A stretch of 64,000 nucleotides of DNA from Tridacna crocea. Lineage: Eukaryota > Mollusca > Bivalvia > Cardiida > Cardiidae. The notes below the pieces were generated by a model. That model did not search any database and had not been told where the DNA came from. It saw only the letters and a list, made by a program, of their open reading frames with translations. A program made the translations under genes and the position numbers. Where the stretch lies: contig OX031065.1 of NCBI GenBank assembly GCA_943736015.1, positions 21,714,427 through 21,778,426 on the forward strand, in the 5' to 3' direction. Below are positions 1-64,000 of the stretch, in pieces; position 1 is the first letter of the stretch, and each line of letters opens with the position of its first letter.

Positions 1-198
1 TATTTACTTAAAACATGGTTATTAACTATCAAGAGGGAAATACATACAATAGAGGCAGATAACCACCAAAATACCTTTTGATACAGTTATGCCCCTTTTC
101 GACATGGAATTGTCTATGAAAATTATTTTATTCTAGGAGTAAATGCGCAGCAGATGTCGAGCGTTGGCATCCACACTTGGTGCTCTTGTCCTATAATG

Positions 199-344
199 AT
201 GGGCTTGCAACACGCAAAAAGTTCATTCGCATCAGCCTGCGCAGGTCAACCCGAGACAGCACTTTACGACTACATTAGATTCTGTGCTACAGTAGACTTG
301 CGCAAAACAGAAAATTACATTTCATTTTTGCGTGTTGTAAGCCA
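199..344. repeat. MITE family A, internally deleted copy
   Basis: The ends are inverted copies of one another (gcttgcaacacgcaaaaag and its complement at the right). The inside contains the 'cagcctgcgcagg' palindrome and the 'ctacattagattctgtgctacag' stretch shared with the copies near 2,785, 24,733, 48,943, 55,549 and 56,849. It is shorter than those (about 240-270 bp), so part of the body is missing. Confidence 0.65.
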
Positions 345-381
345 TATAATAGTTTATGGTCGGCGCACTGGAAAGAGTAGG

Positions 382-499
382 TTAACCCATTACCACACAA
401 TATCTCAAAATTTCAAATTTTCAGTCACTTTTATTGTGTTGTCTGCAAATGCTTTCGATTTGGACAAGCCTAAAATGATTTCATTTGGTAATAAGTTAA
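382..499 (-). repeat. TTAA hairpin family B, core-deleted copy
   Basis: Starts and ends in TTAA and carries the outer parts of family B (ttaacccattaccacac at the left, the tgtctgcaaatgctttc block at the right). The central palindrome present in full 229-bp copies is absent, leaving 118 bp. Probably a deletion derivative. Confidence 0.65.
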
Positions 500-1218
500 A
501 CTCCGATTACCGCTTGGAATGGGCAGGCTAACATGAACCGATACTTTTATCAGATGCGTTATTCCCCCTTTTCACAAAGCAGGACTCACATAAAAAGTGA
601 GAATGAAGTTACGATGAGAAAAAGTTCGTTCTCGGACCAGTCGAGAGTGTAACATTGTCCAGTCGCAGCACTGTTGGCGATATTAACGTATTTGTGTGGG
701 AAAAAGGCAAAAGAATGAACAATGCTTTGAACAAAGAAACATCTCCTTAAACAAAATCCATTTCGAAAGAATTGTAGCAAGATAGCACGGTGGTCTTCAT
801 CAAGACTCTCAATAATGGGAGGAAGAATTCGCTTTATTCAAGGGTGTTGACAAAAGACCCTCAATAACTTCACACGTGCAAATCAATATGGTCAATATTT
901 CAGAGGCATGGCTGGATGTGCATCTGATTACAATGTCCCGATTACATGCATTTTTTGCATTTTCGCATCACTAACCGTCACAGCTGGGATCCAATTTATA
1001 TATAAAAATATATTTTGAAAAATTAAATAAATTGAAGTGCTAGTCTGATAACCTTATTTATTGAGAGAGCAGATAAAGGTGTAAAATTGATCTAATTTCT
1101 ATTTAATCTAAAACTTGGTTTATCTCGTGTGAAATGTTTGAAAATAAAGCCATGTGTTTGTTGCTGATGTTGTTGCTGCTTGTGGTGCTGTTATCAATTT
1201 CATTATTTTTTTTAACTA

Positions 1219-1442
1219 TTAACTAAATGACAAAATTTTAGCGTGGTTCAAATTGAAAGCATTTGCAGACGACAAAAAAAAGGTGACTGAAGAAATGAAA
1301 TGTGTTTTAGGAAAGGGTAGAAAACATTGTGGGAAAAGGAGAAAATGCTGGTTAACAGCATTTGCTCCTTTTCCCCACAATGTTTTCTCAAGGCTTCTGT
1401 CACAGGGTCATCAAAAGTAGGAATTGTGTGGTAATGGGTTAA
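1219..1442 (+). repeat. TTAA hairpin family B copy
   Basis: About 224 bp, bounded by TTAA on both sides, with the family B body (aaattgaaagcatttgcag) and a large central palindrome (aggagaaaatgctgg opposite a diverged arm). Same family as the full copy at 47,646. Confidence 0.75.
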
Positions 1443-1647
1443 CGCAACTCTTTGTCAACATTAAGATATAACCATAGTCAAAAGTTCTATATTGATATTA
1501 TGTTGCTCCTTTTAAAAAATAAGTCGAAAACTTTTGAACAGAACAGAATAGACAAGTGGTCTGTCTTGTGTTGACAGTATCTAAACGGGTATGTTTCTAG
1601 ACAGCCAAAAAGACCTACACGCTACATTATCAGAATTTATGTTCAGT

Positions 1648-2141
1648 AAGTTAGCCCTTAGGCTGCTTAGCGCGACCCATTGACCTTTTGCGGACAATAT
1701 AGATCAAGATCAGACTGCACACACCGTGCAGTCTGATCTTTGATCTACACTGTCCCATAAGGAACGAACGAACGAATAATTTTATTGACAAAAAACTTAC
1801 ATAGTTCTATAGTCATATAAACATGAAAATACACAATATAAATACCATCTTGCTGTAGCTAGAAAAAATAGATATAAGGAAATAGCTTATACGTTGTTGC
1901 CAAACAAGAAGATTTGATCGATAAAGAAATCAAGTTGACTATCTAGAAAATTTTAAGAGAGGGAAAAAAAAATAAAATTTGTTGGAGGATCAGCCAAACA
2001 TAGTGAAAAACTGTTAGGAGCCCGGAAAAACATTGCCTATTAAGGAGATGGTATTCCCCAAAACGTAACTTTGAAATAGTAATATTCGGGTCATTGCTTT
2101 CGACTTGAAAGTTTAATCTTAGTTATCTAACAGGATAAAGA
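1648..2141. repeat. Hairpin family D copy split by an insertion
   Basis: The left part (about 1,648-1,761) has the diagnostic palindrome 'gatcagactgcac...gtgcagtctgatc'. The right part (about 2,043-2,141) continues the D body seen uninterrupted at 3,480-3,684 ('aaggagat...'). The roughly 280 bp between them is foreign. The D right end abuts a family B copy at 2,142. Confidence 0.6.
1762..2042 (-). mobile_element. Short retroposon-like insertion inside family D
   Basis: Interrupts the D element. One end has a tandem tetranucleotide (gaacgaacgaacgaa) like the simple-repeat 3' tails of some LINE or SINE elements, and 'aagga' occurs at both junctions as a possible short target duplication. No coding sequence is visible, so the class is inference only. 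Confidence 0.4.
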
Positions 2142-2370
2142 TTAGCCCATAACCACACAATCCCTACTTTTGACGCCCCTGAGAAAGAATCCTTTTGAAA
2201 ACACTGTAGGAAAAGGAGAAAATGCTGGTAACCAGCATTTTCTCCTTTTCCCACGGTGTTTTCTACCCATCCCAGAACAAATTTCAGTTTTTCAGTCACC
2301 TTTATTTTGTTGTCTGCAAATGCTTTCAATTTGAACCAGTCTAAAAGTTTGTCGTGTGGTAAAGAGTTTA
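2142..2370 (-). repeat. TTAA hairpin family B copy
   Basis: 229 bp, reverse orientation, with the central palindrome 'aaaatgctggtaaccagcat'. The terminal TTAA motifs have mutated to TTAG and TTTA. The flanking accaccacaat-type ends match the other copies. Confidence 0.75.
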
Positions 2371-2784
2371 TAGATTTAACGGCTGTGGAGAAGAAAAAGA
2401 TAATGGTGACTCAAAATTGAACACTAGTCAAAAAAAAAAAAGAAATGGCGACTGATCGAATCTGGGTAGAAACATAGAAATGTGTATTTCAAAAGGGTGG
2501 AATACTTTGTGGAAAGATGGAAAAATGCTGGTTTACCAGTATTTCTCATTTTCTTACAATTCTTTTTTCTATGCCTTCTATACCGGGTTCGTAACAAAAC
2601 ACAAGATTGTCCGGTGAAGAGTTACAGCGAGATAACCCATCTTTTTATTATTTTTACGAGTCCGAAAACGAAGTATTTCGAAGCATCAAAAACGCAAAAA
2701 CAAATTATAAACAAATCTGTCTCCTATACCCACAATTTAGGAATTCTACCAAATTCAATGACCAGGTTAACCTCATTTACTAAT

Positions 2785-3032
2785 AATTATTGGCCTGCAA
2801 CAGGCCAAAAGGGACTGTCGGACATTTGCGTCCGCACCATCCGCTGATCCGAGAAAGCACTTAACGCCTAAATTAGATTTTGTCCTACAGTACACTTTTT
2901 CAAAACAGAAAATTACATGAAAATGTAAAGTGTCGTTTCGCATTAGCCTGCGCGGACTGCGCACGTTGATCCGAAGCAACAGTTTATGCAAATGTCTGAA
3001 TGCCCTTTTTCGCTTGTTTCGAGCCAATTATT
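2785..3032. repeat. MITE family A copy
   Basis: Inverted ends (aattattggcctgcaaca and its complement) enclose diverged family A sequence including 'tgtcgtttcgcattagcctg'. The flanking AT-rich sequence is itself palindromic. Confidence 0.6.
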
Positions 3033-3289
3033 ATAACTTTGCCTTCAATATAGGAGCGCCATTTTGTTTTTGTCTCATGAAAGAGGAAATACGGCATTGG
3101 ACTGAAATATACAAGGATTTCTGTGTCACTCTCACGTGATTAGTTACGCACAGTTTCAAAAATCATTATAATGAATAAGAAAACGGATTTCGAGTGTCAG
3201 TCAAATAAATATTGTACGTGTCATTGCGATATTTTGTACATCTGTCTCTGTACCAGGTGTTAACTCTTATCGTGCTGTCCGTAGCCGTA

Positions 3290-3684
3290 AATCTTTTTTT
3301 GAGCAAAGTGTACACCAAGGTCAGACTGGGGATAGGTGCAGTCTGATCTTAGTCTACATTCACCACTTTTCTTTATTCGTGGTTCAATACTAAAAAGAAT
3401 AGGCCAAGATCAGACCGGGCATAGGTGCATTCCGATCTTAGTTAACACTCACCACTTTTCTTTATTCATATTTCTGCCCTTAACCCTAAGGCTGCTAAGC
3501 CCGACTCACTGACCTTTGGCGGACAGTGTAGATCAAGATTAGACTGCACAGAACGTGCAGTCTGATCTTGGGTCTACACTGTCCGTTAAGGAGATATTAT
3601 TCCTAAAATTATAAATTTACAATGGCAGTATTTTGAGTTTCAATCTGCCGTCATTTTAGTTATTTTAGCAGGATAAGGGTTCTA
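3290..3684. repeat. Cluster of family D hairpin elements
   Basis: Two partial cores in tandem (about 3,310-3,400 and 3,400-3,475) precede a nearly complete D element at 3,480-3,684. The complete one begins 'ttaaccctaaggctgc', carries 'gatcaagattagactgcac' opposite 'gtgcagtctgatcttg', and ends 'ggataagggtt'. This family is also the likely ancestor of the minisatellite unit inside the Polinton. Confidence 0.65.
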
Positions 3685-4420
3685 AGAAACAGTAAATAAC
3701 GATTTATTTCACTAATTCTAAATATTGTCTTCTGGAAGTTAGCAATATCACTCTAGCAAGGTAAGGCTTAAAAGGTGAACATGTACAGGAAGAAGAAGGA
3801 ACAGAAGAATATGAAGAAGAGAACACAGACAGACAGACAGACAGAACATTTTTTTTTCTATGCACTTTTTATAGAATACACAGTTGCAGGCAGTTTTTTT
3901 TTTTTTTCTTTCAAAAAGAAAGATAGAAGTCAAGCCTCAATTTTAGATAGATTTACAAGATTCAAGATGAAAACATTGTGGCAAAGGAGAGAAATCGCTC
4001 AATACGAATTTTTTTCTCTATGACAGAATTAATCAAAGGCACCACAAAAATGGTCTGCCAGAAATAATAGATCACCACATGACAATAATCAGACTTGTCC
4101 GAATTGTAAACCTCTGTAAACGATATATCAAATACGTCTCAGATAAAGGGATTTATTTTTAAAACGATTAAAAATGTTGCGGGGAAAAGAGAAAAAAATG
4201 CTAGTAACCAGCATTTTCTCCTTTTTATCCACAATGGCTTCTAAAACCATGTTTTTACAGAGTTTTAAAGTATGGAATTGCAAGGTAAAGTGTTGCATTG
4301 TAAATGTCTTCAACTCTGACAGTTTACATATAAATCTCTGAAGTTCACATACGGAATAATGGTACATCTAATGGAGGTCTTTTTTTAGAATACATATACA
4401 GTCCATGTTCGTTTAAGGAA

Positions 4421-4684
4421 TGTGACCCATCATACAAAAAGGACCATCTGGGAATTCTGTACATGAATTAGACGAAAACAGATCAACGACAGTGCATGTC
4501 AGTTTAAGCTGATTTATAATTCAAAACTGATTGTGTAACAGCGTACAATGACCACTTTTCATACAGAAAGAGTCATGAAAGCGAAAAGTGTCAACTCAGG
4601 TCAGCCTGCGCAATTTGCGCAGTCTGACCATGGTTGACACCTTTCGCGATTCCAAGAAGGTCCCTTTTTGCGTGATGGGTCACA
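4421..4684. repeat. MITE with long inverted ends and central palindrome
   Basis: The left end 'tgtgacccatcatacaaaaa' is matched by its complement at the right end (about 4,661-4,684). The centre is a second palindrome, 'gtcaactcaggtcagcctgc' against 'gcagtctgaccatggttgac'. No coding capacity. Confidence 0.6.
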
Positions 4685-7600
4685 AATAAATAAACTTTTT
4701 TTTTTAGTGACGCGATTAGGTACCTTGTTGTTCTGGTAATTTGTAAATATGACAAAAATCGTGTCAAGTTTTTCGCATCTTCTGAGATGTCATATTTATT
4801 TATATAACACTTTACCAGACGGCAGAATGTTAGACGAATCTAGATTGAAAATATTTGAAGACGACAACTGAAATGTTCCTTAATTAACCGTCTTTTCTTT
4901 GAAAGGTCCGAAAGTTTTAGTGTAAAGGAGATACTGTTATGTCCATGCTTTGTCTCCTTGTGCAGCAATATTTTTCTAAAGTTCCTCCAAACAAGCAATC
5001 CTTTAGTAAAAAGTTAAACTGCCCCCGAGACCACTTGATTTACGCTAATTGTCATTGCATTCTACAGTAGCTATCTGTTTTATTTGGATATCATCTAGTC
5101 CGGCTTTATGAATATCACCCCAGATGCAAAAGAATTTCTGTTGTTACAATAGTTTCCCCGATTTGAAAAATGACACACTTTTCGTGTGAGATATAGTAAA
5201 CCAGTTGGATTGGATATAAAACGGAAAGAAAACATTAACAAACATTGTTATGAAAGTAATAGTATCTTTTTATCTAAATCGGGCATTTCTGAAACTAGAA
5301 AGAATAATCTATTTTATAATCCTCGCCACATTTTCATCATCTATGCGAAAAGGGCTGCTTTGAATTACTCGAAAAATGTACAATTTAAAAACACCAAGAG
5401 CAGCTTGCAACAGTTTAAACGCTAATCATTGATCGCTTTCTTTCACAGAGTAATACAAAAATCTGATCTGACATAAGATGACGCTTGAAATTAAGTCTTG
5501 TTAAACAAGTTTACAACAGTGTTATCAAGCGAGCCTCGTGCAAGCTTACTAACATTTTTCTAGACATGTTTAATAAACTTATCAATTTAATAAACATTTC
5601 TTTTTTTTTTTCTTTTTGATTGAACCGCTTTCGTATAAAATTGTCAACGATAGCAATATTTAGTTGTTGCAACTTATAGTTGTAAAGCAAAAGGAATGCC
5701 ATCTCGTAGTAATTGTCCTGGTGGAAGTATTAACTTCCATCGACCGACCGGATGTACTGCTGGACACTTTATTCAATATAACGAAAAAAGTTAAGCAAGC
5801 TTTAAATCGTTTCGGTCATTCTTAGTAAACTATTTGGAACAGACCCCCAGTACTTATGTCCAAACAACTGGGTCCCCTTTTTGCCATTTGTCATTTCAGG
5901 GAAATTCTTTGTCTAATTAGATATACTTTTTTTCCCGATCTAGTTGAGCAAACACATGTATATATTTAATGAAAATAACTTTGTATTTTGACGATGTACA
6001 TTGTACAAGTCTGATGAATAAACTTTTCTGTCTGTCTGTCTGTCTGTCTAATTATACGTAGATTAAAAATTAACAGAACTTCTGATATCCAATCAGAAGT
6101 TGTGCTACAATCAAATTTCGAAAGTTCGTGTGAATAAGGCTAAGAATTTATTTTTAAAAAATGTTTATTCAATACGGACCTTTCTATAATAACAATTGAA
6201 CAGTCGTCCAACTGCATTTTTGTTGTTGTTGTTGTTCTCTAAAGTCATTATTTTAACCCTGACTTTTCTGGCATGAAAACGTGCATTGACGTATATGCTG
6301 CTTTTTAGCGAAAATGTGCTAAAAGAAAGCTCTCATATCAACGACAACCTCTCGTCTAAGCACGTTAAATCCATTCACCAAAAATCCAGTTTACTTCTCC
6401 ATTTGTCATAGCTCCTTCATTGACAAATGCCCGGTATGCCAGGAGCCCCAAAAAGACCTTTTTCGATAATAGTTAAAATCACCATACTGGAATGACTTGA
6501 TCTTTTTTTTTTTTCAGTGGAATTGTTTAATTAAGGGTATTGGCGACCATATTGTAATATTCAAAAGTAATTCGCCTTCCCGGGTTCACCACCAATTTTC
6601 AATTATGTCCTAATATTAGCTCAACATCTGACGAGTGGAAATTAGACCAGAATTTATATTGGCACACGCTCGTTGACTAAATGATTGAGCGCTCAATAAA
6701 GGATCTTTAATTTGCTTTTGTAGAGATGCTAATCCAACAGTGAGAAAACCATCAGTCCCAAAGGTATCCGAATGTGTGAATTAATCCAATGAAGTCAGTT
6801 CCCTTGTTAAGTAGTTACTAATGATGGGTGCAAGTTTCCATCGACTTCAACACCTTGTAATATGTCAACGCATAAAAAACATCACGGGTGCTGAGACAAA
6901 AGGTCCCCTGAGAGTGCTCACTTTTTTATAATCAATGGATTTGTTTTGTGCACAGTTAAAGGTTAACTACAGAAAGACTGATTGGATCTTAAGGCCTCCA
7001 ATATTGTTTTTAAGGCTTGCCATTGAAGTTCTCTGATGGATTTGGCATTTATTCAGCCGGTCAAGTGGTACAAATCCATCAAACGCTCGATTCTTTTTGG
7101 TAATCGTAGATTTCATGAAAACGAGGTCCCTTGAAACCAATGTATTCAGATGAAGCCCGAAGGAATGTGCCATCCAAAAAGTGGTCATTTAGAGTGATAT
7201 AGCCATAACGAAATTTCTTCTCTTACAAATGTTTGACTATAAAACGTGCCTTGAGGTAATCTTATAGCTTCAATTACTCTAATCATACTTCAAGTTTAAT
7301 GCCATTGGGTCGGCTATTCTGAAAGAAATTGGGGTGTGGACTACAAAAATAACTTATAAAATATTACTTTTCAAAGGCATTCTCTCGGGGAATAGGTAGG
7401 TAGCCTTAAGAGAAGTTTTGACATTTCGCTCGAGAAGAAACTCTGAAATGGTAGCAATATTATTAGGTCTTCCAGAAATTAAATTATCAGCTTGGAAAAT
7501 AAATCAGTTTCTATATTCGAATGAAGTTTGGATTTTATTTTTTCGTTTTGAAATATTGCTAGTTGCGTCATTGTTAAAAAAAAAAACATGATGTAAGTTC

Positions 7601-10600
7601 ACCAAGCATACTTAGGAATGTCTTGATCTTATTCCAGAGAATTTTCTAAATTTGAAAATAACACGAAGTGTTTTTGCTCAATCAAATTAGAGGTTGTTTT
7701 ACTTTAAAATCCTAAAGCAAGACTAAGAATGAAATTAAGAATATTTGAGATGGAAATTAAAGGAAACTTTTGTCCTAAACATTTTATTTCAGCAATATTT
7801 CAGTAATATCACAGCGACAACTTACTGTGTCAAGTATTTCTAAGGTTTGGCCGGTGCTAAGCTGCAGTGTCTGCCATGACACTTACACATAACAGATACT
7901 TCCAGCAAAATCGAATCAGCTTTCTACAAGATCAAACCATCAAAACACAGAAGATCCCCCTGTAAGCCTTTTTGTAAGTTATAACCAGTGATCTCGGGTA
8001 AAATTTGACATTAGAATAAAACAAAAATGTGAGGAAAAAAGCGTGTCCCTGTTACTTAACAAGAAATGATGAATTTACAACTGCACAAAATGTTATAAGA
8101 TTATAAAAAAGGAGACTCCATTTCTCTCCTTCTCAGAGAGAGAGAGAGAGAGAGAGAAAGAGAAGGGGGGAGAGGGGGGAAAGAGAGCTTCTCCGAGTGA
8201 ATCTTATGTCTGACAAATATTTAAGGCGGATCCCCGGAGATTTCGCGTGCAGGGGTGCTCAGATCGTCATCAAATTATTTGTTTTATTTTGGAGTGGAAG
8301 CGTGTCCCCCGATTTTCAGACCAAACTTCATTGCCATTGTCAGTACATTTGATTAATTAATCACGAGAAAAAGGGTAAATTAGTTTTGTATGTGAATCTG
8401 TCACATTGTCCACGGCATAAAGAGGATTCAATGAGAAGCAAATATTTTCATTTAGGGTCTCACAGATTTCACAAATGACAAATATTTCTATTGCTCGAAC
8501 ATTTCTCCCGAGAATAAATGAGGAATTTGGAGTAATACTTCTACATTCTAGAACTGGATGATGTTGCTTTAGAGCCATCATACTCAATGTAGCTCAGGTA
8601 CAGAATTATCTGACATTATTTCAAGATCGATGTTTCTTGTCTCAAAAGCTTTCACGAGTGAACAGTTCTATAATATCATTATTTCTATTGGAAAAAAAAA
8701 AAGAGTAAGTTCCCAAATCTGTAAACGACATCTCATACCAGAAACAAAGAAGAAATAGAGATAGGAAACAATAATTTAACACGTTTAAATGATTTTTTTC
8801 CCTTTTTCTTTTCTTTCTAGTTCAATGTGTGTGGTTTGGTTTTTTGTCATGTGGACAGGAATGTCAACTTTGAAAAGCGTCAAAAAGCTAGAAAGTCTAC
8901 TATGAATGCCAATGATTGATCTCCTACATAAACAAATACTATAAGGTGTTCAACAGGAAAGTATGGATAGTTTCTTTTGGTACTTACTTTTAATGCAGAA
9001 TATTGACCGCAAGTTAGAACTGGCATCCCACGAAACCTATATGGCATGTGAACTAGTTTAAACATATTTTATTCAATTAATAAAATGGGCTTGGACCACA
9101 AATTCTACCAACTTAGAATCGGTCCGTCCCCTACATTGTGAACTAACGACTGCTATACCTTAATTTTGCAACAGTTGATGCAAAACCCCAGTTAGTGGGT
9201 ACTACAAACAAGCTAAAATAATAATTATGGTCAATGATTTTCAACAACGAAATTTTCAGTTCCTTTTTTTCGCTTTCTTTCGCAGAAAAGGGTCCTGTAA
9301 GGACGTAAGCGATATCATAGAATTTTTTTTTTCTTCTAATTCGAACCATTTTGAATATTTTGAACATGGGTTTTATGACAAAAATATAGGGAAATAATAT
9401 TTTCTTTTCTCAACTGTAACAAAACTTTGACGAACACTACATGAAATGGTACTGTGTCTGCTGTTTCGACTCAACATGTACTTATATAACATCTTGGATG
9501 ATAGGGAACTGCGTCAAAATGCCTTTTAATATATGTAAAAAAAATAATTGTTTGACAATGAGAAATGTCTTGTGTCTAGCCGTTTCCATGGGCAGTGGAA
9601 ATTTGTCATTTGACAATCACAATTCTTATCTAGATTTAAGCATATTTATTTTGCATACAAAACTAAGGGAGAAAAGACACATTTTCTTACATTAAAATGA
9701 ATCCAAGGGGATTACAGTCGTGAAGCAAGAAGTAGATCTACTGCATATTGAATCTAAAAACGTCATCGCGAACCCATATTTTACCTACTCCTCAAGAAAT
9801 GAATAAAATAAGCCTGCGGAAAAATACTGTTTAAATTCAAAACATGAGGAAGTGTCATTCTTTACGTGGAAAATTTGATAAAGAAGTTAATTCGTAGTGT
9901 GACACGAAATCAATAATTACTTGTGTCAAAAAGTCTATGTTTATATTAAAGCATTTGTGTATAATTACTTGCTGCTATGTTGAATTCAAAGCACATATAC
10001 CGTCTTTAGTTGTCAGATCGAAAACGGTTATCTTTAGTACATACTTTTTTCTTTATTAGCAAAGTAAATTTATGTACCTCAACTCGCAGTGACGTTTAGT
10101 AAAAGGAGGGTCTTGAGCCCATTTGAGGTTCTTTTTGGGCTGTATTAGTACTCGCCATCAAACAAACCGTGTACGAAAATACGAAAATTCAAGGCCTTGG
10201 CGAATCAACTTTTCGGGACGTATTTTAATAAAAACATTTTCAAAAGTAAACTGACGACAATGTCTAGCCTAGAGTAGTGCTTCAATGAACTGACAGCACA
10301 TTCTCAACAAAAAAAGTCCGTTTTCATTCTTTCTTTTTTTTTCATTCCCAAAACAAGAAACGTTTGATAAATTGAGATTCTACTGCATTTCGACACGGTG
10401 CCAAGAAAACCTGTGAGCTTGTCTTAATTCTTATTAAGGCATTTTTTATTCTTTAATTGAGTTGAACAGGCGACTCCCTTGTGATCCTACATTGACCCTT
10501 CGGTTACATTGCCGTCGTTTATTTAATACATTGTATTGGTTAAACAAATATGTTACGATAGTAGAATCCAATTATTAGTTAGCTTTTAAATAGATGTATT

Positions 10601-12509
10601 TGGAAAGATGGATTACTAGAGTGCCATATTACAGGTCTATCAGTCACATCACAGTTACAACTGACTTTTTTTTCATGTCGTCTACTTTTCTAGTATTAGG
10701 CTTGCAGTTTGCAGTTTCTGGCCAAATAACTCGTACAGAGGAAAATCAGCGCAAATTCAGACAATTTGTTGTGTACTGGGCATTACCCTTTCTTGACAAA
10801 ACACAAGGTACTCTAATAAAACAAGTCGTTTTAAAAGTGTTGTAAACTGTAGGAATTTTCAAATAATTAGTACTATTTTCTTCTATTAAATGTGTTCAGT
10901 CTAAAATGGTGCAAGTTTCAACAATGTCTTTGTTGTTATTAGCAAAACTGTTCTACGAGTCTACTGGAATTTTACAGCTTTTAAATTTCCTTAGCTGCGA
11001 GTAACAGCTCTGGGACAGGATTATTATTAGGCGAAAATTTTAACCCTTAATGTGAGGGTTTTTTTTTTTCAAATTTTGCAATTGCAAGTAACATAATTTC
11101 TGATCGCCTAAACAAGATGGTTTAGCCAATCATAAATTTCGTTACCATGCAATTGAAAATGTTCTTGAGAATTACTCTGAAAACCTTACTCAGAATGATT
11201 GGTGACTATGGGCCCTGAACAAGTTAAGGATGCTTATCGTGGAAGAAGAGATAAGAGTGGAAAAAATCCGACTCTTTATTACCATAATTTGTGTAGATAG
11301 ACCCAGCGGTGCATGGCTACACATGTTATAATTTGTTGACTTACATCAATCTTGGTACCCAAATAGTCCATAATCTCGTATATTCACAGCCAGTGCGAGA
11401 TAACACGTTATCCAGAAAAAACCCTCAAATTTAAGGAAGGGTGATACCTTGTAAGATTATTTCTTAATTGTGTTAATTATCTAAAATATTCCGATATCCC
11501 GGATTGCTAAGAGTAGACTTAACTTTGAATTTTAATAAACGACATCTCCTAGGACTAGACTGAAATAATTTCATTAACTTCTCCACGATGTAGATCATTA
11601 ATATGGCCTGACCTGCGTATGATGCACTAATGTAATCATGGTTTCTTATTGATAGCCTACAAATGTTGAAAAACATTAATTTGCACCGAAAAAAATATGT
11701 TGTTTTCAGTATCATACTAAATATTGTCCGTATAAAACATTTATGAGCTTGTATTCACTGTGCAGAATGAAACATCTTTGTCTGCAGAAATGACAAAATG
11801 TGTAGTTTAGTTTACTATGAACGAATAATACAAATATTTGTTCCATTTTGTTTTACATAGTAACTTAGACTGCCAAATATTTACTGCTAAGTGTGTTGGG
11901 CAATGATATAATTAATCAAGTTTCCTGGAAATGATTTGTTTTTCAAAATTATTGTTAAGTCGAGACAGAGCATTTATAAATTATAATACATGTATACAGA
12001 CCTCAACGTGTTTTGGAATTACGTTCACACATTTTTTCCCTAATAAAGCCGTTTGTTAAATTTGTTTATGCATGAATGAATGGTAAATATCGTGGCAAAA
12101 TAAGAAATTCCTCGTGAAGATCAATTTTGCATGAAAAGCTCTCTTGAATACTAAAAAAAAAACATCCAACTTGAGTAATTGAAGTCTATTGTTCGAACAA
12201 TTAGTATTATGATTACAGAAAGAATATTTATCAAATCTGTGCTTTGATGGCAAAAAGTGTTTAATTATATAAGAACTGACTAACTCTCATGGCATTACTG
12301 GAAAACTGGTGAAAATAACTGCTTGCTCGGTCAATTTTTAATGTCAGTTTCAGTAGCATTACACCGCGGTCAATGTACCTGGGGTTTCTGATAACCTGCA
12401 GAATATTACTACACTTAAAACTCTTTAGAATATCAGAATATTACTACACTTAAAACTCTTAAGGCGTCTTCAACAAGAACGGTTTAAGCAAAAAGCATAG
12501 AAATAATTG
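4685..12509. other. Intergenic DNA without recognisable genes
   Basis: Only short, low-complexity open frames occur, with no similarity I recognise. Visible items are a (ctgt)n tract near 6,030-6,048 after 'gatgaataaac' (possible retroelement tail), a (gtt)n tract near 6,217, an (ag)n/poly-purine tract at about 8,135-8,200, a possible degenerate SINE body near 7,783-7,900, and small palindromes with 'aacttctgat' arms near 6,073-6,110. Confidence 0.5.
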
Positions 12510-12690
12510 AATAGTGTTTTACGCCGCTCTCAACGTTTATTCCATTTACATCACTGCGACTGCTCACATATTCATGCATGTCCTTGGTTTCACCAGCACT
12601 TGGATTGGGCTCCTAAATATTTTACCTAGTTTGCTTTCATGAAAAGCCCAGACACGAACTCAGGGCCTCCAGGGTTTGTACTCACAAACC
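12510..12690 (-). repeat. tRNA-derived SINE, diverged copy
   Basis: Carries the body block 'gttttacgccgctctcaacg' and, on the other strand, a box-B-like 'gagttcgtgtc'. Same family as 42,117-42,345 and 52,790-53,005. Confidence 0.55.
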
Positions 12691-12912
12691 AAGTTGGAAA
12701 ACGTTCTCCGAGGTTTTCTTAATTCGTAAGTAACACAACTTCTGATTGGCTCAGCCATAGCCAATCAAAAGTTATTTCTTTCAAATTTACAAACTCTTCG
12801 AGGACAACACGAAGAATGTTAATATGAATGACAGGTGAATATGAACCCCGATTTCGTGACCTACATTTTATTTCAGAGTCACATAGTCCCATACCTAAGA
12901 GTGCGAGTACAA

Positions 12913-13141
12913 TTAACCCTTTACCCCATAAGGCATTTTTATGTTATCTGTAATTGGCCCTAAATAACAGCAGGGATGAAGCAATTTCTTATATGTATAT
13001 AACACCTTTTGATAGCATAGAAAACATTGTGGCAAAAGGTGAAATTGCTCGTCAAGAGCAATTTCACCTTTTGCCACACTGTTTTCCAAAGGCTCCTACA
13101 AGCAATGCGTAGAAATGAGTATCTATGGAGTAAAGAGTTAA
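12913..13141 (+). repeat. TTAA hairpin family C, full copy
   Basis: Exactly 229 bp from TTAA to TTAA, with a near-perfect central palindrome ('aaaaggtgaaattgctcgtc' against 'gagcaatttcaccttttg'). The same length and layout recur at 47,213, 54,199 and 55,114. Confidence 0.8.
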
Positions 13142-13745
13142 GAAAGTTGGGTAAATATGGCTCCTAGAATGCTTGTCTTTGGGTTGCCACTAAAAAATAG
13201 ATGTTAAGTTCGAATCAGCAGCTTTAAAACATTTCAAGGTGCCACGTTCAGTTCATTATACAATCACATATCAAACAAACATAGTTTACACCTGTTAAGC
13301 CTTATCACTTTGTGAATGTTTATTTGCAATCATTTTTTTTCCCTCACTCATAATACCCAACAAATGTTCTAAATATAGCGCAAGAAAAAAAATATCCCAC
13401 ATAAACAAGAATCCTTTAGCAAAACCTCTCCCACAGTCCCAGTGTTTACGTTGATGACTTAAGGTAGTAGACCCCTAATACCTCTAGTGCTGCATTGCAT
13501 AAAGTTTTCTTGATAGATAAAAAATACCGATTTATACAGGTATAGTCTAATACTTTTGCACTTTTTCAACCGACCAGAAATTTTTTATGCCTATCTTAAA
13601 ATTATTTGTAGATACTCTTGTTAGTTTCCAAAACATAGATCTACCATTGGAGTGCCAAGGAGAGCTTTTAAAGGTACTACTTGCAGGTGTAATGCAGATG
13701 GGAAATATGACGTCATATGCCTTACATTTCTCGCGCTTGACGTAA

Positions 13746-14927
13746 AGGCCGTGTCACACAGCACTTACGCATAAATTACGCATAAACTACGTATAAAATT
13801 TTAGGCATACGCGGAGATACGCAATACATGCGCGATATACGTAATTCATACGTTTTACATGCGCATTTCATTCGTCTCTGTGCGCAGCGAGTGAAGTCCA
13901 GGGTGAGCGTACGTGGACATACGCGAAAACGGTTTTGAGCTGCACAAAATTTTTCGACTGTTTGGATTTACGCGTTCTATGCGTAATTTACGTAGTTTTT
14001 ACGTAGTTCTTACGTAATTCGTGCGTAATTCATACGCGTATGTGCGCGATACATACGCAAAGTTGGCAATTTTCACGATCATTCCACGTATGTCCGCGTA
14101 TGTTTAACGAACTTTTCACGGATATAACACTCATGTATCGCAGATGTATCACTTATATTTAGCGTATACCGCTAAGAAACTACACACATTACGCAAGGAT
14201 CACTTATAAAAACAGATGAAATACGCTAGATTTACGCTGGAATCACGCATGCTTCACTCAAGAAACGCGTATGGGGACAGGGTATATAAACCGGTCGATT
14301 TAGGACCGCTGCATCAGTCTCCATCATGCCGTCCATGAGTTCACATCTCTGTCGTATGCCATCCAAGAGAGGAGACCATGAATCCCCAACGCAGAGAAGT
14401 TCTTGCCTTCATCAGCACAACAACCTACTGGTCCAGCTCCAGCAGATCCTGAACCACAGGAGGAGAACAAGGCGTGGGAGAAGATTCGAACTTTGGATCT
14501 ACGACAGATTGATGGTGCAATTGAGAAATGACGATCAATGGTTTGTGAAGAAGTGCAGCAGAGGTGGCAAATTTATACACAAGTTGCAGACCCGAAGCAT
14601 GCGCTGAACATGCGCGATTCATGCGTAAAACATACGCGATCTGTAAGCGGAGCATGCGTAAATCATACGAATTTCTTTCGTAATTATGCGTGCTTCATTA
14701 TCTAGAAAATTGGCTTTTCCGTGGATATGCATGTTCTTTGCGCGGTTTATTCGTGTTTCATGCGTAAGTTACACGTAGTTTCTGCGTCGTTCTTGCGTAA
14801 TTCATCTGTCAAAATTTCACGTATAACCACCAAGTTTTCTATTATCGCCGCGTATAAATCGAGATTTTTTCATTTTTATGCGTAAATCGTGCGAAATTTA
14901 TACGTCAACGGCTGTGTGACACGGCCA
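13746..14927. mobile_element. Non-autonomous DNA transposon, PIF/Harbinger-like
   Basis: The ends are inverted (ggccgtgtcacacag on the left, its complement on the right), flanked by TAA on both sides (13,743-13,745 and 14,928-14,930). A TWA target duplication is typical of PIF/Harbinger. Its outer thirds are crowded with variants of 'acgcataa' and 'tacgcgtat'. The middle has a TATA-like 'ggtatataaacc' near 14,280 and a short open frame (14,326-14,607), but no transposase motifs, so it appears internally deleted. The superfamily assignment is inference from the termini only. Confidence 0.6.
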
Positions 14928-15062
14928 TAATATTGTAATGTGTTGTTATGCGGGAGGGGTATGCACCGGGGAATAATGGAAAAGAACTGTACTGGATTTG
15001 TATAAAGCTCCTCCCAGAAAGAGTCAATATTATTTAGCATGAAATAAATATAATATTTGTTG

Positions 15063-15200
15063 TTTTTTCGGTGAAAGATCGAAATTTATTTCATCTCGTG
15101 AACACCATCGGTAATATTTTGACTCATGGCTGCGCCACTCGTGAAAATATTACCGATGGTGTTCACGAGATGAAATAAATTTCGATCTTTCACCAAAAAA
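15063..15200. repeat. Long foldback, arms about 57 bp
   Basis: The left arm 15,063-15,120 (starting ttttttcggtgaaagatcg) is repeated almost perfectly in reverse complement at 15,144-15,200, leaving a loop of about 23 bp. No gene. Probably a recent foldback or MITE core. Confidence 0.75.
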
Positions 15201-15689
15201 AGCAAATATCCTTTATATCCTTTTATATTTGACGTCACACTAAGCTTCTATGACGTAACAATTTCTCACCCCAAACGTTTGTAAGATAAGAAAATTCGTA
15301 ATTGCCATATTAAACTGGAAACAATGGAGGTTATATGATAATATCCTGTTAAACACATACCAGACATATCTGCAGAATTTATCACGAATGTCAGTGTTTA
15401 CGTTTTACAGTCTGTGTGGAACATGTCTAGTTTCAACATTCATTTTCTTGCCAAGTTTCATTTCATGTGATCTCTTTTTTATTCCGTCTTTCTAAGTATC
15501 TGTCAGCGCAATTTTTGTAGTGCTTATATTATCCTACGTCAGACAAGTCTCTGTCTTTTTTCCTTCTGTTTAATTGTCTGTCAGCACAAATGTTATGTCT
15601 TATGTCGTACATGTATTTTTTCCCGAGGAGCCTGTTTACCTCAGGCACTGAAAGAGAAATAAAATGTGGGGTCCTACGTTGTAAAGTGG

Positions 15690-15920
15690 TAAATCCGTTG
15701 GATTGTCATGCATTTTCCAGTCCAATCCTCTCAATTCCTGGAAAAGAAGTCTATTGAAAACATTGTGGGAAAAGAAGAAAATTATGGTTACCAGCATTTT
15801 CCCACAATTTTTTCTGCTGTATTTAAGAAAGAAGTACACAATTTAAGCCACACTGAAATTGTTGTTTGCAAATGCTTTCAATTTGGACAAGGCTAAAAGT
15901 GTGTCATCTGATAAAGATTC
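15690..15920 (+). repeat. TTAA hairpin family B, degenerate copy
   Basis: Contains the core (aaaacattgtgggaaaag ... ttaccagcattttcccac) and the 'tgcaaatgctttcaatttgg' arm, but the terminal TTAA motifs are eroded. Confidence 0.55.
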
Positions 15921-18900
15921 TGATTCTGATTTGTAAATGGTTAACTGGCATCAATTAAATGTGTCTGCATTTTAATCCTCGATTTTTCTTTACATTTGGT
16001 CGTTAGTACTCCTTTATGCTTTTTAAATAAATATTTAATCATATCTATGCTATTGTTGTTGTTTTTGTTGTTGTTGTTGTTGTTGTTGTTAAAAAGCTAA
16101 TACTAAAAAGGTTACACAAGCCGCTGTACATATTACTAATCATCAAACAACTTGTGCAGAATTAATTCGTACATTTGTTTTAAACCAAAGTTTTTGTGTA
16201 AAGTTGAAAAGGCAAAACGTTCGCTTATAACATGAGATTTATCCTCATTTGGATATTGCTTGTCAAAAGGAATTTACTGCAGTTCCATGAAGCATTATAC
16301 CAATCAAGATATCACATACTTCAGACCCATAAAATCCATTTTGACTGACAACAAACTGAACATTGAAGTCGAATGTTACCTTGAAAGGCAGAAAGTTTGC
16401 CAAAATAATATTATAAAGGCAGTGATCTAGGTCAGCCTGCACGGACAGTGGAGGCTGCCCTGGGTAGATAACTTTTGCAGATATATTGAAATCTCTTTTC
16501 CCAGAGCTGAGCTAATATTCTTGCATTTGAATTTTGTTATAAAAAGTTACAAGGTGTAAATGAATTGTATATGTCATATAAGCATATACGGTAAAAAGTT
16601 CTTAATACTTGTTACACATTGTATATGTATTGTATTTCTTACTATGAAACACTCCGGGGAATTGAGAGAAGGACTGTCTTGGAGATTTCTTCGAAAATTT
16701 TCAGAAGATGTGGGGCTTGTCCATAGGACTACAGACAGATTACGGGTGGGAAAATTGAACTTACTTACTGAAAAAAGGATGATGAAGTTTGCATTATAAG
16801 TGGCAAGGTATTTTACGACAAAAACATTAAAAGTTTTGCCATATGTATAATTAACATTCTACGAGTAAATGTTAAACATTACTTTCAACATCCTTTTCAA
16901 CAGGTAAAAGATGTTTCTTGAAGAGGTTTAATTACTGCACCCTCTTAAAATAGTTCAGTTGGAGTGGAACATGTTTAAACCCTTGAACATATTGATAGGA
17001 ATCAATTTAAATCTAAAGTTTTACATTTCCTTCCAAATGTGTGTGTTAATGGTTTTTTGAAATGTTTACTCCTTGAAACAAATTTGCTTTGAACGGAAAC
17101 TTTACGTTTGGATATACATAAAAGTACTTATATATTAATAGGTGTAGTTAATAAAATTTTGGGATCGAAAATCGACATTTTAAATACTTTGAATTACAAA
17201 AAAAAAAGAATCGATCTTTCTGGCAATTTTCAACATGTTATGAAGTTGAAAAAAAAGTGGAATGCTTATGCAGTATAATCGGGTCTCTTGTACTCTATAA
17301 TTATGTTTCTTTCCGCAAATGTCTGAATACGTTTAATTGAAGTAGTGCCTCTTTCTCTCGGCGAAGTATTAAATCTATAGACATGGCTTTCCGTGAAAAA
17401 TGTCAGACTTCGACAGAAATACCAACGTAGATATTACATTTTTATTGACCTGCGTTTGACATGGAACCATTACCAACGTTAATCACGATCTACTATAGAC
17501 TCCTTTGTTGGCATAGGACAAAATGCTTGAAAGCAGCATTCAGAGCTCCAGATAAGAGGGTGGAGGTGACAGTATTATAAATCCATAATTCCCCCCAACC
17601 CCATGTTGTGGGTACTCATTCGAATCGTTTCGATGAGACGATTCGAATGAGTACCCACAACGTTGGGTTTAGTGTAGAATAAAAAATATTTTCAATTTCG
17701 AAATCAATATCCCTCCCTCTGTCTGGAGTTCTGCAGCATTATCTCTTTCTTTTTTCCGATGATGTTTCACCCTTTTCATTGACAAATTGAGTTATTTTAT
17801 CCATTTCAAATTTTCACCTGGAAGAACTTTTGATATCTATCTATCTATATAGATTTATATATTTTTTTTTTTGGTAAAAAAAAATTAAGGTGTATCATAC
17901 TGTACAGTCACGTGTAAATTAGAGCACTGCATAATTACTAATAGCTTTGGCCGTTTTGGTATTGTGATAAATGAAATGTTGGAGTTTAAAAAAAATAATG
18001 GTTTTTATGGGCAGACTTTCTAGAGTTGGTTTAAACCAAGATGGCAGACCAATAAAAGGGCCATAAACCTCATGATTTACTTCCGGGTTGTAATAATGTT
18101 TTGTTATTTTGTTTATGGCGTTGTACTAAAGTAAAGTACGGCAGCTAGGTAATATAGTACAGTAATCAAGTGCGACAAAATACTGTTGACTGACAGTCTG
18201 TAAAATAGTCTTAGAACATCCAAAATGTGCCATGTTCTGACAAAACGGGGCTTAATGAGCGTTTGTGATGCATCTTATACTAATCAAGCCATCACATAAC
18301 TGTGAACCTAAAATAGCCATTTTTAAACAACTTACTTAACCCAGAGGTAAACTGATGCTTTCTACATACAGAGAATTGACCTATATCGAAAAGTTTCGTC
18401 TAGCGAGCTGACCTTGGTTGATAATTTTCGCAAATTCATTAAACTCCAGTTTTCACAGAGCACGGCTCATAATGTATGAGTCATTTTCTGTGAAAAAGGG
18501 GGTTTAATGCATCTGCAAAAAGTTGTATCCGATGTCAGTCTTGCAGGCTGAAATTGGTCTGTATGTTAGAGGATCCTTCTACCTCAATACTTTGTCTGTT
18601 ATTAGACAAAATTGATTTTATAAATCCATAAATATTTGATGTCCTATTTGGCCAATGCATCACAAAGGTGCTTTAAATCCCTTTTATTGAAATGGCACGT
18701 TAAAATACATAAGGTGATGCCATCGATCGTGGAAATACTAATTTTTGATTGAAATAGCTTAATCTTCTTTTGGCGCAATGATACAAAATTTGTCTATTGA
18801 TCGTATGGTCAAGGGCTTTTTGGTTCCAGAGCCAGTTCGTTCCATGGCTCTCATCCAATGGTTGCGTGCTACTTCATTTGATTGAGCATGAATAATTTAT

Positions 18901-21900
18901 AGATCGAAATAATTGATTGTAATGCTTGAAATTTAATGTTAAAGGCTGAAGATGTTTCAGAATCATACTTTTCAGGTACAAACTTCATTTTATTCGATAT
19001 ATTCACATGTTTTTCTCTCTATAATCATGCATCCCACTGTTATACCTGACTGTTCCTAATGATCAGAGGGAGACTACTAATATTCAAATAATCCAAACAT
19101 TGGCATAAGTACTCTCCCTTCAACCGAAATGGTATTTATTTGTTTAGTAAGTTTATTTTTATGCTAATATTTGAACAATATTTCTCTTTGAAATTATTAA
19201 TTCCATAAAATGGGTTCCTTGCCATATACAATCCAGCGTTCTCAACGCTTTGAATTTTTAAAGAAGAGGGAAAGAAATTATTACCAATTTTTTACTTTTG
19301 AACAAAGCCATCTACAACTCTTTTCCTATACCCGATTAAAGACAGCAATCATCATTTTAGCAAGACTAAATGCATATGTTTCCAATCTGTCTGCATGTGC
19401 TTTCAATTTGATCCTATCCAAAATATTTTCCTTCGGAAATGAGTAAACATACATGTATTCGGAAGAGTACACAAAAACGCAATTCGAGGGAGTTTCTACT
19501 GATAATTTCTATAGAGGGAACAAAAAATATACTTGATCGTTCTTACTGAAAAGACAAATAAAGTCACAACGAATTCCCATTCCACTCTCTCAATTCCACA
19601 AATTCCATTACGACTTTGACATATCTATAATATGTTGGGAATGTGTCAAACACCGTCTTCAGTAAATTAACAACAATCGTCTCGGAACAGGACTGATCCA
19701 TCCACCGGGAAACTAGAAATAGTCCCCCGGGATCGTCACAGACATTCATATAATACGCCACTTCTGGAGCGACACCGCTAGGTGCTAACGCCTCATGAAT
19801 ATTTCGTTCCTCATTAGCGAGTTCGTGAATCTTAAACTAATCTAAATTGACTCAATACTAAAAGGTGTGGAAGGTGAAACCAGCGGAGACTTCCAAGTTC
19901 TTCCTAAACTAATTACGCATTCACTGTCAATGCGTTCTGAATGCATTGCTACCGACAAATTGTGTATTTATGTAAACGTTCCTCGGTCAATATGTCATCC
20001 ATGTGACTTGGAGTATTTCCACAGTGCCTCTTTAACGGTGAACATGATGCGCAAACGAGTAATAAATCGTATTTCAATAGGCCTGTGTCTGTTTGACAGC
20101 ATTAAAACAAGTACTGAACACGAAATCAAGTGATACTGTATATGTCTTGGAAACCCCAAATCAGAATGTTGCATGCGCGCTTCACGGTTTGTGCTTTTTT
20201 ATACAGCATTGTTGATGATTTTAATAGTCCCAAAGCGGATTAGAGCGATCACGAATCATATCATTTATATAAATGTCAAGCAAGATCGTGGAAAGCAGAT
20301 GATTTTTCGCTTGCAGCGTGATGACGACGCACGAATCCCTGAGCAATGGTGTTACGACGACCCTGTAGAACGTCAAGTTTTCACCCGTTATATGTGCAAG
20401 CTCTTTTAAACGTTTTCTGTGAACACGGGTGAATTGTGCTAATAATGAAGACCAAGATCAGCCCATAGATATGTGCAGTTTGATTCATCTTGATCTATGC
20501 TCTCCGCTTCTCTGTTGTTGGTCTAAATCATGCACTTTTTTTGCCAATAGTCGTAAACCTATATTACATGATTCCGACTTTTTTTTAATCCTGATAGAAA
20601 AGGCTTTTGAAAAGTTTGTTGGAAAAGCCGAAAATATTGGACACCAGCATTTTATTCTTTTTAAAGACAAAATTCCCAGTTTGAGTAATATTTGATTGTT
20701 GTCTGCAAAGACCTTGAATGAAGATTATTCAGTTTTTGTTTAGTAAAGGGTGAAAGAAATCATTTTTAAAGCCAACGGTAAAGGTATGACAGGATAAGGG
20801 TTACATCTGTCTGAAACCGACATTGATCGTGGTAAAGGGGTTGTGAGCTTGAATCCCAGGTCTGCAAAAGTCCTTTGGCCCTATACCACACAAAGTCTGA
20901 AGGACATTGCTACAGACGACTATTCAAAATGAGGCACCAAAGGTGTTTCCTCCTGATAGAGTCGAAAAAAAATAATGTGGGAAAAGGAAAAAACCTGATT
21001 ACTAGTATATTTTTACTGTTTTCAAAAAAAAAAAAAAAATGAAAAAGATCTTTGGCTCCGTGGTTAAGATATTGGCCTTTCTTCCGGTCATTCTAGAGTT
21101 TGAACCCTGCTCGTTCCCGTTATGTCTGCCATACATTTTTTCGTTTCTTTCTTTGTCAGGGACTTTGTACATAAGAGCAAGCCAAGGCTGAAAAAACGAA
21201 AATTCTTTGCTAGACTAAAGTTTTACAGTGTACATGTAATAATAAAGACATATGCACCAATTTTCTCGTGTGAAACTTTTGGTTGCCCCTGTTGCCATTT
21301 TTCCCTTCAACTCTATGGTTTAAAAAATCTAATTTGTCAGACTGGTCTGCATTCGGTGGACTTCTAATTCAAACTATGTCCTCTTTGAATGACCAGTTTG
21401 TAAAACTATTGAATTCAATAACCCGTCTGTTTTATGATCTTCAAACAAAGCAGAACCAGTGCATGTATGCGGAAATCGCGATATAAAACTACATACTAAT
21501 TATTCTTTATTTTTATCGATATTTTGAATTTATGAAAACTAAATTAAGGATCTCTTTTGGAAGTTTGTTTATGTCAGCAGCAAAAGACATAAATGAGTAA
21601 ATATTATTGCAAGTAATTTGTTTTTAGTTTGTTTAGTCATAGTCCGTTAACGTGTTAATTTGTTCATAATGCCGAGAGAGCTGCAATTATACCGTAGTTG
21701 ACGCACAATGTTTAGCTTCTGAAATTTACCGTGACCAGTTACGTTATGGAGCTTTAGTTCCTGAAATTCTTTCTGGGAAAAAAACTGTAGACTCATATAT
21801 CATCTGGATTCAACAGTGTTTTTCCCGGGAAATTTTACATACTGTTAGCTTGCATGAGAACTTAAGTCCACTGCAGTATAGAGAGTGGTAATACCTGCAT

Positions 21901-23396
21901 TTTCTCTTGTTTTCACAACTTTTCAAAAGTCTTCTTTCCCAGGGTCGTAAAAGCAACAGGGATTGTTTGGTAAATGGCTGATGTCTGAATAAGTTTGATT
22001 ACGAGCGTAAGACTGCATATTATCTAACTCTGATTTTTATATACTTTATTCAAAAGTAAGTGTAAGCATTCTTTTAGGACTTGCCTAAAAGCCCGAAAAC
22101 TTAAAAGACTAATGTCCACACCTCTTTATGTTTCTGGGCACATCTTGAGAAACAATCTATTGATGTACTTTGATATTAAACACGTGTCTCAAGTATCATC
22201 GCATTCAGGAAATGTCGAATGCTACCTCATTTTCACTGTTGAACTCTGCTGGACTAGCAAATAATGGTTTCTAACCCTGACAGAAATCAGACAATTTGTC
22301 CCCGGGGGTGCCTGAGCCAATGACAATACCAGATATCAGTCTACGTCATTTAACTTTGAGCCGTTGTCTGACAAAAGTGGGTTTAATGTGTATCTGTGAA
22401 GCATTATACCAAGTAAGTCATTGATAATATATTTTGTCGAACTATCTACCCAATCATGACGTGCACGGATTCGTTGATATACAGAAAATTGGCTAAAAAC
22501 AAAAATTTTCGACACAGGTCAGCCAGCGCGGAATGCGCTGGCTGACCTGTGTCGAAACTTTTTGCATGTGCATCAAACGTCCTTTTACAGAGCACATATC
22601 ATTTCTGTTATTAATAACCAACGGAAACATATTTACAGCGGATGAATTTAATAGACATGCTGGTAAAATATGGGGTTAAAAATAAATCCAAGTTTATTAC
22701 ACGAATACAGGTGAAATAATCTTTTTTTAAAAACACATTGCTTGTAACAAGGTGTACATGTATTTGTACAAACATCTCGCAAAGGATAAAGAAAACCATA
22801 TAATTACTACAAAATTACAATGTCTCAAATTGATCACTTTAAATGGTAGGACACATTAAAGAACGTAAAAAAATTGTCCTCTAGTCGATTTGTTTTATGT
22901 TTCTTGTCCGCCAGTGTCCTTCACACTTAATCGAACACCAAGCTTGTTTGCGCCAATTTCATACATTTTTCTCGATTTTTTTTCCTGTAACAAATTCGAA
23001 GGGACAGATGTATTTTCATTAATCCCACTCAAAATGCTAATATTGCGGTGATGTAGAACATTGTGTGTTAAATACAGAATTGGAAAAACACTCGTTTAGA
23101 TTTCTGATGCCACTTGAAAGTGTTTGAAAGAGGAAATTTATGAAACAAGTGCAGTCGTCACCAAGCGACCGGAAGTAACGAGGCAGTGTGACGTTTTAAA
23201 GCTGCTTAAGAGAACTCGTTGTGAACGTCGTTCGTTCCTGATTTACGATTACAGCTTGGACACATATTTCTTAATGTTTCCTATAGAAATGTGTTAAAGA
23301 TTCTTTTAGAAAACATAATTCAATTATAGTGACATGAACAATTAGCGCTGTTATTGCCTTCAAAAGATTTTTTTCGTAGGGCGTAAGTTTAATTTT

Positions 23397-23442
<46 letters not shown>

Positions 23443-24732
23443 TTAATGCATAAATGATGAACTCAATAGTTTACATTGTTTGATGATTCTTACAAACATA
23501 AAACTACTAGTTGTCTTCAAAACTGATCTTTAGCTGGCGCTGTGATTACATAATGATACACAGTACTTACAGAAAAAAAAATTTTTTCATCTTGAAGTGG
23601 ACCGCTCTTGAAAACGTTGCAACAAAAAGAGTGTCTGATTTTGAAACAACTTTTTCACATTCACTCATGTAAAAATTGAGTTTGTCTTCATTTCTTCATT
23701 TTGAAAGTTTTTTTCAACGTTGATTTCTTTAAATTTGAGATAAACAGGTTTGTGTAATTAGTCAGGTTTCTTTAATCTTTCCATTTCATAGGTCTGTATG
23801 ACTAGCCACATACAAGCAGATGGCTGTTTAGTACAGAAAACTCTATACTTAAAACTATCTTCACAGTCTGGCGCTATACTAAACCAAATGGCTGTTCAAT
23901 GAAGGTGACAATTTAACCTATATGAGTTTTAATGTGTAAAATAGTACAAAAATAACGGTACCTAATGCGGATACCAACGTTTGGCTGGGGTTTTTTTTAG
24001 TGTTTTTTAACTCGAAAAAGCAGCATTATTGTATTAAAAATATCTATATAGTGACATGTTCGATAAAATGGGATCCCTCTTTAATAGTTAACAACTAGTC
24101 GGAGTTTGACGTATATACCTTCAGTAATGACAGGGACATTACAATTATTTTGAAGTTTGTGTTCGACGATGCAGACAACACCAGGGCTTCGATAATACTT
24201 CAAAGCTTTCTTCGCAAACAGCCGAGTGCATAAAACTTGAAAAAAAAAACTTTAACATAGTTCCACAGTGCCCTAAATGGCAACAGTTATCCTTGCGTTC
24301 TTGTATGCATGCGCCATAGTTACTTCTGTTCCAGAACATGTCAGTGGTGTGAAAGTAAAAAAGAAAACTTTCAAATACATAGGGGTCAACCTTCCATAGA
24401 CGCTCTATCTTGCTTATCTTGCCAAAGATTCTTGGTTCGGTTACCCTGCTGAGCAAATTGCTTTCACCATCATCGAGAGAACTGACTTACAAGCTATAAA
24501 AGTAGTAGAACGATATGTTGAGCAGATTGTTGAACGACTGGTGAGAAACTCTGCAGCTGGCGGTGTTTAGGGAAAACTATTTCCAGTGCTATTTTCGTTG
24601 TGGAAAGGTGGGTTTCTATCACGGCATTTTCGTGCGATCAAATTATATCGTTAGACTCAAAGCTAGATTATACCTGGTGGTATGTCTGTCAAAATCTCAT
24701 CTTGGAAAAACAGAGATAGATTGAATTCCATA

Positions 24733-24970
24733 ATTGGCTTGCAACACGCGAAAAGGGGCATTCGGACACTCACGTAAAGTGTCTTCCACGCATGCTATTT
24801 CGAGAAGGCACTTTACGACTATATTTGATTTTGTGCTACAGTGGACTTGCGAAAAAAAAACAATACATAAAAACGAAAATTGTAGTTTCGGATTGGCCTG
24901 TGCGGACTGCGCAGACTGATCCGAGACGACATCTTACGCAAATGTCCCCTTTCGCATGTTGCAGGTCAAT
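24733..24970. repeat. MITE family A copy
   Basis: Left end 'ggcttgcaacacgcgaaaag', right end with the complementary 'cctttcgcatgttgcagg'. The interior has the 'ggcctgtgcggactgcgcag' block and the 'acttgcgaaaaaaa' centre of the family. Confidence 0.65.
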
Positions 24971-25271
24971 TATCCTAAATCTTTATAAGAATCATGCTCG
25001 ATTGTTATATCCAACCCTTACCAAATGCGGCGGTCAGTGCACCCACATCTATCAATGCACCTGAAACATTGTCGCGAACCATTCTAACTTATATTCTTAA
25101 TCTATATGTGTAACATGTTTTCTTAAAAGAAAGCACAGTTTGCTATTATGTGAAATAGACTTACGTTGAAATTTTGAACATTCTTAAAAGATAGGGTTTG
25201 AAAGAACAACTGATGAATACAGGCCTCAAAGTGTTTGTTTGTAACGTTACCACGTACAACACACACCTGCC

Positions 25272-25390
25272 TGACATGTCTGGTATTATACAACCTCTGT
25301 ATAAAAATATAATAAATACTTTATTTATAAAGACATTATAAATAAAGTCTTTATTATATCTATATAGAGGGGTTGTATGATACCAGACAT
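25272..25390. repeat. Foldback element
   Basis: 'tgacatgtctggtattatac' at the left is mirrored by its near-perfect complement ending at 25,390. The AT-rich middle is also self-complementary (ataaagtctttatt-type). Confidence 0.65.
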
Positions 25391-26876
25391 GTCATCACCT
25401 GTAGTATAACACCCTCTCCAAGTCATCAACTGACACCAACTGACCGTAAGCAATTGTAAGAAAGGAAACCAGTCAGTGCGTAAAAATAAGTGGGAACAGG
25501 AGCAAAATTTTAATGCTCCTTTTTTTTCCACAACGTTCTCCAACATCAATATCTAATATGTTCTTTCAAATTAGTGTTTAGACTGGTGAAACTAAATTTA
25601 GCTTCATGATACAAGAATGTTTATTATTCATCATGAGCCGAACTGTCAACATGTCGCATTAAATTCGTGTAACCAAACACCTTTGGAAATTTCATCGTAC
25701 AACGTTCACAGAAAAAATGTCAACATTCACAGAAAAAATGTCAACTTTATAATATATATTCCTGTAGCGTAAGATGGCAGTCAACAAAAACAAGGGCGAG
25801 AATAAAGAAAATGTCAATAAAAAACCGATAGAGGGTAATTATGCAAACAACTGTCGAACTGATGTAGAAATGGGCTGTATAAATCGCTAACTTGTTTAGA
25901 TTTCTCGGTAATACCTTATCGAATCGCCATTTTTCAGTGTTAGAAGTGATTTTCTTGGACATGGTAATTACAAGTTTACAGAGATTGGCTGCTGAATCCG
26001 TTATCAGTCCAAGGGCACGCTCTCTACAAAAACAATCCGTGGATTGATACAACTTTATTAGCAAACATTGTTATTAGAAACACGTACATGAATAACAGAT
26101 GACATTCCAGTGTGTCGTTTATACCATCGCACAATTTATGTAGGCCTACTTATACTTCGAGTCAGCCATGAATGAGGGGATAGTGTATTCCTACCATATC
26201 CAGAATTTTTCATAATACTGTAGTTTAATCCTGAAATACTGTAAAAACCGTCTGCTTCAAATTTGTAAAGGGGGAAATTTACGAAAAACGATATACTCGT
26301 TCCTATGAGTGAGATCCAGAGACTTAACGCGCCACGATCTACGCATTTCCCCCCGTTTTCAGAAAAGGGGTAAAAAAATTAATCTAGATTATGTGAAAGA
26401 AAAAAAATTAAGGAATCGGTAATGGCAGACGGATAAAACTCTTTTTCACGACCATTTCCAAATAAAAATAGCCCATGCCATAAGTTAGAAAATGAGGCGG
26501 AAAGATGCACGCATGGGAAGCAGCTAATCAAAGATGGTGTTAACAAGTAGCATCGGACCGAAATACCTCGGCTTCACATATACGTTTTGTGTGCATTACT
26601 TTAAAGACTTCTCTGCAGGGTGGAAATTACCTTAAAGTGTATTGTCATACTTTTGGTCTTGCGTCCATACATGCGCAAAAAAGGGTTTTCCCTAATTATC
26701 CTAATCTTTAAGGCATCTGCAGATTAAACAACGTCCTGGTTACTTTTTGTCTGAAACTATTTTATACCAATTAAACGACTTGCTTTAATTTCTTTGCCAA
26801 CTGTTTTCGTAAAAAAAAAAAGGCATGTGGCTTTGAGTAAACTCTGTCTTTGGACAGTATTGCATCAGCATATAAT

Positions 26877-27115
26877 TTAATATCAGTTATTTTCATGAAC
26901 ATTGGTGAGTTCTGATTGGCTGAAAAAAACTATATTCATAGCTCTATAAAAAACGATCACCATGTGCCGGTGTAACGTTGTAAAGTGACCCCCATAGAAT
27001 AATGACCGCCCGGTCATTATTTTATATAGAATAACGACCCCTCTCTATAAAATACTGACCCCCCTTATAAAATAATGACCCCTCCTGATTTTATCTATAA
27101 AATATTGACCCCCAC
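26877..27115 (+). repeat. Left part of repeat family L
   Basis: Begins 'atcagttattttcatgaac' and runs into imperfect repeats of 'ataaaataatgacccc'. The same start and a similar tandem centre occur in the more complete copy at 62,283. The matching right part lies at 46,865-47,199, beyond the Polinton, so the two may be halves of one interrupted copy. Confidence 0.55.
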
Positions 27116-27864
27116 CTAAGTTATTTTTAATTTAACATACTCTACATGTATATCGATTCAAATCACTGTCGTGTTTATTTCTTGTTGTTGTTGTTGTTGT
27201 TGGTTTTTGTTGTTGTTTCTACTGGAGCTGATGCTGACATATATAACTCGTTTTAACGTTATTTTGTATGCTACTAATTTTGTTTTCAACTTAAAGGCAA
27301 TATTTTTTTCTACTTCACCTCTGAACTGCAAATTATCCGTCCTGTCAGTCGAAACAGCCGTATTATCGAGCGCTGCATATTAAAGTGTCCATTGTGGTTG
27401 AACGGTTCCCTTTAGCATCAAAGAAATAAAACTGCAACCACCGCACAGTATTGCGTGTATACTATACTATGAGGCGACTGAATGGACCCTAGCTATTGGA
27501 ACCATTTTGACTCGTATAGCGCATTGTAAAAGTAGCAGAAATCGTTCTGTTGTAAAGCAAATTGTCGCGTACTTGTTTATTTAACACCAAATCTGAGTGT
27601 CATTATAGAAACCTAGATAACTATCTCGCTAAAGTGACTAAATGTCAACAGAATCACTCTAATATGCAACCGCCAAGTAGGACAGTGTGTATGCCAGACA
27701 CCCATACACAACCCTGGTAGGCCTCAAACTCACAACGGTGAGGGGCAAGTGATTCTCGGTCGGAAACCTTAACCATTTGTTCTTTCCACACAAATAGGCA
27801 TCGGTAGTAGTTCTTAATCCCTGAAAATACTGTACTGTACAGACGAATCAGAACCCATACAGAT
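27116..27864. other. Host DNA between repeat L and the Polinton
   Basis: Contains a (ttg)n tract at 27,182-27,215 and a tRNA-like segment on the minus strand near 27,715-27,790 (box-B-like 'gagtttgag'). No gene recognised. Confidence 0.4.
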
Positions 27865-27870
27865 GCGGTG
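27865..27870. other. Polinton target-site duplication, left
   Basis: GCGGTG immediately before the left terminal repeat. The identical hexamer follows the right terminal repeat at 46,668-46,673. Polintons characteristically duplicate 6 bp on integration, so this fixes both ends of the element. Confidence 0.95.
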
Positions 27871-28248
27871 ACTACAGGGGCGCCACTTTGGAGGCAAAAC
27901 AGGAAATGACTTAAGTGGTTCTTAAGTGGTTATTGACGTCATCAGCGTCACGTGGTCGTGAGTCATTGTTCTTCGATGACGTAGATAATGTATATGTAAG
28001 TTGAGAACAATGGCCAAGATCATACGATTCGAGAACAATGCCTTTCGTTTCCGTTATTTTAAAATGTCGACCAATGGCGAATCAACACGCACCATACTAA
28101 TGAACAATAGACTTTTCCTGTCATTGTTCTTCGATGACGTCGGTAATGTATATGTAAGTTGAGAACAATAGACAAGACCATACGATTCGAGAACAATGCC
28201 TTTCGTTTCCGTTATTTTAAAAATGTCGACCAATGGCGAATCAACACG
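27871..28248 (+). repeat. Polinton terminal inverted repeat, left
   Basis: Begins ACTACAGGGGCGCC. It aligns without gaps to the reverse complement of 46,290-46,667; I count about three substitutions. It contains a 158-bp-spaced direct duplication (units from about 27,963 and 28,121, each about 130 bp), a CRE-like TGACGTCA at 27,934-27,941 and an E-box CACGTG at 27,949-27,954, so it may carry enhancer elements for the genes just inside. Confidence 0.95.
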
Positions 28249-28271
28249 CACCGATGATGTCACAACCGTTC

Positions 28272-28278
28272 TATAAAA
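28272..28278 (+). promoter_or_regulatory. TATA box for the PC4-Death/TBP gene pair
   Basis: TATAAAA just inside the left TIR, 47 bp before the first ATG at 28,325, so a start about 25-30 bp downstream would leave a short leader. CRE-like sites lie upstream in the TIR. Position and match to consensus support it; no transcript data. Confidence 0.65.
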
Positions 28279-28324
28279 GCAATAACTATGAGAGGTAATC
28301 AACATTCGTTCAGATATTCTCATC

Positions 28325-29265
28325 ATGGACAGCACAAACGTCAGTCTCGGAAATAACAGATATCTGAAGGTGTGCTCGTGGAAAGGCGAGACACGCGTGG
28401 ATCTCAGAGAGTGGGAAAACGACAAACCTACGAAGAAAGGCATCAGTTTAACCTTGCTCCGCTGGAAAGAACTAGTGGACTCGATCGACGACGTGAACGG
28501 GGCATTGCGCAAGAACGAGGATTACCAGGTTCACTTAGGCGGGAATGTGTACTGTACCGTCAGGAAGAACAATCCTTGCGTGGACGTGAGACAATACTGG
28601 AAGCCCCAGGACGAGGTCGTGCCTTGTAAGAAAGGACTGTGCCTGAGACCAGCAGAATTCGAAACGCTACAAGAGAGTTTCCCAGACGTAGCAGCAGCGA
28701 TCCCCGAGTTGTCTACCCTCGTGCCTTGCCGATTTCAGAGCGATCATATGAACCAGTTGGGGTATTTGAGCTGTTCCGAGTGCAATCCCAATGACTGTGG
28801 CAATTGGTGAGTGGATACCATGGATTTAGACTTTCTCGAATAGCGCTACTACTCGTTAAAAAAACTTTGTACGGACACGTGTTTGAAATACGGAAACAAA
28901 AAACTGCATTTTACTCTTTGTTTTTTTCCAGGAGCATATTAACGCAAGAGGATATTCTAAATTATGCCAGAGAGCTAGGGCGCAACTGGGAGCTCTTTGC
29001 CGTACATCTGGGATACGAAAAACGACAACTGGACAGCTTAAAGGAACAGTATCCGAGGCAACTAGAAACTTTACTGTATGTGTTGATCAACGAGTGGCAT
29101 AAAGTTGTGAGTCAGTGTGATCGTCCTAAACCTTTACTCGCCTACGCTTTTCAAAGCGTCAGAGACAATTCAACGGCTGCCAAAATCCTGAACAACGGAG
29201 ATCGAGCCAGAAAACCCGGCCCAATTACCCTGGATAAAGTACGTGGCATTCGTTTCGAATCATGA
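28325..29265 (+). CDS. PC4/Sub1-like (two copies) fused to a Death domain
   Basis: Two exons, 28,325-28,806 and 28,932-29,265, joined across a 125-bp GT-AG intron (donor gtgagt, acceptor tttttttccag), giving about 271 codons. Without splicing the first frame stops at 28,808, right at the donor. Residues 8-61 match the PC4 single-stranded-DNA-binding/coactivator fold (PTKKGISL followed by a Trp in the helix). Residues 69-126 are a second, more diverged copy (VDVRQYW, then KKGLCL). A Cys-rich stretch follows near 150-159. Exon 2 is a Death domain (LGRNWELFAVHLG, then LDSLKEQYP and a C-terminal helix). PC4 is known as an RNA polymerase II coactivator; Death domains mediate homotypic assembly in apoptosis and innate signalling. 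That both act together here is inference. It overlaps the next gene by ATGA. Confidence 0.88.
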
Positions 29266-29771
29266 TTACCAACATTGTGTGTACAGTCGACACAAATTGT
29301 GACATTAACCTCAAAACCTTGGTAACCAAGACCGTTAATATTATATACGATCCTAATCGATATTCGGGAGCTCAGTGGAAACATCCTAAGATCGGAGGAC
29401 ATTGTATGGTGTTTTCGTCCGGAAAACTATCCGTAAACGGACGAGTATCATCTATTTCCGAGGCCAAACGACGTGTGAGAAGATACGCCAGACAACTACA
29501 ACGTTTGGGATGGCAAATACGACTTTCGAAAATTCGAGTTGTGACGATATCTGCTTCTTTCAAACTGGACTATGCGATACATTTGGGCAAAGTGTGTCGT
29601 TTTTATTCGGGAAGTTACGAACCGGAACTCTTTCCAGCAGTGATGTTTAAAATCGATGGAATACATTTCACGTGTTTTCAGTCTGGCACGGTACTCATGA
29701 CGGGTATAAAACGACAAAGTCAATTTTATACCGTATGCATACCCATTTTACTCGAATTAACGTTATTGTAA
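29262..29771 (+). CDS. TATA-box-binding protein homologue (TBP core only)
   Basis: 169 residues, close to the conserved TBP core of about 180, with no N-terminal extension. Both halves of the TBP saddle are visible. Repeat one has INLKTL, the VFSSGKLSVNG strand and the basic KRRVRRYARQLQRLGW helix. Repeat two has the hallmark SYEPELFP and the CFQSGTVLMTG strand. Of the four DNA-intercalating Phe positions, three appear kept (VFSSG, ELFP, CFQSG) and the first looks replaced by Tyr (NRYSG). The family binds TATA DNA and nucleates RNA polymerase assembly. The ATG lies in an ATGA overlap with the preceding PC4-Death gene, so the two are probably expressed together. It is diverged from cellular TBP, arguing against a very recent host capture. 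Identification is strong; its role for the element is inference. Confidence 0.9.
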   Translation: MITNIVCTVDTNCDINLKTLVTKTVNIIYDPNRYSGAQWKHPKIGGHCMVFSSGKLSVNGRVSSISEAKRRVRRYARQLQRLGWQIRLSKIRVVTISASFKLDYAIHLGKVCRFYSGSYEPELFPAVMFKIDGIHFTCFQSGTVLMTGIKRQSQFYTVCIPILLELTLL

Positions 29772-29825
29772 AGCGCTACCGGAGGGACCGCCCTAATCCC
29801 CGGCGCGCTGTATTGAGCGGGGCAT

Positions 29826-29831
29826 AATAAA
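29826..29831 (+). terminator. Poly(A) signal after the TBP gene
   Basis: AATAAA 55 bp past the TBP stop codon. The preceding 29,772-29,820 is unusually GC-rich (gcgctaccgg ... ccccggcgcgctg) for this element. Confidence 0.6.
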
Positions 29832-29886
29832 ATAAGAAAAAGAATTTTTTTGATTGTTCGTATTCTGTTGTTGTTTTATTATCATT

Positions 29887-29892
29887 TTATTT
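29887..29892 (-). terminator. Poly(A) signal after the minus-strand array
   Basis: AATAAA on the minus strand about 46 bp past the protease stop codon. With the plus-strand signal at 29,826 it forms a compact convergent terminator region between the two transcription units. Confidence 0.55.
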
Positions 29893-29937
29893 ACACATAG
29901 CATGCATATATTAAAAAAAAAAAAAAGAGAGTTATGA

Positions 29938-30354
29938 TCAAAAATGAGTCTTTTTCAACGACGACACGATTTTGTTTTTAGTCCATCCACGACACCGTAG
30001 TTTTGCGTAGTATACGCAATAAAGCCCGCAAGTTGTCGTACCAGAAGGTTGCACTCGAAGTCCATTGTACACGTAGCGAGGTCCATTCCTCTTTAACACC
30101 GTCTTGAATCGTCCGTGGTAAAAATCTGGTGCACGTCCCAAAGAATCGAAAAACTCGCAAGGTCCGAGTCTCGGAAAGTAAAAGAGGGTCCAGTGAGTTC
30201 CGGGCTGTCCTTTTTGATCGGTATTGACGATGAACAAGTTAGGACGTCTTCTTATCTTGATGGGAAGCTCGTCGGCGGCACAGACCCCTCCAAACTGTCG
30301 TCGAACCGAAGGGTCATGAGATAAGATGGCGTTCAGCTGAGATTCGTACATCAT
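29938..30354 (-). CDS. PRO: Adenain-like cysteine protease
   Basis: 138 residues, a little shorter than adenovirus proteases of about 200. The catalytic set can be read in order: His54 in GTHW, an acidic residue in CEFFDS (Asp70 or Glu67), Gln102 in RVQPSG and Cys109 in TTCGLYC. In Polintons this enzyme is thought to process capsid proteins during virion maturation. It is the last gene of the minus-strand array, and its ATG overlaps the capsid gene's stop (ATGA). The frame is intact. Confidence 0.9.
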   Translation of the reverse strand: MMYESQLNAILSHDPSVRRQFGGVCAADELPIKIRRRPNLFIVNTDQKGQPGTHWTLFYFPRLGPCEFFDSLGRAPDFYHGRFKTVLKRNGPRYVYNGLRVQPSGTTTCGLYCVYYAKLRCRGWTKNKIVSSLKKTHF

Positions 30355-31607
30355 TCCATTGTTACGTTTCTACTAGCATCGATCTTGAGTAAGGCGGGGA
30401 AATGGGCGTACACGATGACGGTACACGTCTCCGGTAGGGCTTCAGTAAACTTTAATTCCAGTCGGGTATGAGCTCTGTCCTCCGGTCTGTTTTTGATATC
30501 GCCGCTCGGTCTAAATACGTAGAGACAGTATCCTCCTTTGAAATCTTTCCTAGTAATAGGCGCAGCCCGGTCTTCGTCGTCCAAATACAAGGCCTGGTAA
30601 GCGTCGACAAACTGGTCACTCTTATAGTTCATCTGAAGGGGTTCGGAAGGTGTCGATTGGCCATCCACAAAGAAACCGGCGTAGTTACAGTCGAAATGTT
30701 GAAAGTTGAAAGGGTTCTTTTGGTAAGAGCCATGCACGGCCTCGGACAGGACTAACCCGACGATCAGTTGTTGGGGAACATCTCCTTGAAAAAGGTCGTC
30801 CGTGATGAACGAAAATTGTCCTTTGGGTACCGCATACGTCTTGATGACGGAACGTCTGTAGGGGTATATGGCGTCGTGTTTCTTGATGACGTCAGCCTGT
30901 CCCAAGATCACATCGGGGTGTACTTTCACCAAGGCCACTTTCAATGCAGCGTCAGTAATACGTAATCGGTAAGACTCGGTTCCGGACGCGGCCAATAGTC
31001 GGAAACGATCGGTATTCTGCCAGAATTTAAGGTTGATGGGGACGCCGTTCAAAATCAATCTTTCTTGTTGACACAGGTCGACGTACAGGCGCCCCGAGAG
31101 GTCCACTTCTTTACTTTCTGACGTAGATTTCGCTCGCTCGTACAATCCCACATTACCCCCGGATGGATCGGTGATGTCCATTTTCGTCCCGCTTGTGTCC
31201 TGCGCGAAAAGCTGACCGTTCAATAGGTGTTGACTTTTAGTGTTCAGCAAAGTATCTAAATAAGCTTTAAAAGCGTAATTCGTGCCCACTTGGCTGGTTG
31301 GAACTTGTTGCACGTTGACGTCCACTTGGGAAAAAATACTGTGTAAAGCGTTGTTGGTTAGTCCGACTTTTTCGCCCGATGGTAAATCGGTTCCGTCGGC
31401 TTTCAGGATTTTCAATTTGACGCTGAGGAGTAAGCTCTTGAGATCGATATAGGTCATCGATGTTCCGGGAATATTGAATTCGATCGCCGCACCTTCCGTC
31501 AGTTGATTTATGGGTCTAACTTTAATCCATTCTCTCTTTTGCGTGGCTGTCTCGACTTCCGGCCAACGAAAAAGGGCCAAGTCGTTATCGTGTTTGTCGA
31601 TATTCAT
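30351..31607 (-). CDS. MCP: Major capsid protein (double jelly-roll)
   Basis: 418 residues. Position (beside protease and penton-like gene), length and sequence character (N-terminal LFRWPEVETATQKREW, a region of alternating beta strands, C-terminal TCTVIVYAHFPALLKID) match Polinton major capsid proteins, which fold as tandem jelly rolls related to adenovirus hexon and other double-jelly-roll capsids. I assign it by pattern and context, since no short signature defines the family. Start chosen at 31,607 because it forms an ATGA overlap with the upstream small gene. No disruption. Confidence 0.88.
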   Translation of the reverse strand: MNIDKHDNDLALFRWPEVETATQKREWIKVRPINQLTEGAAIEFNIPGTSMTYIDLKSLLLSVKLKILKADGTDLPSGEKVGLTNNALHSIFSQVDVNVQQVPTSQVGTNYAFKAYLDTLLNTKSQHLLNGQLFAQDTSGTKMDITDPSGGNVGLYERAKSTSESKEVDLSGRLYVDLCQQERLILNGVPINLKFWQNTDRFRLLAASGTESYRLRITDAALKVALVKVHPDVILGQADVIKKHDAIYPYRRSVIKTYAVPKGQFSFITDDLFQGDVPQQLIVGLVLSEAVHGSYQKNPFNFQHFDCNYAGFFVDGQSTPSEPLQMNYKSDQFVDAYQALYLDDEDRAAPITRKDFKGGYCLYVFRPSGDIKNRPEDRAHTRLELKFTEALPETCTVIVYAHFPALLKIDASRNVTME

Positions 31608-31891
31608 CGCTTGAAGACGTGATCCGTATATCTCGGTTTCTTAGATCGTTTGTTTTTGGCGATCGACGGCCTCTTATAACGTCGTTTCCGCGGAGAGGTT
31701 TCCTTCTTTTCTTTCAGTTCCGATTTGGCCAGTTCTATGTCTTGAGCAATCGGAGTCACAAACGTAATCTTCGGTTCCGGACCTCCTTTTCCGCTTTGAT
31801 CGGTATCCACGATATAGCGTCCTTCGTGATTGGGTCCAATTTTTCCTTCTGCCATTCGTTCGAAATGTTTCTTCCATTTTTCTACTTCCAT
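31604..31891 (-). CDS. Small basic protein upstream of the capsid gene
   Basis: 95 residues. N-terminal amphipathic helix (EVEKWKKHFERMAEGKI), a short conserved-looking GRYIVDTDQSG segment, then a strongly basic tail (SPRKRRYKRP, KNKRSKKPRY). It overlaps MCP by ATGA and the penton-like gene by 10 bp, so it is almost certainly expressed with them. A basic tail is what one expects of a virion core or minor capsid protein, but no function is established here. Confidence 0.75.
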   Translation of the reverse strand: MEVEKWKKHFERMAEGKIGPNHEGRYIVDTDQSGKGGPEPKITFVTPIAQDIELAKSELKEKKETSPRKRRYKRPSIAKNKRSKKPRYTDHVFKR

Positions 31892-32295
31892 CTTTTCAAA
31901 TGTAAGGTACAGCGTACGATAGAATTTTTCAAATCTACAGGTTCTAGTTGTCCGCCTCTTATGAAGATTCTAATGCGGTTGAGATGGTTTCCTTTGACAG
32001 TCATGTAGGCGGGGTTTTCGAATAGAAAGTAGACGCTAGATTGCCTTCCAGGAGGTTTTTGTAAAGGGCGTAGTACTGTCGTCATCGTATTTTCCGCGTA
32101 GGATTCTTCGCAAATGTCCGAACACACGAATAAAACGTTGTCTTTCATCCGAAGCGTTATCTCTTTGAGTCCGCACACCCAGTGTCCGTCTAAAATATAA
32201 GGATAGGGTAACTCGACAGTAAAGTCTGAGGGAATGTTATTCGGGTGTTGATCAGTGGACTGAAGACTGCTCAGAAACAGGTAATGTTCTTCCAT
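31882..32295 (-). CDS. Penton-like minor capsid protein
   Basis: 137 residues. The N-terminal half has the pattern 'HPNNIPSDFTVELPYPYILDG' continuing to a WVCGLKEI strand, a layout (Asn-x-Pro, 'F-V-LP', 'G-W-GL-EI') that I associate with single-jelly-roll penton/minor capsid proteins of Polintons. It sits between the membrane protein and MCP and overlaps both neighbours. Assignment is by motif memory and synteny, less certain than MCP. Confidence 0.65.
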   Translation of the reverse strand: MEEHYLFLSSLQSTDQHPNNIPSDFTVELPYPYILDGHWVCGLKEITLRMKDNVLFVCSDICEESYAENTMTTVLRPLQKPPGRQSSVYFLFENPAYMTVKGNHLNRIRIFIRGGQLEPVDLKNSIVRCTLHLKRWK

Positions 32296-32503
32296 GGTTC
32301 AAAGATGGCGCCGGTAAAGCGTATCCTATCGCACTGCACAAAAGGCTTATCCACAGCTCGGCGTTTCCGTTCTGGAAAGACAGGTTGGCGATTGAAGTTC
32401 CGATAATAACGTATACGATGATAATTTGGCAAATGTAAACAATTTCGGCTTTCGGGACCCTACCACCAAAAAATCTCCACTCCTGACTGTCGCCTCCGTT
32501 CAT
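32252..32503 (-). CDS. Small two-segment membrane protein
   Basis: 83 residues with a hydrophobic segment at about 22-40 (IVYICQIIIVYVIIGTSIA) and a second at about 51-66 (WISLLCSAIGYALPAP). The motif W-(I/V)-S-L-L-S-x-x-GY-LP-xP recurs, as I recall, in small proteins of other Polintons near the penton gene. Its 3' end overlaps the penton-like gene by 44 bp. The function is unknown; an internal virion membrane or host membrane role is speculation. Confidence 0.7.
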   Translation of the reverse strand: MNGGDSQEWRFFGGRVPKAEIVYICQIIIVYVIIGTSIANLSFQNGNAELWISLLCSAIGYALPAPSLNHGRTLPVSEQSSVH

Positions 32504-32541
32504 CTTAAGTCAACGAAACATGGTTCGTGTCGAAGGGTCTC

Positions 32542-33654
32542 TTATGAACTAAATTTGACTAAATCCGTTTCTGGTATCCAAGAGTCATATTTTGTAGGCC
32601 AGTGTAACCATCGAACCAATAACTCCCTTCTGTTATTTCTCGTCCTTCTCTTCAATATTTTTTCCACATAGTATTCTTTGTTTTCATCTACATTTACGGA
32701 TTGCAGTTCCTGTTCGTAAAAGGTACCTTTTACTTCTTCACCGGACCAATCTTCGATCGTATACACGGGTATTCCTTCTCTTCTAAATCGTCGCTTGACC
32801 TTAAAGAGCTCACCCGTCCATTTTTGAGAGTATTCTCTGTCAAACACGTTTTTAATGCGAGAAATTCGTACCACCTGACCTATTTTGAGGGAAAACCGTT
32901 TCTTTTCCGTACTTTTGCCTTTAACACGTTTTTTTCGCAGAATATACTGTTCGTATCTGCTCTCGGCCTCGTTGTCTTGATTGATTGAGTCGGGTGGTCT
33001 TCCGAGGGAGGAATGCTTGGTTCGATTGTAGCTACTCACTATCTCTTGTAGCACGTCGATGTAACGCCGGGTTCTACGTCCGATGAAATATCGATAAATC
33101 CTTTGCTTTATGGTCTTGATAAGTCTTTCCGCGTAGTTCGCTTTCACTTCCGTATTTTGACTGTTAAAATGATGTATATTTCTGTCTTTGAAAAACTTTG
33201 ACACTATTTTATTATTGAACTCTTTTCCTTTGTCCGTACGTATCGTCTCGGGTTGTCTCCGATTTAAGATACGTTCCAGAGCATGTTTCACCTGTCCAGC
33301 CGTTTTATCTCGTACGGGCCAACACCGGGCGAATCTGCTAAACACGTCGATAGCTACCAACACGTATTGATGGCCGTCGTTAGTATCGGCCACGTCTTTC
33401 ATGTCCATCAGATCAACGTCCCACTGACTGTCTAATCCTTCAACGAGAACCCTAGATCGGTTAAACTTGCGCCTCACCCCTTTGGTCAGGGAATACGCAT
33501 CTTGGTCTCTCAGCCATTTAGAAATCTTGTGTTTGCCAATGTTGTATTTTCCCTCCGCCTTTACGGTTTCATACAATTTGTCTGGGCCCGCATAACTTCC
33601 GGGATAATTGGGGTCGAAATAAATGGATGACAAATACTCTTTCCATTCCGCCAT
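32542..33654 (-). CDS. INT: DDE integrase with C-terminal chromodomain
   Basis: 370 residues. The retroviral-type catalytic core carries Asp81 (WDVDLMDM), Asp141 (IRTDKGKEF) and Glu176 (NYAERL), with 34 residues between the last two. No N-terminal HHCC zinc motif is seen; the first 75 residues are a Polinton-type helical region. Residues 328-369 look like a chromodomain (EYYVEKILKRR, VRWLHWPTKYDSWIP), which in related integrases reads chromatin marks and steers insertion. The enzyme would join the TIR ends to target DNA and create the 6-bp duplication seen at the borders. A T-rich run precedes the ATG on the plus strand. Confidence 0.94.
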   Translation of the reverse strand: MAEWKEYLSSIYFDPNYPGSYAGPDKLYETVKAEGKYNIGKHKISKWLRDQDAYSLTKGVRRKFNRSRVLVEGLDSQWDVDLMDMKDVADTNDGHQYVLVAIDVFSRFARCWPVRDKTAGQVKHALERILNRRQPETIRTDKGKEFNNKIVSKFFKDRNIHHFNSQNTEVKANYAERLIKTIKQRIYRYFIGRRTRRYIDVLQEIVSSYNRTKHSSLGRPPDSINQDNEAESRYEQYILRKKRVKGKSTEKKRFSLKIGQVVRISRIKNVFDREYSQKWTGELFKVKRRFRREGIPVYTIEDWSGEEVKGTFYEQELQSVNVDENKEYYVEKILKRRTRNNRRELLVRWLHWPTKYDSWIPETDLVKFSS

Positions 33655-33664
33655 TTTTTTTTTT

Positions 33665-33907
33665 TCAATCGTCGATCCAAGCTTTCCGTTCCTTTTTTTT
33701 CTTTCGTCCGTTTCTCACTGGGATACCGGGAGGTCCCTCACGTCGCTGAATGTCTGTTGAAAGAGTGCGAGTCGTCCCAGCCGTGGACCGATCTGTTTTT
33801 ACGATTTTATCTACTTCCGATGGTCTTTCGATGTCGCGGTTCGAAGCCGCGATTAAACGTTGGTATTTTTGAAACGGGAGCAACACGGACTTCTGCAAGG
33901 TACTCAT
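33665..33907 (-). CDS. Small basic protein of unknown role
   Basis: 80 residues, starting with a short hydrophobic/aromatic stretch (SVLLPFQKYQRLI) and ending in a lysine cluster (GRKKKKERKAW). Its ATG overlaps the upstream helical gene by ATGA, and it ends 10 bp before the integrase start. Position and the tight overlap support it as real; the N-terminal pattern resembles small accessory proteins I have seen in other Polintons. It could be a core or membrane-active peptide precursor, but this is unproven. Confidence 0.65.
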   Translation of the reverse strand: MSTLQKSVLLPFQKYQRLIAASNRDIERPSEVDKIVKTDRSTAGTTRTLSTDIQRREGPPGIPVRNGRKKKKERKAWIDD

Positions 33908-34230
33908 TTTATGAAAGTCATCAAAGCCGGTTCCACGGCTCTGAGAAACTGAATCACTGCCTTCGTTTTCCTTCTCAAAGTTTGTCTTTTGTCTCTGAGT
34001 GTCACGGATTTATCGGCGAGTCGTCGTATCAGGCCTCTGTGTCTTTCCAACGTTGCGAGCACGGACGATGGCACGGTAAACGTTTTCTGCAAAAAGTTGA
34101 TGGCGATCTGAACCAACGCTTTCAGCTGATCCCGCGTGATCGTGTTTAGTAAAGCTTGTCTCTGTTTGTTCGACGTCTTGGATAACAAAAGTCTAAAAAA
34201 GGTCCACTGACGTTTGACCAATTGACTCAT
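33904..34230 (-). CDS. Helical basic protein (paralogue of 35,291-35,710)
   Basis: 108 residues, predicted all-helical. It has a conserved core: KQRQALLNTITRDQLKALVQ, then a central 'ERHRGLIRRLADKSVTLRDK' and a basic end. This layout aligns well with the protein at 35,291-35,710 (NRRLLLQNMTEAQTEAV, VLRTLASDRVSMRRKK). Similar small proteins are common in Polintons and their virus relatives, with no proven function known to me. It starts 33 bp after the ATPase gene and overlaps the next gene by ATGA. Confidence 0.75.
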   Translation of the reverse strand: MSQLVKRQWTFFRLLLSKTSNKQRQALLNTITRDQLKALVQIAINFLQKTFTVPSSVLATLERHRGLIRRLADKSVTLRDKRQTLRRKTKAVIQFLRAVEPALMTFIK

Positions 34231-34263
34231 TATTACACGAACTAGAGGCTTTTGGGTTGTCTC

Positions 34264-35244
34264 TTATAAACTTTTGTATACGATAATATCTTCATCTCGA
34301 AACACCCGTGTCCTAAGTCGATACTCGTCTTTTCCTCTGGGAGTCAGGTCAATCAAGAGGTAACCGAATGGCTCCCTGGTAGCATCGTCGAACGCTTCCG
34401 TCAATAATCGGGATTTTCCGGGAAAAAGCTGACGTCCCAAAGTCTGAATTTGAGAAGTTCCTCGTATGTTCTTGAAGAGCACCATGTACCAGCAGTTCAG
34501 GGCTATGGTTCTCGCCGATTTCCCTTGACCGTAAATGTTCTGGCTGATAAAAACGACACTAAGTTTCCTATGATGACACCCTCTCGTAAATAGTAATTCT
34601 GTCGTCTTGCTATTTAAAACTTCGTGCATGAGGTCGTCCAAGACGATGAGATCGTGCTCGCCACCCGCAAATTCTTCTATTTCCGATTCTGTAGGTACCC
34701 CCTGATGTAGGGTTAAACGCGGGACTCGTCTTTCCATGTCTTCGAATAAGTCCTGGTAGATACCGTAACAGTACAAAATTTTTCTGGGTGGCGTGCGGTA
34801 CAAGTAGTTAAGCTGTTGTAGATAGTCGAATGTCCATCTGGTTTTACCCGAACCCGTCGGTCCGGCGATCATGATACTGGAACAGGGCTCGAGAGGTAAC
34901 GGGTTTGTCTCCCGCGGCGGCGGCGGCGGCGGCGGCGTGTCCCTCATATATTCTGGCGGCGGGTCTGTGTTTTGCATAGGTTTTTGCGGCGGCGGCGGTG
35001 GCGACGTGTCCGGCTGTGTATCACGCCGCATTGGTGGCAGAGGGTTCCGTTGTGTATAACGCCGCATAGGTGGTGATGTGTTCCGCATATACCTTTGCGG
35101 TGGTGACGACGTTGTTTCGTGTTTTTGTTTTGGTTGTGATACGTTTAACTCATCTCTTTGAACTCCGTAGTGTAAATTTCTAAGATGACGTAACATAACG
35201 TCCCTCCTGGAAAACGTTCGTCGACATTCCGGGCACACATTCAT
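34264..35244 (-). CDS. ATP: Packaging ATPase with N-terminal zinc finger
   Basis: 326 residues in three parts. Residues 4-25 are a C2H2 zinc finger (Cys4, Cys7, His20, His25). Residues 45-120 are a low-complexity Pro-rich linker with repeats of the type (P)RRYTQRNPLPPMRR, including poly-Pro runs encoded by CGG/CCG tracts. From 121 comes a FtsK/HerA-type ATPase with Walker A GPTGSGKT (128-135), Walker B LIVLDD (199-204) and a SQN sensor (234-236). Such ATPases drive genome packaging into the capsid. The zinc-finger fusion could give sequence-specific DNA recognition, for example of TIR ends; that is inference. Confidence 0.9.
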   Translation of the reverse strand: MNVCPECRRTFSRRDVMLRHLRNLHYGVQRDELNVSQPKQKHETTSSPPQRYMRNTSPPMRRYTQRNPLPPMRRDTQPDTSPPPPPQKPMQNTDPPPEYMRDTPPPPPPPRETNPLPLEPCSSIMIAGPTGSGKTRWTFDYLQQLNYLYRTPPRKILYCYGIYQDLFEDMERRVPRLTLHQGVPTESEIEEFAGGEHDLIVLDDLMHEVLNSKTTELLFTRGCHHRKLSVVFISQNIYGQGKSARTIALNCWYMVLFKNIRGTSQIQTLGRQLFPGKSRLLTEAFDDATREPFGYLLIDLTPRGKDEYRLRTRVFRDEDIIVYKSL

Positions 35245-35290
35245 TTTATTTTCACAAAGATATGAAAAGAAAGAACGTTTGCGTCTCTTA

Positions 35291-35710
35291 TTACTGTTCC
35301 GAACTTCTTATTTCGTCTACGATAGTGCGAATTATATATCGGTCTCTCAGCACAATAGCGATTAAAGAATGATAGGCTCTAATCAACGTCTTTTTCCTCC
35401 GCATACTAACTCTGTCCGAAGCCAAAGTTCTTAACACTGTCAAGTTTCTGGTAAATTTTTGACTGTCACGTCTCAGCGGGTTAATAGACCCGTCCACTAT
35501 CCTCTTGACGACTTCGCACACTGCCTCAGTTTGGGCTTCGGTCATGTTTTGCAGCAGTAACCGCCGATTTTCCGCCGCTCTCAAGGATACCAAGAAATTC
35601 AAGTGTAAGAATACTCTCGATCCTTCCATGGTGTTATCGGTAACACGAAATATTGGTCTCTTCTGGTTTTTGAAATATGTTACAGAGTTGGACTTTATTT
35701 TCTTTGACAC
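35291..35710 (-). CDS. Helical basic protein (paralogue of 33,904-34,230)
   Basis: 139 residues from the first ATG; an internal Met at residue 28 (MEGSRVF) would give a protein matching the length of its paralogue and may be the real start. It has the same helical core and the same 'LASDRVSMRRKK' type end. It lies between the polymerase stop (15 bp away) and the ATPase gene (46 bp). Two diverged copies in one element suggest ancient duplication and separate structural jobs; function unknown. Confidence 0.75.
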   Translation of the reverse strand: MSKKIKSNSVTYFKNQKRPIFRVTDNTMEGSRVFLHLNFLVSLRAAENRRLLLQNMTEAQTEAVCEVVKRIVDGSINPLRRDSQKFTRNLTVLRTLASDRVSMRRKKTLIRAYHSLIAIVLRDRYIIRTIVDEIRSSEQ

Positions 35711-35725
35711 CGTCCTCTTATGATT

Positions 35726-38700
35726 TTAAAACCCAAATGGTACTGTATCGAAGTTCTGTAAAATCACCCGTTTGTCATACACTATTCTGTACTCTTTCTT
35801 TTCTTCTTTGTTGTATAAGATGTTGTTATATTTGTCCCTGGATATTTTGTTCGGGTTCAAAGCGATAATAACTTTAGATGGAGGTACTTCCCCATCTTCC
35901 AATTTTCTTTTCCTGTAGGTGTGTGTTTTGTTTGGGTTGATGTTAGTCACCATGTCTCTGACACTGCCGAAATTCAGTCGTTGAGCGTTGGTATAGTTGA
36001 GACTGAATCCCCGTATCTTACAGGACTGTTTGCCTTCAATGGTTTCGTAGGCATAGTTTTTAGGCCCGCCACTCACAAACTCGACGATGTGATCTCCTCG
36101 GTCTAATTCGTTTGTCAGCTCACCTGAAAAAAAAAAAAGAAAAGCGTTTAGTTATCTATAGAATGTAAATAAAAACCGAAAAAGAAGGCAACACATTTAA
36201 AAAAATAAACTGTTATGAAGCACATACTTAACGTAAGAAATAAGAACCAAGTATGATATGAGGTTACTTTGTTACCTACCCAAGTAATCCCCCAAAGGTG
36301 GATCGTATTGTCCCGGTCTGCTGACGTAGATGACCGAGTCCGTGTCATAATACAACACTTGATCGCCAAGTTGGTCCAGTATTTCGTACAGCTTGAGTCG
36401 TGCCCAGCAGGTGGTGAATGTGGCCAGGAAGATGTTGGTCTTCATGTCTTCCGGTACGAATCCGGACTGATGTTCGTACTCGAGGTGAAGGTGGTCCTCG
36501 TTGATGATATGAAAATCCTTCACCTTCTTAGTACGATCGGTCAGCGTTTTGTAGAATTTATCCAGCTGCGAGGAATGGATAAATTCGCAGACCCCTTGGT
36601 TTAGTCGCTGACCAAATTTACCCCAGAAACTGTAAAATAAAAAAAGTTTTACTTTTATGTTGTACTGAAAAGAAAAAGAAATTCAGTAAACATTTGAACG
36701 TGATACAATTCAAAATCAAATAAAAAAGTACAGTTACCTGTTCAGGCAGAGCTTGGCCAGGGCACGGAGTCCGGGATTCTTTTTGATCTTGTCTGGCTCC
36801 AACTCGATACCCTCGTTGTAGAAATAGTCAGAGACGTATTTCTCTTTGTCAATCACCGTCTCGCACCAGGCAGGCCATCCACTCGCTTCCTGTTTAAACT
36901 TCAGGAAAGTGTTGACGTAGTTGTCAAATAGTCCCCCTTGTTTCGTTTTGCGATCGTACTGCATGGATTCTTCCCAGTGGTATACCTCGTAAATTTTAAG
37001 TAAAGTGTATCCCTTGTCCAAAGCTCTTTCAATTTCCGGGGTACACCACGTTCCGACGAAAGACCTGTGTTCGTCCGTGTGACGGCAAGTTGTTTGGCAG
37101 TCCGAATCAGCGCATGTACGGCAGAGTGGAAATTTCAGTTTACCATTGGAGCGATACGGTAGCACAGGGTGGTATAATCCTCTGGGTGGCAGAATCTTTA
37201 CTTTGACAATCCCGAAGTAGCTGCGGATGTCTTCAAAGTCTCTCGTGATGATCTTTGGATGACCGCGGGGATACCGACAATACTTGTTGACGTATGGGTA
37301 AAGACTGAAAAAAAAAAAGAACATTTCTATAAGTTTCAATTATCTATAGTTTATAGCGTATTTTTTTTTTTATTTTCCGATAATACAAAAGTGTACGAAA
37401 ACGTTTAATCGCTTTAAAAATATTACCTCGTAAAGTCAACGTATTTGATTTTCTCGTCATCCCCCGTCTTGTAATGTAGCTTGGCAGCATTGGTTCTGCC
37501 CCCGAAGAAGGAATCCCTCGCATTCAGTCGGTCCTGTATATCCAGGTTGGCCACAAAGTCTTGGATCGACGGATCCTCCTGGATCTGTTTTAACCACTCG
37601 TGCTCCCAGATGCACACGTAGTTGAAACGAAGGTCCTGGGTCAGTTTTTTTCTCTTGATTTGAGTCAAGGCATACAACTGCTCCATGGTTTGACCAGTCT
37701 TTGGGTTCTTGGCGGTGCGGTCGGGATAACACTGCGGGCAGCCGTGCCATAAACAACCTGTAAATACAGCCATTCGTATTCTTTGTTTATTTCCTAATAA
37801 ATGGAGCGGAGAAAGGAAAATGTCTACGAAAAAAGATCAGTTTCAAAATGGATACATGTCCGTTGTATGCACTTACCATGATATTCGTACACTGTATTCC
37901 CGGCACGACCGTCCACCTTGTAGTTTGTACCAAAAATGGTGTCTTCTCCCCCGTTCAAAGCATGTTGAATGGTCAAAGGATTCCCATTCTGTCGGGCGAG
38001 TTCCATTTGGTACTCCAGCCATTGAATGGAAGCCCTACTGTAGTTATCCCTCTGAGTGTAGCCGCTGCTGGATACTTGGGCTATCGGGGAAACTATGGGT
38101 TTCTTTTCCACCACTTTTGCTTCCTTGCAGGCTTGAACCCAGAATCTCTTGTTGATTTGCTTGACCCACCCTTTCAATGTTTTTTTTGCTTTGACAGGAC
38201 CATCCCCCGCGCCATTTGGCCATTCGAACGTTGCCTTGTAATCGGCTTCCAGGAACCTGCGCAAATATAAAAAAAAAAAACATTTTTAGATATCACTGTA
38301 TTTTAGGAAATACTATGGTATTTGATGTTTATGTATCCTTTTTTTTTTAGGTTGTAAAAAGACACACTAGTTACCTTGTTTTGAAGATGCCCATGCAGAC
38401 ACTGGCGATGGTGACGTACTGGAAAGGGTCGACTTCTGTGGCATCGAGCATAAGCTTCCGGAACTGCAGACACGCACGTCTCAGTATGTCGACGTCAGAT
38501 CGGCAGTAGTCCTCCATTTCTGTGCGGAAATTGAACACGGCATCGCTTTCCGTCTTTTCTTTGTGCCACTGGAGGAACGAAGCTCGGTCGGTCGTCGACA
38601 TGTAGTCTGCTCCGTACGACTTCGGTTCCGGGTAAGGTCCTACGTAGTTTTGGTTCTCCCTGGTGTTGAAAAAGTGGGGGAAGTAGCCTTTACAAAGCTC

Positions 38701-40595
38701 TTGCAACCCGAAAGCTTTGGGAAGCGCTGCCAACTTCATTGGTAAAAAATTCAGGGAGTCCAGGATTCTAATCTGTAGACCTTTGCCTACCTCCATGTAC
38801 ATGATCTTGGAGCCGTTGTAGATCACTTTAGAAGGCCGAATGCTATGGTTTACAAGGTACTCCAGGAGGAACACGCCGTCATAGCCCTGAAAAAAAAAAA
38901 GATAAAAACGTAGGTTTAAAAGTCACATTCTTTTACGCATATACGCCTTATTGCTAAAAAGTTCAACATCTATTTCACTCAAATACGTGTTTGCAGCAAC
39001 AAGGATCGTAAGTGATATGAAGCCTAGGAGTATTACAAAACAAAAATGCTGTTAAGTTTCATTTTAACTCTACTATAAGATTCCTCAGTATTAAATTCTT
39101 CGAAATAACTCGCTTCTTAGTCGTGGTCGGTTAGTATACATACCTTCATGTTATGAGCCATCACGGTACTGTGTTTGTGCTGGATGCTAAACAACCATCG
39201 GCCAAAATCGTCGAGAGTATGGTCCCCTTGAAAGATGACCTCCCTCTTGCCACAGGTTTCTGGGCACGGGTCTTTGACGTAGGTCTTGGCCTCGTTGTCC
39301 CACGTATCGCACTCGGTGCATCGGCTGCCGCAGTTGTCGCATACGGCTCCCGGGACAAGTTCTTCCTCCATACAACACTCGCACACCGTCTGAGCTACTA
39401 CAAAATTGGGAACGTGTCTGGGTTGTCCGCACCATGACTTGAAGCAGCGGTGACATTTGGTGCAATCCTGGCAAGGGGTCTGGCAACAGTTCTTGGGCGA
39501 GTATCCGTCCGTACATTCGGCGATCGTGTCTTGAGTAGCCTCGAAATCGAAAAAAATAAACTTTCTGACGGGTTTCTTCGGCTCCTCCGGAAACAAATAG
39601 CACTGGTGGTTACCGGTGACCCAGGACTTGCAGCATTTGCACAGCCATTCTGCGCATTCGTGCAACTCCACGGGTCGCTTGAAACGGTTAACCACCTTTT
39701 TGCAGGTCGTACACCGCCAGAACTCGTCACACTGGGATAAACTGACCTCTCCTTTGTCCCCGTTTCTTCTCGTCTTTTGAACTTTGTGCCTGTCGAAACA
39801 TTCTTTAGACCGACAGACCATGTGGCAGGACCGGCACGACATCATATCGTCGGTTTCCGGGCACTTTCGATTCTTGCAGGTCAGACACGTGGTCTCGCAT
39901 CGGTGTTTTGTGTTGTGGTCGTACTGTTTGAAGCATCGGTCGCAGAAATATCTCGCCGAGAAAAAGCCCGTGATATTGGTGATGATATGGAAATGACTGA
40001 TGCCTTCGTGGTTCACCAAGTAAAGATATAGGAGAGGCCAGTCTTCGTGGTCGTTGGAGGGTACTCGTATAAATTTATTCCCTAGCGAGGCTGCTACTAC
40101 GGCGATTCGAATTTGAAGCGCCTCTTCGAAGGCTGGAAGGTCATTCATATTACCAGGTCGGTCGGAAGGGATGCCGCTAGTTTTACATAAAAGGAGAGCG
40201 AGATACTTCTGTTCCTGACGGTTTTTGTTCTTAATATCTTTGAATCCCAGGGCCGAAATTTGACGATATCGAGCAAGAATCTCTACGTTTGTCAAGAATT
40301 TGTTGCTCTGTTTTACAAATTCCCACGCTTCATCGGAGATCACGCTGTGTTTGGCCAAACCTACGCCGATCGCTCTTGCCAAGCACAGTTGGTCGTCGTT
40401 TACGATCTGGACCATTGAAGACTTCCGGTGAATGGAATTGTCGGGTCCCGTCAAGTTTGTCACTCGCTGTCTACCTCTACCCTGGGGAATGTGCAGCGCT
40501 CCTACCATAACTGAAAAAAAAGCAAACGTTACGAGTTTAAACGTACAATAAAAACATAATCACAATGAATAATAATTAAAAAAAAAAAACATAAG

Positions 40596-40628
<33 letters not shown>

Positions 40629-41857
40629 CAATCACAATTTATCGTTAATATTTAAATCAAATTATTATTATCACTACCTTGAAAAGAATCGTCGATGGCT
40701 AGATTCTCTTCGCTTTGTAAAACGTCTTCGACCTTGGACAGGATCTTCTCCACATTTACATTCCCCGCCGCCTGTAAAGGGACCACAATGGCGTGATTGA
40801 GTGCATCGTGTCGTATAACGACCCGCAGTAAGTCGTTATCGTTAATATCATCCCTCGCCCGAGCCAACAGTTCTTCGAAAAGACGTCGTAATTGCCTCTG
40901 TATGTCACTTAGTCGTCTCCCCTGCCATTCGTCGTTGAAGCGTACTTTGTACGTCGATTCTGTGGCCGTTGTCCTGGCGAATCGCCTGGTTCCTGTCAGT
41001 TCGATCCGATAAGGAGCCTCGTCCGCACCGCCCACCTGTTCTTGGGCAGGGTCGACCCGGACGTTTGAAGGTTCGGGCATTTCCACGACACGTTGTCTTC
41101 CAGATGGACCGGGTACTGGTGACGTAGACCTGGCGTGGGATTCGCGGTGTCTAGCGAAGGTCTCATAGCCTTGGCATCTTAAATTGCAGCGGGAGCAATA
41201 AAAGGTTTTACCAGTCCTGTGAAAATAATAATAATATGATGATGCTCGATCCCCAGGCTCGGCCAATATTTTTTTCCGAGGATTGATGATTTTCAATACG
41301 ACAGGATTCATTCCTTTTCTCACCGCTTCATTTGTTTAGACGATGGTTATGTGTTAAAGCGGCCAGTGGCTTGGAAAGAATCTTGTGCGGAGGACTGGTG
41401 AAAAGAACTCCAGGAAAAAAGCGGGATAGGTGCTCTGGTCACCACAATATCAATCAATCATTATTACTTTTTATATTAAGAAAAGACAGTCAGTCTTTTT
41501 TTCTAGAACTTACCTAAATTCTCCGTCATTCAGGCAGGCTAGAGACGCGGAGGCAATGTCTTCATGTTTCATTGCTGTAGCCGTAAAACCCGGAGACCAA
41601 GGTTCAAAGTCGGAGTCAGACTCGGTCTCACCACGAGGCGGGGATCTCAAAGATTCAATAAGGTTGTCAGCATCTTCTTGGATCCATTCGGAAAGAGATA
41701 AAGACGTATGGGTGGATTCTTCCTGCACCATTAAATGATGCAGAATGTCGATACAAAATGGATCCTCTTGAATTCCATAGGCAACGGTAAATCGTTGAAA
41801 ATCTTCGACAGAGACGTTACTCTCTAGTAAAGCCTCAATTACGTTTTCGAATGACAT
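35726..41857 (-). CDS. POLB: Protein-primed family B DNA polymerase, nine exons
   Basis: Exons: 41,857-41,514; 41,216-40,678; 40,510-39,144; 38,886-38,375; 38,256-37,877; 37,757-37,427; 37,304-36,738; 36,629-36,280; 36,123-35,726. All junctions are GT-AG and keep frame, giving 4,788 nt or 1,595 residues, at the long end for Polintons. Exon 1 is acidic. Exon 2 has a C2H2-like finger (YCSRCNLRC ... RHRESH). Exon 3 has a Cys-rich zinc region then ExoI (FFDFEAT). ExoII spans the exon 3/4 splice; ExoIII (YCRSDVDIL) is in exon 4. Polymerase motif A spans exon 6/7, motif B spans exon 7/8, and motif C (YYDTDSV) is in exon 8. It should replicate the element using a protein primer at the TIRs. Intron 1 holds a SINE fragment and intron 2 a 31-bp poly-A run (minus strand). 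The start ATG is preceded by an acceptor-like 'tttcag', so a 5' non-coding exon is possible. Confidence 0.92.
41290..41470 (+). repeat. SINE fragment in polymerase intron 1
   Basis: 'gacaggattcattcc' and 'gacgatggttatgtg' followed by 'agcggccagtggcttggaaa' match, with changes, the SINE at 55,905-56,175. It lies entirely between exon 1 and exon 2 of the polymerase, so it is spliced out. Confidence 0.65.
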
Positions 41858-41958
41858 TCTGAAATGGGAAAATAACAATATAATCATAAACAAGATTTTA
41901 TAGTACTTATTACTTCCCTTTCATCAACAATAAAATTTCAACTGACTGACCATCACGG

Positions 41959-41966
41959 ATATATAG
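41959..41966 (-). promoter_or_regulatory. Possible TATA box for the DNA polymerase
   Basis: CTATATAT on the minus strand about 100 bp upstream of the proposed polymerase ATG at 41,857. Position is reasonable, but AT-rich context makes chance matches likely. Confidence 0.4.
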
Positions 41967-42116
41967 CTCTTGACTTCAATTCAGGAAATCCCTTAACAAG
42001 TCTTACGTTTTATTTACCATTTGGATCACGAGCAGTATGTCTATACGTATTCGTTTTTCTCTTTTCAAAGTATATTTTGAATTTAAGGGTTAATAGAGAG
42101 ACAAGTCATCAATTGA

Positions 42117-42450
42117 TTGAATGGCGTTTTACATCGTTCTCAACAGTATTTCAGTCCATATCACGACCACCGCTCACATTATTTATGTCTTTCCAGGGTT
42201 CCACCGGTACTAGGCTGGGGCTCTGAAGTGTCTTGCCCAAGAACACCCCCACGAAAAAATCCACTGGATTCAGTGCAACTCAAACCGAGGACCCGTGGAT
42301 TACGATACTTTTTACCACTGAGCCACGCGGGACCCCGAGAGACAAGACAGTTCTGGGCTGGGGCTCTTAAGTGTCTTGCCTAGGAACACTCTCACGAAAA
42401 GCCCACTGGATTCAGTGTGGCTCAAACCGAGGACCCGTGGATTACGATAC
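42117..42450 (-). repeat. tRNA-derived SINE, dimer-like, inside the Polinton
   Basis: The first unit (to about 42,345) has the 'acatcgttctcaacagtatttc' body and, on the minus strand, box A 'tggctcagtgg' and box B-like 'ggtttgag'. A second, 5'-truncated unit (about 42,345-42,450) repeats the 'tggggctcttaagtgtcttgcc ... gaggacccgtggattacg' part. It lies in the gap between the polymerase and the right-hand gene. Confidence 0.7.
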
Positions 42451-42562
42451 TTTTTTTTTAACCCCTGATCTAAACAGACAAACAGACCGAAATATAAATG
42501 AGAAAAACAAAGAAAAGTATTTTGCGAATGCGTTAACCCTTATTCGATAAAGCCTGACAAAA

Positions 42563-42755
42563 TTAACTCCTTTACTAAACGACAAAACTTTAAGACTCGT
42601 CAAAATAGAGAAGCATTATGCAAACGACAAAATAAATGTGACCCATTACTTAAAATTTGTTTTGGGGAACGGTTGAGAATAATGTGGGAAAAGAAGAAAA
42701 TGCCGGTTACCAGCAGTTTCTCCCACAATGTTTTTCAAAGTTCCTTTCCATCAGC
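42563..42755 (+). repeat. TTAA hairpin family B, truncated, inside the Polinton
   Basis: Starts TTAACTCC, then 'gacaaaactttaagactcg' and the hairpin 'gaaaatgccggttaccagca' with a shortened right arm. The right TTAA end is lost. Confidence 0.55.
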
Positions 42756-42891
42756 ATCGTTCGACAATAGATCAGAATCCTTTTTGAAAGGAGGATCTTA
42801 ATCCACTAACAATGAAATCCGGTTTTATTGTTCATTCTATTGTACTAACCTTCCAGGATACTCTTCGATCTTGTCTTCGATTTATTGAATC

Positions 42892-42899
42892 TATATAAA
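42892..42899 (+). promoter_or_regulatory. TATA box for the right-end gene
   Basis: TATATAAA 64 bp upstream of the proposed ATG at 42,963, leaving a leader of about 35 bp. Confidence 0.55.
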
Positions 42900-42962
42900 G
42901 GTCCAATGTACCTCTTCGCTTTCTGTATGGTTCAAACGTTTCGCGTTCCAAGACAAAGAAAA

Positions 42963-45900
42963 ATGGCCAGTGGTGTAAGTTGTTCTTTTCCTTAAATATA
43001 TAACTTTGTTTTTTTTTTTTCACAATTTACTTTCTTACTTTAAGAAATTGCTTTTCTTACTTTTAGAAAATAACTTTTGCAACTTTTTCTTTCATTAATT
43101 CTTAGTAGGTTAACAGCTGAGATCGAGATCATATTGCACAGAATGTGGAGTCTGATCTTTTAACCGAGGCAAACTTTTGTCAGTTTTTTCTTTTTATCAA
43201 TTCTAAGGCTATGTACAGCGTAGATCAGGATCAGATTACACAGAATGTAAAGGCTGATCTTTAGCTGAGATAGAGATCATATTGCACAGAATGCGGAGTC
43301 TGATCTTTTAACCGAGGCAAACTTTTGTCAGTTGTTCTTTTTTACTAATTCTTAGGCTGTGTACGGCGTAGATCAGGATCAGATTACACAGAATGTAAAG
43401 TCTGATCTTTAGCTAGAATGTGAAGTCTGATCTTTTAACCGAAGCAAACTTTTGTCAGTTTTTCTTTTTTACTAATTCTTAGGCTGTGTACGGCGTAGAT
43501 CAGGATCAGATTACACAGAATGTAAAGTCTGATCTTTAGCTTAGATCGAGATCATATTGCACAGAATGTGGAGTCTGATCTTTTTAACCGAAGCAAACTT
43601 TTGTCAGTTTTTCTTTTTATTAATTCTTAGGCTGTGTACGGCGTAGATCAGGATCAGATTAAACAGAATGTAAAGTCTGATCTTTAGCTTAGATCGAGAT
43701 CATATTGGACAGAATGTGGAGTCTGATCTTTTTAACCGAGGCAAACTTTTGTCATTTTTTTCTTTTTACTAATTCTAAGGCTGTGTACGGCGTAGATCAG
43801 GATCAGATTACACAGAATGTAAAGTCTGATCTTTAGCTGAGATCGAGATCATATTGCACAGAATGCGGAGTCTGATCTTTTTAACCGAGACAAACTTTTG
43901 TCAGTTTTTTCTTTTTTACTAATTCTAAGACTGTGTACGGCGTAGATCAGGATCAGATTACACAGAATGTAAAGTCTGATCTTTAGCTGAGATCGAGATC
44001 ATATTGCACGGAATGTGGAGTCTGGTCTTTAAAACGGGGCAAACTTTTGTCAGTTTTTCTTTTTTACTAATTCTTAGGCTGTGTACGGCGTAGATCAGGA
44101 TCAGATTACACAGAATATAAAGTCTGATCTTTAGCTTAGATCGAGATCATATTGCACAGAATGCAGAGTCTGATCTTTTTAACCGAGGCAAACTTTTATC
44201 AGTTTTTCTTTTTACTAATTCTAAGGCTGTGTACGGCGTAGATCAGGATCAGATTACACAGAATGTAAAGTCTGATCTTTAGCTGAGATCGAGATCATAT
44301 TGCACAGAATGCGGAGTCTGATCTTTTTAACCGAGGCAAACTTTTGTCAGTTTTTCTTTTTACTAATTCTAAGGCTGTGTACGGCGTAGATCAGGATCAG
44401 ATTACACAAAATGTAAAGTCTGATCTTTAGCTGAGATCGAGATCATATTGCACAGAATGCGGAGTCTGATCTTTTTAAACGAGACAAACTTTTGTCAGTT
44501 TTTCTTTTTTACTAATTCTAAGGCTGTGTACGACGTAGATCAGGATCAGATTACACAGAATGTAAAGTCTGATCTTTAGCTGAGATCGAGATCATATTGC
44601 ACAGAATGTGGAGTCTGGTCTTTAAAACGGGGCAAACTTTTGTCAGTTTTTCTTTTTTACTAATTCTTAGGCTGTGTACGGCGTAGATCAGGATCAGATT
44701 ACACAGAATGTAAAGTCTGATCTTTAGCTTAGATCGAGATCATATTGCACAGAATGCGGAGTCTGATCTTTTTAACCGAGGCAAACTTTTGTCAGTTTTT
44801 CTTTTTACTAATTCTAAGGCTGTGTACGGCGTAGATCAGGATCAGATTACACAGAATGTAAAGTCTGATCTTTAGCTTAGATCAAGTCTGATCTTTAGCT
44901 TAGATCGAGATCATATTGCACAGAATGTGGAGTCTGATCTTTTAACCGAGGCAAACTTTTGTCAGTTTTTCTTTTTATTAATTCTTAGGCTGTGTACGGC
45001 GTAGATCAGGATCAGATTACACAGAATGAAAAGTCTTATCTTTAAACCTTACTGTCCAAATAAAGGAATTATTTTCATTTAAACGTATAGTTTGAATATT
45101 TTCTTTTCCAGAACTCACCAATAGTGATTGATTGTACGCCGGACACGGCAGAAAAAGTAGTGGGAGATGATACACCGCATACCGGTGTACATCTCCGACC
45201 AAAGAGACTCTTTGCCGTAAGTTACCATTTATCTTTTAAGACATCGTGTGTGGGGATGTGTGCGTGTGGGGGTGTGTTTGTGCGTGTGCGCGTGTGTGTG
45301 CGTGTGTGTACGTGTGTTAACGTTTTTCGCACTAACGGAATAAAATTACAGCTGTCCAAACCGAAAGCGGCTGCTGACGATATATCAAAATTTATGATAA
45401 TTTCATGAAAAAAGAAAACACTGAATGCGAAGACTTTGCCTATTTTTATACAATAGTGCTTTCAATGTTTTTTTTTTTTGCAGCTTTTAATATTTTCGCG
45501 TAATAAAAGATTTAAATCATAGTCGTAAAAAAAGAACTAAGTTATTTAATGTTTTTTATGTTGCTTTCAATCACATTCTGAAATGCTTGCCAAAGAACAC
45601 TCCCAGGAAAAAAAAAAAAAAAAAAGTGTATCATGTTGACATCGAACCCGTCTACTCCCAAGTTATAATGTACATAAGTTTCATGAAGCTGCGTAGAACC
45701 GTATTCTAGAAGTCAGAATTTATCATTTCTTTTCCAGACATCAGACTCAGAAGGCTCAAGCCCTGAGAACTTAGAGTCGACAATACTCTGGGAAGCTGAA
45801 GACAAGCTCGTGAGTTTTTTTTTTTATACCTACATTAAATGTTATATGATCATTACTTAGGTATATTTAGAGACAAGATGTATATATATTTTTTTTAATT

Positions 45901-46070
45901 CTAGAAAGCTAATCTACTTTCCCCCATTTATGTATCTATTAATTTTACTGTATCTCCTCACTTTGATTTATTTTGTATTTTTGTTTATATTTCAGAGGCA
46001 GGCCAGGAGACAGCTCAAAAAAGTAGAAAAAGAATTAAAAAAACTAAAAGAAATTTTAGAAGAACAATGA
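42963..46070 (+). CDS. Small multi-exon coiled-coil protein at the right end
   Basis: Proposed exons 42,963-42,974, 45,112-45,216, 45,738-45,809 and 45,996-46,070. All are phase 0 with good GT-AG signals (gtaagt, gtaagt, gtgagt; acceptors with pyrimidine tracts), giving 87 residues. An alternative terminal exon at 45,352-45,408 would give 57 residues instead. The middle is Asp/Glu/Ser-rich (TSDSEGSSPENLES). The last exon is an Arg/Lys-rich start followed by a Leu/Ile-heptad coiled coil (QLKKVEKELKKLKEILEEQ), vaguely like a basic-zipper end. I do not recognise the family. Intron 1 (about 2.1 kb) is mostly minisatellite. The four-residue first exon is the weakest part of the model. Confidence 0.55.
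43110..45045 (+). repeat. Minisatellite, about 13 units of about 148 bp
   Basis: Landmark 'gtgtacggcgtagatcagg' recurs near 43,211, 43,361, 43,488, 43,636, 43,785, 43,935, 44,083, 44,231, 44,379, 44,528, 44,676, 44,823 and 44,993. Spacing is almost always 147-150 bp, with one short (127) and one long (170) unit. Each unit has two hairpin-like halves ('gatcagattacacag ... gtctgatc' and 'gatcatattgcacag ... gtctgatc') and resembles the family D host hairpin element. It occupies intron 1 of the right-end gene. Confidence 0.92.
45246..45322 (+). repeat. (TG)n-rich microsatellite
   Basis: Imperfect gtgtgtg/gcgtgtg tract in the intron following the second exon of the right-end gene. Confidence 0.8.
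45575..45675 (-). repeat. Possible SINE fragment
   Basis: 'cttgccaaagaacactccc' and a box-B-like 'catcgaacccgtct' resemble the SINE at 42,117. An internal 19-A run interrupts it. Lies in an intron. Confidence 0.4.
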
Positions 46071-46289
46071 TAATTCTTTGTGTGCGTTATAATAATTAGT
46101 GATAAATATTTTAAAGTATTGGTATACTTGTGTTGTAATCTGTTCAACAATCTTACCTCCAGTTGATTCCGTTTCCAATAATCACACACTGTGTTAGATG
46201 TATTGCCGTTGAGTGGCTTCTTGTATTGTTCACTCTTATGTAGTGTCGGTACTAGGACGTAGATATATACGTCATTTCTTAGTATGGCA

Positions 46290-46667
46290 CGTGTTGATTC
46301 GCCATTGGTCGACATTTTTAAAATAACGGAAACGAAAGGCATTGTTCTCGAATCGTATGGTCTTGTCTATTGTTCTCAACTTACATATACATTACCTACG
46401 TCATCGAAAAACAATGACAGGAAAAGTCTATTGTTCATTAGTATGGTGCGTGTTGATTCGCCATTGGTCGACATTTTAAAATAACGGAAACGAAAGGCAT
46501 TGTTCTCGAATCGTATGGTCTTGGCCATTGTTCTCAACTTACATATACATTATCTACGTCATCGAAGAACAATGACTCACGACCACGTGACGCTGATGAC
46601 GTCAATAACCACTTAAGAACCACTTAAGTCATTTCCTGTTTTGCCTCCAAAGTGGCGCCCCTGTAGT
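46290..46667 (-). repeat. Polinton terminal inverted repeat, right
   Basis: Reverse complement of the left TIR, 378 bp, ending ...GGCGCCCCTGTAGT. No indels against the left copy, and about three substitutions. Confidence 0.95.
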
Positions 46668-46673
46668 GCGGTG
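46668..46673. other. Polinton target-site duplication, right
   Basis: GCGGTG, identical to 27,865-27,870. Confidence 0.95.
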
Positions 46674-46864
46674 GAAGCGCCTAACCAGCCAGTTTGAATC
46701 GGTTCCGCCCAATAATGAATGGAGAGTTGCGGTCAAAAAACTCTGTACGTACGGACAGACGCATGCACGGACGGGTGCCATTACACCTCCGATGCCTATC
46801 GGTGGAGATAATTATGTTGTAAGTGTACCTTAGTTGGGTTAGGGTTAGAGTAAGAGTTTCGGTG

Positions 46865-47199
46865 TGTATGTGGGGGGTCGTTATTCTATAGGGGGTCACA
46901 ATTCTACGTGAGGGGTCACTTTTCTACGTGTGGGGAGGTCATAATGCTATGACCCCCCGGTCATAATATTATGACCGGGGAGTCGATATTCTATATAAAA
47001 TAATGACCGTGGGGTCATTATTCTATGGGGGTCACTTTACAACGTTACACCGGACCTACTTTTGCTGAAGATTACTTTTGCGGGTCCTACACGCTGCTTT
47101 GCCCATTTACTTTCATTCTATTGGTTAATTTTCAGTATTGGGGATCTGAAAACTGCTTCCCTATTGTATTCTTGTACCATACAAATATGAGTGGAAGGA
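46865..47199 (+). repeat. Right part of repeat family L
   Basis: Tandem 'ggggtcattattctat'-type units lead into 'ctacttttgctgaag ... ttttcagtattggggatctg ... gagtggaagg'. The same right end closes the copy at 62,283-63,122. It pairs with the left part at 26,877. Confidence 0.6.
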
Positions 47200-47212
47200 C
47201 TTGATTTAAAAC

Positions 47213-47441
47213 TTAACCCTTTACTCCATAGATACTCATTTCTACACATTGCTTGAAGGAGCCTTTGGAAAACATTGTGGCAAAAGGTGAAATTGCTCGT
47301 GACGAGCAATTTCACCTTTTGCTACAATGTTTTCTACACTATCAAAAAGTGTCATATACACATAAGAAACAGATTCATCCTTGCTGTTATTTAGGGTCAA
47401 TTAGAGATATCATGGAAATGCCTTATGGGCTAAAGGGTTAA
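47213..47441 (-). repeat. TTAA hairpin family C, full copy
   Basis: 229 bp TTAA to TTAA, with a central palindrome 'ggtgaaattgctcgtgacga' and matching arm. Confidence 0.8.
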
Positions 47442-47502
47442 GAAAATGAATGCAGTTTAAAATGTTTTCGTGGGTATATGATGTCTGTTATATTAAATTA
47501 TA

Positions 47503-47646
47503 AGGAATGAAGAGAGTTTTATTTTTTTTCATGGAGCTGTGATAAAAAAAAACCTAATCACACTATGAAACCGCGAAGTTCAGTATGATTAGGTTTTCTT
47601 TTCAAACCTCCATGAAAAAAAAAATAATAAAATTCTCTTCATTCCT
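47503..47646. repeat. Foldback element
   Basis: 'aggaatgaagagagttttat' at the left is mirrored at the right ('attctcttcattcct'), with inner arms 'ttttttcatggag' and 'aacctaatcacac' against 'gtatgattaggtt'. Directly abuts the family B copy. Confidence 0.65.
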
Positions 47647-47874
47647 TAACTCTTTACCACACGAGAAAATTTTAGACTGGTCCAAATTGAAAGCATTTGC
47701 AGAAGACAAAATAAAGGTGACTGAAAAATTGAAATTTGTTCTGGGAAGGGTAGAAAACACTGTGGGAAAAGGAGAAAATGCTGGTTACCAGCATTTTCTC
47801 CTTTTCCCACAGTGTTTTCAAAAGGCTTCTTTCTCAGGGGCGTCAAAAGTAGGGATTGTGTGGTAATGGGTTAA
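47646..47874 (+). repeat. TTAA hairpin family B, reference-quality copy
   Basis: 229 bp with TTAA at both ends. The central palindrome 'gaaaatgctggttaccagca' has perfect arms of about 26 bp. Best-preserved B copy in the window. Confidence 0.85.
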
Positions 47875-48191
47875 ATAGCAAATGTTTTGAATATGGTGAT
47901 GATCGGTTGTGGGTTTTTCTGTTGCATGCAAGATTGTCGACCTTCGACATGAGCAAATTTGAGAATAGGCTTATATCTCCGTTGTCTGACTCTAACTCGC
48001 AAATCAACGAGAGAGGAGAGTCCGCTTTAACAACCGTTTTACATTGAGTTCTTCTTCCGAATACCAAAACTAGTCTCCTGGTTTGGCTGCAACATGTTAG
48101 CCAAAAGTGTCTTTAATTCAAGAAGTGGGAATTATTGCGACCCGCTACAATATTATGACATTTTGAATTCCTTAGGGAATAATCAAAATAC

Positions 48192-48352
48192 TATGAAAAA
48201 TAAGAATCTAATGTTCAATATTTTGGCTATTGCCTTTTTCAAGAGTTAGAAACGCCTTATCCTTCTAGAAGGACAAAGTGTTTCTAACTCTTGAAAGAGG
48301 CAATTATAGCCGAAATATTGAACATTATAGATTCTTATTTTTCATAGCGATA
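48192..48352. repeat. Long foldback
   Basis: The arm 'ctatgaaaaataagaatcta' and following 'gttcaatattttggctat' are mirrored on the right side. The centre has 'gttagaaacgccttatcc' against 'aaagtgtttctaac'. About 160 bp in all. Confidence 0.7.
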
Positions 48353-48560
48353 TAATATAATTAACGGATCCCCCATTATGACAGTGATTATTCAATATTT
48401 TTACCAGTATAATTCTTGCATGTGAAGATGAAATTTGGAAATCATGTAGGTCATGGAACTAAAAATCAAAGCATTTGAAACTATTACAGCTGGTGGGTGC
48501 AATAACATGAAGAACGATAATTTACTGTCTAAATAAGACTGATTTTCCCACTTTCAAACC

Positions 48561-48763
48561 TTAGGTTACTAAGAGCGAATTAGTGGCCTTTTGCATACGG
48601 TGCAGATTGAGACCAGACTGCAAAGAACGTGTAGTCTGATCTTGGATCTACGCCGTCCGACAAGGAGACAATTTTCTCCAAAAATAACTTTAGAATAGAA
48701 ATATTTGGTGGTTTTCTGAAGTCGTAAAAGTTTAGTATAACTTACTTAGCAGATTAAGGATTA
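48561..48763. repeat. Hairpin family D copy
   Basis: 'accttaggttactaagagcg' start, 'gaccagactgcaaagaacgt' core with 'gtagtctgatcttgg', and the conserved 'gacaaggagac' tail. Confidence 0.6.
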
Positions 48764-48942
48764 AAGTGATGTCGATCCTTCAAAAGATGAAGCCTTGGTA
48801 GAAACACTTCGATTGCTGTCAGATTGATTGTAATCTTTATTATTTTTTGTATAACAGTTGTATTCTGTATTTGTTTTGATAAATTCATCCAATCAAAATA
48901 TAACGTTTCGATACCGATTGTTAAATCTGTGGACCATATCAT

Positions 48943-49208
48943 ATAGTTTGCAACGCGCGAAAAGGGGCCTTCGAACAGTTGCGTAAAGTGTCCTCACGGA
49001 TTAGCCTGCGCAGTCCGCGCAGGCTAATCCGAGACGACACTTTACGACGACATCGGATTTTGTGCTAAAGTAGACTCGAGCAGAACAGAAAATTACATAA
49101 AAACTGAAAGTTTCGTTTCAGATTAGCCTGTGCGGACTGCATAAGCTAATCCGACACGACACTTTACACAAATGCTCGGATGCCCATTTTTGCCTGTTGC
49201 AAGTCAGA
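48943..49208. repeat. MITE family A copy
   Basis: Inverted ends (gtttgcaacgcgcgaaaag / ttgcctgttgcaag) and two palindromic blocks 'gcctgcgcagtccgcgcagg' and a diverged partner on the right. Confidence 0.7.
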
Positions 49209-51767
49209 ATGGTACCAAAAAAATGAATCGATTGTAACACTCCTACAGTCAAAAATCAGAAAGATCCTTTAATTTTGATATATCTAATTACTGTGAAAAG
49301 GTACTTTCAGAAACCAAAGAAGAGCTCTGCAAATTACAACTGCAAAGGTTTTAGTCGTTATAATCCTATGGAATCAATCAAAAACACCCCTTTCTCTTGA
49401 ATGATTAAACAGTGATTTACTGGCACAAAGCCTTTGATTTATGGGTAATATTCTATATAAAATGTCTTTGATCGAAAACATGAAGAGAGAAAGGTTCCCC
49501 TTATCGAAAACAGGTTATTTATAAATCAAACAATTAACGAATGTTTCGTGCATGACCCCTATGGCGCCTCATGCTTGTCAACGCCCCCTAGCGGAACCAT
49601 AGATCATTTAGCAGGGCTGATTATTAAAAAGCACCGGTATAGTGTAAACCGAACCTATTTCTAACAGTGGAGAAAAAGATAATGTCTAAAACATTTAACG
49701 TGACACCATCGGTCTTTGATGTTTATCAAAATGAAAAGACAAACCGCTGTGTACAGCCAATATAAAATATGATAAAACACAAAATGTTCAAAATACATTC
49801 ACAACATAGTCCGATAAGCAGGTTGATGAATTTCCCCTGATTAAACTGTCTGTCAGCTCTTGTAGAAAACTAATCTACACGATACCCTTTTCTGTGCTCA
49901 CAGACCTTCCTCGTAAATACTCTAAACAAAAGCAGAGATTTATATCGTATCTAAGTGGCACCATACCGAACTACAGATCTCATTTCAGAACTTTAATCTA
50001 TAGCCATAACAAACTTTTTGGGGGACAAAACGTGCCTTGTTTGTTTTTCTTCCAATATTATGTAAAAATAACAATCCAAGAATGAGCAGAAAAACATCGG
50101 AACAGAAACGTAAATCAGTATAACACGTTGTTGTCCTACTTAACGTGTACGGTCCATACAGAGACCAAAACTTTGGTCCTATTCCTGCATTGAATCAAAC
50201 AATAAAATGAAACACAGCAAAATGTATTACATCGAGTGGATTTTCCTGAAGAAAATATTTCAAAATACAAAAGAAACCTTTCTAGAGACGTCTGAAATAA
50301 GAAAATATTCCCGGTGGGACCTCGAACCACCCTGCTGTCTTGTGTTCTATACTCTCAACTAGTTCCCTAGAAACGCCTTACCAAAGCCCAAGACTGTCTT
50401 CTGTTGACTTGAACGTATTTATGTGGTTTATCGACAAGATAAACACTTCACAGATAATTACGTATATACTAAGTATAATTTCAATATATGTTCATCATTG
50501 TTAATGATAGACTAAAAGTGATATTGTTTTACTAAAGTTTCAAAACATAAAAAATGTGTTAAAAAACCTCATTATTTGAATAACGTTTAATAGGAGTATG
50601 TTTACTTTAGTTCATGTACTCCAAAAGTATTGAAACAGGAAACTTAAACGTGGATTTTTGTACCAAAATTCTTATTACTTCTCTTTAAGATATAAAGGCA
50701 CTCCCAATTTTATTTGCGAACGAGTCTCATGTAGGGACTTCTGTTCTTCGACTAATTGGAACTGACTAAGGAAGGTATGATAACCCAGGTTGTTAACTTT
50801 GATATGAAAACCATTTGTGCAAACACGTAATTCCTTGATGTCTTCATCACTTGAGGAACTTTTTCCGACCCTCAAAATTTGGGCTTATGAGTACATTTAA
50901 GTTAAACAGGAAGTTATAGATTTTTATGCCAAATAATGATTTTTTTTAAAATCTACATTATTTTTCCTGTGATCGCGTGACTTGTTAATTATACTGTTTA
51001 ATAATTGCTTCCAATGAGTTTTTGTACAAGTTTGCATAAATTTCTATTTGAAAAGTGCTACGGACTTTCCCTTATTTCTTCAAATGTCAGTATGAAAAAT
51101 TGAGATCAACCAACACGAAAAACGATGAAATGAAAAATACTAAAAGAATAACATAAAATTGTCACTTTCTGAATGATTTCGAAAACGTTATGGGGAAAAG
51201 AGCCATGGCTGGTTACAAGCAATTGCTCCTTTTCTTAATACTGTTTTCGCAGGCTGTTATAACTGCAGGAGTTTAAGAAGTTCTGTTTGCACAGAAATGG
51301 GTTAACGCCAGATGGTGATTCCGTTAACACCTACAATGAGCCGCAAGAAGCAATCAAACGGCTCCCTCTCGGACGTCATTATTATTTCACCGGAGTTTCT
51401 TTTTTTTTCACCCCTCTGTATTGACACAAGTTCAAAAACTCCACAAGGCAATGAAAACATTTACTTTTCCGAGAAAAATAACGCGGTGTAGCAGGTGATC
51501 ACTTCCGTTAGATTTGTCGTCTGTAAGTGATGAGGCGTGCGCGCGAGAATTACTTAGACCAGTTGTCGTGGTAACGCCTCATTTCTGTCTTTACCATAAT
51601 ACACTCCATGGGCCTGTTACTTGGCAATCAAAAGTATCCATCAAGGGAAAACATCCTTATCGACTAAGCCTTTTTCTTGTTCCTAATTAAAGCCCCAGTA
51701 GCTTCCAAAAGCAAAAACCGCAGGTGTTAAGATATGTTTAAATGGGCAGGATCACTGATATAATCTT
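49209..51767. other. Intergenic DNA without recognisable genes
   Basis: Short frames only. A tRNA-like segment on the minus strand near 50,305-50,360 (box-B-like 'ggttcgaggtc') is probably a SINE head. Confidence 0.45.
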
Positions 51768-51995
51768 TTAACTCATTAGCAAAAAACAATAATTTAGTCT
51801 TGTCCAATCGAAAGTATTTGCAGACGACAAAGTAAAAGTGACTGAAAATTTGAAATTTGTTTTGTGAAGGGTGGAAAACATTGCAGGAAAAGGAGAAAAT
51901 GCTGGTTACCAGCATTTTCTCCTTTTCTCACAATGTTTTTTAAACACTTCTTTCTCAGGGTTGTCAAAAGTAGAGGTTGTGTTGTAATGGGTTAA
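51768..51995 (+). repeat. TTAA hairpin family B copy
   Basis: 228 bp TTAA to TTAA; palindrome 'aaaatgctggttaccagcat' with intact arms. Confidence 0.8.
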
Positions 51996-52306
51996 AGCCA
52001 CAATAGCAGCCAAAAATAAAACATGCAGGTTTTCAGATGCATTTTAGGTTAAATCATACGATTTAAAAAAGTATAAGAATTGTTCTGAAGATGAGAATCT
52101 CTTGTTGCGCGGTCAATCCAAGCGTTATTAACTTGTAGAAAAATTTAATTTTGAAACAAAGTAAAAAATTTGCCAGGCCGTTCTATATTTTGTTCTCAAG
52201 TAAAAATTCTGCTAATTTCTGTGACCAACACCTCAACCGACTGTATACTATAACTGGTTGTCATCTTCACAATAATTTCTATATTTCTAAAGTGTATGAT
52301 TTAAGT

Positions 52307-52536
52307 TTAACCCCTTCCCAAACAATCCCTGGTTTTTACGACCCTGAGATAGACACTTTTTTGAAAATATTGTGGGAAAAGGAAAAACTGCTGGTTACCA
52401 GCATTTTCTCCTTTTTCCACGATGTTTTCAACCATACTGGAAACAAATTTCAGTTTTTGAGATACGTTTATGTTGTCGTCTGCAAGTAATTTCAATTTGG
52501 ACCTGTCCAAAATTTTATCGTTTGGTAGAGAGTTAA
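52307..52536 (-). repeat. TTAA hairpin family B copy
   Basis: 230 bp TTAA to TTAA, reverse orientation to the copy at 51,768; the core arms differ by a few bases. Confidence 0.75.
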
Positions 52537-52789
52537 AGGCATAGTAATTGCTGCATTGTTTTACTTTTGGCAATAAGGACATTATACTACTGGTCTAAGC
52601 CATTTTCAGATATGTACCCAAAGCCATCATTTTACATTCTTTAAATGTCCTGCAATTCGACGGAAAAAAAATCAAAGTAATCCAAGGGAAATAACTGGTA
52701 TCGAAATTCGAAATTACATTTTTTTCGTGTATCTTTCTAATGGCATTTGTCATGAATTCATATCATGCATGCTCTGATTTGTTTGTTTG

Positions 52790-53005
52790 AATGGTGTTTT
52801 ACGCCGCTTTCAACGTTATTTCAGCCATATCACGGCGACAGTTCATATATTCATCTTTCCTGGGTTTCACCAGTACTAGGCTAGGCTCTGAAATGTCTTG
52901 GCCAAGGACACTCCTGTGAAAAAAAACCAGTGGAGCCAGCGAGACTCGAACCTGGGATTTCCAGGTCACGAGTCCTACACTTTACCACTGAGCCACACAG
53001 GACCC
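52790..53005 (-). repeat. tRNA-derived SINE, good copy
   Basis: On the minus strand it starts 'ggtcctgtgtggctcagtgg' (box A TGGCTCAGTGG) with box B 'ggttcgagtct', then the body ending in 'cgttgaaagcggcgtaaaac'. Best SINE copy in the window. Confidence 0.75.
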
Positions 53006-53336
53006 TGCGTGCTCTGTGAAAATGGGGCTTAATGAATCTGACACCGGTGGTAACTTTTTGAAATATATGAATTTTTAGCATATCTACTTGATCAGTGTAC
53101 CTCTACATCAAGTCGATTGTCAGACAAAATTTACTTCATGGACTCCTAATTATGTGATCACTTACTTGGTATAATGGGTCACGGATATGCAGTAAAATCC
53201 GCCATTCAAGAGTATGGCATATCAAATGCTCAGGTCGTAGATCAAGATCACATGTCGCTGAAAAAGACTGGGCTAAACTTTTTAAAAAACGTTGTCTGCA
53301 CAAGTCATATTCCTCGAAGATTCGACCTGTCTTATA

Positions 53337-53645
53337 TGATGCATCACTCCGAATTTTGGGGGATTGTAGTAATACGTCCTATAAAGTAGCAATGGAGAAA
53401 ATGGCTTTTATCAATACGTTTGAGGAAAAATCAGGCCTGTTTTAGGTACAGATTGCTCTAAACTGCTGATCATAGCTGAATGAATCGCACTAGGTAGATT
53501 CTAGCGTCTTATTGAGTAAACTTTTATTTTAGTTTGAAATTCAAAGTAACTGTTGTCACGAAGAAAAGTAGTCCGGTTCTGTACCCAGGATGCCCAAATT
53601 AGATAGATGTGTATTTGTAGAATGCCATCTAGAGGGAGATAATGC
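53337..53645 (-). repeat. Repeat family M copy
   Basis: Reverse-oriented relative of 61,797-62,130 and 62,552-62,900 (shared 'gatgcccaaattagatagat' and 'gaatgccatctagagggaga' in this orientation). No coding motifs; class unknown. Confidence 0.6.
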
Positions 53646-53987
53646 TTTTAAACCGCTATGTTTTCTCTTTAACTCTTTCCGTTCCAAATATATAAACTCA
53701 ACCTTTTCCGACGGCTCTAAAAATAATCCATTGAAGCTTACAAAAATTTTGTCAAGCTGACAGTAACAACCTAAATAATTATAGTTCAAACGGATTTTAA
53801 TTTTATAGAAAAAAATCTTCTTGAACATTATAGATCTACGTTCAGACACGTTCTCTGCACTCTCATTTTGATCGACATTGTCTGTAAAAGGTCTGTAACT
53901 CCCGCTCAGTAGCCTAAGAATTAATCCTTGTCCTGCGAAATAACTGAAACAAATTTTTAATTCTATTGTAAAAAAATGTTTGATTGT

Positions 53988-54060
53988 GGTGTCCGTGGCT
54001 GTAAGGTAGAACGTCGGCATCGTAACCATAAAGTCCTGAGTTCGATACCCTGGAGAGGGT
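53988..54060 (+). repeat. tRNA-like SINE head or tRNA pseudogene
   Basis: 'gtggctgtaaggtagaacg' followed about 30 bp on by 'gagttcgataccc' (A- and B-box-like). No convincing acceptor stem, so I do not call a tRNA gene. Confidence 0.4.
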
Positions 54061-54198
54061 GTCAAGTTAAGGATCTTTCATTGGCCCACACGTTCGGCGC
54101 GAGTACTGATGCAGTTCCCAGGGAACAGAATTGAGAGAGATTAGTATAAGTATGTTTAAATATGTTTAATTTATTGTAAAAACCCAAATATTGTTGTT

Positions 54199-54427
54199 TT
54201 AACCCTTTACTCCACAGATACTCGTTTCTATGCACTGCTTGTAGGAGCCTTTGGAAAACAATGTGACAAAAGGTGAAATTGCTCGTGACGATCAATTTCA
54301 CCTTTTGTCGCAATGTTTTCTATGCTATCTTAGGGTATTCTATACATATAAAAAACGGCTTCATCCTTGATGTTATTTAGGGTCTGTTAGAGATATCATA
54401 GAAAGGCTTTATGGGGTAAGGGGTTAA
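54199..54427 (-). repeat. TTAA hairpin family C, full copy
   Basis: 229 bp TTAA to TTAA, with the same core as the copies at 12,913 and 47,213. Confidence 0.8.
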
Positions 54428-54884
54428 AGGCATCTTTCAGGGAATGAAATCGCCATATCGGACATTGTAGATCCAACATTAGAATGCACGTGTGGCGGAT
54501 TTTCAAGCCACATGCAAAAGCTTTCGATCTTTTGTAACTTTAGGACATAGAACATCACAGATAAAAAAAAAACAGATTACCTTTTTATTTTACACATATT
54601 CAATAATCCAGTATTTTATTTCCACCTTTTCACTTTTCTGCTCCTGCTCGAATATTGTCTTTTCACTAATATACAAACAACCAACGTGTGCGATTTCTTT
54701 ATATATCCAAAACATTTTCCCGCCAAAAGTAGTAAAACTCGCATGAATAACGTGATTCCGGTGATTTTAAAGCTCGCCTCATTGTTGTACACAAAAGAAG
54801 GAGCAAAGAGATTCGGAAAGGAGCAGAAAGGAGCGTACATATAAAACATGAAGGAATAACTTGTTTTCGTAGATTTCACGACAG

Positions 54885-54960
54885 CATGTTCTGTGCAGTC
54901 TGATCTTGATCTACGCTGTCAGAAAAAGGCCAGTGATTCGGACTACGCAGACTCAGGGTT
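54885..54960. repeat. Hairpin family D fragment
   Basis: 'gttctgtgcagtctgatctt' and 'gatctacgctgtcagaaaaagg' match one half of the D core. Confidence 0.5.
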
Positions 54961-55113
54961 AACAATGCTTGCCACAAATACAACGCAGGGTGTTATCGAA
55001 GGGACATAACTAGTATCAAACTCAAATAATCCGTGTTTCGTTTATTATCCTTCCTGGGTTTTTTTCCCCCGATTAAAATGACCCATGCTTTGTGAAAAAG
55101 GTGTCAATCTATC

Positions 55114-55342
55114 TTAACCCTTTACTCTATAGATACTCATTTCTACACACGGCTTGTAGGAGCCTTTGGAAGACTTTGTGGCAAAAGGTTGAATTGCTCG
55201 TAACAACTAATTTCACCTTTTGTCACAATGTTTTCTATGCTATCAAAAGGTATCATTTACCCATAAGAAACGGCTTCACCTTTGCTGTTATTTAGGGTCA
55301 ATTAGAGATGCCATAGATATACCTTATGAGGTAAAGAGTTAA
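55114..55342 (-). repeat. TTAA hairpin family C, full copy
   Basis: 229 bp TTAA to TTAA; the core palindrome has a few mismatches in one arm. Confidence 0.8.
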
Positions 55343-55548
55343 AACACATCGATTCTTATCAGTCTGCAGCAGGCTGACCTTGGAATTAACCTTTTGGTGT
55401 GTGTCAAAGGACCAATCTACCTCACGATTCCGATGGTTACTACAGCACATTGATTGTATGGATCAATAATGTAGAGATGATCTGCTCAGCATAAAAGATA
55501 ACAGTGATACAATAAACCCCCTTTCCACAGAACACGACTCAAGTGTAG

Positions 55549-55812
55549 TATGGCCCGCAACACGCGAAAAGGGGACATTCGGACATTTGCGTAAAGTGCC
55601 GTATCGGATCAGCCTGCGCGGTCCGCGCAGGCTGATCCGAAACGATACTTTCCGCTTTTAATGTAATTTTCTAATTCGGGTAAGTCTACTGTAGCACAAA
55701 ATCTAATATAGTCGTAAAGTGCCGTCTCGGAATTGCCCGCGCAGACTTTACAGGCTGATCTGAGTCGACACTTTACGCAAATGCCCAAATGCATCTTTTT
55801 CGGTGTTGCAAA
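55549..55812. repeat. MITE family A copy
   Basis: Left end 'ggcccgcaacacgcgaaaag', first palindrome 'cagcctgcgcggtccgcgca', and right end 'ttttcggtgttgca'. Confidence 0.75.
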
Positions 55813-55904
55813 AGGGATAGTAGTTGATGCTTGTCACAAGTAGTTGCTCATTTTACCACAATCTTTTTCATACTCTTTAAAATCGTATACCCCTTTCCTT
55901 CTTA

Positions 55905-56175
55905 AGGTAGCCAAGTAGGTAGCGAACAGGAGTAAAGTGCTTTGGGAAGCTGGTTCCAATCCCAAGTTCTACCAATTTCTGTCGGAGTACTGTGACAGTT
56001 ATCGTGACAGGATTCATTCCTTTCTCACTGCTGATCATTGTTTCGACGATGGTTATGTGGGAAAGCAGCTAGTGACTCGGAAATAATGTTGTGCCCTGCA
56101 TTGGTAATAAAAGCCTCACAGAAAGCTTGGACAGTTTCACTGACCGCCGCGATATAAATGAAATAATCATATAAA
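55905..56175 (+). repeat. tRNA-derived SINE, second family
   Basis: tRNA-like head (gtagccaagtaggtagcgaa ... ggttccaatccc), then the body 'gacaggattcattcc', 'gacgatggttatgtg' and the tail 'gatataaatgaaata'. A fragment of this family lies in polymerase intron 1. Confidence 0.6.
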
Positions 56176-56511
56176 CAGCATAATCAATAACTCGAAAGCT
56201 TACCATTTTCATATTTGCTTTACAACATTATTTTATTGTATGTTTTTTTAAAAATAGATAAACTCAGTCTTTTGACACTGACTTTGGTTTATAGACAGAT
56301 TCTGGTTGGTTTTCCGGTATAGACTTGCTTTTCTGACGCCAGGCTCCTCTCCAGGCAGTGTGTGACGTCAAAATTAAGTCTTTCGGTCCATAGAAACGAC
56401 GTTTAACTTGCGCGATAGTTACAATCTTTCAAAACGTGGAATGTAGGTAGATCTAACACGGGTGAGTAGTTTCAATCTTTGAAAAACCTACTAATTTTTC
56501 GACATATTGTA

Positions 56512-56736
56512 TTAACTCTTAACCAAAGTACAAAATATTAGACTGGTCCAGATTAAAAGCTGTTGCAGACGACAAATTAAACATAACTCAAAAATTGAAA
56601 TTTCTTTCCAACATGGCAGAAAACATTTTGGGAAAAGAAGAAAATGCTGGTTCCCAGCATTTTCTCCTTTTCTCACGATGTTTTCAATAGGCTTCTATCT
56701 CAGGGTCGTAAAAATCATTGTTTGGGAAAGGGTCAA
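56512..56736 (+). repeat. TTAA hairpin family B copy
   Basis: 225 bp; left TTAA kept, right end TCAA. Palindrome 'agaaaatgctggttcccagc'. Confidence 0.7.
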
Positions 56737-56848
56737 GCCCTTATTTCGGAAATCTGTGATCGAGAACCATTTCTATCCCTTTATCAAACGACGAAATTTA
56801 GGTTCTTCCAGAGTGAGAGTAGCTGCAAACGAAAACGGAAAGTTATGA

Positions 56849-57116
56849 TATGGCCTGCAACACGTGAAAAGGGACATTCGGACATCTGCGTAAAGTGTCG
56901 TCTCGGATCAGCCTGCGCAATCCGCGCAGGCTAATCCGAGACGGCACTTTCCGTTTTAATGCCATTTTCTGTTTTGCGCATGTCTACTGTAGCACAAAAT
57001 CTACTGTAGTCGTAAAGTGCCGTCTCGGATTAGCCTGCGCGGACTGCGCAGGCTGATCCGAGACGACACTTTACGCAGATGTCCGAATGTCCCTTTTCGC
57101 GTGTTACACACCATAT
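56849..57116. repeat. MITE family A, best copy
   Basis: 'atatggcctgcaacacg' and its complement at the right. Two near-perfect inner palindromes ('ggatcagcctgcgcaatccg', 'gcctgcgcggactgcgcagg') flank the 'gtctactgtagcac' centre. Confidence 0.8.
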
Positions 57117-57342
57117 GAGAGTAACCCTTCTGATATTGTAACAAAAGGAGAAAATGTTGGTCACCAGCATTGAGTTTTTTCCAACAAAATGATGTAAAAG
57201 GACTTATTCTTTGAGTTTTTTAACAGGTGACTGTTTTATAAAAGTTTACTGTTACACTACGACAGATAAAAAAAAAATCCAACAGAACAAGATCTACGAT
57301 TTTTTGGTCATCAGCAGGATGTCAATGTGCCAAACTTGAAAA

Positions 57343-57415
57343 TAAGAGAGAGAGAGAGAAAGAGAGAGACTGAGACAGAGAGAGAGACAGAGAGAGACGT
57401 GGGACTGGGGAATGG
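57343..57415 (+). repeat. (GA)n / G-rich microsatellite
   Basis: agagagaga repeats followed by a G-run (gggggggggtgg). Confidence 0.8.
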
Positions 57416-58257
57416 GGGGGGGGTGGTGGGGGACTTGGGGCGGTATGGGGGAAAATAAGAAAAACAGTACGGATCTCGATTTGAATATCCATTAAGTATC
57501 ATTCCTATCAGAATACTCGTTTATGCCACATTCTTCATTTGTCATTGATTTTTTCTTAAGGGGGAAGGCGGTATTATTTTTTTTTTTAGAAATATTTTTG
57601 CATTATAAAAATAAAACAAAATCAACTTACCAGACGTAAAATGGATCGATCAATGTTGAACAAATTGGCTTCTTTACAGAGGAAGCCAGGAGCATCAATG
57701 TTTTCAAATAACTTACTAGCTTTTAATTTCAATGCATTTTGGTACATGTAAACAAACAAGTAAGGAATTTTTTGGTGAAGGGGGAGGGGGAAGAGGAAAG
57801 CCGCCGCGTAGAAAAATGTTATACCATACATGACACTGTCATCTGAGCTTCTTCCTGGCGTTCATTCAAGTCGCATGATCTGAATCAGCGGTTCTCTTTC
57901 TCTCTTTAACAAAATTCTTCTTATCTCTTCTTCTTCTTATGTTTATTTGTTTAACTTAGAAAAAAATACAATTATTTGAGAGGTCATTTAAAACCATGGC
58001 AAAATAATACAACAAATATTTTCTGATACATGTATAATGCCATTAAAAAATATTTTTGAGTCCTAAACTTTATATTTTGTGATCAAATAGTTCACAGTGA
58101 ATAATTTCCTGTTTTTATTTTATCATTATCATTATTATTTAATTCGTTGTAATCTACATTCGACTCATTAAACAAGATTATATTTTTTATTTATATGTAT
58201 ATTCAAATCAAGATATCCTCTTCTTGAGAAATGTAACTTTTAATTATAATAATGTAC

Positions 58258-58432
58258 ACGAGCCTTCGGCGGTACAACCGCCTTCTTCTAGTGTGATCCT
58301 GTGATACAATGCCGGCATTGTATCACAGGATCACACTAAAAGAAGGCGATTGTACCGCCGAGCTTTGCATTATATCACAGGATCACACTAGAAGAAGGCA
58401 GATGTACCGCCGAAAGTTCGTGTACATTATTA
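58258..58432. repeat. Nested foldback with three related arms
   Basis: 'cttcggcggtacaaccgcc' plus 'ctagtgtgatcctgtgatac' on the left is mirrored by two consecutive right-hand copies ('gtatcacaggatcacacta' and 'atatcacaggatcacacta', each followed by 'gaaggc...gtaccgccg'). Confidence 0.75.
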
Positions 58433-58572
58433 TTGATATTAAAAGTTATATTCAAATCTTTAAGCCCGTAAGGGGAAAACAGTGGCTTCTACCTCCGGCA
58501 GAGCTCAACATCTTGATTTATATTCACCGTCCATTTTTTAGAACGTTCTTTGTCTTTTTCTTTATGATTTCC

Positions 58573-58660
58573 TGACTGTGAAAGTTACAGAACTGCTGAT
58601 TGGCTAACCATTTCGGAAATAGTTTAGCAAATCAGAAGTTCTGTTACTTTCGCATTGACA
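58573..58660. repeat. Palindromic element
   Basis: 'gaaagttacagaactgctga' is mirrored by 'cagaagttctgttactttc'. Related but diverged sequence near 6,073, 11,090 and 12,730. Confidence 0.55.
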
Positions 58661-58843
58661 AACTTCTGAAGAAAAAGGCGAAAAATGATAAGAATGGTTG
58701 GTGAATATGGACCCTAGCAGAAAGCACAAAGCGCACAGTCTTATCTTGAATCTATACTGTTTGAATGTTTAGTCTAGTCAATTATGATAAAAAGCTGTCT
58801 GAATTTCAGTGAGTTGAACTGCCAGCCTCCGAAAGAGGTCTTC

Positions 58844-59072
58844 TTCATCCATTACCACACAATCCCTACTTTTGACGCCCCTGAGCAAGAAGCCTTTAGA
58901 AAACATTGTGGGAAAAGGAGAAAATGCTGGTAACCAGCATTTTTTTCTTTTCCCACAATGTTTTCTACCCTTCACGAAACAAATTTCAAATTTTCGGTCA
59001 TTTTTATTGTGTAGTCTGCAATTTCTTTCAATTTGGACAAACCTAAAATTTTGTCGTTTTGTAATGGGTTAA
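58844..59072 (-). repeat. TTAA hairpin family B copy
   Basis: 229 bp; the right end keeps TTAA and the left is mutated. Core 'aaaatgctggtaaccagcat'. Confidence 0.75.
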
Positions 59073-59374
59073 TCATATTTTTCTTCTTTGAGAGAGTATA
59101 GAAACACTCCGTTGAAAAGGACTAGTCGCCTTTAAATTCCAATTACTTTTAGAGATGGAAAGTGGGCCATATACTTTTCATAAATTTAATTCAAAGGATT
59201 CTTGTAAATTTAAAAACGTCTGCATTTTCAGCTAGCTGAGCTATGCACCAATTGAGTAATTCATAAAAAAAGTAGTAACATGTAAGTTTGGAATTTAATT
59301 TTCTGTACCGTTATGTGACACCACACACATAAAATTCACGAGTTTAAAATGAATCACGTGACTGTATATTGCAG

Positions 59375-62300
59375 AAGAAGAATGTCATGTTAAGTGAGGA
59401 TACATCTAGAAGCAGTGCCGGACCATCGTCTGGTGGAAAGGTCCTCGAACCAGATACGTTCTGGTTACTCATTGAAAAGCTGTTGTTGCACTCCTCGGTG
59501 GAAGCACACTCACGCCATCAACATAATCTAGCTCTCTCAGCCTTGTGTCGGGGTCATGCACTTCCGCGTCTACCCAAACATTTGAAGGGAACAAAACCAG
59601 AGGATCCGAAAGTTGAAGAACTCAGGAACACCTCCAAACTTTTACACAGAGAATTTCCGCATGGAGAAAACTCTAAATTAATTAGGAAACAAAGTTCGCT
59701 TGCCATGGGGTCATATTGCCAAGATGATGAAACAAATGGAACACCGAGGGCGTCCACACAAACTCGTACTGTACAAAACGCAACAAAAGCAAAAAGCGAA
59801 TGTTTTGTCAACGATCAAGATGTTGTCTATGTCAGTGATGCCAAAATACCTCCATCTGAACGACTCTGGAGATATGCTATGAAACACAGCAGACAAAAAC
59901 CAGAGGCAGACTCTGACATCAAACAGAATGACAAACAGAGTGCAAGGAGTAATGAAGCCATATATCTCGCTTTGAAACAAAGACTTGATGAGGTTTCATC
60001 TGAACAAAGTAAAAGAAGAATTACACAAAAGAAAAAAGTAAAAAAAAACCCTAAAGCTATGAAAATTTGTAAAAAATTATACAACTCAGTCGCAAGAAAT
60101 GAGAAAAAAGTCAGTCGGATGAAAGAGGCAAACAGCAAATATCCATCTTTATCTCGAGAAATGACAGCACGTCGCCTAGATCAGATCGAAACTTTTCAAA
60201 AACAAGGAGTCAGTAAAAGCATACACAACAAACATTCAAGAGATAACAACGGGGATACTTCTTCAAAACAAAACCAAATAGAAAGCAGAAGAGCTTTGTA
60301 CGACTGCATATTGAAGAAAAGACTGAGATGTGGAAATAAGTTAGAAACACTAAACAAGGAAATACTTAATGAGAAACATAATCCGAGAGCTTTGATGAAC
60401 CGAGAAACAACCAGGAAATACGCTGAACTCAAAAACGACTACCTCAGTTTATGTTACCAAGAGTGCAACCTGCGCCATCAAATTGCTATCCTTCATGCCG
60501 AGATATACATGATGCAAAACAAAAACTTCCATAAAATACCAGCTTCCATCAAGACCATTAACTTAGACTCGACTTCTGCCAACATCAATCCAAACCTGAT
60601 AAACAATGAACTCGACTCGCGGTCGAGCTCGAATGATTCACTCAATTCTTTGCTTTTCCCTCCTTTAAAAGCTCCAAAACCTTTACAAAAACAACTAGAG
60701 GTGAAGTCTAAAGAACATTCACAGAATTGGAAGAATTGTGACCCAGGCGTGGTCCAACAAACATCGCCATTCAACGAGCAAAGCGACACCCCATTGCCTT
60801 TCATTATGGACGGTTTTCCAGTACACGGTGTATGTTCTATCTACTCCTTGAGCCCACAATTAGCACCGCCACCCAAAAGGTATCATACTATCATTATTAT
60901 TATTATTATCCTCATCGTTATCTGTGTATGGATATTTCTTTCTTTTCTATATGACATGGTTTTGTCATGATTCTAGAAGAAAAGATTACCGACAAAACTT
61001 GATGTGGATTTCAGACGCAATTCCAAGACTTATCTCTAATTGGCTAAGACGAAAATGAAACCTGAAATAAAATTCAAGCAATTAAGAACGGAATCCTGTT
61101 TCGCCATTCACTTTTCGACCTAGAAGGAACTAGAAAAGTAGTAATGTGGCACACTAACTTCCACTTTTCTAGCAAGAAAGTTACCCCGAAAAGTAGAAAA
61201 GTTGAAGTTTTTGACCTGACAATTGTCAAAAAACTTTCCACTTTTCGACCTCGCGTTTGTTTAGAAAAGTAGAAATTAGAAAGAACTAACTTCAACTTTT
61301 CGCGTTAAAATGCTCGGTCCAAAAGTAGAAAAGTGGAAGTTTTTCACATAACAGTTGTCAATTAAACTTCCACTTTTCGACCTAGAAAAGACAAAGTCGA
61401 AAAGTGTATGTTAGCTGAATAAAACTTCCATTTTTCTAGTCAGAACTCATGAATATGTTTTTCTTTGCCCGGTGTACAGTACATTTAGAAAAATAACGCG
61501 GCCAATTTATCCTACAAAAATTAGTCCTAAAAGTGGAAGTTTTAATCGACTTTTCGACTTTTCAATTTTTCGACTTTGTCTTTTCGTTTCTTTTCTACCG
61601 GGTCTCCAGTCCCTTACGCTACCGGGTCTCGAGTCCCGTACGCTAACAAGTCTCGAGTCCCGTACGCTACCGGGTCTCGAGTCTCGTACGCTAACAAGTC
61701 TCGAGTCCCCTACGCTAACAAGTCTCGAGTCCCGTACGCTAACAAGTCTCGAGTCCCGTACGCTACCGGGTCTCGAGTCCTCTACGCTACCAACAGCACC
61801 ATTATCTCCCGCTAGATGGCATTCTATAAATACTCATCTATCTAATTTGGGCATCCTGGGTACGGAACCGAACTACTTTCCTACGTCACTTTGAATTTCA
61901 AACATTTTACTCAATAAAACGCTACCTCGCGCAATTCACTCAGCTATGATCAGCAGTTTAGAGAAATCTGGAGCTAAAGCAGGTCTCATTTCTCCTCAAA
62001 AGTATTGATAAGAACTATTTTCTACACTGCTACTTTATAGAGCGTAATATTACTGTCTGCCCGCTTTCGGGGCTAGTGATGCGTCATATGGAACGGTTTG
62101 AATCTTCGAGGAATATGACATGCGCAAATAACGCCAACGGCACTACCGTATTAAGGGAATGTTGTTTAGGTTGTTGATGTATGTATCTATCAGTCTCTAA
62201 AAGTACTTACTAGACTTAGTCATGATCAGGGCACCTAACGGTTTACCAAACAATCCCGACTTTTTTTCATTCCTTGAATAATTCAATATCAGTTGTTTTC

Positions 62301-63804
62301 ATGAACAATGGCGAGTTCTGTTCACTGATTTTTTTCCCCAGCTCCATGAAAAAAGTCACCTTGCGCCGGCGAAATGTAGAGAAATGACCCTCACCTACAA
62401 AATGACCTGGATCATTCATTTTTCTCGTAGAAAAAATGAACCCAGAAGCCATTTCTCTATGTATAGGAATGACCCGGGTCATTTCTCTACGAAGAATAAT
62501 GACCGGGTCATTCCTCTGTATAAAGAAATGACCCATGGGTCATTCCTCTACCCATTATCTCCCGCTGGATGGCATTCTATAAGTACTCATCTATTTAATT
62601 TGGGCATCCTGGATACAGAGCCGAAGCACTTTCCTACGCGACAACCGTTACTTTGAATTTCAAACTAAGATAAACGTTTACTCAATATAACGCTACCTCG
62701 TGCAATTCAAACAGCTATGATTAGCAGTCTAGATAAATCTGCAGCTAAATCAGGTCTCATTTCTCCTCAAACGTACTGATAATAGTTGTTTTCTACATTA
62801 CTACTTTATAGAGCGTAATATTACAGTCAGCCCGCTTTTTTGGCTAGTGATGCGTCATATAAGACAGTCGAATCTTCGAAGAATATGACATGCGCAGACA
62901 ACGTTCCTCTACGTAGAGAAAGACCCATGGGTCATTTTGTAGCGGAGGGTCATTTCTCTGCATTACACCGGAACTCATTTTGCTGAAGCTTACTTTTGCG
63001 GGTCTTACACACAGCTTTACTCATTTATTTTCGTTCTGTTTGTTAATTTTCAGTATTGGGGATCTGAAATCTGCTTCCCTATTGTATTCCTGCGCCATAC
63101 TTAAATATGAGTGGAAGGGGCTTTAGAAATTCCAGCATTAGATTTAAATCTAAAGAAAACGAATTCAGTTTGAATTTATTTACGTGGGTGTATGTTGTCT
63201 GTGATATTCAAATATAATCCCAACTTTTAACGACCCAGAAGAAGATGGCTTTTGAAAACGTTGTGAGAATGGGAAAAAATACTGAATTTTGCTCTTTTCA
63301 AATGTCTTATAAACCTTCATAGACAAATATCACCTTTTAACTCTGTACCACACAGTCCCAACTTTAATCGACACTGAGAAAGAAGCCCTTGAAAACGTAG
63401 TGGGAAAAGAAAAAAAATGTTGGTTACCAGCATTTTCTCCTTTTCCCACAATGTTTTCTACCCTTCAACTACCAAATTTTACTTTCAGTCCCATTTAATT
63501 TGTCGTAGATGCAAATGCTTTAAATTTGGACCAGCCTACAATTTTGTCGTTCGGTAAAGAATTAAGTCAATGATTAGTCGTCTGCACCTAGTTTCAATGT
63601 GGACAGTGTGGAAGGATATACTGAAAAAGTCTTTGTAATGGAAAAACAGAAAATGTGGTATCTTAATTGTTTATTTTCAGGGCACCTGTCATGACGATCC
63701 AAGCGAAACTATCCCAGGATAAAAGTATGACGAAACTCTCTCATCGACTGCCTAAACTCAGTACGGTCAATTCATTGCAAGTTGCAGATAAGACACAAAT
63801 GTAA
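59375..63804 (+). CDS. Host gene, last two exons, unrecognised protein
   Basis: Exon 59,375-60,879 follows an acceptor (tgtatattgcag) and ends at AAAAG|gtatca. The final exon 63,681-63,804 follows 'tttattttcag' and keeps the frame to a TAA. Upstream exons lie outside the window or were not found, so the N-terminus is missing. The visible part is about 540 residues: a Ser-rich start, a segment LWRYAMKHSRQK, a highly basic helix (RRITQKKKVKKNPKAMKICK), a long coiled-coil-prone region (RKYAELKNDYLSLCYQECNL) and a Ser/Pro-rich tail. I do not recognise the family. A poly-Ile run after 60,879 is intron read-through, not a membrane segment. The 2.8-kb intron is packed with repeats. Confidence 0.75.
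61090..61590. repeat. Cluster of inverted 'acttccacttttcgac' motifs
   Basis: At least eight copies of the roughly 17-bp motif, in both orientations (aacttccacttttcgacc and gaaaagtggaagtt variants), are spread over 500 bp in the intron of the host gene. Confidence 0.6.
61594..61793 (+). repeat. 24-bp minisatellite, about 8 units
   Basis: The unit 'gggtctcgagtcccgtacgc' plus 'tacc' alternates with a variant having 'taacaa'. Because 24 is a multiple of three, it is open in several frames and produces false ORFs. Confidence 0.85.
61797..62130 (+). repeat. Repeat family M copy
   Basis: 'cattatctcccgctagatgg' to 'gaatatgacatgcgcaaata', about 85-90% like 62,552-62,900 by eye. Confidence 0.65.
62283..63122 (+). 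repeat. Repeat family L, complete copy with nested insertion
   Basis: Left end 'caatatcagttgttttcatg', tandem 'gaatgacccgggtcatttct' units, then a family M copy, more tandem units and the right end 'tttgctgaagcttacttttg ... gagtggaagg'. This copy defines the two ends seen separately on either side of the Polinton. Confidence 0.65.
62552..62900 (+). repeat. Repeat family M inserted in L
   Basis: 'cattatctcccgctggatgg' to 'gaatatgacatgcgcagaca', interrupting the tandem centre of the L copy. Confidence 0.65.
63337..63565 (-). repeat. TTAA hairpin family B copy
   Basis: 229 bp TTAA to TTAA, in the intron just before the last host exon. Core 'aaatgttggttaccagcatt'. Confidence 0.8.
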
Positions 63805-64000
63805 ACCCTATCTACAAAAGATTGTGTGTTGTTGTTGTTGTTTTCTTTAAAAAAGCACTTTAAATGCTATACTGTGGTCATATTCGCATGTCATGTGAAA
63901 GTTAGGTCGAGATCTATGACCACCTGTATGACTGGCTTAGACAGAGCGTCTCAGCCAATCAGACGACTAGTCTTAGATTTCAGAAAATATATACTAAGCA

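Follow-up and report, generated by a model that had tools for sequence, protein, structure and literature searches.

A gene located at the left end of a complete Polinton in Tridacna crocea is predicted to encode a fusion of two PC4 domains with a Death domain, and its stop codon is overlapped by the start codon of a TBP gene. The analysis covered one copy of one element, within a window of 64 kb (the whole stretch of 64,000 nucleotides that was analysed). The fusion gene consists of exon 1 (28325..28806, plus strand) and exon 2 (28932..29265, plus strand), and these boundaries agree, exact to the base, with those given in a preliminary description of this DNA. After the predicted splicing, the product has 271 amino acids, the frame being kept across a junction of phase 2. 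A profile search, proposed there as a check on the PC4 and Death families, placed both above the Pfam cut-off (25 bits for PC4 and 22.6 bits for Death). Exon 1 matched PF02229 in two stretches with E 1.2e-23, and the claim of two PC4 domains was borne out for each of them separately: PC4 domain 1 (residues 7-52; 28343..28480, plus strand) gave E 1.4e-14 and 53.7 bits alone, and PC4 domain 2 (residues 71-117; 28535..28675, plus strand) gave E 6.7e-8 and 32.4 bits alone. The Death domain claimed for exon 2, which also holds a short tail, was recovered as PF00531 with E 5.6e-6 and 26.8 bits, and the score was 28.1 bits when the first 66 residues of this exon were used alone. The matched stretch (28954..29100, plus strand) corresponds to positions 7-54 of the 86-position profile, and the remainder of the Death domain probably continues downstream of 29100. 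As judged from these scores, both the PC4 and the Death matches exceed chance.

By sequence comparison with PDB, PC4 domain 1 was matched with PC4 proteins (E 4e-7 to 6e-7), and only a weak match was obtained for PC4 domain 2 (E 0.75). Exon 2 was closest to the death domain of PIDD (E 3e-4), with RIPK1 and FADD next. Single-sequence AlphaFold models were poor, with mean pLDDT of 43.6 for exon 1 and 48.6 for exon 2, and fold searches with these poor models detected nothing at E ≤0.001 for either exon. MoSub1 was the first but non-significant match for exon 1 (E 0.043). The poor model of exon 2 contained six helices and gave 14 matches, none significant; death domains accounted for five of the first six entries, headed by that of nuclear matrix protein p84 (E 1.5, non-significant). 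As its nearest solved relatives by sequence are the PIDD, RIPK1 and FADD death domains, the Death domain might be a decoy for host adaptors of this kind, blocking cell death or NF-kB signalling during replication. The preliminary description had offered a link of this kind, in which element transcription or replication is coupled to blocking or sensing of host death or NF-kB-type signals, and it would be one of several possible readings of a Death domain. PC4 is also put beside an apoptosis-related domain in IAP type G3 of hard clam and mussels, a BIR+PC4 type of clam and mussel IAP genes, although the partner there is BIR and not Death (PMC7831173). Death domains also occur, however, in proteins of the nucleus whose role is not specifically apoptotic, of which p84 (the above non-significant match) is one, and the association with PC4 and TBP suggests nuclear work for the domain described here. 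A decoy is, in our judgement, rather unlikely.

The two exons are separated by a likely intron of 125 nt (28807..28931, plus strand; GTGAGT...TTTTTTTCCAG), as indicated by splice-site scores and by a dip in GC content, which is 0.36 in the intron vs 0.51 in exon 1 and 0.46 in exon 2. The preliminary description had pointed to strong splice sites and a frame-preserving junction, and both stood when all sites of the window were ranked and the phase 2 junction was checked. On both strands of the 64-kb window, the acceptor AG at 28930-28931 ranked 4th among 7,024 AG and the donor GTGAGT from 28807 ranked 29th among 7,470 GT, by a generic matrix with which runs of T alone also score well. Between 28325 and 29800 on the plus strand, 28930 was the sole acceptor with a score above 4, and 28807 was the better of two donors with a score above 3. 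The open frame of exon 2 is devoid of methionine, and a Death protein started from ATG therefore requires the splice. Given the lack of methionine in the Death frame, the high-ranking sites and the kept frame, splicing of exon 1 to exon 2 is likely.

When the intron is retained, translation meets a stop immediately (TGG TGA; TGA at 28808-28810) and a PC4-PC4 product results. This clean stop would suit a separate use of the two exons, with PC4-PC4 ending at this TGA and the Death stretch being either a relic or part of a different splice product. Such two-PC4 proteins are known in bay scallop, where three of the five PC4 genes encode two PC4 domains and two of these three are single-exon genes for 212 aa; the tandem PC4 is as found here, but no Death domain is mentioned in the text (PMC9223095). 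The separate use of the exons is nevertheless very unlikely, because the Death frame stays open to its end without a methionine, the sites are strong, the frame is kept and the GC content dips in the intron. Introns may be a regular feature of this element, since the top four acceptors of the window are all located within it and two of them lie just above other ORFs: 38888 precedes the start of a polymerase ORF by 14 nt, and 36125 precedes that of a 116-aa ORF by 49 nt. The acceptor at 45482, also among the top four, adjoins no assigned gene, and the fifth-ranked acceptor, at 37306, falls within the 5' portion of a different polymerase ORF. The high scores of 38888 and 37306 suggest that the polymerase ORFs are split by introns rather than by decay.

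The location of the fusion gene in a Polinton, as claimed in the preliminary description, was supported by the TIRs, the target duplication, the integrase and the type B polymerase. The complete insertion extends from 27871 to 46667 (18,797 bp). Its left TIR (27871..28248, plus strand) and right TIR (46290..46667, minus strand), each of 378 bp, are identical at 375 of the 378 positions, and the 6-bp target site duplication GCGGTG is present in identical form directly outside both TIRs (27865..27870 and 46668..46673). A tandem duplication of 158 bp (27962-28252) overlaps the left TIR, and the ATG of the fusion gene is located 77 bp beyond the inner end of this TIR. On the minus strand, we identified an adenain-like protease (29938..30354; Pfam Peptidase_C5, E 5.6e-4 and 20.1 bits, just below the cut-off of 21.3), a 418-aa ORF taken by its position only as capsid candidate (30351..31607), an integrase with chromodomain (32542..33654; E 1.7e-14 for Pfam rve and 3.5e-9 for Chromo), a packaging ATPase candidate (34264..35244) with weak AAA and Pox_A32 matches below the cut-off (16 bits vs 22.8 for Pox_A32), and a type B DNA polymerase region of several ORFs (36734..40508), two of which matched DNA_pol_B_2, the viral/organellar kind, with E 3.8e-19 and 6.1e-10. 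For the 418-aa ORF there was no Pfam match, and PDB gave unrelated chains only (E 0.47 or worse); its assignment as double jelly-roll major capsid protein is thus assumed from its place. The stop and start codons overlap as ATGA both between a 95-aa ORF and the capsid candidate (31604-31607) and between the capsid candidate and the protease (30351-30354). A low-GC stretch at 41.9-46.3 kb, with no gene assigned, contains an array of tandem repeats of about 148 bp (43115-45044).

The TBP gene had gone unnoticed in the preliminary description. Its ATG at 29262 shares bases with the TGA at 29263 of the fusion gene (ATGA), and the gene (29262..29771, plus strand) encodes a protein of 169 aa with two TBP repeats (Pfam PF00352, E 5.1e-26), each of which exceeds the cut-off separately (54.2 and 41.1 bits vs 22.9). 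In PDB, 35 distinct sequences were matched at E ≤0.001, with the best E of 2e-20, and the entries that we take to be archaeal TBP ranked last. The element TBP is 30% identical to human TBP and 30% identical to yeast TBP. The YEPELFP loop, presumably the stirrup that holds TFIIB, is unchanged from both human and yeast TBP. Of the four positions taken as the intercalating Phe that kink the DNA, three are Phe (51, 124 and 139) and one is Tyr (34) in the element TBP. On the DNA face, alignment to yeast TBP gives T124 changed to N and N159 to T (yeast numbering), at what would be polar central contacts. Possible changes at groove contacts, presumably V203 to H and L205 to T in the same numbering, hinge on gap placement and differ in a second alignment. 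The scores against the human TBP-like factor TBPL1 and against TBP were 74.3 and 73.5 bits, a tie with which descent from either TBPL1 or TBP would be compatible. TBPL1 is said not to bind TATA. With the overlapping TBP gene, the weight moves toward transcription initiation. A left-end early unit could then encode the transcription-initiation proteins of the element itself, its TBP and PC4 driving the late genes, and on the sequences at hand we give this reading a little less than an even chance.

In PC4, single-strand binding involves the stacking residues F77 and W89, both of which are needed, and the charged residues are R70, R86, R100 and K101 (PMC4350104). As judged from the alignment, PC4 domain 1 carries Arg, Trp, Arg and Glu at PC4 positions 70, 77, 86 and 89, respectively, and PC4 domain 2 carries Val, a gap, Arg and Trp at the same four positions; Lys is present at positions 100 and 101 of both domains. 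Within neither domain did the alignment give the F77/W89 aromatic pair, each PC4 domain having one aromatic position, and a complete single-strand site in each domain is therefore doubtful, although a PC4-like action of the protein is possible. The single aromatic per domain rather suggests that the tandem may act as a pseudo-dimer with a composite site. The PC4-Death protein might instead serve, like the adenovirus DNA-binding protein, as a single-strand binding protein for protein-primed replication, with cooperativity given by the Death domain and with TBP as a separate matter. Protein-primed replication exposes single strands, the polymerase ORFs match DNA_pol_B_2, a family including protein-primed polymerases, and the fusion gene adjoins the terminus of the element. 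Single-strand binding is, as noted, known in the PC4 family (PMC4350104), but one of the two stacking residues is lost in each PC4 domain and the fusion gene shares bases with the gene of a transcription factor, TBP. A replication protein of this kind is, in our estimate, unlikely.

For the reading in which the left-end unit encodes transcription-initiation proteins, the boxes above the genes are of interest. The TATAAAAG box of the PC4-Death gene (28272..28279, plus strand), identified by consensus match only, is located 53 nt above the ATG; the element has no other copy, and the whole 64-kb window has four. No TATA-like box was found within 150 nt upstream of the TBP start. A perfect CRE (TGACGTCA) is present in both TIRs, the left copy being at 27934, and the left TIR contains in addition two further TGACGT sites, an E-box and two CCAATGG boxes. 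CRE and E-box are not specific to the TIRs, as 6 CRE and 13 E-box places were counted in the window. The TIR, with its CRE and CCAATGG around the 158-bp duplication, has the appearance of an enhancer-like end. The arrangement of CRE in the TIR recalls the ATF sites in adenovirus early promoters. A bacterial promoter scan of the window, a method not applicable to this DNA, found nothing.

A second box, ATAAGAG, was first spotted by eye, post hoc, in the 130 nt above each start. The element contains eight copies, all eight on the minus strand, of which seven form a cluster on the capsid side (29.9-36.1 kb), all on the coding strand. These are located 271 nt above the protease start (30619..30625), 70 nt above the start of the capsid candidate (31671..31677; TATAAGAG), 71 nt above the 95-aa ORF (31956..31962; CATAAGAG), 250 nt above a 137-aa ORF (32539..32545; CATAAGAG), 37 nt above a 108-aa ORF (34261..34267; TATAAGAG), 47 nt above the start of the ATPase candidate (35285..35291; AATAAGAG), and 11 nt above the GTG of a 139-aa ORF, or 92 nt if the first ATG of this ORF is taken as its start (35715..35721; CATAAGAG). 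The flanks are partly shared, with T two before the box in six of the seven and C two after in five. The eighth copy (46233..46239, minus strand; CATAAGAG) is located 51 bp inward of the right TIR. It faces inwards, and its placement resembles that of TATAAAAG inward of the left TIR.

Seven copies in the cluster compare with a mean of 0.48 after shuffling, and none of 500 shuffles reached seven. The distance from the box to the start was 30-100 nt, a range picked after the distances were known, in four of the seven copies (p 0.002) with the GTG start of the 139-aa ORF, or in five (p 1e-4) with its first ATG. After correction for the best 7-mer (with at least three different bases), 5 of 200 cluster shuffles gave a 7-mer with as high a z, and in 68 of 2,000 shuffles of the 14 upstream stretches some 7-mer was present in at least five of them. 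Among these 14 stretches, each of 150 nt, only five contain ATAAGAG, and neither box, even with one mismatch, was found in the 150 nt above PRO, the 137-aa ORF, INT, ORF116, PolB, ZnF and TBP. In the whole 64-kb window ATAAGAG was not clearly enriched (13 vs 9.3; 15 of 100 shuffles reached 13), and within the cluster (29900-36100, minus strand) it was outranked by TATGCGG, with 5 copies vs 0.13 expected from shuffles. The enrichment of ATAAGAG is a moderate signal and not a firm one.

A canonical TATA near the end, a TATA variant at the particle genes and a diverged TBP of its own suggest an early-late switch of the element. In such a switch, host TBP would first read TATAAAAG of the left unit; the element TBP would then bind (T/C)ATAAGAG at the particle genes, via the DNA face changed at the box contacts, and would recruit TFIIB and Pol II through the kept stirrup loop. 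The tandem PC4, as a pseudo-dimer, could hold the melted promoter or the replicating single strand. The Death domain might multimerise the fusion protein, dock on a host Death-domain protein or serve as a decoy, and these roles (multimerisation, nuclear docking, decoy) may hardly be ranked by the evidence. Since the start of TBP lies on the stop codon of the fusion gene, splicing may choose between two outputs: PC4 alone would be made when the intron is kept, and PC4-Death together with TBP, the latter by re-initiation, when it is removed. Taken jointly, these elements would form a core-promoter system of the Polinton's own, composed of a diverged TBP for (T/C)ATAAGAG, a tandem PC4-Death co-factor and TBP translation controlled by splicing, in which the Death domain links the use of promoters either with self-assembly or with the death signalling of the host. 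The joint reading is possible, yet doubtful.

The preliminary description knew of no protein with the PC4-PC4-Death architecture, and this is consistent with the literature searched. In this literature, in which few subscription papers were covered, a PC4 domain and a death domain were not found together, and neither a Polinton with PC4 nor a Polinton with a death domain was found. With Polinton/Maverick elements (and adintoviruses, their viral forms), the present element shares long TIRs, the 6-bp duplication, the integrase-chromodomain, the type B polymerase, the adenain-like protease (just below the cut-off) and accessory genes near the ends, and it is unlike them in having TBP, PC4 and Death genes. 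Polinton/Maverick elements of vertebrates measure 12.7-24.6 kb, have TIRs of 46-1,447 bp and contain accessory regions, and their commonest ends are AGTAGT...ACTACT, vs ACTACA...TGTAGT here; this source makes no mention of PC4, TATA or death (PMC8097293). Neither transcription nor TATA is mentioned in PMC11071308. TBP is carried by 59% of mirusvirus genomes (PMC10132985), and mirusviruses, which share TBP with this element, differ in that their genomes are of hundreds of kb, their hosts are plankton and their capsid is of another type. Where TBP came up in the Polinton literature covered, its carriers were mirusviruses or elements regarded there as relatives of mirusviruses, and no TBP in Maverick/Polinton elements was found among the matches listed in the literature searched. 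If true, the present element would be the first Polinton reported with TBP, and PC4-Death would be a new domain partnership, both as far as the literature searched shows.

Late promoters of virophages (mavirus and others) have a common short motif above the particle genes. Virophages borrow the machinery of giant viruses, whereas this element would bring its own TBP. Animal Polintons are regarded as endogenous viruses, and the way in which their particle genes are switched on is, to our knowledge, not described. An element equipped with its own TBP, with PC4 as co-factor and with a distinct TATA variant makes this switching testable in vitro with few purified parts.

Relatives of the element proteins were also searched for in viral collections. 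Single-protein scans of IMG/VR, which detect close relatives only, gave no confirmed relative of exon 1, TBP, the capsid candidate or the integrase, and none was confirmed in IMG/VR with alignments (TBP plus human and yeast; PC4). By protein, no relative of the capsid candidate, the integrase, TBP or exon 1 was found in a phage collection. TBP models of NCBIfam were far below their cut-offs for the element TBP, and the other ORFs gave two stray matches (E 0.04-0.09). Matches in PHROGs were weak only (E 0.0017 or worse), including that of exon 1 to a DNA-binding family (E 0.011). In the 64-kb window, neither a tRNA nor an Rfam match at gathering score was detected. Two further features were observed outside the element: an open frame of 540 aa (59348-60970), and an inverted repeat (25272-25394), perhaps a small hairpin transposon, whose 59-bp arms are 90% complementary and enclose a loop of 5 nt.
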